Below, piece by piece: positions 1 to 55,868 of a stretch of 55,868 bases of DNA (positions are counted from its first letter, which is position 1; each line of letters starts with the position of its first letter). The notes under the pieces were generated by a model that did no database searches, had not been told where the DNA came from, and worked only from the letters and a program-made list of their open reading frames with translations. Source of the stretch: Rhodoblastus acidophilus (GTDB lineage Bacteria > Pseudomonadota > Alphaproteobacteria > Rhizobiales > Beijerinckiaceae); the NCBI RefSeq assembly GCF_900187365.1, contig NZ_FYDG01000017.1, positions 1 through 55,868 of the forward strand, given 5' to 3'. Made by a program: the position numbers and the translations under genes.

Positions 1-95
1 CCGACGCCGTCGTCATCCTGCCCGACCTCCACGCCCTCCTCCACGCCAAAGCCCCCGAAAACGACGCCGAAATCATCCGTTATCCCAAAGCCTGA
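1..95 (+). CDS. 3' end of an unidentified protein (partial)
   Basis: An open frame runs from the left edge (codons from base 3) to a TGA at 93-95 and encodes 30 residues ending in IIRYPKA. Codon use is typical of the coding strand here, so this is probably the C-terminus of a gene that starts outside the window. Too little remains to name a family. It lies 52 bases before the chemoreceptor gene on the same strand, so a shared chemotaxis operon is possible but not shown. Confidence 0.5.
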   Translation, partial: DAVVILPDLHALLHAKAPENDAEIIRYPKA

Positions 96-147
96 GCGAA
101 CTCATGGAATGAACCGCGAAAGCGTTTTTCGAGAGGATTAATCGACC

Positions 148-1854
148 ATGCGCCTAACCATAAAACTCAAACTCGCGATGTCATTTGGCATCGTCATCAT
201 GTTTCTCTGCGCCATCGCAGGTTTCGGCCTGTACGACCTGTCCAAGGCCAACCATGTGCTGGACAAGGTGATCGGCTTCAATTCCAAGCGGCTGGAGAGA
301 TCCCAGAATCTGCAGATCCTGTCGCTCGAAGCGCTCAGGGCGCAGAAAAACCTGCTGCTGGCGACGTCGCCCGACGACGCCGCCAAGCAGGTCGCCGCCG
401 GCGACGCCGCCATCAAGGAGTTCCAGAGCCAGTGGGCGGAGTTGAGCGCCAGCGCGCCGCCCGAGCGCAAGGCCTATTGGGCCAGCGTCGATGAGGCGTT
501 CAAGGCCTATCTCGCCAACGACGTGAACATCCGGACCAAGATCAAGGCCAACGACATCGCCGGCGCGACCGAGCTGTCGTTGGGCGGCGCGCGCGTCACC
601 TCGAGCCGGTTGCGCACGGTGCTCAGCGAAGGCAGCAAGTTCTATATCGAGGGGATGGAGAAGGCGCGCCTCGAATCGAGCGAGGACTACGCGTTCATCC
701 GCATGGTGACCCTCTCCGCGACGGGGGCGGCCGTCTTGATCGCCGCCGCCCTCGCCCTGTGGGTCTCGATGTCGGTCTGCAACGGACTCGGCCGCGCCGG
801 CGCGGTGATGCGCTCGGTCGCCGACGGCGATCTCTCCTGGCGCGCCGAAAACCTGCCGTCCGACGAGATCGGCGACATGCTGGGCTACGTCGACACAATG
901 GTCGAGCGGCTGCGCGATGTGGTGGGGGGAGCGGCGATCGCTTCGGGCAATGTGTCGTCCGGCAGCCAGCAACTCTCTTCCACGTCCGAGCAGATCGCCC
1001 AGGGCGCGACCGAACAGGCCGCCGCCGCCGAGGAAGCCTCCTCCGCCATGGAGGAAATGGCCGCCAACATCAAGCAGAACGCCGACAACGCCGCCCAGAC
1101 CGAAAAGATCGCGCGCCAGTCGGCCAAGGACGCCGAAGCCTCCGGCGAGGCCGTGGCCCGCGCCGTCGCGGCGATGGACACGATCGCGCAGAAGATCACC
1201 ATCGTGCAGGAAATCGCCCGTCAGACCGATCTGCTCGCGCTCAACGCGGCGGTCGAGGCCGCCCGCGCCGGCGAGCACGGCAAGGGCTTCGCCGTGGTCG
1301 CCTCGGAAGTGCGCAAGCTGGCCGAGCGTTCGCAGGCCGCCGCCGGGGAAATCTCGCATATGTCCGGCGACACCGTGAAATCGGCCAAGGACGCCGGCGA
1401 CATGCTCAACCGTCTGGTGCCCGACATCCGCAAGACCGCCGAACTGATCGCGGAAATTTCCGCCGCCTGCCGTGAGCAGGACATTGGCGCCTCCCAGATC
1501 AACCAGGCGATCCAGCAGCTCGATCAGGTCACCCAGCAGAACGCCGGGGCGTCCGAGGAAATGTCGGCGACCTCCGAGGAACTGGCGTCCCAGGCCGAGG
1601 AGCTGCAATGCTCCATCGCTTTCTTCAGGGTGGACGACGAAGGCGACCGCCGCCCTTCCGCCGTCAGGCCGCAAGCGAAGCGCAGCGTCAAGACCCACGC
1701 CCTGCCCAAACAAGGCGTCCGAACCCAGTCGCACGCGACGCTGGCCAAAAAGCCGACGGTGCAGGCGCAGCAGGAGCGCGCGCGCGGCTTCGCCCTCGAC
1801 CTGTCGATGGGCGGACGCGATGAACAAGATCGCGACTTCCGCGAGAGCGCCTGA
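148..1854 (+). CDS. Methyl-accepting chemotaxis protein (4HB-type sensor, HAMP, MCP signal domain)
   Basis: A 568-residue transmembrane chemoreceptor. Residues about 9-31 form the first membrane helix, about 32-186 a periplasmic helical bundle of the 4HB_MCP kind, about 187-209 the second helix, and about 210-262 a HAMP linker. The cytoplasmic signalling hairpin follows, with its conserved tip at about 354-395 ([20 protein letters not shown], then [16 protein letters not shown]). This tip binds CheW and CheA. The last 60 residues are a basic, low-complexity tail. The start is supported by GAGAGGA about 10 bases upstream. The cheW gene begins 2 bases after the stop, so the two are co-transcribed. 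The ligand cannot be read from the sequence. Confidence 0.95.
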
Positions 1855-1856
1855 CC

Positions 1857-2372
1857 ATGAGCGCGCACGACGAACTGCAACTGGTGACCTTCGCGCTCGA
1901 CGCCGAATGCTTCGCGCTCCCCGTGCGCGTCGTGCGCGAAATCCTCGACCACGAACGGGCCTTCCGCGTCCCCAACGGCCCACGCCATTTTCTCGGCCTG
2001 TGCAATGTGCGCGGGCAAGGCGTGCCGGTGATCGACCTGCGCATGAGGCTCGGCCTGCCCCCGGTCGAGCCGACTTCCGCCACCCGCGTGCTGGTGGTGG
2101 ATGTCGCGTTGGGCGAGCGCGCTCTGACGCTCGGCATTGTGGTGGACCGCGTGTTCGAGGTGACGGCGGTGCGCAAGGACGAGATCGAGGCCGCGCCCGA
2201 CATCGGGGCGCGCTGGGCCAGCGACTACATCGACGGCGTGGTGCGGCGCGACCAGAGCTTCGTCGTGATCGTCAATCTCGCCCGCCTGCTGTCCGAGAAG
2301 GAGGCCGCCGACTTGGCGGCCGACGTGGCGGCCGGCTTGGCCGCCGCCCCCGAAAGCTGGCGCGCGGCGTAA
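1857..2372 (+). CDS. cheW: CheW chemotaxis coupling protein
   Basis: A 171-residue CheW-family protein, the adaptor that links chemoreceptors to the CheA kinase. Family marks are the N-terminal strand LVTFALDAECFALPV, the GLCNVRGQGVPVIDLR segment at about 47-62 and the LGIVVDRVFEV strand further on. Length is normal for CheW, with a short Ala-rich extension. It starts 2 bases after the preceding MCP stop, so it is translationally linked to it and probably serves that receptor array. No cheA, cheY, cheR or cheB lies in the window, so the remaining chemotaxis genes must be elsewhere. Confidence 0.93.
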   Translation: MSAHDELQLVTFALDAECFALPVRVVREILDHERAFRVPNGPRHFLGLCNVRGQGVPVIDLRMRLGLPPVEPTSATRVLVVDVALGERALTLGIVVDRVFEVTAVRKDEIEAAPDIGARWASDYIDGVVRRDQSFVVIVNLARLLSEKEAADLAADVAAGLAAAPESWRAA

Positions 2373-2790
2373 CCGGTCTGGGAGCAACGGAGGGACGCAG
2401 GTCGCCCCGCGCGTTTGCTCGATCTCTACGCCAGCGCGATCCCGCGCTGGCGGATGCGCTTGGCGACGGACTCAACGTCGAGAGCGCGGGCAGGGCGGCC
2501 TCGACGGCGCCTTCGAGGAAATGGCAAAAGGCGTGGGCGAAAGATGGCGATCGACCGCCATCGCCGGCGTGTCAGCCGTCATGCGTCTGTCTCGTGCGTG
2601 GCGTATTCAGGTCATCACATCATCCGCCGCAGGCGATCTTGCTTGTCGAGAGGCTTCGGCGGTTTGGCCGTTGTTGAAATTAACGGGGCGTTAGGCCGAC
2701 CGTTTATGTCGACACGAATCAGTGCGGTTGCTAAAGAACCTTGAGTTCGCGTCTTGCGGTCCTGCGTTGCAATCCGTCGCCAGCCACCCC
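2373..2790. other. Intergenic stretch without a supported gene
   Basis: Between cheW and the next small gene I see no convincing protein. Frames that stay open on both strands are Arg- and Ser-rich, as expected for antisense or random frames in GC-rich DNA. The composition becomes less GC-rich from about 2620. No clear hairpin terminator, tRNA or repeat was found. Confidence 0.5.
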
Positions 2791-3135
2791 ATGGATCCAG
2801 CCGTGATGAAAAATTGGTTCTTCAGAATTTCAAATAACGAGATCGACGCAGCCGTGCTGCATCTGCTCGAACATCACGGTTTGGAGGGCGCGCGCGACGA
2901 AGCGTTGCGTCTTGCCGATGTCGGACGACGCATCGGCTCCGCCAGGAACAGCGCGATTTTTCTGCGAGCCGCCCGGCGCATCGGCGTAACGCAGGGAAGG
3001 CCCACAGCCGAGGCCCAAACTCCGCGATCCCGGCTCAAAACTTTGTCGGCCCTCGTCGCCGAATTCGGCGCGCCTCGCACGCCGTTGGACGCCCGCTCTC
3101 CCGAGACGGCTGAGCGCGACGCGCCCACGGCCTGA
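2791..3135 (+). CDS. Small hypothetical protein
   Basis: A protein of about 114 residues if started at the ATG at 2791 (MDPAVMKNWF); an internal ATG at 2806 is equally possible. The stretch NNEIDAAVLHLLEHHGLEGARDEALRLADVGRRIGS looks like a compact helical domain with good codon bias; the last 40 residues are low-complexity. I do not recognise a family. It converges with the racemase gene on the other strand. It could be a small regulatory or structural protein; existence as a gene is moderately likely. Confidence 0.5.
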   Translation: MDPAVMKNWFFRISNNEIDAAVLHLLEHHGLEGARDEALRLADVGRRIGSARNSAIFLRAARRIGVTQGRPTAEAQTPRSRLKTLSALVAEFGAPRTPLDARSPETAERDAPTA

Positions 3136-3177
3136 CGCTATTCTGTCGCGCCGCGGCCTAAGCTCACCCGTGCGGAC

Positions 3178-4290
3178 CTAATCCTGCATCGGGCGGTGGG
3201 CCGCAATGGCGAGCGCTTTCCAGCTCTCCAGCATCCTGGCCCCGTCGTTGGCCCCGTCTTCCGTGTCCGCCATGACCGACTGGGAACGGGAAAAGCGGGG
3301 CGCCGGCGCCGGCAGAACCGCATCGCCGCGAGTCAAAAATGTCTGGCGCGCGCGCAAATGCGGGTGGTCTTTCGCCTCGTCGAGCGTGAGCACCGGCGCG
3401 AAACAGGCGTCTGTTCCCTCCAGCAGGCCGCGCCAGTCGTCGCGCTTGCGCGCGAGAAAAATTCGCGCCAGCGTTTCCGCGTCCTCCGGCCAAAGCGCGG
3501 GATCGTTCCGCCGCTCAAGCAAAGCCAACGGCGCGCCGATCAGGTCCAGCAGCGTGCGGTAGAAATGCGGCTCCAGCGCGCCGATCGCGATCTCCCCGCC
3601 ATCGGCGCAGCGATAGCAGCGATAGAACGGGGCGGCGCCCGAGAGGACATTGGCGCCGCGCTCCAGCGAAAGCCACGGATTTTGCGCGCGCCCCGAAAAC
3701 ATTGACATCAGCGACGCCGCGCCATCGACCATGGCGGCGTCGACCACTTGGCCGAGGCCTGATTTTTCCCGCTCCCACAAAGCCGCCACGACGCCGAACG
3801 CCAGAAACAGCGCGCCGCCGCCGAAATCGCCGACCAGATTGAGCGGCGGCTCCGGCAATTCCCCCTTGCGTCCCAAAGCGGCCAGCGCGCCGCTCAGCGC
3901 GATATAATTGATGTCGTGTCCAGCCGCTTGCGCCAGCGGTCCCTGCTGGCCCCAGCCGGTCATGCGGCCGTAGATCAGGCGCGGGTTCTGCTCCCGCAGC
4001 GCATCGGGGCCGAGGCCCAGGCGCTCCATCACGCCGGGCCTGAAGCCTTCGATCAGAATGTCGGCGGTTCGCGCCGCTTCCAGACATTTGGCGCGGCCGG
4101 CGTCCGACTTGAGGTCCAGCGTCAGCGTGGCGCGGCCCCGGTCATGCGAAGGATTGGGCCAGCCATTGCCGCCCTCGCGGTCGATGCGCAGCACTTGCGC
4201 GCCCAGATCGGACAGCAGCATGGCGCAATAGGGGCCAGGTCCGATGCTCACGAATTCGAGCACGCGCGCGCCAGACAACGGCCCGCTCAT
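3178..4290 (-). CDS. Alpha-methylacyl-CoA racemase / family III CoA-transferase
   Basis: A 370-residue member of the CaiB/BaiF family. It most resembles alpha-methylacyl-CoA racemases, which invert the 2-methyl centre of branched acyl-CoA thioesters. H125 (AGHDINYI) and D155 ([10 protein letters not shown]) match the racemase catalytic His and Asp, and [12 protein letters not shown] carries the usual Glu. The start [13 protein letters not shown] at 4290 overlaps the stop of the acyl-CoA dehydrogenase remnant by ATGA, so the two belonged to one fatty-acyl-CoA operon. The reading frame stays open upstream through the remnant into a broken AraC gene, but that extension is a deletion artefact and not part of the racemase. 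The gene itself looks intact. Confidence 0.88.
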
Positions 4291-4528
4291 CGGCCCTCCT
4301 TGACCGCACGCGAAATCACCAGACGCTGGATGTCGCTCGTCCCCTCGTAAATCTGGCAGACGCGCGCGTCGCGATAGATGCGCTCGACGGGATAGTCTTG
4401 TAGATAGCCGTAGCCGCCGTGAATCTGGATGGCGTCGGAGCAGACCTTTTCGGCCATTTCCGCGGCGAAAAGCTTGGCCATCGACGCCTCCTTGAGACAT
4501 GGCTTGTTCTCGTCGCGCAGGGCGGATG
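4287..4528 (-). pseudogene. Acyl-CoA dehydrogenase, C-terminal remnant
   Basis: About 80 codons of the extreme C-terminus of an acyl-CoA dehydrogenase. The family signature is plain: [17 protein letters not shown], then [20 protein letters not shown], then a segment ending [20 protein letters not shown]. The N-terminal 300 or so residues, including the FAD and substrate pocket, are gone. The 5' edge runs straight into AraC coding sequence in another frame near 4520-4530, so a deletion joined two genes. The stop overlaps the racemase start by ATGA, showing the original operon order of dehydrogenase then racemase. No functional enzyme can come from this piece. Confidence 0.85.
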
Positions 4529-5331
4529 GCGCGGTAGCTGTGTCCCTCGTCCTGCAAGCGATGGCGCAGGGTCGAGGCCGGCATTCTCAGGATGCGCGCC
4601 ATCTGCTCGACATTGGGCCAATCCGCCGGCGCCGACGCGCGCAATTTTTGCCGCACCGCCGCAGCAAGGCCGGCGTCATGGGCGTAGCGCGCCAAAATAT
4701 TCGCCGGCGCGCCGCGCAAAAAGGCGCGCATCGCGCCCTCTTGCCGATTGATCGGCAGTTTGAGGAAGGCGGCGTCGAAGGCGAGCAGGCTCAAGGGTGC
4801 GCCAAATGTGACGGGCGCGCCGAAGAACAGGCGGTAATCGTCGCAAAAATCCGGTTCGGCGCAGCGAAAATCCACATGGCGCAGCAGCAGTCGGCGGCGC
4901 GCGAACCAGCAGATCACGCCATGCAGCACGATCCAGTAGGTGCGATAGGCGAAGGCGGAGCGCGGCGGCCCGGCCTCGCGCAGTTCGATGCGGGCGAGGC
5001 CGCGTTCGAGCGTCAGCTCGCCGCGGGGATCGTCGAGCACGAGGTTGAGGAAACGCAGCGCGCGGCGCAGCGCCTGCTCCAGCGTGGTGGCGTTCAGCAG
5101 GCAGTGGCACAGCAGGGTGAAGCCGCCGGGACGCATGGGACGAGCGGCGAGTCCAAAAAATTCGTCGTCAAGTTCGCGCGCCAGCGCCAGCCACATTTTC
5201 CCATAGGTTTCGGCTGAAACGGGCTGATCGGCATATCCCGTCAGATCGGCCGCCGCGAGCACGGGTTCGGTCGGCAAGCCGCGCCGCCGCAGCGAATCCA
5301 GGGCCTCCTTCACGAAGGAGGCGGAGATCAT
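4521..5331 (-). pseudogene. AraC-family regulator truncated inside its DNA-binding domain
   Basis: About 270 residues of an AraC-type regulator with the Arabinose_bd ligand domain. It starts at ATG 5331 (MISASFVKEALDSL), with an upstream TTG at 5343 as alternative. The sequence then enters the C-terminal helix-turn-helix region ([20 protein letters not shown]) and stops matching near 4525, where acyl-CoA dehydrogenase sequence begins. The second HTH motif is missing, so DNA binding should be lost. The frame stays open through the remnant into the racemase and could in principle give a 720-residue chimera, with the dehydrogenase part out of frame. Regulators of this type usually control the adjacent acyl-CoA genes. 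Confidence 0.85.
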
Positions 5332-5476
5332 GCGTCGTTCCAAGTTTTCGCCTTACTTGCACGATGAACACAAGCGTCGCCGTTCGCATCCCGGCGCAAA
5401 ACGAATTTGGCTCACAATCTCCCGTGGCGACACGGCCCCGTCAACGCCGCCGCCATTTGCAGACAGCCGAAACCGG

Positions 5477-6142
5477 TCAAAGGCTCTCCAACCGCTCCTT
5501 GTCGAGCAGGCGGGCGCTGTAGGAGCCGACGGTGTAGAGCGCGGCCACGGGATTGTGGCCGAGCACGCGATCCTTGACGACCAGCGTGGTGACAGGCGCC
5601 TCGGAATGCTTGATGAACAGGGAATCGTGCCCGACGCACAGGCCCATGATGATGTTCAGGCCGGTATTTTCACGGTTCAGCAGCCGCGCCTGGAGGATCG
5701 GGTTGCAGCCGGCCTCGTAGCTGCCGCATTTGATCTTCAGCTCCTCGGCTATGCCCATTTCGGTCTTGTCGATCGACCCCACCTTGCACAGCGCGGTGAA
5801 CGTCTCGAATCCCGCGAGGCGCAGGATTTTCACCAGCACGCGGGTCTCCTCGATCAGGCCGAAGCAGGTGGCGATCCCGATGCGCGCCGCGCCGATTCGC
5901 CGGGCGAACGCGACCGTCTCCTCGACGCGGTTGATCTTGCCGTAATAGAGCCCTTCGACCTCGGCGGCGGCGTGAGCGAGTTTGGAATCGGCTGGGTCGG
6001 CGCCGGCGTAAAGCGCGGCCAGCTCCGTGCGCTCGGACTCCTCCAGTGCGGTGGTGAGGCAATGCTTGGGGTAGCGCGCGTCATGGCGGTGGCAATGTAG
6101 TTGCTTGCACTCGGAGCAGGTGGGCGTTTCGATCTTGCTCAT
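5477..6142 (-). CDS. DUF1847-family Cys-rich metal-binding protein
   Basis: A 221-residue protein of the DUF1847 family. The N-terminus has a Cys/His cluster (C9, C12, C17, H18, C28; CSECKQLHCHRHD), likely a zinc or Fe-S site. Further Cys residues sit in KVGSIDKTEMG..KIKCGSYEAGC and GLCVGHDS. Function is unknown; the family is common in anaerobes and in scattered proteobacteria. It is divergent from the CoA-ligase operon and shares its promoter region, which carries a near-perfect palindrome at 6260-6280. That arrangement suggests co-regulation with the ligase operon. Confidence 0.8.
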   Translation of the reverse strand: MSKIETPTCSECKQLHCHRHDARYPKHCLTTALEESERTELAALYAGADPADSKLAHAAAEVEGLYYGKINRVEETVAFARRIGAARIGIATCFGLIEETRVLVKILRLAGFETFTALCKVGSIDKTEMGIAEELKIKCGSYEAGCNPILQARLLNRENTGLNIIMGLCVGHDSLFIKHSEAPVTTLVVKDRVLGHNPVAALYTVGSYSARLLDKERLESL

Positions 6143-6259
6143 GGCTCAGCCCAGCGCTTTGACTTGGAGCCGGGAGAGGGGACGGCGCGCGCGCGGCCTT
6201 GAATGAGCAGTCATGTTAGAAACTCCGGGCCGGCGCATCGGCCGGCCACTTGTTGATTT

Positions 6260-6280
6260 TGTCGATAAATTTTATTGACA
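6260..6280. promoter_or_regulatory. Palindromic candidate operator in divergent promoter region
   Basis: A 21-base inverted repeat with arms TGTCGATAAA and TTTATTGACA around a central T. Only one base pair of the arms mismatches. It lies in an AT-rich patch between two divergent genes, where a repressor would control both. The shape resembles GntR/FadR-type operators but the regulator is not identifiable here. Confidence 0.5.
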
Positions 6281-6376
6281 TTAAGCGGCGCGCTTTGCAA
6301 GTCTGGCTTCAACACCCAACGTCAGAGCGGCGTCCGCCCGTCTCACGTCGCCGACTTTTCCGAGACGCACCCGCCC

Positions 6377-7771
6377 ATGCCTTCCGAAAATCGCCTCGCT
6401 TATCTCGACCCCGCCCGTTTCGGCGCGCGCGACCCCGGCGCCTATCTCGCCGCGCTCGACGCGCTGCGCTGGGAAAAGCTCCAGCGCCAAATCCGCTATC
6501 TCTGGACCAATGAGGATTATTTCCGCCCGCGTTTCCTCGAAGCCGGCGTGCGCGCGCCAGAGGACATCAGGTCGCTCGACGATTTCCGCCGCCTGCCGGC
6601 CTTTCTCGACAAGACCCGCCATCGCGAAAGCCAGGACGCCTCGCTCGCCCGCGACGGCCATCCCTTGGGCCTGCATCTGACCGCGCCGCGCGACGCCGCC
6701 GTCCACCTCGCCGCGACCTCCGGCACGACGGGAACGCCGACCTTCTACGTCTTCACGCGCAAGGACCAGGAGATCACCTACAAGGTTCTCGGCCGTCTGT
6801 TCCGCGCCGCCGGCATTCGCCCCGGCGACACCACGTTTCACGCCTTCGGCCTGTCGCTGTGGCTCGCCGGCGTCACCTGGGCGCAGGCTCTGGAAGCTTT
6901 TGGCGCGCGGCCGGTCATCCTCGGCGCCGAGGGCGGCGTGCCCAAAATCCTGCGCTACATCCAGATCACCCGCCCGCGCGCCTTGTTCGCCACGCCCTCG
7001 ATGGTCAACCAGCTGATCGAACGCGCGCCCGATGAGATCGGCGCACCGGTCGCTGCGCTCGGCATCGAGATCATCGTCTGCTCCGGCGAACCCGGCGCCA
7101 GCCAGCCCGCGTTCCGCCAGCGCGTGCGCGACCATTTCGGCGCCCAAGTGTTCGACGCCACCGGCGGCGCCTGGCACAATGGCACCATCACCTGCGACAG
7201 CGCCGAGGCGCACGGCATGCACTATATGGCGGAGGATTATTGCTTCCGCTATGACCTCGTCGATCCCGAAACCAAGCAGCCCATCGAAATCCGCGACGGC
7301 GCCGTCGGCGAGGCGATCCACACCGCGCTCGAATATGAGGCGGCGCCGGCGTTCCGCAACGCCACCGGCGACATTCTACGGCTGCATGTCGGCGAATGTC
7401 CGGGCTGCGGCCATTTCGGCGTGCGCATGGAGATCATCGGCCGCGCCGACGACATGCTCGCCATCAAGGGCGTCAAGGTCTATCCGGCGGCGATCCAGAC
7501 TCTTCTGCGCGCCTTCCAGCCCGCCGTTTCCGGCGAATTGCGCATCCGGCTCGACGGCCCGCCGCCGCGCGTTGAACCGCCGCTGAAACTGGCCGTCGAG
7601 GCCGGGCCAAACACCGGCGACGCCGAATGGCCGGCGCTGGCCGGCGCCATCGAGCAGCGCATCCGCGACCTCCTGACGTTCCGTCCGAAAGTGACCATCG
7701 TGCCCTTCGCCTCGCTGCCGCACACGGGCGCGAAAACCAAGCTGATCGAGGTCGCGGGACGCCCGTCATGA
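6377..7771 (+). CDS. AMP-forming CoA ligase, phenylacetate-CoA ligase-like
   Basis: A 464-residue adenylate-forming enzyme of the PaaK-like branch, which activates a carboxylic acid with ATP and CoA. The phosphate loop AATSGTTGTPTFYVFTRKD is present, followed by CSGEPGAS, the ATGGAWHN motif and the C-terminal hinge GRADDMLAIKGVKVYP. The start MPSENRLAYLDP at 6377 is chosen because upstream codons do not match the family. It overlaps the following gene by ATGA. The substrate is unknown. The neighbours (GrdB-like protein, crotonase, TauA-like binding protein) suggest a small acid taken up by a nitrate/taurine-type ABC transporter. Confidence 0.88.
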   Translation: MPSENRLAYLDPARFGARDPGAYLAALDALRWEKLQRQIRYLWTNEDYFRPRFLEAGVRAPEDIRSLDDFRRLPAFLDKTRHRESQDASLARDGHPLGLHLTAPRDAAVHLAATSGTTGTPTFYVFTRKDQEITYKVLGRLFRAAGIRPGDTTFHAFGLSLWLAGVTWAQALEAFGARPVILGAEGGVPKILRYIQITRPRALFATPSMVNQLIERAPDEIGAPVAALGIEIIVCSGEPGASQPAFRQRVRDHFGAQVFDATGGAWHNGTITCDSAEAHGMHYMAEDYCFRYDLVDPETKQPIEIRDGAVGEAIHTALEYEAAPAFRNATGDILRLHVGECPGCGHFGVRMEIIGRADDMLAIKGVKVYPAAIQTLLRAFQPAVSGELRIRLDGPPPRVEPPLKLAVEAGPNTGDAEWPALAGAIEQRIRDLLTFRPKVTIVPFASLPHTGAKTKLIEVAGRPS

Positions 7772-8664
7772 GCGAAGCGCCCATCGCCTATATGGCGCGC
7801 ACCCGCGCCTGGTATCTCGCCCTCGGCTACGACAATCCCTACCAATGGGCGCATCACCAAGACGTCCCCTTCGCGCCCCTGTCCCAACCGCTGCGCGAAA
7901 CCAACGTCACGCTGATCACCACCGCCGCGCCGTTCCAGCCCGACAAGGGGCCGCAGGGACCGGGCGCGCCCTACAACGCCGCCGCCAAATTCTGGGAGGT
8001 CTATTCCGGCGACACGGCGGAAGATCACGACCTGCGCATCGCCCATGTCAGCATCGACCGCAAGCACACCAGCATGGAAGACAGCGGGACATGGTTCCCG
8101 TTGCCGTTGCTGCGGCGCTTGGCGGGGCAGGGCCTGCTGCGGCTGGCGCCGCGTTTCCACGGCCTGCCGACCAACCGCAGCCAGCGCCATACGCTCGATG
8201 TCGACGTTCCCGAACTGTTACGCCGCGTCGAAGCGGATGGGGCGCAGGCGGCGCTCCTGGTCGCCAATTGCCCCGTCTGCCACCAGAGCCTTTCCTTGGC
8301 GGCGCGCGCCCTGGAGCGGAGCGGCGTGGCGACGGTGGTGATGGGCTGCGCCCGCGACATTGTCGAACATTGCGGCGTCCCGCGCCTGCTGTTTTCGGAT
8401 TTTCCGCTCGGCAATTCCGCCGGGCGGCCGGGCGATCCGGCCTCCCAGGAGGAGACGCTGCGCCTCGCGCTGGATCTGCTGGAAACGGCGACGGCGCCGC
8501 GCGCCACCCGGGTCAATCCGCAGATCTGGCCGGGGCCGCCGGACTGGAAGCTGGACTATTCCAACCCCGACCGGCTCGACGCCGCCGAACGCGCGGCGCG
8601 ACGCGCCGAGGCCGAACGCGCCCGCATCGCCGCGAAGCACGCGCGCGAATCCGCCTTGTCCTGA
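7768..8664 (+). CDS. Glycine/sarcosine/betaine reductase component B-like protein (GrdB family, non-seleno)
   Basis: A 298-residue protein resembling the GrdB-type reductase family found in proteobacteria. Conserved stretches are GDTAEDHDLRIAHVSIDRKH at about 81-100, RFHGLPTNRSQRHT, and ANCPVCHQS with C168 and C171. It ends with CARDIVEHCGVPRLLFSDFPLGNSA and a basic tail. No in-frame UGA is seen; the CxxC could take the redox role that selenocysteine has in clostridial GrdB, but this is inference. It overlaps the ligase stop by ATGA and precedes a crotonase by 18 bases, so the three form an operon. The reaction in aerobic bacteria is, to my knowledge, not established. Confidence 0.7.
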   Translation: MSEAPIAYMARTRAWYLALGYDNPYQWAHHQDVPFAPLSQPLRETNVTLITTAAPFQPDKGPQGPGAPYNAAAKFWEVYSGDTAEDHDLRIAHVSIDRKHTSMEDSGTWFPLPLLRRLAGQGLLRLAPRFHGLPTNRSQRHTLDVDVPELLRRVEADGAQAALLVANCPVCHQSLSLAARALERSGVATVVMGCARDIVEHCGVPRLLFSDFPLGNSAGRPGDPASQEETLRLALDLLETATAPRATRVNPQIWPGPPDWKLDYSNPDRLDAAERAARRAEAERARIAAKHARESALS

Positions 8665-8682
8665 ATTTGAGAGAGAACGCCC

Positions 8683-9420
8683 ATGCCTGTCGTCCGTTAC
8701 GAATCCCGCGAGGGGATCGCCGAAATCACCATCGACCGCGCCGAGAAGCACAACATCCTCACCCATCAGGTGGTGGACGAGTTGCACGACGCCTGGGTGC
8801 GATTCCAGGGCGGCGACGACCGCGTCGCGCTCCTCACGGGCGCCGGCGACCGCGCCTTCACCGCCGGCGCCGACCTGCGCGACATCCCCCACGATCTCTG
8901 GCGCGCGGTTCCCAGCGTCGGGGTTGCGGTGGACAAGCCGGTGATCGTCGCCACCGCCGGCCATGTGGTCGGCGGCGGGCTGGTGTTCGTCCAGAGCGCG
9001 GATATGGCCGTCGCCGCCGAGAATACGGTGTTTTCCTATCCCGAGGCCAAGGTGGGCTATTCCGGCGGCCTGATCAGCGCGCTCGCCGCGCGCATCCCGC
9101 ACAAGATCGCGATGGAGCTGCTGCTGGTCGGCGGCGCCATCGACGCGCGGCGCGCCTATGAGGTCGGCCTCGTCAATCGCGTGGTTCCCACGGGAACCCA
9201 GGTCGAGGCGGCGCGGGCGCTGGCGCGCGAAATCGCCGGCAACGCGCCGCAGGTGTTGTCGATGCTGAAGCAATTCGTCGGCGAAGTCCTGCCCAAAGGC
9301 CCGTCCGAACGCGCGGCCATCGCCCGCGCCAGAGTCGCCGCCGTCAACAGCGCGCGCGACTATCACGAGGGGATCGCCGCCTTCCTCGAAAAGCGCAAGC
9401 CCGTCTTCACCGGCGAATGA
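8683..9420 (+). CDS. Enoyl-CoA hydratase/isomerase family (crotonase) protein
   Basis: A 245-residue crotonase-fold protein acting on an acyl-CoA. The oxyanion-hole segments are FTAGADLRDI at about 59-68 and GHVVGGGL at about 93-100. Of the two catalytic glutamates of classical hydratases, the second is present (SYPE, E121) but the first, normally right after the GGG turn, is replaced by V101. This argues against a standard 2-enoyl-CoA hydratase and for an isomerase, hydrolase, decarboxylase or CaiD-like dehydratase. It is the third gene of the ligase operon, preceded by GAGAGAAC, and probably works on the CoA ester made by the ligase. Confidence 0.88.
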   Translation: MPVVRYESREGIAEITIDRAEKHNILTHQVVDELHDAWVRFQGGDDRVALLTGAGDRAFTAGADLRDIPHDLWRAVPSVGVAVDKPVIVATAGHVVGGGLVFVQSADMAVAAENTVFSYPEAKVGYSGGLISALAARIPHKIAMELLLVGGAIDARRAYEVGLVNRVVPTGTQVEAARALAREIAGNAPQVLSMLKQFVGEVLPKGPSERAAIARARVAAVNSARDYHEGIAAFLEKRKPVFTGE

Positions 9421-9437
9421 AAGCAGCGAGGTGTTTC

Positions 9438-10424
9438 ATGTGTAGATTTTCCGCCGCCCTGGCGCTGGCCGTGAGCCTGCTGACCGCATCCGCCGGCCAC
9501 GCCGAGGTCGCCGAAATCAAGCTCGCCAACCAATATGGCTTCGGCCACATCACCCTGACCACGATCAAGGGCGAGAAGCTGATCGAGAAACACGCCGCGC
9601 TTGCGGGCGTCACGCTCGCGCCGAAATGGTTCAACACCCAGGGCTCGGCGACCATGGCCGACGCGCTGCTTTCCGGCTCCGCCGATGTGGTCAGCCTGGG
9701 CACCACCGGCTTTCTCAATCTCTGGGACAAGACCCGCGGCGAGGTCAAGGCGGTGGGGCCGGTGTCCGCGATTCCGATGTATCTGATCACGCGAAATCCC
9801 GCCGTGAATTCGGTCAAGGATTTTTCCGAAACCGACCGCATCGCCGTGCCGGCGGTCAAAGTGTCGCCGCAGGCCGTCTTCCTCCAGATCGCCGCCGCCA
9901 GGGCTTTTGGCGACAAGAGCTTCGACAAGCTCGATCGTCTGACCGTCGCGCTGTCCCACCCCGACGCGACGCAGGCGCTGACGACCGGAGCGGTCAGCGC
10001 GCATTTCACGCCGCCGCCCTTCCATGAGGACGAACTGAAGCTGCCCAACGCCAGGATCATCCTGCGCACCGCCGACGTGTTCGGCGGCGAGACGACGCAG
10101 GTCGTGCTGGCGACCACGCGAAAATTCCACGACGCCAATCCCAAGGTCTATGGCGTCCTGCTGGCCGCGCTGAAGGAGGCGCTGGAAATCCAGCGCACCG
10201 ACCCCAAGCGCGTGGCGGAAAATTACCTGCGCGAAACCGGCGACAAAATGGCGCTGGCCGACGCCGTCAAACAGCTCACCGAATTGGAGCCGGCCTATGA
10301 CTCCGTGCCGCGCAACACCGTGGCGTTCACGGATTTCATGGTGAAGACCGGCGCGATCAAGACCCGCCCGGCCAACTGGAAGGACCTGTTCTTCGCGGAA
10401 ATCCACGACCAGCCCGGTTCCTGA
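9438..10424 (+). CDS. NitT/TauT-type ABC transporter substrate-binding protein (paralog 1)
   Basis: A 328-residue periplasmic binding protein with a Sec signal peptide ending near AGHAEVAEIK. The ATG at 9438 has GAGG at good spacing; an ATG at 9417 overlapping the crotonase stop is the alternative. Blocks such as GSADVVSLGTTGFLNLW, NPAVNSVKDFSETDRIAVP and AHFTPPPFHEDELKLPNA are typical of SsuA/TauA-like proteins. It is clearly paralogous to the binding protein at 18593-19591, which lies with the permease and ATPase. This copy has no permease of its own and probably uses that membrane complex with a different ligand. It closes the ligase operon. Confidence 0.9.
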   Translation: MCRFSAALALAVSLLTASAGHAEVAEIKLANQYGFGHITLTTIKGEKLIEKHAALAGVTLAPKWFNTQGSATMADALLSGSADVVSLGTTGFLNLWDKTRGEVKAVGPVSAIPMYLITRNPAVNSVKDFSETDRIAVPAVKVSPQAVFLQIAAARAFGDKSFDKLDRLTVALSHPDATQALTTGAVSAHFTPPPFHEDELKLPNARIILRTADVFGGETTQVVLATTRKFHDANPKVYGVLLAALKEALEIQRTDPKRVAENYLRETGDKMALADAVKQLTELEPAYDSVPRNTVAFTDFMVKTGAIKTRPANWKDLFFAEIHDQPGS

Positions 10425-10457
10425 TTTTTTTTTTACGCGGGGCAGGGCGCCTGCACG

Positions 10458-11474
10458 TCAGACCTCGGCTGGCTCTTGCGCGGCGCGGCGGCTCAACTCC
10501 TCGAACAATGCGGCGGGGATTCTTATCCCCTCCGTCTGCGCCTTTTCTCGCAGGGCGAGGCGGCGCGCGCCGGGCAGGCGGACGCCGTCCTGGTCGAGCA
10601 TGGCCGCGAGCAGGCTTTCGACGCGGGCGAGGGTCGTGGCGCCGCCAAGGCGTTGCGGGTCGATCAGCAGGAACAATTGACCGAGCCGCGGCGGCGCGCC
10701 CTCGGCGTCGAACATCGTGCCGGCTTCATGGCTGAAGGCGCTTCCGGTCAACGCGCCGGCGAGAATTTCCACCATCAGCGCCAGACACGCCCCCTTGGCG
10801 CCGCCGAACGGCGCCAGCGCGCCCTTGAGCGCCTGCGCCGGATCGGTGGTCGGCCGCCCCTCGGGATCGAAAGCCCAATCGGGGGGAATGGACTCGCCCT
10901 TGTCGCGCGCGACCACGATCTTGCCGCGCGCCGCCGCGCTGACCGAGAGATCGACCACCAGCGGCGCGTCCGTCGCGCGCGGGCAGGCGAAGGCGATCGG
11001 GTTGGTTCCGAACAGGGCCTTTTTTCCGCCCCACGGCGCCAGCGCGGCCTGGGTGTTGGCGAAGGCCAGCGCCACAAGACCGTCGCGGGCGGCGGCCTCG
11101 ACATGATGGCCCATCACCCCGGCGTGGTGGGAATCGCCGACCGCCGCCAAGGCGAGACCCTGTTCGCGGGCGAGGCGGCCGCCTTCGGCCAAGGCCAGTT
11201 CGATCGCCGGATAAGCGAAGCCTTCGCGCGCGTCGACATGGAGCAGAGCAGGGGCGCGGCGCTCGGCGACAGGGTCGGCGGCGGCCCTGACTTTGCCGCT
11301 CGCCGCCTGGTCGGCGTAATAGGGCAGGCGCATCAGGCCGTGCGAGGCGAGGCCGTCCGCCTCGGCTGCGACCAGCGCCCGCGCGACGGAGCCAGCGACG
11401 CGTTGCGGCGCGCCCGCCGCGCGCAGAGCCTGCTGGGCGAGGGCTTCGGCCTGACGCAAAGAGAGCTGTCTCAT
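10458..11474 (-). CDS. comC: Malate/lactate dehydrogenase-2 family enzyme, probable (R)-sulfolactate dehydrogenase (ComC-like)
   Basis: A 338-residue NAD(P)-dependent 2-hydroxyacid dehydrogenase of the LDH2/MDH2 family. The motif GDSHHAGVMGHHVE carries the catalytic His, and APWGGKKALFGTNPIAFA is the family block that follows. The ATG at 11474 has AGGAG at 8 bases. ComC of this family oxidises (R)-sulfolactate to sulfopyruvate, and the divergent operon encodes sulfolactate sulfo-lyase, so sulfolactate is the best substrate guess. Malate, lactate or ureidoglycolate remain possible from sequence alone. It could link the pool to sulfopyruvate for racemisation or for other entry routes. It converges with the paralog-1 binding protein. 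Confidence 0.75.
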   Translation of the reverse strand: MRQLSLRQAEALAQQALRAAGAPQRVAGSVARALVAAEADGLASHGLMRLPYYADQAASGKVRAAADPVAERRAPALLHVDAREGFAYPAIELALAEGGRLAREQGLALAAVGDSHHAGVMGHHVEAAARDGLVALAFANTQAALAPWGGKKALFGTNPIAFACPRATDAPLVVDLSVSAAARGKIVVARDKGESIPPDWAFDPEGRPTTDPAQALKGALAPFGGAKGACLALMVEILAGALTGSAFSHEAGTMFDAEGAPPRLGQLFLLIDPQRLGGATTLARVESLLAAMLDQDGVRLPGARRLALREKAQTEGIRIPAALFEELSRRAAQEPAEV

Positions 11475-11477
11475 CAA

Positions 11478-11549
11478 TCGGGACTCCTGGAGACGATTTG
11501 TCGCTCTTTATAGTTGATTAAATCACTTAAATAAATAGACTAGCTTATC
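11478..11549. promoter_or_regulatory. Divergent promoter region of the sulfonate cluster
   Basis: A 72-base AT-rich gap between the ComC-like gene and the ten-gene operon. It contains an 11-base palindrome TGATTAAATCA at 11515-11525, a candidate operator for a regulator controlling both directions. No clear Shine-Dalgarno precedes the ATG at 11550. Core promoter elements cannot be fixed with confidence. Confidence 0.45.
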
Positions 11550-12305
11550 ATGTGTTCGATCAAGGGCGCGACGCCCCACCCGTCGCCAGAACCCGCCTCG
11601 CGCGAAACTCCCGTCCTCCCGCCATGGCGCCTGCGCATCTGGCGCAGCGAGGCCGCCGTCATGCAGGCCTATGAGGTTCCGCGCGCGCCGAACCAGACCG
11701 TGCTCGATCTCGTGACCTGGGTGCAGCGTCATCTCGAACCCGATCTCGGCTATCGCTACGCGTGCCGGGTCGGCATGTGCGGCTCCTGCGCCATGATGGT
11801 GAACGGCGCGCCGCGCTGGACCTGCCGCACCCTCGCCGAGACGGCGGCCAAGGCGGGCGCGCTGGAAATCCGGCCGTTGCGCAATCTGCCGGTGGTCAAG
11901 GACCTCGCCACCGACATGGCGCCGTTTTTCGACAAGTGGCGCCGCGCCGATGGCAAGTTCCACGGCCGCGCGGCGCAGGATTTCGCCGCCATCGCGATGG
12001 ACGCGCCGGGGCGCGCGGAAGCCTCCGCCGGCATTGAATGTATCGGCTGCGGCGTTTGCTATGCGGCCTGCGACACGGTGGCGGCCCTGCCGGCCTATCT
12101 CGGCCCGGCCGCCCTGAACCGCGCCTGGACCTGCCTCAACGATGCACGCGAGGCCGCGCCGCGCCGCCATCTCGCCGCCATCGCCGATCAGGCCGTGCTG
12201 TGCCACGGCCAGGAGAACTGCAGCGCGCATTGCCCGGTCGGCCTCGATCCGGCGGGCGGAATTTTCGGCCTCAAGCGCGCCCTGCTTTTTGGCGGAAACG
12301 TCTGA
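11550..12305 (+). CDS. Succinate dehydrogenase/fumarate reductase-like iron-sulfur subunit
   Basis: A 251-residue electron-transfer subunit of the SdhB/FrdB family. The N-terminal [2Fe-2S] site is C72, C77, C80 and C92 (YACRVGMCGSC..WTC). The C-terminal clusters use C164, C167, C170, C174 (ECIGCGVCYAAC) and C218, C224, C228 (LCHGQENCSAHCPVGLDP), the usual set for [4Fe-4S] and [3Fe-4S]. It passes electrons from the flavoprotein to quinone through the membrane subunit. It is the first gene of the operon and its TGA overlaps the next ATG by one base. Order here is B-C-A, unlike the housekeeping sdhCDAB. It is therefore probably a specialised paralog with its own substrate. Confidence 0.92.
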   Translation: MCSIKGATPHPSPEPASRETPVLPPWRLRIWRSEAAVMQAYEVPRAPNQTVLDLVTWVQRHLEPDLGYRYACRVGMCGSCAMMVNGAPRWTCRTLAETAAKAGALEIRPLRNLPVVKDLATDMAPFFDKWRRADGKFHGRAAQDFAAIAMDAPGRAEASAGIECIGCGVCYAACDTVAALPAYLGPAALNRAWTCLNDAREAAPRRHLAAIADQAVLCHGQENCSAHCPVGLDPAGGIFGLKRALLFGGNV

Positions 12306-12877
12306 TGCGCGAACGCGTCCTGTTTCGCTTGCAGCGCCTGTCCGCGCTGGCGCTGATCGGCTTCGTCGCGGCGCATCTCGCGGGCATCCTGGTCTTCACC
12401 CATCGGGGCCTGAGCGCCGCCGTCATTCTGGGCCGAGTTCAAGACTGGCTTTGGCTTTATGGCGTTTTCGCCGTCGTCGCCGCGCTCCATGCCGGCATCG
12501 GCCTGCGCGCTCTGGCGCGCGAGCGTTTCCGCTTCGCGCCGCGCCGCCACGCCCGCCATGTCGCCTTCTACGCGTTCGCCGCGCATCGCCTTACCGGGCT
12601 GGCTTTAGCGCTGTTCCTGGCGCTGCATCTGGCGGCGCTCTGGCGATTGCCCGACGCCGAAATCTTTGACGGCGCGCTGGCGCTGACGGCGCATCCGCTG
12701 GCGCGCGCCGGCGAAATCCTGATCGTCGCGGCGCTGGCGCTGCATCTCGCCGGCGGCGCGCGCATTCTGGCCGCCGAATTTTTACCCGGCCGGGCGCGCG
12801 GCGGGGGACGCATCGCGGCCTCCGTGCTGTTCGCCGGGGCCGTCGCCGCCGCCTATGCGCTGTGGGGGCAGGCATGA
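12305..12877 (+). CDS. Succinate dehydrogenase/fumarate reductase-like cytochrome b membrane anchor
   Basis: A 190-residue integral membrane subunit with about five helices, corresponding to a single-chain (SdhC+SdhD-like) anchor. Heme-ligand type His residues sit in AAHLAGILVFTH, LHAGIGLRAL, HRLTGLALALFLALHLAALW and LHLAGGARIL. Four or more suitable histidines could bind one or two b hemes. It should deliver electrons from the iron-sulfur subunit to the quinone pool. It overlaps the iron-sulfur gene by one base and the flavoprotein gene by ATGA, so the three subunits are translationally coupled. Confidence 0.85.
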   Translation: MRERVLFRLQRLSALALIGFVAAHLAGILVFTHRGLSAAVILGRVQDWLWLYGVFAVVAALHAGIGLRALARERFRFAPRRHARHVAFYAFAAHRLTGLALALFLALHLAALWRLPDAEIFDGALALTAHPLARAGEILIVAALALHLAGGARILAAEFLPGRARGGGRIAASVLFAGAVAAAYALWGQA

Positions 12878-14583
12878 CCTTTGATACCGCCGCGACCGAC
12901 ATTCTCATCCTCGGGGCAGGGGGCGCCGGCCTGCTGGCCGCGCTGCACGCCCACGATTCCGCGCCAAACCTGTCGATCGCGCTCGTGGTCAAGGGATTGC
13001 TCGGCAAATGCGGCTGCACCCGCATGGTGCAGGGCGGCTACAATGTCGCGCTCAACCCCGCCGATTCCATCGAACGCCATTTCATGGACACGATCGAGGG
13101 CGGCAAGTGGCTCAATCACCAGGAACTGGCCTGGACGCTGGTCAATGGCGCGGTCGAGCGCGTGCATGAACTGGAAAACCGCTGGGGCTGTTATTTCGAC
13201 CGCAACCCCGACGGCTCCGTCCACCAAAAAGCTTTTGCGGGACAGAGTTTCGACCGCACCGTCCACAAAGGCAGTCTGACCGGCATCGAGATTATCAACC
13301 GCCTGTCCGAGCAGGTTTACGCCCGGCCGATCACGCGGTTCGAGGAGCATCGCGCGATGGCTTTGATCCCTTCGCGCGATGGCGAACAAATCGCCGGCGC
13401 GCTGCTGGCGGACATGCGCACCGGCGGCTTCCGGCTCGTGCGCGCCAAAACCGTGCTGCTGGCCACCGGCGGCGGACCCAGCCTTTACCGCTATCACACG
13501 CCCTCCGGCGACAAGAGCTGCGACGGGCTGGCCATGGCGCTGCGGCTGGGCCTGCCTTTGCGCGACATGGAAATGGTGCAGTTCCATCCCACCGGGCTGG
13601 TGCGCGGCGACCATACCCGCGTCACCGGCACCATCATCGAGGAGGGCCTGCGCGGCGTCGGCGGCCATGTGCTCAACGGCTTGGGCGCGCGTTTCATGGA
13701 CCGCTACGACCCGCGCGCCGAACGCGCCACCCGCGACATCGTCAGCCGCGCCATGTTCGAGGAAATGCGGCAGGGCCGCACCGGACCGCATGGCGGCCTG
13801 TTCATTTCCATGGCCCATCTCGACCCAAAAATGGTGCGGCGGGAGTTCAAGGGCATGGTGGACCGCTGCGCCGATGTCGGTTTCGATCTCGTCGGCGGTC
13901 TGGTCGAGGTGACGCCGACCGCGCATTACATGATGGGCGGCGTGGAGATCGCGCCCGACGCCGCCACCGCTCTGCCCGGCCTGTTCGCCGCCGGCGAGGA
14001 CACCGGCGGCGTGCATGGCGCCAACCGGCTCGGCGGCAATGGCGTGGCGAACTCCACCGTGTTCGGCGGCATAGCCGGAAAATCGCTGGCGCGTTTCGCC
14101 GCGTCGTCGCGCGGCGCCCCCGAACCCGACGCCGATGTCGCCGCGCGCGCCGTGGACGCGGCGGCGCGGCCGTTCCGGGAAAAGCCCGGCGGGCTTTATC
14201 CCTTGCGCGAAAAGCTGCTGGGCCTGATGTGGGACAAGGTCGGCATCGTCCGCGACGGCGCGGGGCTGGTCGAGGCTTCGCACGAACTGGCCAATATGGC
14301 GGACGAGGTATTGTCGGTCGGCGTCGCCGGATCGGCGCGGTTCAGCGCCAGCTGGCACGACCGGCTCAATGTCGAAAACCAGATTCTGGTCGGACGCGCC
14401 ATCGCCGCCGCCGCGCTCGCGCGCACCGACTCGCGCGGCGCGCATTTCCGCGCCGATTTTCCGGAGTGCGGGCCTTTGACTGAAAGCGCCAATACCTTGG
14501 TCCGTCTCGACGGCGCGATCCTCCAGACATCGACGCGCGCGGTCAAATTCAGCCGCGTCAAACCGGGGCGAAGCCTGACATGA
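12874..14583 (+). CDS. Succinate dehydrogenase/fumarate reductase-like flavoprotein, candidate 3-sulfopropionate dehydrogenase
   Basis: A 569-residue FAD subunit. The dinucleotide loop GAGGAG is at 14-19. The FrdA/SdhA substrate site is largely kept: H238 (QFHPTGL), R287 (TRDIVSRA), H351 (TAHYMMGG) and R385 (HGANRLGGN). Two departures stand out. The position of the His that carries covalent FAD is C48 (GCTRMVQGG), so FAD should be non-covalent. The Thr-Glu pair that binds the substrate carboxylate is E256-E257 (IIEEGLRG). Both point to a substrate other than succinate or fumarate. With a fumarase-like hydratase and SuyAB downstream, oxidation of 3-sulfopropionate to 3-sulfoacrylate is proposed; fumarate reduction is the main alternative. 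Confidence 0.85.
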   Translation: MTFDTAATDILILGAGGAGLLAALHAHDSAPNLSIALVVKGLLGKCGCTRMVQGGYNVALNPADSIERHFMDTIEGGKWLNHQELAWTLVNGAVERVHELENRWGCYFDRNPDGSVHQKAFAGQSFDRTVHKGSLTGIEIINRLSEQVYARPITRFEEHRAMALIPSRDGEQIAGALLADMRTGGFRLVRAKTVLLATGGGPSLYRYHTPSGDKSCDGLAMALRLGLPLRDMEMVQFHPTGLVRGDHTRVTGTIIEEGLRGVGGHVLNGLGARFMDRYDPRAERATRDIVSRAMFEEMRQGRTGPHGGLFISMAHLDPKMVRREFKGMVDRCADVGFDLVGGLVEVTPTAHYMMGGVEIAPDAATALPGLFAAGEDTGGVHGANRLGGNGVANSTVFGGIAGKSLARFAASSRGAPEPDADVAARAVDAAARPFREKPGGLYPLREKLLGLMWDKVGIVRDGAGLVEASHELANMADEVLSVGVAGSARFSASWHDRLNVENQILVGRAIAAAALARTDSRGAHFRADFPECGPLTESANTLVRLDGAILQTSTRAVKFSRVKPGRSLT

Positions 14584-15506
14584 TTTTGCTCGACACGCTC
14601 GACGCCACGGCGGGCGAATTGATGCGCCGCGCCGCGATCGACATTCCCCCGGACATGCGCGAAGGCGTGCGCCGCCTCGCCGAAGCCGAGACCGAAGATC
14701 TGCCCCGCTTCGTGCTCAACGCCATGCTGGAAAACTGGGAGGTGGCGGAGCAGGACCGCCGCGCCATGTGCGCCGACACAGGCCTGCCGCGCTGGTACGT
14801 CAAGGCCGGCAATGACGCGCGCGTCGAGGGCGGTTTTATCGGCCTCGAACGCATTTTGCGCACGGCCACCGCGCGGGAAACCGCGGCGATTCCGCTGCGG
14901 CCCAACCGCGTGCATCCGTTGAGCCGGCGCGACCTCAACAACAATTGCGGCATGGGCGCGCCGGAGATCGACTACAGTTTCGAGCCAGACGCCGACTGGA
15001 TCGACCTGATCGCGGTCCATAAGGGCGGCCTGTTCGGCACGGACTGGCGCATGCTGTTCCCCGGCGACGGGATCGACGGAATCAAGCGTTTCTTCCTCGA
15101 TTGCCTGCTGCAATTCGGCAAGCGCGGCCTCGCCTGCCAACCGGCGATTTTTGGAATCGGCCTCGGCGGCTCCAAGGATGCCTGCATGGTCTTGGGCAAG
15201 CAGGCGGCCTGCCTGCGTCCCGCCGGCTCGCGCCATCCCGATCCGCAAATCGCCGCGCTGGAGGACGACTTGCAGGCGCTGGCGGAAAAGTCCGGCATGG
15301 GCGCGATGGGTTTCGTCGGCCGCTCCATGTCGGTCGATGTGCATGTCGAGGCCGCCTACACCCATACCGGCGGCATGCCGGTTTCCATCCACGCCTTCTG
15401 CCTGTCGTCGCGCCGCGCCGTCGCCCGGCTTCACGCCGACGGCCAAGTGGACTTCCGCGACGACCCGCAATGGTTCACGCCCTATTCGCGCCGGGAGGGT
15501 TTATGA
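14580..15506 (+). CDS. Class I fumarase/tartrate dehydratase-like alpha subunit
   Basis: A 308-residue [4Fe-4S] hydro-lyase alpha subunit, FumA-N/TtdA-like. Candidate cluster cysteines lie in MCADTGLPRWYV, NNNCGMG and RGLACQPAIFGIGLGGSKDACMVLGKQAA, the last block matching the GIGGT region of the family. It overlaps the flavoprotein stop by ATGA and the beta subunit by ATGA. Split alpha and beta genes are usual for tartrate dehydratase and archaeal-type fumarases. Next to a succinate dehydrogenase-like complex and SuyAB it most likely hydrates the unsaturated product of that complex. Sulfoacrylate to sulfolactate is proposed; fumarate/malate or tartrate are alternatives. Confidence 0.85.
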   Translation: MILLDTLDATAGELMRRAAIDIPPDMREGVRRLAEAETEDLPRFVLNAMLENWEVAEQDRRAMCADTGLPRWYVKAGNDARVEGGFIGLERILRTATARETAAIPLRPNRVHPLSRRDLNNNCGMGAPEIDYSFEPDADWIDLIAVHKGGLFGTDWRMLFPGDGIDGIKRFFLDCLLQFGKRGLACQPAIFGIGLGGSKDACMVLGKQAACLRPAGSRHPDPQIAALEDDLQALAEKSGMGAMGFVGRSMSVDVHVEAAYTHTGGMPVSIHAFCLSSRRAVARLHADGQVDFRDDPQWFTPYSRREGL

Positions 15507-16162
15507 AGACGCACCGCCTCACCCTTCCCGTCACCGCCGACGACCTCAAGCCGCTGCGGCCCGGCGACGTGGTCTATCTCAATGGCGTGCTCTACACCGG
15601 GCGCGAGGGTCTTTACCGGCGCTGGCTCGACGAGGGACTCGCGCCGCCGCTCGATCTGGCGCGGATCTCCAACGCCAATTTCCATTGTTCGCCGGCGGCC
15701 AGCGTGGCGGCCGACGGAACCGCGCGGCTCGGCGCCGTGACGGCCACCGCCAGCTTCCGTTTTTCCAAGTGGATCGGTCGGTTTCTCGACCTGTCGCAGG
15801 CCCGGATCGTCATCGGCAAGGGCGGCATGGCCGAGCGCGATTACCGCGATCATTTCGTTCCCCATCAGGCGATCTATCTGACCACGGTCGGCTATGGCGC
15901 GGGCGCGCTGCTGGGGCGGGGCGTCAGGCGCGTGCAGGGCGTGCATTGGCTGGAGGAACTGGGGATCGCCCAGGCGATCTGGGTGCTTGAGGTTGCGGAA
16001 TTCGGTCCATTCCTGGTCGAGTCCGACCTTGAGGGACGCTCGCTGTTCGCCGAACAGTCGCGCCGAATCGATCAGGGAATTGACGCGCTTTACGCCGGCC
16101 TCAAGCCGCCGGCGCTCGGCCGCTTCGGCGAATGCGTCGAACGTTGGAAAGAAATACTATAA
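15503..16162 (+). CDS. Class I fumarase/tartrate dehydratase-like beta subunit
   Basis: A 219-residue beta subunit (Fumerase_C fold) that completes the hydratase. The opening LTLPVTADDLKPLRPGDVVYLNGVLYTGRE and the later GKGGM segment are typical. The normally strict GPTTSGRMD substrate motif is replaced by TATASFRFS at about 80-88: the Arg and one Thr remain, the rest differ. This motif contacts the substrate carboxylate in class I fumarases, so a changed ligand such as a sulfonate would fit, though divergence alone does not prove it. The start overlaps the alpha subunit stop by ATGA. A 73-base gap follows before the permease gene. Confidence 0.85.
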   Translation: MKTHRLTLPVTADDLKPLRPGDVVYLNGVLYTGREGLYRRWLDEGLAPPLDLARISNANFHCSPAASVAADGTARLGAVTATASFRFSKWIGRFLDLSQARIVIGKGGMAERDYRDHFVPHQAIYLTTVGYGAGALLGRGVRRVQGVHWLEELGIAQAIWVLEVAEFGPFLVESDLEGRSLFAEQSRRIDQGIDALYAGLKPPALGRFGECVERWKEIL

Positions 16163-16235
16163 ACGTAGTCGATATTGCATGACTCCGGCGCGGCATGCGG
16201 CTATAGTCCTACTCAGTTGATCGGTTTAGAGCGCA

Positions 16236-17084
16236 ATGACCCTTCCTGTCTCCATCCCCCTCGCCGCCAGCGCGCCCGCTCCCGCCGCGCGCACCCTGCC
16301 GCTGTGGCGTCGCGCCTTCAATATCACCGCGCTGCGGCGCGGGCTGATTCTCGTCGCGCTGGCCGCTCTGTGGCAGGCCTATGCGGTCTGGGCCGACAAT
16401 CCCCTGATGTTTCCCTCCTTCACCGAGACGGCGCAAGCGTTCTGGCAGGGGATCGCCAGCGGCGGCCTGCTGGGAAAAGCCTGGACTTCGGTGCAAGTGC
16501 TGCTGATGGGCTATGCCCTGGGGGTGGCGCTCGCTGGCGTGCTCGCCGCGCTGGCCGCCTCGACACGGATCGGGGAGGATCTGCTCGCCACGCTCGTCGC
16601 CATGTTCAACCCGCTTCCGGCCATCGCGCTGCTGCCGCTGGCCTTGCTGTGGTTCGGTTTGGGAACGCCAAGCCTGCTGTTCGTGCTGGTCCACGCCGTG
16701 CTGTGGCCGCTGGCGCTCAACATGTCCTCGGGCTTCGCCGCCGTGACCGAAACCCTGCGCATGGCCGGCCGCAATTACGGCCTGCGCGGCTTGCGCTATG
16801 TCGCGTTGATCCTGATCCCCGCCGCCTTTCCCTCCATCCTCACCGGCTTGAAAGTCGCGTGGGCCTTCGCCTGGCGCACGCTGATCGCCGCCGAACTGGT
16901 GTTTGGCGTCGCCTCAGGATCCGGGGGGCTGGGCTGGTTCATCTTCGAGAACAAGAACCGTCTCGAAACGGCGAGCGTCTTCGCCGGCCTCGGCGCGGTG
17001 ATCCTGATCGGCCTGCTGGTCGAGGGACTGGTGTTCCGCACCATCGAAATCGCCACCGTCCGCAAATGGGGCATGCAGCGCTGA
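16236..17084 (+). CDS. NitT/TauT-type ABC transporter permease
   Basis: A 282-residue inner-membrane permease of the TauC/SsuC family with about six helices. The ATPase-contact EAA loop is at GRNYGLRGLRYVALILIPAAF, before PSILTGLKVAWAFAW. These systems import taurine, alkanesulfonates, nitrate or related anions. The matching binding protein and ATPase are 18593-19591 and 19593-20390, on the other side of suyAB, so transport and catabolic genes are interleaved. The 73-base gap upstream has a possible weak promoter (ATGACT, 17 bases, TATAGT at 16202-16207), so the transporter-suyAB half may also be transcribed separately. Confidence 0.93.
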   Translation: MTLPVSIPLAASAPAPAARTLPLWRRAFNITALRRGLILVALAALWQAYAVWADNPLMFPSFTETAQAFWQGIASGGLLGKAWTSVQVLLMGYALGVALAGVLAALAASTRIGEDLLATLVAMFNPLPAIALLPLALLWFGLGTPSLLFVLVHAVLWPLALNMSSGFAAVTETLRMAGRNYGLRGLRYVALILIPAAFPSILTGLKVAWAFAWRTLIAAELVFGVASGSGGLGWFIFENKNRLETASVFAGLGAVILIGLLVEGLVFRTIEIATVRKWGMQR

Positions 17085-17121
17085 GCCGGCGCGCCCCGCA
17101 TCCACCAAGGAGTCAGTCATC

Positions 17122-17409
17122 ATGTCCGCGCCCGATTTTCTCGTACACGATTCAGCCGACAATGTCGGCGTGGTCGTGGTCGAAAACGCCGAAGCCGGCC
17201 GCGCCTTGTCCGGCTGGGTGATCGAAAACGACAGCACGATTCAAGTGCCGTCGATCGACCGCATTCCGCTCGGCCACAAGATCGCTCTGGTCGATATTCC
17301 CGCCGACGCGACCATCGTCAAATACGGTCACGGCATCGGCCGCACCGTCGCGCCGATCGCGCGCGGCGGCCATGTGCATGTGCAGAATCTCAAGACCAGG
17401 CGTTGGTGA
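17122..17409 (+). CDS. suyA: (R)-sulfolactate sulfo-lyase small subunit (SuyA-like)
   Basis: A 95-residue SAF-domain protein, the small subunit of a split altronate dehydratase-type enzyme. It opens with [23 protein letters not shown] and ends with the SAF-type block [22 protein letters not shown]. In SuyAB this small chain pairs with a large UxaA-like chain to cleave (R)-3-sulfolactate to pyruvate and sulfite. Length and separate coding match SuyA rather than the fused hexuronate enzymes. AAGGAG lies 12 bases upstream. The gene sits between a sulfonate-type permease and suyB, which supports the sulfolactate role over altronate or galactarate. Confidence 0.88.
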
Positions 17410-17411
17410 AA

Positions 17412-18575
17412 ATGAGCAAGAGTTTCTTTGGCTATCGTCGCGAGAACGGCCGCGTCGGCGTGCGCAACCATGTCATCATCCTGCCGCTCGACGATCTGTC
17501 CAACGCCGCCGCCGAGGCCGTCGCCAACAACATCAAGGGCGCGCTGGCGCTGCCGCACCATTACGGCCGGCTGCAATTCGGCGCCGATCTGGAATTGCAT
17601 TTCCGCACGCTGATCGGGACCGGCGCCAACCCCAATGTCGCGGCGGTCGTGGTGATCGGCATCGAGCCGGGCTGGACCGGCCGCGTGGTCAAGGGCATCG
17701 AAGCCACCGGCAAGCCGGTCGCCGGCTTCTCGATCGAGGGCCATGGCGACATTTCGACCATCGCCTCGGCCTCGCGCGCGGCAAAAGATTTCGTGCATTG
17801 GGCGAGCGAGCGCGTGCGCGAGGAGGCGCCGATTTCCGACCTCTGGGTTTCCGTGAAATGCGGCGAATCCGACACCACTTCGGGCCTGGCCTCCAACCCG
17901 ACCGTCGGCAATTTCATCGACAAGGTCGATGCGCTCGGCGCCACCACCTGTTTCGGCGAAACCTCGGAACTGACCGGGGCCGAAAAGGTCTGCGCCGCCC
18001 GCGCTGCGACGCCGGAAGTGGCGGAGAAATTTCTAAAAACCTGGACCGCCTATAACGACTTCATTCTCGCCAACAAGACCAACGATCTTTCCGAGAGCCA
18101 GCCGACCAAGGGCAATATCGAGGGCGGCCTGTCCACCATCGAGGAAAAGGCGTTCGGCAACTTCCAAAAGATCGGCCACAAGGCGCGGTACATCGACGTG
18201 CTGGAGCCGGCGGAGGCGCCGTCCAAGGGGCCGGGGCTGTATTTCATGGACACGTCCTCGGCGGCGGCGGAATGCGTCACGCTTCAGGCGGCGGCGGGGT
18301 TCGCGGTGCATCTGTTTCCGACGGGGCAGGGCAATGTCATCGGCAATCCCATCGTTCCCGTCATCAAGCTGACGGCCAATCCGCGCACCGTCCGCACCAT
18401 GCCCGAGCATATCGACCTTGACGTCTCCGGCATTTTGCGGCGCGAGCTGACGTTCGACGAGGCCGGCGACCGGCTGTTGGCGCTCGCCTTGCGCACGGCC
18501 AATGGCCGTGTCACGGCCGCCGAGGCGCTGGGCCACCGCGAGTTCGTGATGACCAAACTTTATCGCAGCGCCTGA
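17412..18575 (+). CDS. suyB: (R)-sulfolactate sulfo-lyase large subunit (SuyB-like)
   Basis: A 387-residue UxaA-family large subunit. The opening [20 protein letters not shown] and the metal-site block [18 protein letters not shown] are characteristic, followed by [11 protein letters not shown] and, near the end, [19 protein letters not shown]. With SuyA it releases sulfite from (R)-3-sulfolactate, leaving pyruvate. Size agrees with known SuyB (about 390 residues). The ATG at 17412 is 2 bases after the suyA stop. Sulfite made here needs oxidation or export, and no gene for either is in the window. This is the best functional anchor in the cluster. Confidence 0.88.
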
Positions 18576-18592
18576 GGCCGGGGGAGACCGCC

Positions 18593-19591
18593 ATGACATT
18601 TCGCAAAATGGGCTTCGCCGGCATGGCGGTTCTCCTCGCCGGCCCCGCCTTCGCCGAAGTCAGCGAATTGCGCATCAGCCAGCAGTTCGGCATCGGCTAC
18701 CTGCCGTTGCAAGTCGCGCGCAACCAGGGGCTGATCGAGAAGCAGGCTGCGGCGCTGGGGATCGCCGGGCTAAAAGTCTCGTATGTCACGCTGGGCGGCG
18801 GCGCCTCGACCAATGACGCGCTGCTGGCCGACGCCATCGACATCGGCACCGGCGGCGTCGCCGCCTTCCTGCCGCTCTGGGCCAAGACGCGCGGCACGGC
18901 GCTGGAGGTGAGGGGCGTGGCGGCGCTGACCGCCATGCCGATCGCGCTGGTCTCCACCAATCCAGCGGTCAAGTCGCTGAAGGATTTTTCCGACAAGGAC
19001 CGCATCGCGCTGCCGTCGGTGAAAATATCGATCCAGGCGGTCACCCTGCAGATCGCGGCGGAAAAGGCTTTTGGCCCGGGCCATGCGGACAAGCTCGACG
19101 CCCTGACCGTTTCGATGAAACATCCCGACGCCTATGCCGCGCTGGCCTCAGGCAAGTCCGAAATCACCGCGCATTTCGGCGGGCCGCCGTTCCAGCAGCA
19201 GGAGCTGGCGCTGCCGAACGCGCGCAAGATCACCGATTCCTACGAGGCGCTGGAAGGGCCGGCCACGTTTAACGTCGCCTGGGCCAAAGCCAGTTTCCGC
19301 GCGAAGAATCCGACGGTTTACAAGGCGTTCATCGCCGCGCTCGAACAGGCCGACGCGCTGATCGCCGCCCATCCCGAGCAAGCGGCCAAGATCAGCGTGA
19401 CGGAGGAGCCCGGGGTCGCCGAGCCGCTGGCGCTGTCGATCATCACGGACCCGAATTCCAAATTCACCACCACGCCGCTGAGCGTGGGCAAATATGCCGA
19501 CTTCCTGTATCGAACCGGCGCGATCAAGGCCAAGGCGGAGAGCTGGCGCGATCTGTTCTTCCCGGACATTCACCAACAGGCGGGCTCGTAA
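18593..19591 (+). CDS. NitT/TauT-type ABC transporter substrate-binding protein (paralog 2)
   Basis: A 332-residue periplasmic binding protein. The signal peptide ends near GPAFAEVSELRI, and GGGGGAG-type Shine-Dalgarno sequence lies just upstream. It shares with paralog 1 (9438-10424) the order of motifs NPAVKSLKDFSDKDRIALP, KISIQAVTLQIAAEKAFG and AHFGGPPFQQQELALPNA. The pair therefore arose by duplication and probably bind related anions. This copy lies between suyB and the ATPase gene, so it is the likely sulfonate receptor of the complete transporter. The actual ligand, sulfopropionate or sulfolactate, cannot be told from sequence. Confidence 0.92.
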   Translation: MTFRKMGFAGMAVLLAGPAFAEVSELRISQQFGIGYLPLQVARNQGLIEKQAAALGIAGLKVSYVTLGGGASTNDALLADAIDIGTGGVAAFLPLWAKTRGTALEVRGVAALTAMPIALVSTNPAVKSLKDFSDKDRIALPSVKISIQAVTLQIAAEKAFGPGHADKLDALTVSMKHPDAYAALASGKSEITAHFGGPPFQQQELALPNARKITDSYEALEGPATFNVAWAKASFRAKNPTVYKAFIAALEQADALIAAHPEQAAKISVTEEPGVAEPLALSIITDPNSKFTTTPLSVGKYADFLYRTGAIKAKAESWRDLFFPDIHQQAGS

Positions 19592-19592
19592 G

Positions 19593-20390
19593 ATGAACGC
19601 CATGCCGTCCTTCCACGCGCCCGATCTCGACGGCGCCGGCGCGCCCGCGCAGCTTGCGGTCGAGAATCTCACTCTGCGCTACGCCACCCATGCCGCGCTG
19701 GTCACGGCGACGGAAAACGTCAGCTTTTCGGTGCGGCGCGGCGAGCGCTTCGTGCTGCTGGGGCCTTCGGGCTGCGGGAAGTCGTCGCTGCTGAAAAGCA
19801 TTGGCGGCTTCATCGCGCCGGCGAGCGGGCGCATCCTGGTCAACGGCCGCGAGGTCACGGGGCCAGGGCCAGACCGCATGATGGTGTTCCAGGAATTCGA
19901 CCAGCTGATGCCGTGGAAGACCGTGCTCGGCAATGTGATGTTCCCGCTGGTCGAAACCAGGAAGTTCGCGCGCCGCGACGAGGCGGAAGCCCATGCCCTC
20001 GCCACCATCGCCAAGGTCGGATTGGCGAAGTTCGCCCATTCGTTTCCGCATGAATTAAGCGGCGGCATGAAGCAGCGCGCGGCCATCGCCCGCGCCCTGG
20101 CGATGGAGCCGGAAGCGCTGCTGATGGACGAGCCGTTCGCCGCGCTCGACGCGCTGACCCGCCGCACCATGCAGCAGGAATTGCTCAAGCTTTGGGAGGA
20201 GTTGCGGTTCACGCTGATGTTCGTGACCCATTCGATCGAGGAGGCGGTGCGGTTGGCGCAAAGGATCATCCTGCTGTCGCCGCATCCCGGCCGCATCCGC
20301 GATGAATTCCGCACCGGCGCCGACGAGGCGCCTGCGGCTTTGGAACGGCGCATCGAAAGCCTGTTGTTCACCGACGGCGGCGGCATCTAG
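19593..20390 (+). CDS. NitT/TauT-type ABC transporter ATP-binding protein
   Basis: A 265-residue ATPase of the TauB/SsuB family. Walker A is GPSGCGKSS, the Q-loop is MMVFQEFDQLMPWKTV, the signature LSGGMKQR, Walker B LLMDEPFAALD and the switch His is in VTHSIEEAV. It completes the importer with the permease at 16236 and the binding protein that ends 1 base before its ATG at 19593. It is the last gene of the sulfonate operon; debris of unrelated genes follows. Confidence 0.94.
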   Translation: MNAMPSFHAPDLDGAGAPAQLAVENLTLRYATHAALVTATENVSFSVRRGERFVLLGPSGCGKSSLLKSIGGFIAPASGRILVNGREVTGPGPDRMMVFQEFDQLMPWKTVLGNVMFPLVETRKFARRDEAEAHALATIAKVGLAKFAHSFPHELSGGMKQRAAIARALAMEPEALLMDEPFAALDALTRRTMQQELLKLWEELRFTLMFVTHSIEEAVRLAQRIILLSPHPGRIRDEFRTGADEAPAALERRIESLLFTDGGGI

Positions 20391-20468
20391 CACAGATTCC
20401 CGAAACGTGCGCGCGGTCCTGCTCGACGGCGCGCAAGGCCTTGCGAGTTCCGCATGGGTGGAAGCGCT

Positions 20469-20582
20469 CTATTCAGCGTCAGCCGGCGGCTTCGCGCGTT
20501 CGCCCGCCGCCCCGCTGATGACGAAAACGAACGCGCCGCCCAGGTCGATCACGGGCCAAAACGTCTCAACGGCGATCATCAT
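20469..20582 (-). pseudogene. N-terminal fragment of a TRIC/UPF0126-like membrane protein
   Basis: A short frame starting MMIAVETFWPVIDLGGAFVF, followed by VISGA, then unrelated residues and a stop at 20469. The first 26 residues resemble the first helix of TRIC-type (UPF0126) channels, which begin with LDLxGTxVFAxSGA. The rest of the protein is absent. A second orphan gene end, a 23-codon membrane-like C-terminus, lies just upstream on the same strand (20594-20665). The family call is tentative. Confidence 0.35.
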
Positions 20583-20675
20583 GCCCAGCCGTTTCAAGCT
20601 TCCGGCCGAACCCGCGCCGCGCCGCGCAGGAACAGCGCGGCGCAGGCCAAGGCGATCATCGCCATCGGGGCGTCC

Positions 20676-20813
20676 GTAAAACGTCAGGCGCTGATCATGG
20701 CGTTCAGCGACGCTTTCGCCCTGATCGGCGTCATCCTGCTGATCGCCGCCGTGGCCTTGCTGTTCGCCTCGAAAATGAAACCCGCCGCCGGCGGCTCCGG
20801 CGGCGGCCACTGA
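20676..20813 (+). pseudogene. C-terminal fragment of a DHA2-type MFS efflux transporter
   Basis: The frame VKRQALIMAFSDAFALIGVI, then LLIAAVALLFASKMKPA and a Gly-rich tail, looks like the last transmembrane helix of EmrB/QacA-type drug exporters. Nothing upstream in any frame matches the other thirteen helices. The fragment ends with its natural stop at 20811-20813, just before the convergent chemoreceptor. It is therefore a leftover of a deleted gene. Confidence 0.6.
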
Positions 20814-20828
20814 TCGTCGCCCGTCGCG

Positions 20829-22526
20829 TCAGGCGGCGCGCACCGAGGCGAGGAAGGCGTTGACCTGCTCGCGCAACACGCCGGATTGCTGCGTCAGCGT
20901 CTGCGCCGAAGCGAGCATCTGGGTCGAGGACGAGGAAGTGGTCTGGGCGGCGCCCAGCACGCCGCCGATGTTCTCGGTCACCGCCTGCGAGCCTCTGGAG
21001 GCGTGCTGGACGTTTCGCGCGATTTCGGCGGTCGCTTCACCCTGCTGCGACACGGCGGCGGCGATGCTCTGCGCCACCCGGTTGGCTTCCTCGGTGGTGC
21101 GCACGATGGCGGAGATGTTTTCCGCCGCGCGGTGCGCCGTCGCCTGGATGTCGCCGATCTGGCCGGCGATTTCGGCGGTGGCGCGGCTGGTCTGCTCGGC
21201 GAGCGACTTCACCTCCTGCGCCACCACATTGAAGCCGCGCCCCGCCTCGCCGGCGCGCGCCGCCTCGATAGTGGCGTTGAGGGCGAGCATGTTGGTCTGA
21301 CCCGCAATGTCCGAGATCAGCGCGACAATGTCGCCGATCTTTTCGGCGGCCCGGCCGAGTTCGCGCATCTGCGCGTCGGTCTTTTCCGCCTGTTGCGCCG
21401 ATTCGCTGGCGATGTGCCGGCTTTCGTTGACCTGATTGTTGATCTCCTGCACCGAATAGGTGAGCTGCTCGGTCGCCGAGGCCACCGAGCCGATGCTGGC
21501 GGACGAGGTTTCGGAGGCTTCCGACACCGCCTTGGCCTGGCTGGCGGTGTCCACGGCCGACTGGCTCAGCACGCGCGCCGTGTCCTGGAACTCGCCGGCG
21601 GTGCGGGCGACCTCGGCCACCACCGCGTTGACGCTGCGGTCGAACTCGTCGGCGAGCTTGAGCGCCTGGGCGCGGCGGTCGGCTTCGGCCTGCGCCTTGG
21701 CCTTGGCGGCATGAGCCTCCAGTTCGCGGGCTTCCTGCATGTTGGCCTTGAACACGCGCAGGGCCTGCATCAGGGCGCCGACCTCGTCCTTGCGGCCGGT
21801 CTCCTCGACCTCGACGTTGAGATCGCCGTGGGCCAGGGTTTCGATCGCCATGGTCGCCCGGCCCAGCGGACGCGAGACGCCGCCGATGAGGACAAGGCCG
21901 CACAAAGCTGCGAGCCCCGCGCCGAACAGCAGCACGAGGCCCAAGGCCCATTCCGCCGAATGATAGGCTGTTTCCGAAGCGGCCGCGGCGCGCCCGCCCT
22001 GGCTTTCGACAAAGGCGAGGACCTTGCCGAGAATGGACTGAAGCTCCAGTCTGGCCGGGGTGACGTCCTGGCGATAAATGTCGATCGCGCGTTCGACCTC
22101 GTGCGCGGCGGCGAGTTCGCGCATCTGCTTCAGCTTGGGGCGCATGTCCGACAGGATGCCGCCAAACCGTTTCGCCAGCGCCTCTTCCTCGGTGTTGGGC
22201 GTGATAAGCGGCCGATAGGCCTCGTAGGCCTGTTCGATGTCTCTGATGGCCTCGTCGAGCGCGGCCTGCGCCTTGGCTTCGTCGCTACGGGAGGCGGCGG
22301 CGAGCAGCAAATCGGCTTGCGCGCGCATGGAGCGCGCGAAACTGACGCGTACGAACGCCAGCTTGCTGTACGAGGGCAGGACGTCCTGTCGGATCTCGAC
22401 CGCCCGCTGGTTCATCTCTCGCATTTGCAGGAAAGCGACGCCGCCGACGGCGCCGGCGACAAAAATGAGAGCGACCAGCGCTGCAACGATTTTGGTGCTA
22501 ATTTTCAAATCGCGCCAGAAATTCAT
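20829..22526 (-). CDS. Methyl-accepting chemotaxis protein (second receptor)
   Basis: A 565-residue chemoreceptor. The first membrane helix lies near residues 12-34, an all-helical periplasmic domain follows, and the second helix is near 187-209 ([25 protein letters not shown]). HAMP follows ([19 protein letters not shown]), then the signalling domain with the tip [20 protein letters not shown] and [20 protein letters not shown]. The tip differs from that of the first receptor, so they may belong to different receptor classes. ATG 22526 is preferred over an upstream start because GGAG sits 7 bases before it. The gene stands alone with a long AT-rich leader. Confidence 0.94.
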
Positions 22527-22854
22527 GATCAGACTCCAGGCCATTGTGCATATTAAGGAATATTAACGGCAACCAGCACAATCCTTGGTTGAATCCTAAA
22601 CCATTTGAAATTCCGGCCATCAATAAGGGATAACCCTTATTTTATATTTACGTTTTATTAATCAAGATAAGACAAGCACGGTCGCGCCATTTCAGATCTC
22701 TCAAACGCACTTGTCAGATTTGCAAGCGGTTTCGACTTGAGCGTCGCCATACGCGCGTCAAGACGATTCGGGGCCCGCTGGCGGTTGGCGCGGCGGGCCT
22801 CCGTAAAGACCGAAACCGCGAAAACGCCGCGAGACGCAGGAGGCGCGCGAAAAC
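22527..22854. other. AT-rich intergenic region upstream of the second MCP
   Basis: About 330 bases without a gene, between the MCP start and the end of the response-regulator gene, both on the minus strand. It has one of the lowest GC contents in the window from 22540 to 22680 and holds the inverted repeat at 22622-22641. It should contain the MCP promoter. No ORF or RNA gene was recognised. Confidence 0.55.
22622..22641. promoter_or_regulatory. Perfect inverted repeat, candidate operator or hairpin
   Basis: Arms AATAAGGG and CCCTTATT are exact complements around a 4-base spacer ATAA. It lies about 95 bases before the MCP start codon in an AT-rich block. It could be an operator for MCP expression or a weak terminator for transcripts coming from the response-regulator gene; the flanking T-rich run fits either. 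Confidence 0.45.
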
Positions 22855-23451
22855 TCAGGCGGCGGTGGCGGTGAGATAGACGCGAACCAGTTCGGACAGG
22901 CTGCCGACCCCGGTCTTCTTCATGATGTTGGCGCGGTGGATTTCGACGGTGCGGTGGCTGATGCCGAGTTCATAGGCGATCAGCTTGTTCTGCAGGCCGA
23001 GGACGAGCCGTTCGAGCACCTCGAACTCGCGCGGCGAGAGCTCCTGGAACCGCCGAGTCGTCGCGCCGGCTCTCTCTCTTGCGCAGGGTGCCCGTTCGCT
23101 GGACGTGATGGCGTCGATCAGCTCCTGCGCCTGAAACGGTTTTTCCAGCACATTGGACGCGCCGAGCTTGGTGGCCTGGACGGCGAGCGGCACATCGGCG
23201 TAGCCGGTGAGCAGGATGACCTTCAGGCCCAGGCCCTGAGCGACCACGCGCGACAGCAGGTCGATGCCGCTCAGGTCGGGCATGCGCAGGTCGGTGACGA
23301 GGCAATCGCCGGGACGCGTGCGCGCGCGTTCGAGGAAATCCTTGCCGCTGCTGTAGACCGCCGCCTCGAACCGCTCCAGCAGCAGCAGTTGTTGGAGCGC
23401 GTCGCGTATCGCCTCGTCGTCGTCGACGACATGGACCACCATCTTCGGCAT
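22855..23451 (-). CDS. FixJ/NarL-type two-component response regulator
   Basis: A 198-residue response regulator. The receiver has the acidic pocket at D10-D12 (HVVDDDEA), the phosphoacceptor D54 (LVTDLRMPDLSG), the switch residue in LLTGYADV and the Lys in LEKPFQAQ. A LuxR/FixJ-type helix-turn-helix follows (LSPREFEVLERLVLGLQNKL, then GISHRTVEIHRANIMKKTG). ATG 23451 gives the usual FixJ-like N-terminus. Only a scrap of a sensor kinase precedes it, so it is an orphan. The neighbouring hemerythrin hints at oxygen or redox control, which is speculation. Confidence 0.92.
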   Translation of the reverse strand: MPKMVVHVVDDDEAIRDALQQLLLLERFEAAVYSSGKDFLERARTRPGDCLVTDLRMPDLSGIDLLSRVVAQGLGLKVILLTGYADVPLAVQATKLGASNVLEKPFQAQELIDAITSSERAPCARERAGATTRRFQELSPREFEVLERLVLGLQNKLIAYELGISHRTVEIHRANIMKKTGVGSLSELVRVYLTATAA

Positions 23452-23457
23452 AGCCAA

Positions 23458-23580
23458 TCAACTTGCATTGTCAACGGGAAGCCAGAACGTAAACGTCACG
23501 CCTTGCGCGGTGCTGGAGCCATGCGAACGCTTCTTCTGCGCCTCTGTCTGTCGGGCGCCAACCGCGCTCGGAATTCAACA
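23458..23580 (-). pseudogene. C-terminal scrap of a sensor histidine kinase
   Basis: Directly before the response-regulator gene, in the same direction, a frame ends with the residues AQGVTFTFWLPVDNAS and a TGA at 23458-23460. That pattern (G-x-TFxFxLPV) is the last strand of histidine-kinase ATPase domains. Upstream the frame meets a stop after about 45 codons with no kinase motifs (no N, G1 or G2 box). The cognate sensor, usually the gene before a FixJ-type regulator, seems to have been deleted down to its tail. Confidence 0.5.
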
Positions 23581-23714
23581 TCGTAAAAACAGATATTTCA
23601 GCGACGGGAGGCGTCGTTGCATCGGCGCGTCGCCAGCGCGACGCAAGCCTCTGCCGCCATCATACGGGAGAACTGCGGTGGCGGTTTGGTGCGGAACGAC
23701 ATGAGAGGGCCGCT

Positions 23715-24233
23715 TTGCTCATTAAGTGGAAAGACCAGTTTTCGATAGACGGCGCGATCATCGACGACGATCATCGGAATCTCCTTGACCGAATCAACTA
23801 CATTGTCACGTCCATCGACGCGCGATGCTGCGCCAAGGACGCTTCCAATGCCTTCCGCGATCTTTTCCGGGTGACCGAGGCGCACTTCCGGCGAGAGGAG
23901 GCCTTGCAAAAAGCGGCCTCGCTTCCCGCCGCGCAGACTCACCATTTTGACCACGATGATATTCTCGCGTCTTTTAGAATACACATAGACGAAATCGAAT
24001 ACAGCTTAAGCCAATCAAACGATCAAGAAAAAAAACGATGCTTAAGCCGAAGCAAGGCTATCCTTTACAGATGGATTCTGAGCCACATCATCGGCGATGA
24101 CAGAGTGATGATTGATTACGTCAGCGCAATGCAAGCTGCCGACGATTATTGGCGGACCACCAGTTTAGACGAACTCGCCACGCACATGGACAGCCCCGCA
24201 ATCGAGAGACATCCAAAGTCGCTCGCAGGCTAG
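23715..24233 (+). CDS. Bacteriohemerythrin-like protein
   Basis: A 172-residue hemerythrin-domain protein that binds O2 at a di-iron site. All seven expected ligands are visible: H20, H57, E61 (HFRRE), H76 and H80 (HHFDH), H124 and D129 (HIIGDD). The start is a TTG at 23715 with GAGAGGG upstream; no in-frame ATG is nearby. A C-terminal extension of about 35 residues follows the domain. It is single-domain and probably cytosolic, with a possible role in oxygen sensing or delivery. It is divergent from the response-regulator locus. Base composition is lower in GC than its neighbours in the second half. Confidence 0.88.
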   Translation: MLIKWKDQFSIDGAIIDDDHRNLLDRINYIVTSIDARCCAKDASNAFRDLFRVTEAHFRREEALQKAASLPAAQTHHFDHDDILASFRIHIDEIEYSLSQSNDQEKKRCLSRSKAILYRWILSHIIGDDRVMIDYVSAMQAADDYWRTTSLDELATHMDSPAIERHPKSLAG

Positions 24234-24468
24234 GCATTTTCATTCATGGGCGCCGATCGCCCAAGTTTGAGATGAAATTGGCGCGTTCTCCGCGCTTGCA
24301 ACGGTCGAGGGCGGCGGCGCGGCGCCCCTTGTGAGGGGCAGGGGGAGACGGCGCGCAATGTCTCGGAAGCGGCTTGGCGCGACCTAGCCTCACGGGTCGC
24401 GATTGTTCTGGGGAGCGGTTGCGCCAATCGGCCTGGCGAAAAAATGGGGTTTCGCCGGGCGCGCGGCT

Positions 24469-24494
24469 GTAACATTCTGCGCGGCCACAGCGAA
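24469..24494 (+). promoter_or_regulatory. Candidate SigF-type ECF promoter
   Basis: GTAACA at 24469-24474, a 16-base spacer and CGAA at 24491-24494. This closely fits the GTAACC-N16-CGAA form known for Caulobacter SigF-dependent promoters. It lies just before the sigma-factor gene, so autoregulation is likely. The start codon at 24505 would leave a very short leader. Confidence 0.55.
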
Positions 24495-24504
24495 GCAGGG
24501 TCGA

Positions 24505-25080
24505 ATGCGGGACGGAGCCGAGCAGGATCGACAATGGAGCGCGGACATGCGCGCCGCCCTTGCGGGCGACGCTGTGGCCTACAAGCGCCTACTGACCGCG
24601 CTGACGCCCTTCCTGCGCCGGGTCTGCCTCAAGGCCTGCGCGCGAAACGGCATTGCGACCGGCGAAGCGGAGGACGCCTTGCAAGAAACCCTGCTCGCGG
24701 TCCATCTCAAGCGCCACACATGGGACGCGTCGCAGCCGCTGACGCCCTGGCTCGCGGCCATCGCGCGCAACAAGATGATCGACGCCGCGCGCCGGCGCGG
24801 ACGGCGCGTTGAAATCGACATCGCGGATTTCGAGAATGTGCTGGCCGCGCCCGGCGGCGACGGCGCCGCGGAGCGCGAACTGGAGCGCCAGGACGCCCTG
24901 CGCCTGCTCGACCAGTTGAGTCCGAAGCAGCGCGAGGCGATCGAGGCGGTGTCGATCCGCGGCGAAAGCCTGCGCGAAGCGGCGCAAACCTTGGGCGTCA
25001 GCGAGGGGGCGTTGCGCGTGTCGGTGCATCGCGGCCTGAAATCCCTGGCCGATCTTTACCGGAAAGCGACGGAGCGATGA
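24505..25080 (+). CDS. sigF: ECF RNA polymerase sigma factor, SigF-like
   Basis: A 191-residue extracytoplasmic-function sigma factor. Region 2 contains AEDALQETLLAVHLKRHTWD, then PWLAAIARNKMIDAARRRGR. Region 4 has LSPKQREAIEAVSIRGESLR and GVSEGALRVSVHRGLKSL. It overlaps the NrsF-type anti-sigma gene by ATGA, the usual order for this ECF group. In Caulobacter the pair responds to chromate and cadmium. The ATG at 24505 has AGGG close upstream, and a SigF-like promoter lies at 24469-24494. Confidence 0.92.
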   Translation: MRDGAEQDRQWSADMRAALAGDAVAYKRLLTALTPFLRRVCLKACARNGIATGEAEDALQETLLAVHLKRHTWDASQPLTPWLAAIARNKMIDAARRRGRRVEIDIADFENVLAAPGGDGAAERELERQDALRLLDQLSPKQREAIEAVSIRGESLREAAQTLGVSEGALRVSVHRGLKSLADLYRKATER

Positions 25081-25715
25081 AAACCGAGGATCTCATCGCC
25101 GCTCTGGCGGCGGACAACGAAACCAGGGCCGCGCCAATGTCGCGCGCGTTCGCGCTCGACCTCGGCGCCGGTTTTATCGTCTCCGTTGCGTTCTTCTTCG
25201 CCGCGTTGGGCGTGCGCGACACGTTCTTCGCCTCGCTCGGCGATCCGCGCTTTCTGTTCAAGTTCGTGTTCAGCCTGAGCATGGCGGCGAGCGGGTTTGT
25301 TCTGGCGTGGCGGCTGGCGCGGCCGGCGGCCGACGCAAGACGGGCGCTCAAAGCCGTAGCGATCGCGCCGGCGCTGATCGTCGCCGCCTGCGTCGCGGAA
25401 ATGGCCGTCACGCCGTCAAGCCTCTGGGCTGAACGGATGATCGGCCACAACGCCGTGCATTGCCTGACGTTGATACCGTTGATGGCGTTGGCGCCGCTGA
25501 TCGGCCTGTTCGCGGCGTTGCGGCATGGCGCGCCCGGCGACGGCCGTCATGCCGGCGCGGCGGCGGCTCTGGCCTCGGCGGGCCTGTCCGCCACGCTCTA
25601 CGCGATGAATTGCGCCGACGATTCGCCGTTCTTCCTCGCGGTCTGGTACGTGATCGCCGCCGCGATCGTCGTCATCGCCGGCTGGCTGGCCGGAGGGCGT
25701 TGGCTGAGGTGGTGA
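25077..25715 (+). CDS. nrsF: NrsF-type anti-sigma factor (DUF1109)
   Basis: A 212-residue inner-membrane protein with six predicted helices of the DUF1109/NrsF family, which holds the cognate ECF sigma factor inactive. Two periplasm-facing type cysteines, C129 (AVHCLTLIPLM) and C179 (AMNCADDSPFF), match in position the conserved pair needed for metal sensing in Caulobacter NrsF. Its ATG overlaps the sigma-factor TGA. Heavy-metal or redox stress is therefore the likely signal. Targets of the system other than itself are not evident in the window. Confidence 0.9.
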   Translation: MKTEDLIAALAADNETRAAPMSRAFALDLGAGFIVSVAFFFAALGVRDTFFASLGDPRFLFKFVFSLSMAASGFVLAWRLARPAADARRALKAVAIAPALIVAACVAEMAVTPSSLWAERMIGHNAVHCLTLIPLMALAPLIGLFAALRHGAPGDGRHAGAAAALASAGLSATLYAMNCADDSPFFLAVWYVIAAAIVVIAGWLAGGRWLRW

Positions 25716-25736
25716 GACGTTCCGGCGGCGAGGATA

Positions 25737-26111
25737 TCATGGCGCGAGACGCGCCCTGACGAAGGCGGCGACCAAAGCGAGTTCGGTCACAATGGCGAGC
25801 CAGACGCCGGCGCCGGCGCGCTGAAGCAGCCATTCATGAAAGCCGAGCGCCGCGAGCGTTGCGCAAGCGATGGCCATGCCGGCGGAAATCGCGTCCCGCT
25901 CCGGCGATTTCCGCGCGTCGCGAACCAGAAAGAGCATGACGCCGAGGCCGAGAAACAGCGCCGCGCCTCTGCGCGCGACGATCAGAGCCGGTTCGGGCGC
26001 ATCGATGCGCCAGAGCGCCAGCACAAATTCCGGCGCAAGCATCCAGACGGCCGAGAGAAGCAGGCACAGGGTCGCGGACATGCCTGCGAGCGCGCGAAAG
26101 CTGAACGTCAT
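25737..26111 (-). CDS. Small four-helix membrane protein of unknown function
   Basis: A 124-residue protein with four hydrophobic segments (LCLLLSAVWMLAPEFVLALW, a block around RRGAALFLGLGVMLFLV, ISAGMAIACATLAALGF and LAIVTELALVAAFV). No motif allows a functional call. It converges with nrsF, 21 bases away, and is divergent from the exbB operon. Uncharacterised small membrane proteins of this architecture are frequent in alphaproteobacteria. Confidence 0.7.
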   Translation of the reverse strand: MTFSFRALAGMSATLCLLLSAVWMLAPEFVLALWRIDAPEPALIVARRGAALFLGLGVMLFLVRDARKSPERDAISAGMAIACATLAALGFHEWLLQRAGAGVWLAIVTELALVAAFVRARLAP

Positions 26112-26255
26112 GACAAATGTGTCTCAAGTCTGATCGGACGCAAAGTCGACCATTCTCGCGTCAGAGGCAATATGGCGGCGCCCGTTTCGCCTGCGCCCGA
26201 GGCGGGACCGGCGTGAGCGGGCGCCAAACTTTTGCGCTTGCCCACGACCCATAGC

Positions 26256-26274
26256 TATGTAATCGCTTCACATA
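26256..26274. promoter_or_regulatory. Imperfect dyad before exbB, candidate operator
   Basis: TATGT and ACATA arms are separated by nine bases, about 30 bases before the exbB ATG and close to where a promoter should be. Outer arms pair exactly; inner bases do not. It could be the site of a metal-responsive regulator for the Ton genes, but it does not fit the Zur-like site at 36267. Confidence 0.3.
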
Positions 26275-26302
26275 TATTGTCGAGATGGAGTGAATCGCGC
26301 TC

Positions 26303-26941
26303 ATGAATTCCATTGGCCTGTCGCCGCTCGCCCTGTTTCTGCAAGCCGGCGTCGTCGGTAAGGGCGTCATGACGCTGCTCCTCCTCGTTTCAGTTTGGAG
26401 CTGGGCGTTAATTCTACAGATTTGGCTGTCCGGCCGGCGCTTATCGGCGGCGGTGACGGCCGCGCGCGGCGACGAAGAGGCCGTCCTGGTCGCCGGAATC
26501 CTCGAAGCCGGCGCCCGCGCGCAGACGGTGAGGGTCGCGACCGAAACCCACGCGGACCGGCGTTTGCGGATTGGCGAGAGCATGGCTCGCGCCGCCCGCG
26601 CCCTGCTGCTGGAGGCCGAAGGCGGGCTGCCGAGCCTCGCCGCCATTTCCTCTACGGCGCCCTTCGTCGGCCTGTTTGGCACGGTCTGGGGCATCATGTC
26701 CTCGTTCGCCTCCATCGCCGACGCCCATGACACCTCGCTCGCCGTGGTCGCGCCCGGCATAGCCGAGGCGCTCGCCGCCACCGCCATCGGGCTCGCCGCC
26801 GCCATTCCGGCCTCCGTCGGCTACAACAGGCTCTCCGCGGCGTTCTCGCGCGTCTCCGCCGATCTCGACTGCCTCGTGCAGGAGCGCGCCGACCGGCTTG
26901 CCGCCGCCGGCGGCCCCGCCGCGGTCAAGGAAGCCGCGTGA
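26303..26941 (+). CDS. exbB: ExbB/TolQ-family proton channel protein
   Basis: A 212-residue inner-membrane protein with the ExbB pattern: one N-terminal helix ([20 protein letters not shown]), a cytoplasmic loop, then two helices ([15 protein letters not shown] and [22 protein letters not shown]). With ExbD it uses the proton gradient to energise TonB. It overlaps exbD by one base. The three-gene unit exbB-exbD-tonB originally preceded a TonB receptor and an ABC importer, both now remnants. TolQ is the alternative, but the following TonB and receptor favour ExbB. Confidence 0.88.
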
Positions 26942-27417
26942 TGCGGAATTCCTCGGTCGGCAAATCCAGCGGCGTTTATCGGGCGCAGGCGGACATCAAC
27001 GTCACGCCGCTGGTCGATGTCATGCTGGTGTTGCTGATCATTTTCATGGTGACCGCGCCGATGCTCACCGCCGGCCTGCATGTGAACCTGCCGCAGGCGA
27101 AGGCGGCGCAAAAGCTCGATCCCAAGCCGCCCGTGGTGCTCACCTATGGCAAGGACGGAACAGTCGAACTGGACGGCCAGAGCTATCGGGTGGAACAGAT
27201 CGCTGAAGCGGTGGAGGCGAAGCTCGGCGACGACCGGACTCAGCCGATTCACCTGCGCGCCGACCGCGACGCGGCTTATGGCGATGTCGTCGGCTTGATG
27301 GATGTCCTTGCGGCTCATGGCCTGACGCGACTCGCCGTGCTCACCGGCCCGGCCGGGAAGAGCGAACCGCCCAGGCCCGACAAAACCACAGCCGGCGCGC
27401 CGGCGCCGCGTCCATGA
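26941..27417 (+). CDS. exbD: ExbD/TolR-family protein
   Basis: A 158-residue protein with one N-terminal helix carrying the conserved Asp of the proton path (DINVTPLVDVMLVLLIIFMV) and a periplasmic domain with LRADRDAAYGDVVGLMDVL. The C-terminus is Pro-rich and longer than usual. It forms the energising complex with ExbB and TonB. The ATG at 26941 shares a base with the exbB stop, and its own stop overlaps tonB by ATGA. Confidence 0.9.
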   Translation: MRNSSVGKSSGVYRAQADINVTPLVDVMLVLLIIFMVTAPMLTAGLHVNLPQAKAAQKLDPKPPVVLTYGKDGTVELDGQSYRVEQIAEAVEAKLGDDRTQPIHLRADRDAAYGDVVGLMDVLAAHGLTRLAVLTGPAGKSEPPRPDKTTAGAPAPRP

Positions 27418-28256
27418 GCCCCGGACTGCTGAGGGGACGCACGCGCCTGACGCTGACGGGCGTGTCCTTCGCCGCGCATTTCGCAGTCCTGTCGGCCCTG
27501 GCGCTGGCGCCGACGCCGCCGGCCGTGCTCGCGCCGCTCAACATCGACGTCATTCCGCAGGGCGATTACGTCGTGGATACGGTCGCCATCGCCGGAGACA
27601 ATACGCCAAACCCCGCGCCGGCGCCTGCCGAACCGGCCGAACCCGAGACCACGCAAGAGGCGCCCGCCGCCCCGTCGCCCCCTTCCGCATCGGCTCCGCC
27701 CGCGCCGGCCCTCCTCCAAGCCGATCCAAATGCTCGAAAAGCGGAATTGGCGGCGCAGGACAAACAGCGTCGCATTCGCGAACAGCGACGGCAGGCGGCG
27801 GTGGAAGCGCGCCGCGAGGCGGCGGAAGAAGCCGCGGATGAGGCGCGGCTGGAGCGTTTGCGGGAGAAGCGGCGCCGCGAGGCGCTGGCGCGGCGCGACG
27901 CCATGCGTCATACGGCGGAGCAGGGCGGAGGGTCGGAAGCGCATCGCGCCGGCGTGGCCAATGGCGCGGCGCAACATGCGGCGCGCGTCAATTACGGCGC
28001 CATCATTTCCGCCGAACTCAACCGGCACAAAACCTATCCCGCGACCGCCCGCGAACGCGGCGAGTACGGCGCGGTCGGCGTCGCCTTCACCGTCGGCGGC
28101 GACGGGCGCATCGTCAGCCATTCCATCATCAGTTCGTCAGGCTCGTCGGCGCTGGATGGCGCGGTTCACGGCATGATGCGCGCCGCCCATGCGCCGCCGC
28201 CGCCAAGCGGCTCGTTCCGCGGCAGCATCGTCGTTCGATTCAACCTCAACCAGTAA
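27414..28256 (+). CDS. tonB: TonB-family energy transducer
   Basis: A 280-residue TonB-like protein. After one membrane helix (LTGVSFAAHFAVLSALALAP) comes a Pro/Ala-rich linker, then an unusual charged Arg/Glu/Ala helical stretch at about 104-165 that resembles TolA. The C-terminal domain has YPATARERGEYGAVGVAFTV and ends SFRGSIVVRFNLNQ. It couples inner-membrane energy to outer-membrane receptors. Its own receptor downstream is broken, so it may now serve the intact receptor at 36323-38497 or others. Confidence 0.85.
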   Translation: MSPGLLRGRTRLTLTGVSFAAHFAVLSALALAPTPPAVLAPLNIDVIPQGDYVVDTVAIAGDNTPNPAPAPAEPAEPETTQEAPAAPSPPSASAPPAPALLQADPNARKAELAAQDKQRRIREQRRQAAVEARREAAEEAADEARLERLREKRRREALARRDAMRHTAEQGGGSEAHRAGVANGAAQHAARVNYGAIISAELNRHKTYPATARERGEYGAVGVAFTVGGDGRIVSHSIISSSGSSALDGAVHGMMRAAHAPPPPSGSFRGSIVVRFNLNQ

Positions 28257-28445
28257 GCCGTACGCTATCCTGAGGCCATGCTATCTATTTTCGTTTTTTA
28301 ATGACTAAACGCCCAAGGGCCAAAATGCGCGCCTTGGTCACTTTATCAGCATATTGCCGCCACAATTCGCTTTGTCCGATGACTAAGCCCCGATTATTTA
28401 TGTAACGAAAGTAAGTACTTTCTTCCTCTGAAAACGGAGAGGTCC
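28257..28445. other. AT-rich strip with a possible gene fragment on the minus strand
   Basis: A low-GC stretch between tonB and the broken receptor. On the minus strand the frame ending at 28285 reads YFRYINNRGLVIGQSELWRQ, then YADKVTKARILALGRLVIKK, which looks protein-like, unlike shadow frames in this window. It faintly recalls an OB-fold segment of error-prone DNA polymerase, but I am not confident. The plus strand should hold the receptor promoter and its GGAGAGG ribosome site at 28435-28442. Confidence 0.3.
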
Positions 28446-29032
28446 ATGGGTCGCTCCCGCACGATGATCCGCTCTCTCCTGTGCGCTGGCTTGTCGCTGA
28501 GCGTCTGCCTGCTGGCCGCGCGCGGTTGGGCTCAGGTCGTCGTGCCCGAGGTTCAGGTCGAGGGCGCCGCTCCGGGCCGTTCCGAAACGGCGGCCGATGC
28601 GGCGGCGGCCTCCGGCCGCTCCGACGCGCTTCCCTCCCGACGCGTCGGGGCGGCCACCGCCTATGACGCCAGCGGCGATGGCGATCTGCCCTCCGTCGAC
28701 GCCCCGGCGATCGCCCGCTCCCCCGCCGCCAATCTCCCGGGCGGCGCCAAGGCTTCACCCTGTCGCCGATCCTGCACATCGTCAGCGACCGTTACGGCGA
28801 CGCCGCGCACAGGCAGCCGCTTGACGGCTACGCCACCGCCGATCTGCGGCTCGCCCATCGCAAGCCGGTCAATTTTGGCGAGATCGAAGCCAGCGTGACC
28901 GTCGCCAATCTGTTCGACGCCAGCTATATCGGCCAGATTTCCAGCGGCTTCCATCAGGCGACCTCGGCCTCCGGCATCTACTATCCGGGCGCGCCGCGCG
29001 CCGTCGTCGGCAAGCTCGCGTGGCGTTACTGA
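28446..29032 (+). pseudogene. TonB-dependent receptor, N- and C-termini joined by a large deletion
   Basis: The N-terminus is a normal receptor start: a signal peptide (IRSLLCAGLSLSVCLLAARG) then VVVPEVQVEGAAPGRSE. Near 28747 the frame shifts and the sequence becomes the receptor C-terminus: GFTLSPILHIVSDRYGDA, then DGYATADLRLAHRKPVNFGE, then VANLFDASYIGQISSGF, ending KLAWRY at 29032. About 500 residues of plug and barrel are missing, and the two parts are out of frame. It follows exbB-exbD-tonB, which marks it as the dedicated receptor of this uptake locus. Confidence 0.85.
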
Positions 29033-29598
29033 CGCGAACCCGCCCCCAACCGCATCCCCTCGCCTATGTCGCGCAAACCCATGTCGCGCCCTTTCCCTAC
29101 CGCGTGCGCGACGTGGTCCTGCTCGGGCGGCTGCCGCAGTCGGGCTGGCTGGCGCCGGTCCGCTCGCGCGATTTCCGCGCCGCCGACGCCCTGCTTGACG
29201 AACTGGGCATTCTGGCTCTGGCCGAGCGTCCCTACACCGAAATTTCCGGCGGCGAGCGGCAACTGACGCTGATCGCCCGCGCGCTGGCGCAAGGCGCCGG
29301 CCTGCTGGTTATGGACGAGCCCATGGCGGGCCTCGACTATGGCGCGCAGGTCCGGCTGATGCGGCTGTTGCAAACCTTGAGGAACAAGGGCATCGGCGTG
29401 CTGGTCAGCACCCATCATCCCGAACACGCTTTTTGGGCCTCGGACCGGATCGTCCTTCTGGAACAGGGGCGCATTTCGGTGAGCGGCGCGCCCCGCGCCG
29501 TGCTCGACGCCGAGGCGATCAAACGGCTTTACCGCGTGACCGTCACGGCGCTCACAGCTCCTGACGGCCGCGCCGCCTTCCTGCCGGAATTAGCGTGA
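29033..29598 (+). pseudogene. ABC transporter ATPase lacking its Walker A half (FecE/BtuD-like)
   Basis: About 188 residues of an iron-siderophore/B12-type ATPase. Present are the Q-loop (LAYVAQTHVAPFPYRVRDVV), a signature ISGGERQ, Walker B (GLLVMDEPMAGLD) and the switch His (VLVSTHHPEHAF). Walker A and the first 80 or so residues are missing, so ATP binding is not possible. The sequence begins immediately after the receptor stop, meaning the binding protein, permease and N-terminus were lost in a second deletion. A GTG at 29020 could still give a protein, but a non-functional one. Confidence 0.8.
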
Positions 29599-29811
29599 AA
29601 ATCTCGGCGCGGATGGACCTCTCGGCTTCCCGCCAAGCGTTCGTGCGCCGTGATGCGATGATCGCCGGCCGTCATCTGACGCCGGAACAAGCTCGCCGGC
29701 CCTCCGATCGCCATTTCCATTCAATCGAGCCGAACGCGCCGATCGGACACGTCATGGAGTCCTGCGTCGGCGCCCGCTCAAACGCGCGGCCGATCCGGCG
29801 CGCCGCTCAAA

Positions 29812-32800
29812 TCAATATTCCCACTGCGCCCCGACGCCTAGGCTGGTCGATCCGTCGGCGCCGGCCTCGCCCTGCACGCGGAGGCGCTTGGTGACGTCGA
29901 CGCTCAGGGTCGCCGCGCTGTCCTCGGGCTTGGTCCCGGTGCGCGCGCCCACCGAGACGTTGGGCAGGATATAACGCGACGAGCCGACTCTGGGGCTGCC
30001 GTCGGGGCCGAACTGCACGTCCAGCGAGTCCACGCCCATGGCGCGGCGCATCTTGTCGAACACGTCGGCGCCGCCCTGGCCCGAGAGCATCGCCACCGTC
30101 TGCGCCAGTTGCAGCGACTGCACCGGGGTGAGCCCGCTCGACGCGCTGTTGAACAGCAGCCGCGACAGCACCTCATCCTGCGGCAGATCCGGGGTCGACG
30201 AAAAGGCGAAGCGCGGCTGATCGGCCGGGCCGCTCACCTGGAGTTGCGCGGTGACGTCGCCGGCGGCGCTGCTGGCGACGAAATCCAGTTCGGGGATGAC
30301 GTCGCCAGCGAAAACGATATTGCCCCGGCTGAATTCGAGCCGCTTGCCCGCCAGCGCGATCAGGCCACGCCGCAGTTCGAACGCCCCTTGCGCGACCGGC
30401 TTGTCGAGCGCGCCGACCACCTTGATGTCGCCGCCCAGTTCCGCATCCATGCCGCGCCCGTGGATGAAAATATGCGACGCGCTGACGGCGACGGCGAGGT
30501 CGGCGTTAAAGGCCGGTTTGCCTTTCTTGCGCGGCTTCCTGTCTTGGAGGGCGATGCGGGCGCGGGCGGCCTCGGTCGGCTTGATGTGGCGGATGTTCTC
30601 GAGCGGGCGGTTGGCCGAGGGCAACCGGTCGGGCACGCGCACGTCGATTTTCTCGAACGCGGCCTTGCCGCCGATGCGCGGGCGCTGGGCGAGCGGCCCG
30701 CTCACTTCGAGCCCGAGATCGGCGATGAGAGTCACAATCTCGTTCGAGGCCAGACGGGCGTTATGGCCGGTGACGCGCAGATTGGCGGGCAGCCCGGCGC
30801 CGAGCCGGACGGCGCCGCCGATGTCCACGGCGCCGTCGCCAGCGCGGGCGTGGAATCTTTCGATCACGATCTCCTCGCCGCGCCCGCGCAACACCGCTTC
30901 GACGCTCTCGAATTTCACCCCATTGAGCGGGTCCTCGAACAGACCGTCAGCCAGCGCGACGGTCCCGGAGAGAGCGGGATGCGCCGGGGCGCCTTGCGCG
31001 CGGGCGTCGAGCGTCAGTTTTCCCGCGACGCGCTGGCCGCCATCCGCCAGCAGCGTATTGGCCAGCGCCGCGTCGAGCGCGCCGCGCAAAGCGAGGTCGA
31101 GCGATCCGTCGGCGGAAAGCGGCGCCTGCCCCTGCACAGTGAAAGCGCCGCCGCGCGGCAGATCGAGCCGCAGGTCGAGGCTGGTGCGCTTGCCCTCCAA
31201 CCGGCCGCTGGCGCGCAGATCGGCCGAAGCCACGCCCGCCGCGCGCATCTGCGGCGCCGAGAGCTTTTTCGCCTCCACGCGCCACGCGCCCTCCGGCGCC
31301 GAGGCCGAGCCGGTGAGGCGGGCGTCGACATCCAGCGCGCCGGACACAGCGAGATCGGGCGCGAACATTCTGGCGAGGTCGAGCGGCAGCGCCCTGGCGG
31401 CCAGGGTGAGATCGAGTTTTTCGCCCGCCGAACCCGACAGGTCGAGCCGGCCGGCGCCGGCCTTCAACGCCAGCCCGGAAATGGTCACGCCGCCGGCGGG
31501 AAAGCCGAACGCGGCGGGCGCGATCAACGAAATTTTTTGCGCGCCGCGCCGCGCCTCAAACGCCGTCAGATCGAGTTTCAGCGGCGCGCTGGCGCCCAAA
31601 ATGCCGCGCGCCTCCATCGCGACGCCGCGCGCTTCCGTCGTCAGCGAAAATTCGCTGCCGTTCACGACGGCTTTCGCCGTGGCGCGCAATTTCGGGATGG
31701 ACTCGCCGGCGATGTCCGCACGGTCGAGCGCCGCCGTCCCCTCCACGCGCGGCCCGCCGAACAGATTCTTCGCACGCGCATCAATCGCCAGAGCGGCGAG
31801 AGAGTTTTCGCCGAAGCGCAGGCCGGAGGCGTCGAGTTTGAGCGCGCCGTCCTGCCGGTCGCCATCGCGGCGCAGGGCGATTTTCGCCGCCAGCCGACCG
31901 GCGAGCTTTTGGCGCGCGAACGCCGAGAGGTCGTCGAGGTTTCCCGCCGCGAGATCGAAATCGCCATCCAGCCGCTTCGCCGCGTCCAGCTTTCCCGCCC
32001 CATTCAGCGCCAGCGAGCCGAAGCGGATTTCGCGCGCGACAAAGGTTCCGGCGCCGGCTGCGTCGCGCGAAAATTCGGCGACGCCCGAAGCCGGCTTGCC
32101 CTCGGCCACGCCCGCCAGCGCGACGCGGGCGCGCGGCGCCGCGATGAGGTCGCGGCCCTCGACGTCGAGCGTCAACCGCGCGACGCTGCGCCCCATCGAG
32201 CGCAGGTTTTCGACATCGACCGAGGCCGCGATGTCGGGATGGGCCAGCGACCCGGTCAGCCGCCCCTGCGCGGCGACGCGCCCCGCCATGTCCTTCGCCG
32301 CGCGCGAAAGATCGGGCGCCGCCAGACTGAAGGATACATCGGCCTTGTCGTCATCGGCGGCGCCGTCGATGCGCGCGGAAAACTGCCGCCCGGACAGCGT
32401 CAGGTCGGAGAACGCGAACCCTTTGGCGCGTTTGCTGAGGCCGCCCTTGAGTTCAGCCTTGCCGCCGAGCAGCCCGTCCAGCAGCTCCACGCCGCTCGCC
32501 AGTCCTTCGCTGCGCAGCGACAGTTTGGCGTCGAGCCGCTCCGTCGGCGCGCCGCTCAGCTCGACCTGTCCCTTGAGCGCGCCGCGCAGGTCGGACCGGG
32601 TCAAAGCGGCGAACCGTCCAAGGTCGGAAAGGTCGAGATCGACCCGCCCTTTGACCGCGCGCGGGCCGAAGACGCCCTGAGCGGATAGCGAATCCTCGCC
32701 CGACTTGAATTCGGCCACCGACACGTCGGTGGCGCCGTCGGGCGCGGCGCGTCCGCGCAGCGTCAAAGCGAAGGCTTCGCCCAGGGCGCGCGCCAAAGCG

Positions 32801-34125
32801 GGATCGGAAAAATGCAGGCCCGCGCCGGAGGCGTCGGCGACAAGTTCGACGCGGGTGGCGGGATCGGTGACGAGGCCGTTCGGCGTGGCGGCGACATGGG
32901 CGTCAAGACGGCCGAGTCGGTCCCGGCGCAGCGCGGCGTCGGCGACATGCAGGGTGAAATCGAGTTGCGGCGCCTTGAGCGCGCCGGCGGCGTCGAGGCG
33001 CATCTCCAACGCGCCGATCTCGACATCGCCGGCGCGGGCGGGCGCGTCCCGCTCGCCGCGCGATTGCAGGCGCACATGCGCCGCCAACGTCTGGTCGGCC
33101 GTGAGCGCGCCATCGAGGTCGAGCACGGCTTCCCTTGCGGAAATGTTGAGGTGCTCGATGGCCTTGCCGCCGTCGTCGGCGGCGACGAAGGCGCCGGTCA
33201 GCGCGGTGTCGCCGGAGAACACCGGGGCGAGCGCGGGCGGCAGGATCTTTTCCAGCGCGCCGTGGATGTCGAGCCGCAGCGCGCGGGCGCCGGGGCGTTG
33301 CTCCATGCGCCCCTCGCCCTGGATCGTCGCCAGCGCCCCCGCCGTGAACGAGATTTTGGCGGCGAAGGCGTCGAGCGGCGCCGCGCCGTCCAGTTCGAAA
33401 TCCACCGGCGGCAGGCCGTCGAGATCGGCGGCGTGGGCGATCAGGCCGCCCGCCGGTTCATGCGCGGCGAAGGCGGCCGCAAGCTCTCGCGTGCGCGGGT
33501 CGAAACTCAGCCGCAGGTTCAGCGCGCCGGGCGCATCCTGGCGTTGCGCGCGAAAACCGAGGTCGAGCCCGTCGTCGAACTTGCCCAATGTGGCGTGGCC
33601 GTCGCCCGCCAGCCGCGCGGCGACGCCGATCACCGGCTCGCCCAGCGCAAATTGCGCGAAGGAGAAATCGCGCAGCACCACTTTGACCGGAAGCTCGTAA
33701 TTCAGCCAGTCGGCGAAGGAAGCGGATTCGGCTGGCTTTTTCGCCTCGCCGACCGGCGGCCGCAGCCATTCCAGCCGACCCAATTCCAGCTTGTCGACCA
33801 GCAGCGTGCCGGTGAGCAGCGCCGAGCGCGTCCACACCAGCCGCGCCTGATCGAGCTTGAGCCATGGCCCCTGCGAGTCGGAAAGCGTGAGGCCGCGAAT
33901 GGTGGCGTCCGACGACAGCGCGCCATCCACGGCCTCGATCTGAACCCGCATGTCCGGCGAGGACAGGGTGTTTTCGATGACGGCGGCGAGCAGGCCCTTC
34001 TGGTCTTCGCCCACCGCGACCGGCCCACGCGGGCGGGCGTAATGCAGCAGCGTCCCATAGGCGCCGAGACCGGCGGCGGCCAACGCCAGCGCGAGAACGA
34101 GCAGGATGCGGCGCCAATGTCTCAA
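29812..34125 (-). CDS. tamB: Translocation and assembly module protein TamB
   Basis: A 1437-residue inner-membrane-anchored protein of the TamB/YtfN (AsmA-like) family. One N-terminal helix (ILLVLALALAAAGLGAYG) is followed by a very long beta-repeat region, rich in short alternating hydrophobic strands, and the C-terminal TamB domain with LRRGLIALAGKRLEFSRGNI and a conserved ending VGAQWEY. Such proteins form a lipid-conducting groove across the periplasm and pair with TamA. The start is TTG at 34125, overlapping the tamA stop, so translation is coupled. Confidence 0.93.
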   Translation of the reverse strand: MRHWRRILLVLALALAAAGLGAYGTLLHYARPRGPVAVGEDQKGLLAAVIENTLSSPDMRVQIEAVDGALSSDATIRGLTLSDSQGPWLKLDQARLVWTRSALLTGTLLVDKLELGRLEWLRPPVGEAKKPAESASFADWLNYELPVKVVLRDFSFAQFALGEPVIGVAARLAGDGHATLGKFDDGLDLGFRAQRQDAPGALNLRLSFDPRTRELAAAFAAHEPAGGLIAHAADLDGLPPVDFELDGAAPLDAFAAKISFTAGALATIQGEGRMEQRPGARALRLDIHGALEKILPPALAPVFSGDTALTGAFVAADDGGKAIEHLNISAREAVLDLDGALTADQTLAAHVRLQSRGERDAPARAGDVEIGALEMRLDAAGALKAPQLDFTLHVADAALRRDRLGRLDAHVAATPNGLVTDPATRVELVADASGAGLHFSDPALARALGEAFALTLRGRAAPDGATDVSVAEFKSGEDSLSAQGVFGPRAVKGRVDLDLSDLGRFAALTRSDLRGALKGQVELSGAPTERLDAKLSLRSEGLASGVELLDGLLGGKAELKGGLSKRAKGFAFSDLTLSGRQFSARIDGAADDDKADVSFSLAAPDLSRAAKDMAGRVAAQGRLTGSLAHPDIAASVDVENLRSMGRSVARLTLDVEGRDLIAAPRARVALAGVAEGKPASGVAEFSRDAAGAGTFVAREIRFGSLALNGAGKLDAAKRLDGDFDLAAGNLDDLSAFARQKLAGRLAAKIALRRDGDRQDGALKLDASGLRFGENSLAALAIDARAKNLFGGPRVEGTAALDRADIAGESIPKLRATAKAVVNGSEFSLTTEARGVAMEARGILGASAPLKLDLTAFEARRGAQKISLIAPAAFGFPAGGVTISGLALKAGAGRLDLSGSAGEKLDLTLAARALPLDLARMFAPDLAVSGALDVDARLTGSASAPEGAWRVEAKKLSAPQMRAAGVASADLRASGRLEGKRTSLDLRLDLPRGGAFTVQGQAPLSADGSLDLALRGALDAALANTLLADGGQRVAGKLTLDARAQGAPAHPALSGTVALADGLFEDPLNGVKFESVEAVLRGRGEEIVIERFHARAGDGAVDIGGAVRLGAGLPANLRVTGHNARLASNEIVTLIADLGLEVSGPLAQRPRIGGKAAFEKIDVRVPDRLPSANRPLENIRHIKPTEAARARIALQDRKPRKKGKPAFNADLAVAVSASHIFIHGRGMDAELGGDIKVVGALDKPVAQGAFELRRGLIALAGKRLEFSRGNIVFAGDVIPELDFVASSAAGDVTAQLQVSGPADQPRFAFSSTPDLPQDEVLSRLLFNSASSGLTPVQSLQLAQTVAMLSGQGGADVFDKMRRAMGVDSLDVQFGPDGSPRVGSSRYILPNVSVGARTGTKPEDSAATLSVDVTKRLRVQGEAGADGSTSLGVGAQWEY

Positions 34126-36095
34126 AAGGCCTGTCCTATGCCGAGATAGACGGCGAAGGCGGGGTCGCCCTTCCGCCGGTTGATCGGGGTGGCGACGTCG
34201 AGCCGGATCGGCCCGAAGCCGGTGTAATAGCGCAGGCCCAGGCCGCCGGCGAAACGCATGTCCGACTGGAAGTCGGGCAGCGAGTCGGCGAAGGCGGCGC
34301 CGGCGTCGACGAAGGGAACGAGTCCGATGTCGTCGGTGATTTTGATGCGGCCTTCGACCGAGGCCTCGAACAGGCTGGCGCCGCCCATGGCGACATCGCC
34401 CTGTCCCGGCACAGCGGCCATCGGCGACAGCGAGCGGTAGGCGAAGCCGCGCACCGAGCCGCCGCCGCCCGCGAAGAAGCGGCGGTTGTCGGGCACGTCG
34501 AGCACCCGCGCCCCGCCCGAGGCGCCGAGCGCGACACGGCCGGCGAGCACGTAATCCTTGTCGTCGTCGAGCGCGTAATAGGACGAAACCTGCGCCTTGC
34601 CTTGATAGAAATTCAGGCTGGAGCCCAAAAACGTCGGATAGGCGCCGCCGGAGGCCAGCACGCGCACGCCGCTGCGGGGGTCGAGCAAGCTGTCGGTGGT
34701 GTCGTAATGCACGGCGCCGATCACGCCGACCAGCAGATAATTGGTCTTGCCGAACGGGTCGGAGGAGCGCCCGCGCTCGACCTCGATTCCGCCCTGAACC
34801 GACAGCGCCTCGTTGAAACGATAGCGCAGGGCCTGGGTCGTGTCGCCATATTCGGCCGAATAGCTCTTGGTCACCTCGCGGGCCAGGGTGAAATCGGCGA
34901 GATAGTCGAAGCGGCTTCCATTGAGCGCCGGCTTGATGAAAGCGGCGTTGAAGCGGCCGACCAGCCGCTGCGGGTCGAGCACGCTTTTCACCGATCTGTC
35001 GCCACCATTGTCCGGGGTGGCCCCGACAATGCCGGTGAGGCGCAGCCGCTCGCCGTCGCCAAACAGGTTGCGGAATGTCCAGTCGCCGCGCACGGACGGG
35101 CCGTCCACGGTGGAATATTGCGCGGCCAGGCCGACCGCGTGGGCCTTGCGTTCGTTGGTCTCCACGGTCATCGGCAGGTCGCCGTTGGCGTCGAGATGCT
35201 CGGATTCGAGGACGCGCGTGGTCCCGATCGCCTCGATCTGGCCGATCGAGCGGCGCATGGCCTTGATGCGCTCGGGCGAAAACGGATCGCCCTCCTCGAC
35301 ATAGATGAAGGAGCGGATCACCGCCGGGTCGATGCCGCCGTCATGCTTGACGGTCACCGCGCCGAAGCCGGCCTTGGGTCCGGGAACGACCCGGACCTCG
35401 ATGTCGACGCGCTGGCTGTCGTGGCGCACGATGGCCTCGGCCTTTTCGACCTTGGCGAGCGCGCGGCCGTCCTCGCGCAGCAGATCGACCACACGGGTCT
35501 GCAGGGCGCGCACGGCGCTGGCGCGGGCGGGATCGCCGCTGTCGAGTTTCAGGCCGGCGCGCAGGGCGGGATCGTCGAGCGGCGCGCCGGTGCGGGCGTC
35601 GAAAAGATGGACCTCGCCAATGACATAGCGCGGCCCCGGCGTGACGGCGAAAATTACGCGGGCGACTTGCAACCCCATGGCGCGGTTGGCGGCGGCGGCG
35701 GCCGTCTCGACCCCGACGCCGCCCAGATCGATGCGGCGGCCCTCGACCTCGGCTTCGACGCGCGCGTCATAAAAACCTTCGGCCCAGAGCGCGTCGATCA
35801 TGCGCGGGAGGTCGGCGGCCACGCGCCGGGCGAGGCTATCGCCGTCCTCAACCGGCTGCTGTTTCAGCCGCCAACTATTGGAGACGTCCTTCAGGTCGTC
35901 GGCCAGCGCGTCCTCGGACGCGCGAATCTCCACCTCATAGGTCAAAGCGCCCGGACGCGGCGCGGGGGGCGTGGAATCGTCGCCGAACAGACCCAAAAAC
36001 CCCTCGGCCCGCGCCGGCGCCCACGGCGGGGCGCCGCCCAGCAACAACCCGGCCAGCAGGCATCGCGCTCCAAGGTTGATGCGAAACAGAGACAT
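34122..36095 (-). CDS. tamA: Outer-membrane assembly protein TamA (Omp85 family)
   Basis: A 657-residue Omp85 protein. A signal peptide (cleavage near GAPPWAPARA) precedes POTRA-like domains to about residue 320 and a 16-strand barrel. The lid-lock motif VRGF is in GGGGSVRGFAYRSL, and the protein ends GIGQAF with a terminal Phe as barrel proteins do. It lies upstream of tamB with overlapping ends, the standard tamA-tamB operon. It assists outer-membrane protein and lipid homeostasis. It is divergent from the Zur-box receptor gene. Confidence 0.93.
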   Translation of the reverse strand: MSLFRINLGARCLLAGLLLGGAPPWAPARAEGFLGLFGDDSTPPAPRPGALTYEVEIRASEDALADDLKDVSNSWRLKQQPVEDGDSLARRVAADLPRMIDALWAEGFYDARVEAEVEGRRIDLGGVGVETAAAAANRAMGLQVARVIFAVTPGPRYVIGEVHLFDARTGAPLDDPALRAGLKLDSGDPARASAVRALQTRVVDLLREDGRALAKVEKAEAIVRHDSQRVDIEVRVVPGPKAGFGAVTVKHDGGIDPAVIRSFIYVEEGDPFSPERIKAMRRSIGQIEAIGTTRVLESEHLDANGDLPMTVETNERKAHAVGLAAQYSTVDGPSVRGDWTFRNLFGDGERLRLTGIVGATPDNGGDRSVKSVLDPQRLVGRFNAAFIKPALNGSRFDYLADFTLAREVTKSYSAEYGDTTQALRYRFNEALSVQGGIEVERGRSSDPFGKTNYLLVGVIGAVHYDTTDSLLDPRSGVRVLASGGAYPTFLGSSLNFYQGKAQVSSYYALDDDKDYVLAGRVALGASGGARVLDVPDNRRFFAGGGGSVRGFAYRSLSPMAAVPGQGDVAMGGASLFEASVEGRIKITDDIGLVPFVDAGAAFADSLPDFQSDMRFAGGLGLRYYTGFGPIRLDVATPINRRKGDPAFAVYLGIGQAF

Positions 36096-36243
36096 GAATG
36101 AACTCAGGCCGAAACTCCCCGATATTGAAGCAATTTATAGTGAAATATCCATCAATAAGCCACCAATGGGCTTGCCGACGCCTTTTCACAAGACTGTTTT
36201 GCGCGTGGCTCCCTGGTGGACGGACGCCCCGCGTCGACCGCCA

Positions 36244-36284
36244 TTGACAAGGCGGCGCCGCACGTTGTTATGTTATAACATAAC
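36244..36284 (+). promoter_or_regulatory. Promoter with overlapping Zur-type operator
   Basis: A perfect 18-base palindrome, GTTATGTTATAACATAAC, at 36267-36284 fits the alphaproteobacterial zinc-uptake regulator (Zur) box core ATGTTATAACAT. A -35 like TTGACA lies at 36244-36249, so the palindrome covers the -10 region. It is placed to repress the receptor gene that starts at 36323 when zinc is plentiful. Confidence 0.75.
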
Positions 36285-36322
36285 ATGCCCAATCATGGGC
36301 GGATGGATCCTGCGGGGCTTCG

Positions 36323-38497
36323 GTGCGATCAAACCTATTTTCTCTTCTCGGCGGCGCGTTCCTCTCGATTGGCGCCGGCGCGACGCGGGCCGATCCCGTC
36401 GCGCTGCCTGACATCGACGTGGCGGCTTCTCGCGCGCCCGCCGCGCAATCCGACGCCGGCGCGCCCGCCGATCATGGCGCGGCGGCGGCGGCGTCCGACC
36501 CGGCGGCGACCCAGGCCCGCATTCTGCCGCGCGGCGGCGCCAACGCCTTCGATATCGGCGCCGACGCCATCGCGCGGGCGCCGCAGGGCGCCAATTCCGC
36601 CGTGGAGAAAATCCTGCTGCAGGCGCCGGGCGTGTCGCTGGATTCCGTCGCCAGCGGCCAGCTCCACGTCCGCAACGAACATGGCAATGTGCAATATCGC
36701 GTCAATGGGGTGATGCTGCCGGAGGGCGTGGCCGGTTTCGGCTCCATGCTCGAAACCGGCTTTATCGGCAATATCGCGCTGCTCACCGGCGCGCTGCCGG
36801 CGCAATATGGCTTGCGCACCGCCGGCGTGGTCGACATCGCCAGCAAACGCGGCGCTTTCGCCGATGGCGGCGCCGTCAGCCTTTATGGCGGCAGTCATGG
36901 CGATTTCACGCGGAGCGTCGAATATGGCGGAACCCTCGGCCAGACCGAATATTTTTTCGCCGGCCGCTGGCTCCAGAGCGACCTCGGCCTGGAAAATCCG
37001 ACGCCCGGCGTCACCGCGCTGCACGACCGCGCCGATCAGGGCAAATTTTTCGGCTATGTCTCGTCGCGGCTTGAGGACGGCGGCCGGCTCAGCCTGATCA
37101 CGGGAACCTCGGCCAGCGCCTATCAAATCCCCGCCAATCCCAACCAGGATGCGTTCGCCGGCGCGAGCGCCTTCCTGCCGGCGAACGCGCCGGCCAATTC
37201 AGCGCAACTTAAGGAAAAGCAATACGAAAGCAATCTGTTCAACGTGCTGTCCTGGCAAAAGTCCTTTGGCGGCGCGGATGTTCAGCTGGCGTATTTCTCC
37301 CGCTACAGCCGTCTCGCCTTCGCGCCCGACACGCTCGGCGACCTGCTTTACAACGGCCTCGCCTCCCGGGTCGAGCGCACCAGTTTCCTCAATGGCGTGC
37401 AGGCCGATTCCGCCTGGAAGGTCGGGGACCGCCATGTTGTGCGCGCCGGCGTGTTCGGCAGCGGCGAGGACACGCGCGTCAGCAACGCCTTGACGGCCTT
37501 TCCGACCGACGATTCCGGCGCCATCGCCGGATTTCCCGTCGCCCTCTCCCTCGACGGCGGCCGCAAGTTCGGCTGGCAATGGGGCGGCTACGTCCAGGAC
37601 CAATGGAAAATCAGCGAGCGCCTGACTTTGGACGCCGGCCTGCGCTTCGATCAGATTTATCAATACGTCAACGCCAACCAGGTCAGCCCGAGACTGAACC
37701 TGACATACGAACCGTTCGAGGGCACCCGATTCCACGCCGGCTTCGCCCGCTATTTCACGCCGCCGTCGCAGGCGCTGGCCGCGCCCTCGAATCTCGCGCT
37801 GTTCGCCGGCACGACCGCCGCGCCCGCCGTCGCCCTCTCCGGCGCGGTTTTGCCCGAACGCTCCAGCGTGTTCGACATCGGCTGGGATCAGAAAATTCTC
37901 GACGGACTGACCATGGGCGTCGACGCCTATTACAAGGAGGCGCACGATCTGCTCGACGACGGCCAGTTCGGCCAGGCGTTGGTGTTGACCGCGTTCAATT
38001 ACGACCGCGCCGTGAACGAAGGACTTGAGTTCAAGGTCGCTTACGAGGCCGGCGATTTCCACGCCTACGCCAATCTGGCCTGGGCGCGGCAGGTGGCGTC
38101 GAAAGTCGTCTCCAACCAATATCTGTTCGACCCGGATGAACTGGCCTATATCGCCAGCCACGACATTCCGACCGATCACGCCCAGACCCTGACGGGATCG
38201 GCGGGCGCGTCCTACCTGTGGCGGGGAACCCGCTTGTCCGCCGACCTGATCTACGGCAGCGGCATGCGCTCGGGCTTCGCCAATCTCGCCCATGTGCCGG
38301 CCTATGCGCAGGTGAATTTCGGGCTGTCGCATGAATTCGCCTGGGGCGGCGACCTCAAGCCGACCACGCTGCGGTTCGACATCGTCAACGCGTTCGACTC
38401 CGTCTATGTGATCCGCGACGGCAGCGGCATCGGCGTGTTCGCCCCGCAATACGGCCCAAGGCGCGGCTTCTTCATCGGCGTGTCGCAAAAGCTTTGA
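36323..38497 (+). CDS. TonB-dependent receptor, probably zinc-regulated
   Basis: A 724-residue outer-membrane receptor. A signal peptide ends near GATRADPVALPDIDV, a plug domain follows (IARAPQGANSAVEKILLQAP, then NVQYRVNGVMLPEG) and the 22-strand barrel ends RRGFFIGVSQKL. It seems complete. The start is GTG at 36323, because no in-frame ATG gives a signal peptide. The promoter carries a perfect Zur-type palindrome, so zinc or a zinc complex is the expected cargo. Other metals are possible, as the sequence itself does not fix the ligand. The exbBD-tonB genes 8 kb away or the TonB at 43720 may energise it. Confidence 0.9.
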   Translation: MRSNLFSLLGGAFLSIGAGATRADPVALPDIDVAASRAPAAQSDAGAPADHGAAAAASDPAATQARILPRGGANAFDIGADAIARAPQGANSAVEKILLQAPGVSLDSVASGQLHVRNEHGNVQYRVNGVMLPEGVAGFGSMLETGFIGNIALLTGALPAQYGLRTAGVVDIASKRGAFADGGAVSLYGGSHGDFTRSVEYGGTLGQTEYFFAGRWLQSDLGLENPTPGVTALHDRADQGKFFGYVSSRLEDGGRLSLITGTSASAYQIPANPNQDAFAGASAFLPANAPANSAQLKEKQYESNLFNVLSWQKSFGGADVQLAYFSRYSRLAFAPDTLGDLLYNGLASRVERTSFLNGVQADSAWKVGDRHVVRAGVFGSGEDTRVSNALTAFPTDDSGAIAGFPVALSLDGGRKFGWQWGGYVQDQWKISERLTLDAGLRFDQIYQYVNANQVSPRLNLTYEPFEGTRFHAGFARYFTPPSQALAAPSNLALFAGTTAAPAVALSGAVLPERSSVFDIGWDQKILDGLTMGVDAYYKEAHDLLDDGQFGQALVLTAFNYDRAVNEGLEFKVAYEAGDFHAYANLAWARQVASKVVSNQYLFDPDELAYIASHDIPTDHAQTLTGSAGASYLWRGTRLSADLIYGSGMRSGFANLAHVPAYAQVNFGLSHEFAWGGDLKPTTLRFDIVNAFDSVYVIRDGSGIGVFAPQYGPRRGFFIGVSQKL

Positions 38498-38654
38498 CGG
38501 GCGCCAGGCGCAAACTCCAAAGTGGTCGATCATCGCGGCGGCGGGAAGACCGCGCTGACGTCGGCCTTCCCCGGCGTGACGCGCCTTGCGGAAGATCGGG
38601 GAGGCATGGCCTTCGATGATAAAAGGGCCGCGAGATTCGCGGCCCTGCAAAAGG

Positions 38655-39608
38655 TCAGGCTTGTTGAATGGCGGACAGTTTCCAATCCGTGGCCGCCCCG
38701 CCCGGACGGCGCGCGAACGTCCAGACTTCGGTCGAAACCTGCGGCGTCACGGGATCGCCCGAGACGACCTTGCCGGTGGCGCGATCGACCATCGTGTCGA
38801 TCAGCGAGAAACGCATCGCGACGCTCGCATAATCGCTTTCGGGCTCGCGCCAGGCTTCCGAAAGATCGCCCTGCAGAAGGGTCACGTCGGAGATTTTGTT
38901 GACCTGCCCTTTTTTTGCGGCCTCTTCGATTTCCGCCGCGAAATATGAGGCCATTTCAGGCGTCGCCAGAGCGCGCAAAGCGGCCATGTCCTCAGCGCCA
39001 TAGGCTTTTTGGATGAGGCCAAGGCGCTGTTCGAACACATTGAAATCCGCAGGACCGATCTCGAGCTTCACAGGTTTCGCAGTCCCGCCGCCGACGCCTC
39101 CGAAGCCGCCAAAACCGGGCCGCGGGCCTTGCGCGGCGCCGCTATCATATGCGGCGCCTTGATGCGCCGGCTGGCGCCTGCGCAGGAAGCCCATGACGAA
39201 TTTAAACAGCAGGAAGAGAAGCCCGATCTGAAGCACGAGGCCCAGAATGGACGAGAGTCCGCCAAGCCCGCCGCCGAAACCGCTTCCGAACAGCATGCCG
39301 ATCAGCCCGGCGCCGACGAGGCCGCCCAGCAGGCCGCGCCCAAAACCGCCGGACATGAAGCCGCCGGAGTTCATGCCCGTCGATCCCGCAGCATTCTGCG
39401 TCATCCCGGGGGAGGGGGACGTCATCGAACGTTCGATCGGAGCGGCCGAGCGAGGCGCCGTCTCGGTTGGGGGCGGAGCGCTATAAGTGCGCGTCCCGCG
39501 ACTGCCAGCGGAGCCGTTCGACCCCGCTTTAGCGAAAGCGTCGGCGGAACAGCCAAAGGCGACAAGGGCGGCCAGAGTGAAAATCAGTGTTTTTTGGCGC
39601 ACGGCCAT
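38655..39608 (-). CDS. Tim44-like domain protein
   Basis: A 317-residue exported or membrane-anchored protein. A signal-like N-terminus (FTLAALVAFGCSADAFA) precedes a Ser/Gly/Pro-rich linker and glycine-rich hydrophobic segments (GLLGGLVGAGLIGMLFGSG, LGLVLQIGLLFLLFKFVMGF). The C-terminal domain from about 190, FNVFEQRLGLIQKAYGAEDM onward, is of the Tim44 type. Such proteins are common in alphaproteobacteria; their role, perhaps in membrane-protein handling, is poorly known. ATG 39608 (MAVRQKTL) is preferred to upstream starts. Confidence 0.88.
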   Translation of the reverse strand: MAVRQKTLIFTLAALVAFGCSADAFAKAGSNGSAGSRGTRTYSAPPPTETAPRSAAPIERSMTSPSPGMTQNAAGSTGMNSGGFMSGGFGRGLLGGLVGAGLIGMLFGSGFGGGLGGLSSILGLVLQIGLLFLLFKFVMGFLRRRQPAHQGAAYDSGAAQGPRPGFGGFGGVGGGTAKPVKLEIGPADFNVFEQRLGLIQKAYGAEDMAALRALATPEMASYFAAEIEEAAKKGQVNKISDVTLLQGDLSEAWREPESDYASVAMRFSLIDTMVDRATGKVVSGDPVTPQVSTEVWTFARRPGGAATDWKLSAIQQA

Positions 39609-39894
39609 GGTTTTGTCCTGAGGTTGCACGAGCGTGTCGCCGCCCGCATGCCTAATATTGTTTATCGTTGGTCAAAGTGCAAAGGCGCCGGCCGGATCCG
39701 GTCCTCCGGTTATGACGATTGATGCGCCGCAGCGATGAAAAACGTCTGGGAGTTGCGCCGGCGGCGTTCTGGCCGCCCTCAACCGGGACGACAGCCGGCG
39801 CGCTCCAGCGCACCAAGCCCGCGCGACACGGCGGACCGATCGCGATCGGTTGGGCGTTCTCGAACGGAGCGCCAAGGCGAATCCGCTCATCCGA

Positions 39895-40368
39895 TCAGGC
39901 GACGATCGCAGCCGCCAACGCTCCGGTCGCCTGCACGACCACGGTCGGCGCGAGCTTGAGCTGGAGACCCCGCTGGCCGCCGTTGACATAGACATAGTCC
40001 TCCGACGTCACGGTGGCCTCGACAATGGTCGGCAATTTGCGCCTTTGGCCGAAGGGGCTGATGCCTCCGACTTTATAGCCGGTCAGTCGCTCGGCGTCGG
40101 GAATCGGCATCATCGCGGCGCTCTTGCCGCCCAACGCCGCCGCGACCTTCTTCATGCTGGCCTCTCTTTCGGACGGAAGGACAAGGCAAGCGGCCTTGCC
40201 GTCGATCTTCACGATGAGCGTCTTCAGCACACGGCTCGGCGGCTCGGCCAGCGCCTCGGCGGCCTGGAGTCCGATGCGCTCGGCGGCCGGATCATAATCA
40301 TAACTGTGCAGCGAAAAGGCGACGCCGAGGGATTTGAGGTAACGGGTCGCGGGCGTTTCCTGGGACAT
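39895..40368 (-). CDS. ybaK: YbaK/EbsC-type Cys-tRNA(Pro) deacylase
   Basis: A 157-residue single-domain aminoacyl-tRNA deacylase of the YbaK family. Diagnostic are VLKTLIVKIDGKAACLVLPS, then RLTGYKVGGISPFGQRRKLP with the conserved KVGGISPFG loop. It hydrolyses Cys wrongly attached to tRNA(Pro) in the cytosol. Length and domain are complete. A gap of 265 bases without a gene separates it from the Tim44-like start. Confidence 0.9.
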   Translation of the reverse strand: MSQETPATRYLKSLGVAFSLHSYDYDPAAERIGLQAAEALAEPPSRVLKTLIVKIDGKAACLVLPSEREASMKKVAAALGGKSAAMMPIPDAERLTGYKVGGISPFGQRRKLPTIVEATVTSEDYVYVNGGQRGLQLKLAPTVVVQATGALAAAIVA

Positions 40369-40536
40369 GGCGAACTCGTCCTGTTCCGTTTTCTTGCGCG
40401 GAAACCACGCAGAGCGGGGAGGGGCGATGACATCCTATCGCAAATTTCACAGCAGCTTTAGCCGAACCGGCGCTCTGCGCGCCAGCGCCAACCGCTTTAA
40501 GAGATCGCCGATACGGCTCACGCGACGCCACAAACG

Positions 40537-41238
40537 TCAGTGCGGCAACCACGCCCAGACCTTGAATGCGATTTCAGCTCCCGCGAACAGCAAAAGGGCC
40601 GTCCAGGCCGCAGCCAAGGCGGAAAGGCCCATCCCGACCATCAACGCCAGACCGTCGCGGGCGATCAGCGCAGCCGCCGACACCAGCATGGCGGCGCAAG
40701 GCGCAACATTGCCGAGCGGGATTGGCAAGGCGATGATCACGGCCATCACGAACATGGGCGCCGCGCAAACCCTGCGGGCGCGCGCTCCGGTCAGCCAGGC
40801 GAGCCGGCCTTGCCGCAAGCCGGGGCCTAACCGCGCCGCCCAGGGCAATGCGCGCTTCAACGCCGTCCGCATCGCCGCGGCAGGGGCCGGCCGGTCGCGC
40901 AGGCGGCGCGGCAGCCAAAACCGCCGCGCGCCGCCCGCCAGCTGCGCGGTCAACAACGCAAGGATCGATCCGAACACCATGCCGAACGGCCCGGGAACGG
41001 GGATGAGCGCGGGAAGCGTCATCAGCATCAGGATCAGGCCCAGTCCCCGCGACCCCAGCCGGTCCAGCAGCGCGCCGAAGGTCGGCTGCTCCCGCGCCAG
41101 CAGTCGCGCCGTGTCGAGCAGAGCGCGCGCAACCGGCTGGCGGCGCCAAGAAAAGCGCGAAATCTTGACGCGCGAAGCCTCGCTGTCTCCCCGCCGATCC
41201 TCGGTTTGTGTTTGCAAGTCCAGCGGCGCCTCAATCAT
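40537..41238 (-). CDS. ExoD-family membrane protein
   Basis: A 233-residue ExoD-like membrane protein, a family first linked to exopolysaccharide synthesis and alkaline tolerance in rhizobia. Typical blocks are LGLILMLMTLPALIPVPGPF near 69-88 and FVMAVIIALPIPLGNVAPC near 161-179, inside hydrophobic helices. The start overlaps the TerC stop by ATGA, so the two are co-transcribed. Biochemical function is not known. Confidence 0.88.
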   Translation of the reverse strand: MIEAPLDLQTQTEDRRGDSEASRVKISRFSWRRQPVARALLDTARLLAREQPTFGALLDRLGSRGLGLILMLMTLPALIPVPGPFGMVFGSILALLTAQLAGGARRFWLPRRLRDRPAPAAAMRTALKRALPWAARLGPGLRQGRLAWLTGARARRVCAAPMFVMAVIIALPIPLGNVAPCAAMLVSAAALIARDGLALMVGMGLSALAAAWTALLLFAGAEIAFKVWAWLPH

Positions 41239-42242
41239 CCGCCGGCCTCAGGGGCGCTGTCGCGGCGCGTGCGCCACAGCGAGACGAGAACGCCCAAGGT
41301 CAGCAGGCTCAGCGTGACGCCGAGCGAAAGCAGCGGCGGAATCTTCGTCAGCTCGAACAGGTCGGCGACGAAGATTTTGCCGCCGATGAAGATCAGCACC
41401 GCCGCCAGCGCATATTTGAGATAAGCGAAGCGCGCGATCATCGCGGCCAGCGCGAAATAAAGCGCCCGCAAGCCGAGAATAGCGAAGATGTTCGATGTGT
41501 ACACGATGAACGGATCGGTCGTGATGGCGAAGATCGCCGGCACTGAATCCACGGCGAAGACCACGTCGGCGGTCTCGATCAAAACGAGCGCGAGCAGAAG
41601 CGGCGTCGCAAACCAGCGGAGACGACCGGTTGCGTCGGCGCGCTTCACCAGGAAGCGCCCGCCTTCATAACCGGGCGTGACATTCATGCGGCGACGCAGG
41701 AACGCCGCCGCCGCATGCGCCTTCCGCTCCTTCGAACTCTCTCCCGCGAACAGCATCTTGAGGCCGGTGAGAATCAGAACCGCCGCGAAAACCAGCAGAA
41801 CCCAGCTCGCTTGCGCGATCAACGCCGCCCCGGCTCCGATCAGCAGAGCGCGCAGCGCGATCACGCCAACGACGCCCCAGAACAGGACCCGGTGCTGCAA
41901 GGCGAGCGGCGTGGCCAAGGCGGAGAAAATCATGGCGATGACGAACACGTTGTCCATCGCCAACGCCTTCTCGACGGCGAAGGCGGTCAGATAAGCCGCG
42001 GCGGCCTCGGCTCCGAAACTGCGCCAGACGAACAGGCCGAAAGCCAGGGCGAGGCCAATATAAAACGCCGACAAGGCGAGGCTTTCGCCCACGCCGATCT
42101 CGCGGCTCCTGCGATGGAGCACGCCGAGGTCCAACGCCATCAGCAGGCTGACAAGGGTAAGAAACGCCAGCCACATCCAGACGGGCGCGCCGATGAAGTC
42201 CGTGGAGAGGACGGCAAGGTTCGGGAACAGGGAAAGGTCCAT
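41235..42242 (-). CDS. terC: TerC/Alx-family membrane protein
   Basis: A 335-residue polytopic membrane protein of the TerC/Alx family, linked to manganese export and metalation of exported proteins. Conserved acidic helices are AFAVEKALAMDNVFVIAMIF and IETADVVFAVDSVPAIFAIT. ATG 42242 is taken (MDLSLFPNL); ATG 42254 is an alternative. A short conserved hairpin element, repeated before the P-type ATPase, lies at 42275-42320 just upstream. It is translationally coupled to the ExoD-like gene. Confidence 0.9.
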   Translation of the reverse strand: MDLSLFPNLAVLSTDFIGAPVWMWLAFLTLVSLLMALDLGVLHRRSREIGVGESLALSAFYIGLALAFGLFVWRSFGAEAAAAYLTAFAVEKALAMDNVFVIAMIFSALATPLALQHRVLFWGVVGVIALRALLIGAGAALIAQASWVLLVFAAVLILTGLKMLFAGESSKERKAHAAAAFLRRRMNVTPGYEGGRFLVKRADATGRLRWFATPLLLALVLIETADVVFAVDSVPAIFAITTDPFIVYTSNIFAILGLRALYFALAAMIARFAYLKYALAAVLIFIGGKIFVADLFELTKIPPLLSLGVTLSLLTLGVLVSLWRTRRDSAPEAGG

Positions 42243-42274
42243 GGGCGATCGCATGTCGGCGCTGCGATGAGCAG

Positions 42275-42320
42275 TCCGACATCGCGGAAGAGCCGACGTC
42301 TTCCGCCAGAGGGGCCCGGA
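42275..42320. repeat. Conserved hairpin element, copy A
   Basis: Plus-strand flanks TCCGACATCGCG and CGCCAGAGGGGCCCGGA bracket a hairpin with arms GCGGAAGA and TCTTCCGC. The same flanks recur at 47784-47839 around a different hairpin. It lies between divergent terC and the lipid-kinase gene. Whether it acts as RNA on one strand or as a DNA site is unclear. Confidence 0.6.
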
Positions 42321-42390
42321 CAGGAACCGCCGGGCTGAAGATTTGCCGCCCGACTCGGGAGACAAACGCGCGGCGCCGCGTTGTTGATGC

Positions 42391-43374
42391 ATGAAGACAG
42401 AAAATTTTGTGGCGGGTGAAGGGTTGCGCCTGCTTGTCGTGATCAACGGCCACAGCCGCGCCGGCGCTGCGCGCGCCGAAGCCGCGCTGACCGAACTTCG
42501 TTCGGCCGGCTTCGACTGCCAGGTGTTGAGCGCCGGCTCGCGTGACGAGGTCGGGCCATGGATCGCGCGCCACGCGCCCGGCGCGGCGGGCGTCGTGGCT
42601 GTCGGCGGCGACGGCACGGCGAATGCGGCGGCGCCGGGCGCGGTGGCCGCCGGGCTGCCGTTTGGCCTCATTCCAGCCGGGACGGCCAACGATCTCGCGC
42701 GCACGCTGGGGATTCCCGTTGAGCCCAAGGCGGCCGCGCGCGTGATCGCGCAGGGCGGTCTGCGCGCGATCGATCTCGGCGAGGTCAACGGGCGGCTCTA
42801 TTTCAACGTCGCCAGTCTCGGCCTGAGCGTGGACTTGGCGCGGCGGCTCGACCGCGAAACGAAGCGGAAGTTCGGGCGGTTCGGCTACTGGATCGCCTGC
42901 GCGCGCGTGCTGTTCGGAGCCCGTCCCTTTCGCGCCGTGATCGCCGCCGATGGCGAGATCATGCGTGTGAAAAGCTTGCAGATCGCCGTGGGCAACGGCC
43001 GTTTCTATGGCGGAGGCCTCGCCGTGGAGCATAGCGCGCAAATCGACGATGGCTGTCTCGATCTCTATTCGCTCGAATTCGCCCATCCATGGAAGCTCCT
43101 GGCGATCGCCAAGGATTTTCTGGTCGGGCGGCATGGATTGTGGCGCGAAGTGCGGGTGCGTCGCGCGCAAAAAGTCGAGATTCGCACGCGACGGCGCCGC
43201 GCGATCAACGCCGACGGCGAAATCATCGCGCGCACGCCCGCGACCTTTCTGATCCGGCGCGAAGCCTTGAAAGTTTTCACCCCCGTTGACGCGGAAGAAG
43301 CCGCTTCACATGCGGGACGGTCAAGACGCGAACGCCAATTTGATCATGCCAACGAATGGTCGGGCGTGAGGTGA
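42391..43374 (+). CDS. Diacylglycerol/lipid kinase family protein (YegS/BmrU-like)
   Basis: A 327-residue cytosolic lipid kinase. The nucleotide-binding motif GGDGTANAAA is near residue 72 and IPAGTANDLARTLG near 95. The C-terminal half carries VGNGRFYGGGLAVEHSAQID, the usual metal and substrate region. It phosphorylates diacylglycerol, phosphatidylglycerol or a related lipid. The last 25 residues are a basic tail. It stands alone, divergent from terC, with copy A of the hairpin element upstream. Confidence 0.9.
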   Translation: MKTENFVAGEGLRLLVVINGHSRAGAARAEAALTELRSAGFDCQVLSAGSRDEVGPWIARHAPGAAGVVAVGGDGTANAAAPGAVAAGLPFGLIPAGTANDLARTLGIPVEPKAAARVIAQGGLRAIDLGEVNGRLYFNVASLGLSVDLARRLDRETKRKFGRFGYWIACARVLFGARPFRAVIAADGEIMRVKSLQIAVGNGRFYGGGLAVEHSAQIDDGCLDLYSLEFAHPWKLLAIAKDFLVGRHGLWREVRVRRAQKVEIRTRRRRAINADGEIIARTPATFLIRREALKVFTPVDAEEAASHAGRSRRERQFDHANEWSGVR

Positions 43375-43719
43375 AAGTCTGAATTGAACCGTTCAGCCGT
43401 TCCTGCAAGCCCGACTGCGGCCTGCGCCTCCGCGCCCCTCGCTGTTCGGGAATTTGCTCTCGGCGGAAGCGAGCAGCTATGCCCGCAAGCCAATAGTTGC
43501 GTCGCCGGTCGTGACGATGATGGAAGCGCCGTGCAGGCCAAATGAAAAAGATGCACTTGCAAACGGCGCCGGTTGTGGCGCCGTCAGCTCTCGCATAAAA
43601 GGACGATCGAGCGGATTACGCCCCCAGGCGAAAATCTGGCGAATACGTCTCAATCAGCGCGAAGGTTGGCGGAGCCGTCGTCCGGACGCGTGACTTCACC
43701 GGGAACTGCGGCCGGCCCC
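43375..43719. other. Intergenic region, no gene seen
   Basis: About 345 bases between two convergent genes. Short frames on both strands lack protein-like sequence. No clear terminator hairpin with T-run, repeat or tRNA was recognised. Confidence 0.5.
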
Positions 43720-44625
43720 TTATCTGCGATAACGCAGATTCAGGCTGATCCCGGCTCCCGTCGGCGGCGGTGGAAACGGCGAGCCCGCGCGGATGGCCGC
43801 CATGGCGGCCAGATCCAGTTCGGGCGATCCGCTCGATTTCACTATGCGCTGCCCGACAAGCCGACCGGCAGCATCGACGGCGAACACGATCTCTCCCATA
43901 TTCGGCCCGTGACCGGCCGCGCCTTCGGGGTAACGGATGCGCGACATCACCAGGCCATAAACGATGGAAAGATAAGTCGGCGCCGCCTTGCCCGTCGCGA
44001 CGGGCGCCTTTTTGGAGACGGCGGCGATGCTGTAGTCGGGCAGCGCGGCGAAAGCCGACATCGCGTCTTGCGCCGGCTTCTGCGGCGCCCTCGATGGAGG
44101 CGCGGGCCGCGGCGGCTCCTGCCGCTCCTGCGGCTCGACCGACGGCGTCGCCTGAACCGGCTCCCCATCGGGATCATGGTCGATGGGCCGCCCCGCCGCC
44201 GACGAGTCCGGCTTCGAGGCGATCGCATCGGCGGGCGGGGGCGCAACCGGCTGAGCGTTCGGCGTCGTCTGCGGCGAATGCGAGGCGGCGTCGTGAGCGT
44301 CCTTCTCGACCTTATCCTCGTCGGCCGGGCGCGGCGCATCGGTGGCGATCTTCTCGTCGAGAGGCTTCTCGTTCGGGGGCGGAGGCGGCTCCTGCTTGTC
44401 GGGGGGCGGCTCGACGACGATCTCGACGGGGATTTCCTGTTCTCCCTGCGTCGGGTCCGGCAATCTTTCGACCTTGATGAAAAGCCAGATCGGGACCGCA
44501 TGCAAAAGAAAGCAGATGGCCAAAATGAAGGCGAAGCGGAGCCTGGGGGCCGGTCCTACGGACTTTGGCCCCTCAAAAAGACGTTCACTGCGACTCGCTG
44601 CAAAAGGCATGACTAAGTCTTGCAT
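43720..44625 (-). CDS. TonB-family protein (second copy)
   Basis: A 301-residue TonB-like protein. A cytoplasmic tail of about 30 residues precedes one helix (LRFAFILAICFLLHAVPIWL), then a long Pro/Glu-rich periplasm-spanning linker and a C-terminal TonB domain (RIRYPEGAAGHGPNMGEIVF, ending GISLNLRYRR). No exbB or exbD adjoins it, so it must borrow ExbBD from elsewhere. ATG 44625 is used; ATG 44610 is possible. Confidence 0.82.
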   Translation of the reverse strand: MQDLVMPFAASRSERLFEGPKSVGPAPRLRFAFILAICFLLHAVPIWLFIKVERLPDPTQGEQEIPVEIVVEPPPDKQEPPPPPNEKPLDEKIATDAPRPADEDKVEKDAHDAASHSPQTTPNAQPVAPPPADAIASKPDSSAAGRPIDHDPDGEPVQATPSVEPQERQEPPRPAPPSRAPQKPAQDAMSAFAALPDYSIAAVSKKAPVATGKAAPTYLSIVYGLVMSRIRYPEGAAGHGPNMGEIVFAVDAAGRLVGQRIVKSSGSPELDLAAMAAIRAGSPFPPPPTGAGISLNLRYRR

Positions 44626-44720
44626 GGATCAAGGCAGAAACAAGCGCAAGGCGGCGGGGTCCCGCTTCCCGGCGGATCGTCGTCGCCGTTGAGCGACGAA
44701 TAGCCTGCGCCGAAAATAAA

Positions 44721-45761
44721 TCAGAAATGCATGTTGAAACGCAACATGCCCTGGACGCGCTCGTAATTGTCGAGATCCAGCGAATGCGCGGCGCCGGCTG
44801 CTTTGCCGGCCACCTGGAAATTGACCGTTCCGGAAAGCCCGACATTCCTGGCCACGGTCCACGAGAAGGTCGGCCCGAGAAAAAGCGCCTCGCCCCGGAA
44901 CGTGTTCAGCCCCATGCCGTCATAGGCGCGCAGGTAACGCATTTCGCCGCCCATCACGAGCGTGCGGCTCACCCGCGTCGACACTGCGCCGTGAAGCTCG
45001 AGGTCGGAGCCGCGCGACCATGCGTCGCCGCCGCCAGCGTCCTTGGACGCGGCGAGACCGTACCAGAGGTTGACGGCCGTCCACAGCCGATCCTTGATGA
45101 TCTCCTTGTCCGCCAGCAGCGCGAATTCGCCGCCATAGCCTTCGACCCGAAGCGCGGTCGTCTCATCGACCCTGTCCCAGCCGGGCTGGGCGTGCAGCGT
45201 CAGGCCAAACGGCATGGCGTCGCGGTCGAGCAGCTTGTAGCGCACCTCAACCACGGCGCCCTTGAGCGCGCCCTGGCTGCGGGAGTCGTAACCCGGCACA
45301 TTTCGGATGGAGTTGGCGCCCCAGGCCACGCCCGGCGCGATGCGGAAATTGTCAGTCACCGTGTATTTGAGGAGATTGAGCGACGTGAACGCGAAATAGG
45401 AGCCGGAGCGCTTGCCGACGCCGCCGACATTCTCCATCTCGAACTCAATCTCGCCCTTTTCGCCGATGTCGGAGCCCATCGAGAAGCCGAAAATGTGCTC
45501 GGTGTCGATGCGATCGTCGCCAGCGCCGGCCCGCATGTCGGCGTTGGTCCCAGTTTTGGGCGTCCCTGACTGCGCCCGGTTTTTCGAAACCGGTTTGGAG
45601 GCGAGCCAGGACGGAACGTCCTCGGACTGCGCCGGCGCAGGGCCGACCATAAACGCCGCAGCCGTCATGGCGATCCGGACGGCGACGCTCCGGCTTGAGA
45701 AGGATTGTGATCCGCGACCGGCCCGCAGTTCGCAAGGAGGTGAAAAAACCATTGCATTCAT
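44721..45761 (-). CDS. Putative outer-membrane beta-barrel protein of unknown function
   Basis: A 346-residue protein with a signal peptide (AMTAAAFMVGPAPAQSEDVP) and many short alternating strands, ending RFNMHF with a terminal Phe, the usual barrel assembly signal. No known family is recognised. It lies 56 bases after the second TerC gene on the same strand, so it may be co-transcribed with it. A role in metal or tellurite response is suggested only by that location. Confidence 0.7.
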   Translation of the reverse strand: MNAMVFSPPCELRAGRGSQSFSSRSVAVRIAMTAAAFMVGPAPAQSEDVPSWLASKPVSKNRAQSGTPKTGTNADMRAGAGDDRIDTEHIFGFSMGSDIGEKGEIEFEMENVGGVGKRSGSYFAFTSLNLLKYTVTDNFRIAPGVAWGANSIRNVPGYDSRSQGALKGAVVEVRYKLLDRDAMPFGLTLHAQPGWDRVDETTALRVEGYGGEFALLADKEIIKDRLWTAVNLWYGLAASKDAGGGDAWSRGSDLELHGAVSTRVSRTLVMGGEMRYLRAYDGMGLNTFRGEALFLGPTFSWTVARNVGLSGTVNFQVAGKAAGAAHSLDLDNYERVQGMLRFNMHF

Positions 45762-45817
45762 CCGGTAAGCGAGAAATTGGCGGCCGAGCGACAATGAACG
45801 ACCTCGACCCGTTGGTT

Positions 45818-46543
45818 CTAGGCGATCCCTTCTGACTTCTCGGTTTTTCTTCGTTTTGAGAGCAGATAACCGACGGCGACGACGACCAGCGCCCCGGCGA
45901 GGGCGGCGGCATAATGGATCGCCTCGCCATAGCCATGCGCCGCGCTGAAATCGTGCGCGAGGCTGGCGATCAGGGGATCGCCCACGATCATCTCCCCGGA
46001 AATCCACCCGAGCAACGCCCCGCCGAACCAGATGAGCAGCGGAAAACGCTGAAGCAGCGTGGCGATCAGCGAGGCGCCGCCGACGACGAAAGGAATGGAA
46101 ATCAGCAACCCGATCGCGAACAGGGAGACATGCCCCTTGGCGGCCCCGGCGATGGCCACGACATTGTCGAGGCTCATGACCAGATCGGCGAGGGCGATGG
46201 TGCGCACCGCGCCAAACAGGCTTTCGTGCGCCGTGAGGCTATGCGCTTCATTCTCGTCGGACTTGACCAGTTTTATCGCGATCCACAGCAGCAGCGCGCC
46301 GCCGGCGATGCGCAGATACGGAATGGCGAGCAGCCAGGTGATGACCGTCGCAAAAATAATGCGCAGGACGACCGCCGTCGCGGCGCCCAGCCCAATGCCG
46401 AGTTTCTGGCGATTGGCCGGCAGCGAGCGGCACGCCATGGCGATGACCACGGCGTTGTCGCCGGACAAAAGGATGTCGATCCAGATGATTTCAAGCAAAG
46501 GGATCAAGTATGGGGCGCTGAAATAGTCCATGGTGTCCGGCAT
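45818..46543 (-). CDS. TerC-family membrane protein (YjbE-like)
   Basis: A 241-residue shorter TerC-family protein. It carries the paired acidic helices WIDILLSGDNAVVIAMACRS and LADLVMSLDNVVAIAGAAKG. Members are implicated in manganese efflux or protection. ATG 46543 or 46531 (MDYFSAPYL) may be the start. It is followed on the same strand by the outer-membrane protein and preceded by terB, forming a small ter-like group. Confidence 0.9.
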   Translation of the reverse strand: MPDTMDYFSAPYLIPLLEIIWIDILLSGDNAVVIAMACRSLPANRQKLGIGLGAATAVVLRIIFATVITWLLAIPYLRIAGGALLLWIAIKLVKSDENEAHSLTAHESLFGAVRTIALADLVMSLDNVVAIAGAAKGHVSLFAIGLLISIPFVVGGASLIATLLQRFPLLIWFGGALLGWISGEMIVGDPLIASLAHDFSAAHGYGEAIHYAAALAGALVVVAVGYLLSKRRKTEKSEGIA

Positions 46544-46596
46544 ATCCGTTTAGCGGGAGCGCGGCGGCGGAGCGCGGCCGCCGCCGCGCTGTCAAT

Positions 46597-47052
46597 TCAC
46601 AGCCCGAAATCGCCGGGGGCGACGCCGAGTTCGGCGCAGATCGCGCGCACGACCGCCTGTTCCTTGGCGTCGAAATCGCCGTCGGACGCGCCGATCACAC
46701 AGCAGACCCGCACCATGGTGCGGGCGGCGCCGTCGTTGCCTTTCAGGCGGCCGATGATCTTCATCGCTTCGATCTTGCCGATGTCGGCGTCGAAATCGAA
46801 CTTCGCGGTGATCTGGTTGAAGAAGGCGATCACCTCTTCGAGCTTGAACACCTTGAGTTCTTCGGACGCCTGGAGGTAGGCGACCATTTTCTTCTTTTCC
46901 TCGCTGGAAATCGCACCGTCGGCGGCGGCGACCAGGGCGCAGGCGGCGACGGTCGCTTCAAGAAAGCTCTGATTCTTGAACTTGCCGACCTCTTCGAGCA
47001 GGGTTTGGCGCGCCGTCGAGGCGGCGTCCTTCAAATTCTTGATCCAATCCAT
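46597..47052 (-). CDS. terB: TerB-family tellurite-resistance-like protein
   Basis: A 151-residue all-helical TerB-like protein. AACALVAAADGAISSEEKKK and CCVIGASDGDFDAKEQAVVR carry the two acidic metal-binding-type repeats of the family. It is cytosolic. The arrangement terB then a TerC gene resembles the core of tellurite/stress ter loci, though terD/terE genes are absent. It starts at MDWIKNLKDA with an A-rich leader. Confidence 0.9.
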   Translation of the reverse strand: MDWIKNLKDAASTARQTLLEEVGKFKNQSFLEATVAACALVAAADGAISSEEKKKMVAYLQASEELKVFKLEEVIAFFNQITAKFDFDADIGKIEAMKIIGRLKGNDGAARTMVRVCCVIGASDGDFDAKEQAVVRAICAELGVAPGDFGL

Positions 47053-47175
47053 CTTGGTCTTTTTCCTTGGTTGAGTTGTCCGGCGCGCCCGATCCGGACA
47101 GCGCGGGTTCTGCGCCGTCCAAAGCGGACGCGGCGGCCGCCACAGGGGCGAACCGACCCGCCCCGAAACGTCCCC

Positions 47176-47487
47176 TCAGGACGCCGCCAGTTGACGGCGC
47201 GCCTCGGCGGCGGCGCGGTCGAGCTCCGCCCGCACCTCCGCGTCCGAAGCCTTGCCGGCGAGATCGGCGCGCACTTTGGCGATGACGTCTTCATCGCCCG
47301 GCGCCTGAAAATCCGCGGCGATAACCAGCAACGCGTAAGAGTCCGCCGCTTCGCCCGAGAGGCCCTGCACGCTGGCGGCCCAGAGGCCGAACAGGCGGTT
47401 GCGGCGCGCGGTCACGCGGAATTCCATTTCCTCCCTGTGCTTGAACTCGGCTTCGTGCGCTTTGGCGCGGTCACTGAGACTGTTCAT
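47176..47487 (-). CDS. F1-ATPase inhibitor zeta subunit (DUF1476)
   Basis: A 103-residue protein of the DUF1476 family, the zeta inhibitor of alphaproteobacterial F1-ATPase. The N-terminal inhibitory helix SLSDRAKAHEAEFKHREEME and the following FRVTARRNRLFGLWAA block are diagnostic. It blocks ATP hydrolysis when the proton gradient fails. ATG 47487 has AGGAG at 6 bases. It stands alone between terB and the P-type ATPase region. Confidence 0.92.
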   Translation of the reverse strand: MNSLSDRAKAHEAEFKHREEMEFRVTARRNRLFGLWAASVQGLSGEAADSYALLVIAADFQAPGDEDVIAKVRADLAGKASDAEVRAELDRAAAEARRQLAAS

Positions 47488-48071
47488 CTTCAACTCCTGG
47501 GTCTGCAATCGGCCGGCGGCATGAATCCCATGGCGCGCGCCCTCCGCGCATCCTGCGCAGCGGTTGCGTCGAACGTGTTATTTTCACGCTGATTTGGGCG
47601 GTCGTCCGCGCAGAAGGCGCGCCAGACCTGCGAACGCCATACGGTTCTATGCGTCTCCGACATCACGGTTCCTTTGCGGGCGCCGTGTGCGGGGAGGAAG
47701 GCGGATGTTCGTGTCGGAAGGTCATCGCAGATCAGAACCCGACACAAACCACCGCCCCCAGCGCAACGGCGCGGGATCGGCGATCCGACATCGCGAGGTT
47801 GCCCGACATACGTCGGGGTCCTCGCCAGAGGGGCCCGGATTCATCTTTGTTGCGCACTATATAAAAGCTTTGGCCGCGCGGTTCAAGAGGCGCCGAAATC
47901 GACGGCGTCGCCGGCGCGAGCGTCGGCTCCGGCGACGAGATCGATCTCGACACTTCCGTCGAGGGCCGCGGACGCCAGGGCGCCCGCGACAGACAAATGA
48001 CAGCTTTGGCGGCTATGGTCGCCGCTGGGGATTCGCGGAGGATTTCCCTTGCAAGACGCGGGAGCGGGATC
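47488..48071. other. Long intergenic region before the P-type ATPase
   Basis: About 580 bases with no supported gene. A minus-strand frame at 47490-47666 (MSETHRTVWRSQVWRAF) has a plausible start but no recognisable family and I leave it uncalled. The region holds copy B of the hairpin element at 47784-47839 and an AT-rich patch at 47856-47870 (ACTATATAAAAGC) suited to a promoter. Confidence 0.5.
47784..47839. repeat. Conserved hairpin element, copy B
   Basis: Same flanks as copy A (TCCGACATCGCG and CGCCAGAGGGGCCCGGA) around a different but equally complementary hairpin: outer arms GCGAGG/CCTCGC and inner arms CCCGAC/GTCGGG. Changed sequence with kept pairing suggests selection on structure. 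The ATPase gene starts about 230 bases downstream. Confidence 0.6.
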
Positions 48072-50597
48072 ATGGCGGGTTTAACGTCTGCCGAGGCCGC
48101 CGCGCGGCTCGCGGCCGAGGGGCCTAATGAGCTGCCCCAGCCCGATCGTCGCACGCTCCCGCGCATCGCGCTGGAGGTGCTGCGCGAACCCATGCTCGCC
48201 CTGCTGATCGGCGGCGGCGCGCTCTATCTCGCCCTCGGCGACACGAAAGAAGCGTTGATCCTGCTGGTGTTCGCCGGCCTGTCGGTCGTGATCTCCGTGG
48301 TGCAGGAGGCGCGCACCGAACGCGTCCTGGAGGCTCTGCGCGACCTGACCAGCCCGCGCGCGCTGGTGATCCGCGACGGCGAACGCCGCCGCATTCCCGG
48401 CCGCGAGGTCGTGCGCGGCGACGTGATCGTGCTGGCCGAAGGCGACCGCGTTCCCGCCGATGCGCATCTGGTCGAGGCGCAAGATCTTCAGGCCGACGAA
48501 TCCCTGCTGACGGGGGAGTCCGCGCCGGTGCGCAAGCGGGCCTCCGACGCCGCGCCGGCCGAAGCTCACCGGCCCGGCGGCGATGACCAGCCCATGGTTT
48601 ATTCAGGCGCCCTGATCGTGCGCGGCGGCGGCCTCGCCGAGGTCGCCGCCACCGGCGTCCGCAGCGAAATCGGCAAGATCGGCAAGTCGCTCGGCGGGCT
48701 GGAGACGGAAGCGCCGCGTTTGCAGCAACAAACCCGGCGCCTCGTGATGATCGCCGCCGCCTTCGGCGGTATGGTCAGCCTGGCGGTGGTTGCGCTGTAC
48801 TGGACGTTGCGGGGCGGCGCGCTCGACGCGCTGCTGGCGGGCGTCGCCATCGGCATGTCCATGCTGCCGGAGGAATTTCCGGTGGTGCTGACCGTGTTCA
48901 TGGCCATGGGCGCCTGGCGCATTTCGCAGGCGCGGGTGCTGACCCGCCGCGCCACGGCGATTGAGGCGCTGGGCGCGGCGACCGTGCTGTGCACGGACAA
49001 GACGGGGACGCTGACGCAAAACCGCATGGCCATCGCGGAACTGCGCGGCCCCGGCGGCGAAAAGTTCGTCGTGGGGCCAGACGCCCCGACCCTGCCGCCG
49101 CCCGCCGCCAAAATCCTGACGATTGGCGTGCTGGCCAGCGCGCGCGAACCGTTCGACCCCATGGAAAAGGCTTTTCATGCGCTGGCGCTGCAAACCGGCG
49201 CTTCGCCGCCGTCCGGCGAAATCGTCCGCGTCTATCCGCTGCGCCCGGATTGTCTCGCCGTCACCCAAGTCTGGGCGCTGGCCGAAGCGCCGGCCGCGCG
49301 GATGGTGGCGGCCAAGGGCGCGCCCGAGGACATCGCCGCCTTGTGCCGCCTCTGCCCGGCCGATCGCGCAAAATTGGCGGCGTCGGTCGAAGAGATGGCG
49401 GCGTCGGGCCTGCGCGTCCTCGGCGTCGCGCGCGCCGACTTCGCAGACGCGGCCTTTCCCGAAGCGCAAGCGGATTTCGCATTCACGTTCCTTGGCCTTG
49501 TCGGGCTCGCCGACCCGATCCGCGACGACGTTCCGGCCGCCGTCGCCGAGTGCCGCAGCGCGGGCATACGCGTGGTGATGATCACCGGCGACTATCCCGC
49601 GACGGCGCTCGCCATCGCGCGCCAGGCGGGCATTCTGAGCGACGGTTTCCTCACCGGCCGCGAGATCGAGGGCCTGTCCGCCGAAGACCTCGCCGCGCGC
49701 GTGCGAAAAACCTCGGTGTTCGCGCGGATCATGCCCGACCAGAAGCTGCGCATCGTCGAGGCGATGAAGGCGAATGGCGAGGTCGTGGCCATGACCGGCG
49801 ACGGCGTCAACGACGCCCTCTCGCTGAAAGCCGCGCATATCGGCGTCGCCATGGGCGGGCGCGGCACGGATGTGGCGCGCGAGGCCTCGTCCATCGTGCT
49901 GCTCGACGACGACTTCGGCTCCATCGTCAAAACGGTTCGGCTGGGACGGCGCATCTACGACAATTTGCGGAAGGCGATGAGCTTCATCTTCGCCGTCCAC
50001 GTCCCCATCGCCGGGCTGGCTCTGGCGCCGTTGCTGCTGGGCGCGCCCATCCTGTTTGGCCCGGTGCATATCGCCTTTCTCGAAATGGTGATCGACCCCG
50101 TCTGCTCCCTGGTGTTCGAGGCGGAGACCGAGGAGGACGGCCTGATGCGGCGGCCGCCGCGCGACCCGGCGGAGCCGCTGTTTTCCGTGCCGATGATTGT
50201 TTGGGGGCTGTTCCAGGGCGCGTTCGCTCTGGTTCTTGTGGGCGCGATCTACATCGTGGCGCTCGGGCGCGGCATGCCCGTGGATGAAGTGCGCGCCCTG
50301 GTGTTTTTCTCGCTGGTCATCGCCATTGTCGCGCTGATCCTGGTGAACCGCTCGACCCGCGCCTCGCTGTTCAAGGCGGTGCTTCGGCCCAATCGCGCCC
50401 TGGCGATTACGCTTCCGGCGGTGGCGGCGACGCTGGCCGGATCGCTGTTATGGCCCGGCTTGCGTGATCTGTTCCGTTTTGGCCCGCTGCACGCGGACGA
50501 CCTTTCACTTTCCCTCGGCGTCGGGCTGGTGACGCTGGTGGCGCTGGAGAGCCTCAAGGCGGTCCTCATGCGGACGGCGACGCGAAAAGCTCAATAA
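48072..50597 (+). CDS. P2-type cation-transporting ATPase
   Basis: An 841-residue P-type ATPase. The actuator motif TGES is at 147-150, the M4 ion-site motif PEEFPV at 266-271, the phosphorylated Asp in CTDKTGTLTQ (D309), MITGDYPATA and MTGDGVNDALSLKAAHIGVA follow. It lacks N-terminal metal domains and CPC, so it is a Ca/Mn/Mg-type (P2) pump, not a Cu/Zn type. The PEEFPV form differs from the PEALPV of classical calcium pumps. ATG 48072 has GGAGCGGGA just upstream; a longer in-frame extension is unlikely. The shared hairpin element suggests common control with terC, perhaps by manganese. Confidence 0.93.
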   Translation: MAGLTSAEAAARLAAEGPNELPQPDRRTLPRIALEVLREPMLALLIGGGALYLALGDTKEALILLVFAGLSVVISVVQEARTERVLEALRDLTSPRALVIRDGERRRIPGREVVRGDVIVLAEGDRVPADAHLVEAQDLQADESLLTGESAPVRKRASDAAPAEAHRPGGDDQPMVYSGALIVRGGGLAEVAATGVRSEIGKIGKSLGGLETEAPRLQQQTRRLVMIAAAFGGMVSLAVVALYWTLRGGALDALLAGVAIGMSMLPEEFPVVLTVFMAMGAWRISQARVLTRRATAIEALGAATVLCTDKTGTLTQNRMAIAELRGPGGEKFVVGPDAPTLPPPAAKILTIGVLASAREPFDPMEKAFHALALQTGASPPSGEIVRVYPLRPDCLAVTQVWALAEAPAARMVAAKGAPEDIAALCRLCPADRAKLAASVEEMAASGLRVLGVARADFADAAFPEAQADFAFTFLGLVGLADPIRDDVPAAVAECRSAGIRVVMITGDYPATALAIARQAGILSDGFLTGREIEGLSAEDLAARVRKTSVFARIMPDQKLRIVEAMKANGEVVAMTGDGVNDALSLKAAHIGVAMGGRGTDVAREASSIVLLDDDFGSIVKTVRLGRRIYDNLRKAMSFIFAVHVPIAGLALAPLLLGAPILFGPVHIAFLEMVIDPVCSLVFEAETEEDGLMRRPPRDPAEPLFSVPMIVWGLFQGAFALVLVGAIYIVALGRGMPVDEVRALVFFSLVIAIVALILVNRSTRASLFKAVLRPNRALAITLPAVAATLAGSLLWPGLRDLFRFGPLHADDLSLSLGVGLVTLVALESLKAVLMRTATRKAQ

Positions 50598-50713
50598 ACG
50601 AACAAAGAGCAGTTCTGGTCGTTTTCGCCGCGCTTGTTGCGGCGCCCAGTCGCGTTTGCGATGCACTTTCCCGCGCGTAAAATCGGCCATGTGGAGCAGG
50701 TCGCCGCGCGCGA

Positions 50714-52879
50714 TCACGCACGATCTGTCTTGCTTGCTTTCTCCAATACGCATTGCGCCGGAAGCGAGAGGACGCAGACGACGCCTTCGGGTTCAAAGCT
50801 CAAAGTGGCCGAGCCCGTCAACTCATGCGCCAAACTTCGCTTGATGACCACGGAGCCAAAACCGGCCCGACTTGGAGGCGAGACCCGCGGACCGCCGCGC
50901 TCGGTCCAGTTCAGGATCAGCGCGCCGCTGAGGGCGTCGCGGCGCCACTCGATGGCGAGCCGGCCCTCAGGCGTCGAAAGCGCGCCATATTTGGCGGCGT
51001 TTGTGCTCAATTCGTGGATCACGAGGGTCAGGGACGAGGCCGCCTGCGGCGTCAGCGTCACGTCGTCCCCGCGCACGGTCACATTGCTCGCGGTTCGGTA
51101 CGGCGCAATCTCTCCTTCGATCAATTCGCCTAGATTGGCGCCCTGCCAGTGCGTCGCGGCCATCAAATTATGGGCATGCGCCAGGGCGCGAATGCGCGAC
51201 TCCAGCGCCAAGGCGAATTCATCGACAGAGCCGGCGCCGATCTTGGTCTGCTGAATGAGCGCCTGGATTTTCGCCAGAGCGTTCTTGACGCGATGGTCCA
51301 GCTCGCACATCAACATGGATTGATGCGCCAGCGTCGCCTCGCGTTCCTTGTTTGCGAGTTCGAGCTGATGCAGCACCGTCTCCAGCAACCATACGCGGAA
51401 CGCCTGGGCCGCCTCGATTTCGACCGGCTCCCAGGGCCGGGATTGCCCGCGTCTCTCCTCTTTCCAGGCGTCGAACGACGCCCTTGGCGTCAGGCTCTCT
51501 CCAGGCGGCGCGATTGCTGTTTTGCCAGGATTTCCCGCCCAGGTGACCAGTTGGACCGCTTCCTGCCGGAACCAGAACACGTAATCGCCACTCTGCCGCG
51601 AGATCGACAAGGCCAACAAGCCACTTGCCTGTTTGGCATGCCGCTTGGCCGCCGGATAAGCTGCGCCAAGCTCGAACGTCGCCAACATCGGCTGCTCGCT
51701 CTCTTTGAGCCAAATAGCCAGCTGTCTGATAAAATCATCCGGCGGAACTCCGCCCGCCGTCCGCAACACGTCGCCGACAAGTACGGCGACGCCATCGGCG
51801 TGGACGAGATCGAAAAGGCTCGGGCTGTCGTGGATGAGGTCCGCGACGACATCCCCGGTTTGAACAAGACGAGAGATCAGCCCTTGTTGAACGCGTCGCG
51901 CCGCCGCCCGGCTCTTGGAGGCGACGGCGTCGATCTTCGATTCAAGCTGGAGCGAGAAAATCTGCCCGAACATCTCGCAAGCGATCCGCAGATCGGCGGC
52001 GATATAGCGCTCCGTGTAATGATGACAAGCGATGAGACCCCAGAGTTCATCGCCGATCACGATCGAAATGGACATGGAGGCGGCGACCCCCATGTTGCGC
52101 AAATATTGAAGATGAATCGGCGAAACGCTGCGCAATACGCAATCGCTCATGTCGAGCGCGGAGCTGCTGGGGAGCGGAGGCTCCAGCGGCGCCGGGGCGT
52201 AATTGACATTGGGGATCATTCGCAGCCAGTTGCGCTTGTATAAAGCGCGCGCCTGGCGCGGAATATCGGATGCTGGATAGTGTAGCCCGACAAAGGCCTC
52301 GACTCCCTCGGCCTTGTCTTCGGTCAAGACCTTGCCGCTGCCGTCATGGAGAAACTGGTAAACCATGACCCGGTCGAAGCCTGTCGCGCCGCGCACTTCC
52401 GCAGCCGCAATCTTGCAGAATGCTTCGAGTTCGCTGGACCGATGCAACGCCGCAATCATGTTCTTGGCCTCAGCAAGGGCGTCGCCATAGGCCAGCGTGC
52501 TGCGTCTCGAAGGTTCAAGCTCGATGATGGCGACGTCGCCAATGGCGTGAAGGGTGGCGTCGAGCGGCAGAGACCCGGCTCGGGTATTCAGACCAAGAAC
52601 GATGCTCGGCGCAACGAGATTGGCCCGAACCCTCAGGCGCTCCAGGATCGGCAGCAAGTCCCGATCCATGAACAGGCTAAACAACGTGAGCTGCGCCATG
52701 CGGTGACGCTCGACGCCGAGCAGGAATTGCGTGTCGCCGGCAAAATGCTTGATCGCCAAATCTGCTCGATTGATCACAAGCATGACGCCATGTGGCTGGA
52801 TTGCGCCGGGAGACTGGATCGGTTCGCGATCGCAACTGGTGAGCTCGGCCTCTCCGAGATCGACAGATCGCAGAGTCAT
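50714..52879 (-). CDS. Bacteriophytochrome sensor kinase (PAS-GAF-PHY, HWE/HisKA_2 kinase)
   Basis: A 721-residue red/far-red photoreceptor kinase. C16 (ELTSCDREPIQSPGAIQPHG) is the biliverdin attachment site. The GAF domain has PASDIP at 202-207 and H256 in SPIHLQYLRNMGVAASMSI. A PHY domain follows, then a kinase with ELDHRVKNALAKIQALIQQT, the HWE/HisKA_2 His box, and HELSTNAAKYGAL as the N box. ATG 52879 overlaps the heme-oxygenase stop by ATGA. No receiver gene adjoins, so the response regulator is elsewhere. Confidence 0.94.
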   Translation of the reverse strand: MTLRSVDLGEAELTSCDREPIQSPGAIQPHGVMLVINRADLAIKHFAGDTQFLLGVERHRMAQLTLFSLFMDRDLLPILERLRVRANLVAPSIVLGLNTRAGSLPLDATLHAIGDVAIIELEPSRRSTLAYGDALAEAKNMIAALHRSSELEAFCKIAAAEVRGATGFDRVMVYQFLHDGSGKVLTEDKAEGVEAFVGLHYPASDIPRQARALYKRNWLRMIPNVNYAPAPLEPPLPSSSALDMSDCVLRSVSPIHLQYLRNMGVAASMSISIVIGDELWGLIACHHYTERYIAADLRIACEMFGQIFSLQLESKIDAVASKSRAAARRVQQGLISRLVQTGDVVADLIHDSPSLFDLVHADGVAVLVGDVLRTAGGVPPDDFIRQLAIWLKESEQPMLATFELGAAYPAAKRHAKQASGLLALSISRQSGDYVFWFRQEAVQLVTWAGNPGKTAIAPPGESLTPRASFDAWKEERRGQSRPWEPVEIEAAQAFRVWLLETVLHQLELANKEREATLAHQSMLMCELDHRVKNALAKIQALIQQTKIGAGSVDEFALALESRIRALAHAHNLMAATHWQGANLGELIEGEIAPYRTASNVTVRGDDVTLTPQAASSLTLVIHELSTNAAKYGALSTPEGRLAIEWRRDALSGALILNWTERGGPRVSPPSRAGFGSVVIKRSLAHELTGSATLSFEPEGVVCVLSLPAQCVLEKASKTDRA

Positions 52880-53205
52880 GTGCGGGCTCCACATAGCCAT
52901 TCTTCGAGGGCGAGAAATGTTGCGCGCCCAGCGGCGGCCGCCTTGGCCTGCGCCTCAGGCCTTGCACATTGAGCATCAACCGCTGCGCCAAATCGCCGCC
53001 GCATCGGTTGAACCCTGGAGCCGCGCCACGCGAGGCGGCTCGCCCCATTGGCGGCGGTCAGGTCCTCCGCGGCAGCATGAAAGCCCCACAGTCGGGCTAA
53101 GCGATCTCGGCAAGAACCCAGGTCTGAAAACCTGTTCTTGACCGCCAGCTTTTTTTCAAGCCGCAGATGCACGTCCCAGCTCGCATCCTTGAAAAGTTTT
53201 ATCAT
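52876..53205 (-). pseudogene. Heme oxygenase (BphO-like) with an internal deletion
   Basis: A 109-residue frame overlapping the phytochrome start by ATGA. The N-terminus LFKDASWDVHLRLEKKLAVK, then SDLGSCRDRLARLWGFHAA, fits biliverdin-producing heme oxygenases, including the proximal His region. The C-terminus (AAAGRATFLALEEWLC) also fits the family end. The middle of about 80 residues, with the distal helix and its conserved glycines, is missing. Known family length is about 190. The frame is kept, so translation coupling to the phytochrome may persist, but catalysis is unlikely. Confidence 0.6.
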
Positions 53206-53585
53206 AGAAGTGGTCTGGCGGTTGGTTGAGCGGCAAGCTCCGCGCCTGGCGCGCGCGACAGTGCTGGCGTGAACGCCGCCGAGGGATCCCGCGCCTTGCA
53301 TCGACCGGCCTGGCGGCGGCATTAACCCGGTCGACACCTAATGTCCCAGAGTGGACCGAATTTGCGGAGAGTCAAGTTTCATTCAGTAATCATAAGCTGC
53401 GCCGTGCGGTCCTGGAAGTATTTCGAGATTTCTCTTCTTCATCAGGCGGAGCGCTTCTCAAGCACCCCGCCGCCGCAGGCTAGCAGTCGGGGCGGCGTGA
53501 CGCCCGCGTTCGATGGGGGACGAACGCGGATGCGCCCTTTCCGGGTGAGCCGTCAGCGTCGCGTCGGCGGCCACCACCAGACGTA
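53206..53585. other. Intergenic region, no gene seen
   Basis: About 380 bases between the heme-oxygenase start and the end of the LysR gene, both on the minus strand. Plus-strand open frames here (for example 53341-53601) contain no recognisable protein. Composition is mixed, with an AT-richer part at 53370-53450. The phytochrome operon promoter should lie here. Confidence 0.45.
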
Positions 53586-54494
<909 letters not shown>

Positions 54495-54547
54495 TCATAA
54501 CTACGTGCAGATTTTAGCGCCTAATCGCAGTTGTGGTCATCTGCTAA

Positions 54548-55663
<1,116 letters not shown>

Positions 55664-55731
55664 GCGGCGAGGAGGAAACCGACCGAAGCATTCGCGTAGC
55701 GTTGGGGAGCGCGTTTGGGGGATGGGGACGC

Positions 55732-55766
55732 GAAGAAGCCCCGTCGTTTTGTGGCGGGGCTTCTTC
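55732..55766 (-). terminator. Strong hairpin terminator between the reductase and tRNA genes
   Basis: Perfect 12-base arms (GAAGAAGCCCCG and CGGGGCTTCTTC) around an 11-base loop. It lies 8 bases after the tRNA 3' end and about 70 bases after the reductase stop on the other strand. It can end both transcripts; a weak T-run follows on the plus side. Confidence 0.75.
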
Positions 55767-55774
55767 AGTAATTT

Positions 55775-55851
<77 letters not shown>

Positions 55852-55868
55852 TTATATTTGAGTGCTGA

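Follow-up and report, generated by a model that had tools for sequence, protein, structure and literature searches.

3-Sulfopropionate is a natural product. SuyAB cleaves (R)-3-sulfolactate to pyruvate and sulfite, and ComC and SlcC, the known sulfolactate 'racemase' pair, oxidise sulfolactate. In Roseovarius nubinhibens ISM, homotaurine is reported to be degraded by a route from 3-sulfopropionate through sulfoacrylate to sulfolactate (thesis of J. Mayer, quoted in PMC11489063), and apart from that thesis the cited part of the same article describes bacterial 3-sulfopropionate degradation as unreported. Enterococcus gilvus forms 3-sulfopropionate from sulfoquinovose and DHPS, and the compound supports H2S production by Bilophila (PMC11489063). 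In the passages cited here, a 2022 review calls for further study of 3-sulfopropionate degradation (PMC9594981) and a 2026 review terms the Bilophila mechanism unclear (PMC12890257). Among the open-access matches listed, the available excerpts report no genes for the conversion of 3-sulfopropionate to sulfolactate, and the term "sulfoacrylic" is absent from two sets of them (10 of 15 and 15 of 16 matches listed).

We describe a gene cluster of Rhodoblastus acidophilus, located in a window of 55,868 nucleotides (the whole stretch of DNA that was analysed), that on its sequence is best read as a candidate genetic basis for this already reported route. If this is true, genes are supplied for a breakdown route reported without any; a named gene set makes the open question of 3-sulfopropionate degradation testable.

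Gene content of the cluster

A run of ten plus-strand genes (11550-20390) codes for a complex resembling SdhB/C/A, a class I fumarase-like hydratase of two subunits, an ABC importer of the sulfonate type and SuyAB; a ComC-like (Ldh_2) gene is divergent from this run (Table 1). All of them lie where a preliminary description had placed them, and their families are backed by Pfam and NCBIfam models. Start positions were revised for fumB (ATG 15503), suyB (ATG 17412), sdhA (probably ATG 12874), the ATPase gene (19593) and the ComC-like gene (11474). The genes are tightly packed, with TGATG at 12303-12307 and ATGA overlaps at 12874-12877, 14580-14583 and 15503-15506. The binding protein at 18593..19591 scored 72.6 bits against the SsuA family model TIGR01728, below the cut-off of 163.5, and is 47-51% identical to binding proteins encoded in the clusters of Methylobacterium radiotolerans and Paracoccus versutus. 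Other contigs of the same genome encode a canonical SDH, a further paralogue resembling FRD, and a fumarase of the FumC type; the module is paralogous to the cell's own enzymes, and these copies rule it out as the only SDH or fumarase.

Table 1. Genes of the cluster and its immediate surroundings, with positions in the window
Feature	Position	Strand	Remarks
Second SsuA-type binding protein	9417..10424	+	41% to first; cluster membership uncertain
ComC/AllD-like dehydrogenase	10458..11474	-	Ldh_2, PF02615
SdhB/FrdB-like iron-sulfur subunit	11550..12305	+	TIGR00384; 13 Cys; start codon uncertain
SdhC-like membrane anchor	12305..12877	+	PF01127; five hydrophobic segments; start ATG 12305
SdhA-like flavoprotein	12862..14583	+	PF00890, PF02910; start GTG 12862 or ATG 12874
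Class I fumarase/tartrate dehydratase-like alpha subunit (type A)	14580..15506	+	PF05681
Class I fumarase/tartrate dehydratase-like beta subunit	15503..16162	+	PF05683
ABC importer permease	16236..17084	+	PF00528
SuyA-like small subunit	17122..17409	+	47% to SuyA-like proteins of three organisms
SuyB-like large subunit, putative (R)-sulfolactate sulfo-lyase	17412..18575	+	PF04295, PF20629
SsuA-type periplasmic binding protein	18593..19591	+	TIGR01728 below cut-off
ABC importer ATPase (taurine/nitrate type)	19593..20390	+	profile match

The small (SuyA) and the large (SuyB, GD_AH) subunit of the SuyAB-like pair are encoded by separate genes. SuyB is 69% identical to the copy in the hpsNO locus of a Cupriavidus pinatubonensis HN-2 plasmid; 13 of 316 plasmid records matched at 60% identity or more, and the next best match was 42%. 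According to the cited part of PMC6336799, SuyAB is without the conserved cysteines of UxaA/GarD. When E. coli UxaA and GarD were used for the comparison (GarD covered over 406 residues), three of their four shared Cys columns were without Cys in the window SuyB and one retained it, a pattern repeated in three other SuyB-like proteins. The identity gap and the cysteine pattern rule out an altronate or galactarate dehydratase. The SuyA-like protein is 47% identical to those of C. pinatubonensis, P. versutus and M. radiotolerans; it had no Pfam match, and in a profile search it resembled the N-terminal part of the galactarate dehydratase model only weakly. The subunit, cysteine and clade comparisons thus support the proposed assignment of the gene pair at 17122..18575 to SuyAB.

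The ComC-like protein scored 210.7 bits against the sulfolactate dehydrogenase model NF040650 (cut-off 500) and so is not an equivalog match; it is 52% identical to Ldh-family genes found in the sulfolactate clusters of M. radiotolerans and P. versutus and could interconvert (R)-sulfolactate and sulfopyruvate. No SlcC of at least 50% identity was found in the draft genome (best match 42%). The preliminary description had argued that no racemase is needed. Its stereochemical part is right, since CIP ranks 2 and 3 are exchanged and the L-malate geometry is named (R) in sulfolactate; the argument is not general, because SlcC of at least 47% identity is present in 16 of 80 related loci.

Recurrence of the gene set in other genomes

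Members of the SdhA branch were seen in Proteobacteria, in one actinobacterium and in one haloarchaeon. SuyB (at least 60% identity) is present in 27 of 45 full-length related loci, which bears out the expectation that the co-localisation would be found in other genomes, and the same set recurs across loci and genomes, so that chance co-location is ruled out. One or more of SuyB, TauE, a sulfate exporter (2/45) and sulfite oxidase (2/45) occur in 35 of these loci, with no sulfite marker in the other 10; TauE is a broad family, present in 14 of 14 control genomes. Among 384 genomes of the same class, 31 have the SdhA-like gene, and 19 of these also have SuyB against 2.7 expected (p ~1e-15). The versatility control pcaG was also enriched (21/31 against 6.3 expected); within pcaG-positive genomes, SuyB was found in 17 of the 21 with the SdhA-like gene. 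These results support the sulfonate-degradation setting that had been proposed. Five of the 31 genomes combine the SdhA-like gene with a type A fumarase-like gene (see below) while lacking both SuyB and Xsc; a sixth lacks both as well and has no fumarase-like gene within the stretch examined.

Individual clusters vary in their surroundings. On named plasmids the same set of SDH-like and fumarase-like genes comes together with genes for TauE, a sulfate exporter or sulfite dehydrogenase. In Paracoccus versutus, suyAB lies ~21 kb from the cluster with a gene annotated hisD, which we take to be HpsN, and in the actinobacterial RHA1, SdhA-, fumarase-, ComC-, SlcC- and SuyAB-like genes fall within 37 kb. 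The cluster of Pseudorhizobium NT-26 adjoins a succinate-semialdehyde dehydrogenase (above the TIGR01780 cut-off) and a YihU-like reductase, an ambiguous pair that could also convert DHPS to sulfolactate. Across 80 genome loci, a semialdehyde dehydrogenase was nearby in one (31% identity) and GabT-like aminotransferases in two (29-31%), so homotaurine genes beside the cluster are not the rule and a local homotaurine module was rejected. The TPP-dependent enzyme of related clusters is not Xsc, since the M. radiotolerans protein scored 161.9 bits against a cut-off of 676.4. The haloarchaeal cluster has an ArgH-like neighbour, related to XcbC, which makes sulfoacrylate; the neighbour scored over the argH cut-off and was therefore set aside as evidence.

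Several clusters are without SuyAB within the stretch examined, and two loci (L002 and L010, the former among the nearest relatives of the window in the tree) hold an SDH-fumarase operon with no SuyAB nearby. Such stand-alone operons, and the family resemblance itself, would suit ordinary accessory enzymes of C4-dicarboxylate (succinate, fumarate or tartrate) metabolism that merely adjoin a sulfolactate module. We consider this unlikely: the cell already has enzymes of these kinds, the SdhA-like proteins form a deep separate clade with an altered pocket, and sulfite-handling neighbours occur even where the stretch examined holds no SuyAB.

Candidate route and altered enzymes

In our judgement the cluster probably enables the cell to import a C3 sulfonate and desulfonate it completely, the most likely substrate being 3-sulfopropionate, broken down via sulfoacrylate and sulfolactate. 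The ABC importer would take up 3-sulfopropionate, the SdhBCA-like membrane complex would oxidise it to 3-sulfoacrylate with electrons passing to quinone, and the FumAB-like hydratase would add water to yield (R)-3-sulfolactate, the substrate and direction of these three steps being those we infer. SuyAB would then give pyruvate and sulfite, the latter perhaps exported via TauE-type proteins, three of which are encoded elsewhere in the genome, and the ComC-like enzyme would connect the sulfolactate pool with sulfopyruvate. A search of the draft genome for a sulfite dehydrogenase gave none, the sole Oxidored_molyb match being MsrP. Chemistry of the kind first proposed has been reported before (Mayer thesis, by way of PMC11489063).

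As in complex II (SdhABCD/FrdABCD, L-aspartate oxidase family), the window encodes flavoprotein, iron-sulfur (156 bits against TIGR00384, cut-off 88) and membrane subunits, the last as one gene of 190 aa where plasmid relatives have two. The flavoprotein has the FAD fold and carries the signature K49, C52, R54, R253, T255, E260 and G394 (numbered from GTG 12862). Equivalents of H232, H355, R390 and R287 (E. coli FrdA numbers), which are substrate and acid-base residues according to the cited part of PMC10238741, are kept in 87 of 87 branch rows of the alignment. Unlike complex II, the branch forms its own clade, separate from SDH/FRD (support 100/100), in which the FAD-linking His is replaced by Cys and the substrate residue Thr244 by Glu, each in 87/87 rows, with Gly at the NSL Ser and an added Thr-Arg-x-Thr loop. 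Thr or Ser is kept at position 244 in E. coli SdhA, FrdA and NadB, three paralogues from the same genome and five outgroup proteins. E. coli variants without the covalent FAD link keep fumarate reduction and lose succinate oxidation, as given in the cited part of PMC5773532. Because the FAD-linking His and the substrate Thr are absent, the window SdhA is probably not an ordinary succinate dehydrogenase; of the proposal that it is a sulfonate copy of that enzyme, the complex II families stand but a simple copy does not. The lost His counts against simple oxidation, and the Glu does not obviously fit an anionic substrate.

The hydratase shares with two-subunit class I fumarases and TtdAB the alpha and beta domains and three cluster cysteines (Cys 64, 186 and 274 of the alpha subunit, aligned with TtdA/FumA), but is only ~30% identical to TtdA. 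Directly after the first cluster Cys it has Ala, and the 17 other type A rows all have Ala or Gly, in place of the Gln found in TtdA, FumA and, of 54 type B rows, all 53 that are ungapped. Types A and B are distantly related.

At this position type A hydratases differ from other class I fumarases, which would also suit sulfosuccinate, or another sulfonated dicarboxylate, being oxidised and hydrated before desulfonation by SuyAB, as would the action of these families on C4 dicarboxylates and the two acidic-group sites mostly retained in the SdhA branch. We give this little credence, since SuyB groups with the sulfolactate clade beside hpsNO, one literature search on sulfosuccinate gave no such gene link, and a route from 3-sulfopropionate to sulfolactate is already reported (cited part of PMC11489063). 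There is similarly a slim chance that the SDH-like complex oxidises a lower-potential bond (the sulfolactate C-OH or the cysteate C-N, as in L-aspartate oxidase), with the hydratase on a side branch. The FAD-linking His is lost as in NadB, which suits such oxidations, and the Glu that replaces the substrate Thr could offer a binding site for an amine or a hydroxyl; but a fumarase-like partner in 40 of 45 full-length loci, drawn from two distant hydratase types, points to an alkene product, and ComC and SlcC already oxidise sulfolactate.

Very improbably, the type A hydratase of clusters without SuyAB puts the hydroxyl on the sulfonate-bearing carbon, giving malonate semialdehyde, which MmsA converts to acetyl-CoA, and sulfite: the type A rows do without the common Gln, SuyB is absent in 10 of 18 type A genomes against 0 of 8 with type B, and MmsA genes lie directly 3' of fumB in Pseudomonas MPC6 (above the TIGR01722 cut-off) and near the cluster in Cupriavidus P-10 (61% identical), but among the clusters examined full-length MmsA of at least 61% is limited to these 2 (with a fragment in M. 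nodulans), 5 of the 10 SuyB-less type A genomes have Xsc, so that a Roseovarius-type route could serve, and the window itself contains SuyAB. The 3-sulfopropionate route, if true, adds a complex II branch with an altered flavin site. We would lend only slight weight to a wider proposal, in which that branch is dedicated to sulfonates as a 3-sulfopropionate:quinone oxidoreductase whose FAD is either non-covalent or held through the invariant Cys, and the hydratase of SuyAB-less clusters adds hydroxyl to the sulfonate carbon to release sulfite and malonate semialdehyde; if true, hydratase-driven sulfite release would count as a novel type of C-S cleavage.

Comparison with known systems

The window shares SuyAB-like and ComC-like genes with the SuyAB systems that include SlcC/ComC (Paracoccus pantotrophus, Chromohalobacter salexigens, C. 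pinatubonensis) and differs in the SDH-like/fumarase-like module ahead of them and in having no SlcC at 50% identity or above. In Paracoccus (P. wurundjeri cluster 3), growth on sulfofucose raised a cluster labelled 'fumarate and tartrate metabolism' that includes a TauE gene and that the authors, in the cited part, tie tentatively to the Krebs cycle (PMC12421959). We infer that it may be the cluster described here, which, if true, could give it another meaning; as sulfofucose breakdown leads to sulfolactate and not to 3-sulfopropionate (PMC12421959), induction there would not single out 3-sulfopropionate. HpfXYZ of Enterococcus gilvus (cited part of PMC11489063) embodies the same idea of succinate-type enzymes adapted to a sulfonate analogue, but makes 3-sulfopropionate, which the window cluster would consume. 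The route of the Mayer thesis has the same intermediates; the passage quoting it gives neither enzymes nor genes, whereas here we propose a gene set with SuyAB as the final step.

Gene content of the locus

The run of ten plus-strand genes and one divergent Ldh_2 gene claimed in the preliminary description was borne out by ORF listing and family scans, and the gene cluster that it observed is thus confirmed. The source genome is a draft of 4.71 Mb in 74 contigs. Gene junctions in the cluster are tight; one overlaps as TGATG and three as ATGA. An apparent second catabolic set lies upstream, and chemotaxis receptors occur on both flanks of the region. Within the upstream set, the 721-aa frame is possibly a regulator-enzyme fusion, and the PrdB-like protein (E 1.6e-19, well under the cut-off) is found in an unexpected setting, flanked by the CoA ligase and the enoyl-CoA hydratase.

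Coordinates of features in the window and in one related locus
Feature	Position	Strand	Content
Apparent second catabolic set	3178-10424		CoA-transferase III ORF, CoA ligase, PrdB-like protein, enoyl-CoA hydratase, second SsuA-type binding protein
721-aa single open frame	3178-5343	-	N-terminal AraC-type arabinose-binding domain, then CoA-transferase III domain
PrdB-like protein	7765-8664	+	D-proline reductase PrdB-like
Ldh_2 gene	10458-11474	-	ComC/AllD-like dehydrogenase
Ten-gene run	11550-20390	+	SdhB/C/A-like, fumarase-like alpha and beta, ABC permease, SuyA-like, SuyB-like, binding protein, ATPase
TPP-dependent enzyme	L083:13652-15277		Acetolactate synthase/2-hydroxyacyl-CoA lyase family

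A sulfonate pathway with SuyAB as its last step is well supported and very probable. In the plasmid search, SuyB was matched at 60% identity or above in 13 of 316 matching records, the next best match being 42%, and the C. pinatubonensis match (69%) adjoins hpsN and hpsO. Of the four cysteines that E. coli UxaA shares with GarD, over the part of GarD that was fetched, three are absent from the window SuyB, a pattern with which the passage on SuyAB in PMC6336799 agrees.

The same genome encodes a canonical SdhA that exceeds the TIGR01816 cut-off (contig C53), an FRD-like SdhA (C39), a NadB-like protein (C44), a FumC-type fumarase just below its cut-off (C29; 635.7 bits vs 664.75) and a further class I fumarase (C31). 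In a tree of 34 proteins, the C53, C39 and C44 proteins group with E. coli SdhA, FrdA and NadB, respectively, and 23 window-type SdhA proteins form a single branch with support of 100/100. The SDH-like and fumarase-like enzymes of the window are additional to the cell's own set.

Related loci and co-occurrence

The window SdhA matched at least 589 encoding stretches in the genome collection, of which the best 80 loci (62-72% identity) were analysed; neighbourhoods were counted in the 45 of these with at least 19 kb of sequence. A fumarase-like gene was present in 40 of the 45 and SuyB in 27, while ComC-like (26), TauE-like (17) and SlcC-like (13) genes belong to broad families and include some weak matches. 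SlcC reached at least 47% identity in 16 of the best 80 loci. Sulfate exporter and sulfite oxidase genes occurred in two loci each. Of the four markers SuyB, TauE, sulfate exporter and sulfite oxidase, one or more occurred in 35/45 loci, and all four were missing from 10/45; in two of these ten that were scanned (L002 and L010), the SDH-fumarase genes lie amid apparently unrelated genes. A TPP-dependent enzyme recurs, at 49-59% identity, near the SdhA-like gene in L083 and in 24 of the best 80 genome loci; it is not Xsc.

Co-occurrence was assessed in 385 same-class genomes, with the own genome excluded from the statistics. The SdhA-like gene occurs in 32 (one copy with an internal TAG) and SuyB in 34. 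Among genomes that are not phylogenetically independent, SuyB was present in 19 of 31 SdhA-positive ones vs 2.7 expected (Fisher p 1e-15), and Xsc in 13 vs 3.8 expected. The control gene pcaG was enriched too (21/31 vs 6.3 expected, p 2e-9), so metabolic versatility accounts for part of the SdhA-SuyB signal; the link persists among the 78 pcaG-positive genomes, with SuyB in 17 of 21 SdhA-positive ones (p 9e-11). Genomes with both SdhA and SuyB come from 12 families, own family counted. Near SdhA in the 31 genomes, where some stretches end at contig ends, the hydratase was type A in 18 and type B in 8, and 5 had none within reach. SuyB accompanied type B in 8/8 genomes vs 8/18 for type A (Fisher p 0.009), and Xsc was present in five of the ten type A genomes without SuyB.

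The SDH-like and fumarase-like set was also found in Pseudomonas MPC6, Sulfitobacter THAF37, M. nodulans, NT-26 and P. seriniphilus, by tblastn in Cupriavidus P-10 and R. jostii RHA1, and in M. radiotolerans and Paracoccus versutus, with suyAB ~4 kb and ~21 kb off, respectively. P. pantotrophus DSM 11072 has only a cut-short version (match to SdhA residues 196-572), with no SdhB match in the 25 kb examined. In several named clusters, TauE, a YeiH-type sulfate exporter or sulfite dehydrogenase adjoins the set, even where the stretch examined lacks SuyAB. In NT-26 the cluster also includes a TRAP transporter and a succinate-semialdehyde dehydrogenase above cut-off, as well as a protein whose nearest model is that of sulfolactaldehyde 3-reductase (324 of 348 bits); these genes would fit either 3-hydroxypropanesulfonate or DHPS as entry compound. 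MPC6 and P-10 carry an MmsA gene.

Two related loci, L085 and L117, combine an MmsA semialdehyde dehydrogenase with the set and have no SuyAB in the stretch examined; L117 shares an amidohydrolase with L087. In four plasmid clusters (L084, L085, L116, L118), a small NIPSNAP-family gene adjoins the sulfate exporter. The haloarchaeal version on a Natribaculum luteum plasmid (L088) has SdhA-like, SdhB-like, TauE and ArgH-like lyase genes and a UxaA-type pair with a SuyB-like cysteine pattern, with no fumarase annotated.

Substrate and stereochemistry

The SDH-like complex would form an alkene, which the fumarase-like enzyme would then hydrate. 3-Sulfopropionate is the best single reading of the substrate, and we favor it with moderate confidence. 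CIP ranking upheld the earlier claim that the L-malate geometry is that of (R)-sulfolactate: the order is OH, COOH, CH2COOH, H at malate C2 and OH, CH2SO3, COOH, H in sulfolactate, and this one rank swap reverses the label, presuming that OH enters beside the carboxylate.

E. gilvus forms 3-sulfopropionate and Bilophila uses it (PMC11489063), by a mechanism termed unclear in a passage of PMC12890257. Conversion of 3-sulfopropionate via sulfoacrylate to sulfolactate in R. nubinhibens comes from a thesis quoted in PMC11489063, in a passage without gene names, and a statement in PMC9594981 holds that 3-sulfopropionate degradation needs more investigation. No genes for the reported route were found in the open-access literature searched. 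Judging by P. versutus gene order, a Paracoccus cluster labelled 'fumarate and tartrate metabolism', which includes a TauE gene and is raised on sulfofucose according to PMC12421959, is probably of the window type; in passages of that paper, sulfofucose yields sulfolactate, not 3-sulfopropionate, and homotaurine degradation is attributed to P. pantotrophus NKNCYSA.

The SdhA-like pocket and the hydratase compared with known enzymes

The SdhA alignment comprised 87 rows: the best 80 loci from among the at least 589 encoding stretches, six plasmid loci and the window. In 87/87 rows, the FAD-linking His is replaced by Cys, T244 (E. coli FrdA numbering) by Glu and the Ser of the NSL motif by Gly, while H232, E245, R287, H355 and R390 are conserved. 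K49 and R54 (counted from GTG 12862) are invariant, and the loop T252-R/K253-x-T255 is nearly so. Four more full-length members (NT-26, P. seriniphilus, P-10, RHA1; 50-62% identity) conserve C52, R54, R253, T255, E260 and G394, with RHA1 deviating at positions 49, 252 and 257. In five outgroup proteins, position 260 is Thr or Ser and position 394 is Ser. According to passages in PMC5773532, the covalent FAD bond lifts the flavin from -145 to -55 mV, and variants without it are incapable of succinate oxidation; Thr244 is described in PMC10238741 as supporting the transition state. Given these roles, the His to Cys and T244 to Glu replacements leave three options: either the flavin potential is raised another way, or the substrate is different, or the proposed direction is wrong. 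Speculatively, the potential could be raised by a cysteinyl link or by the Arg acquired close to the flavin.

The window alpha subunit is 66% identical to those of P. versutus and MPC6, 38% to that of M. radiotolerans (type B) and 30% to TtdA. That one SDH-like branch partners two such distant types of hydratase suggests that the two reactions form a fixed pair, with hydration following alkene formation. The new element would be that an already reported 3-sulfopropionate route is served by a complex II branch and a hydratase that are each distinct. Within complex II, the window-type SdhA constitutes a branch of its own, and the type A hydratase differs from TtdA and FumA in having Ala or Gly next to the first cluster Cys, where these enzymes and type B have Gln.
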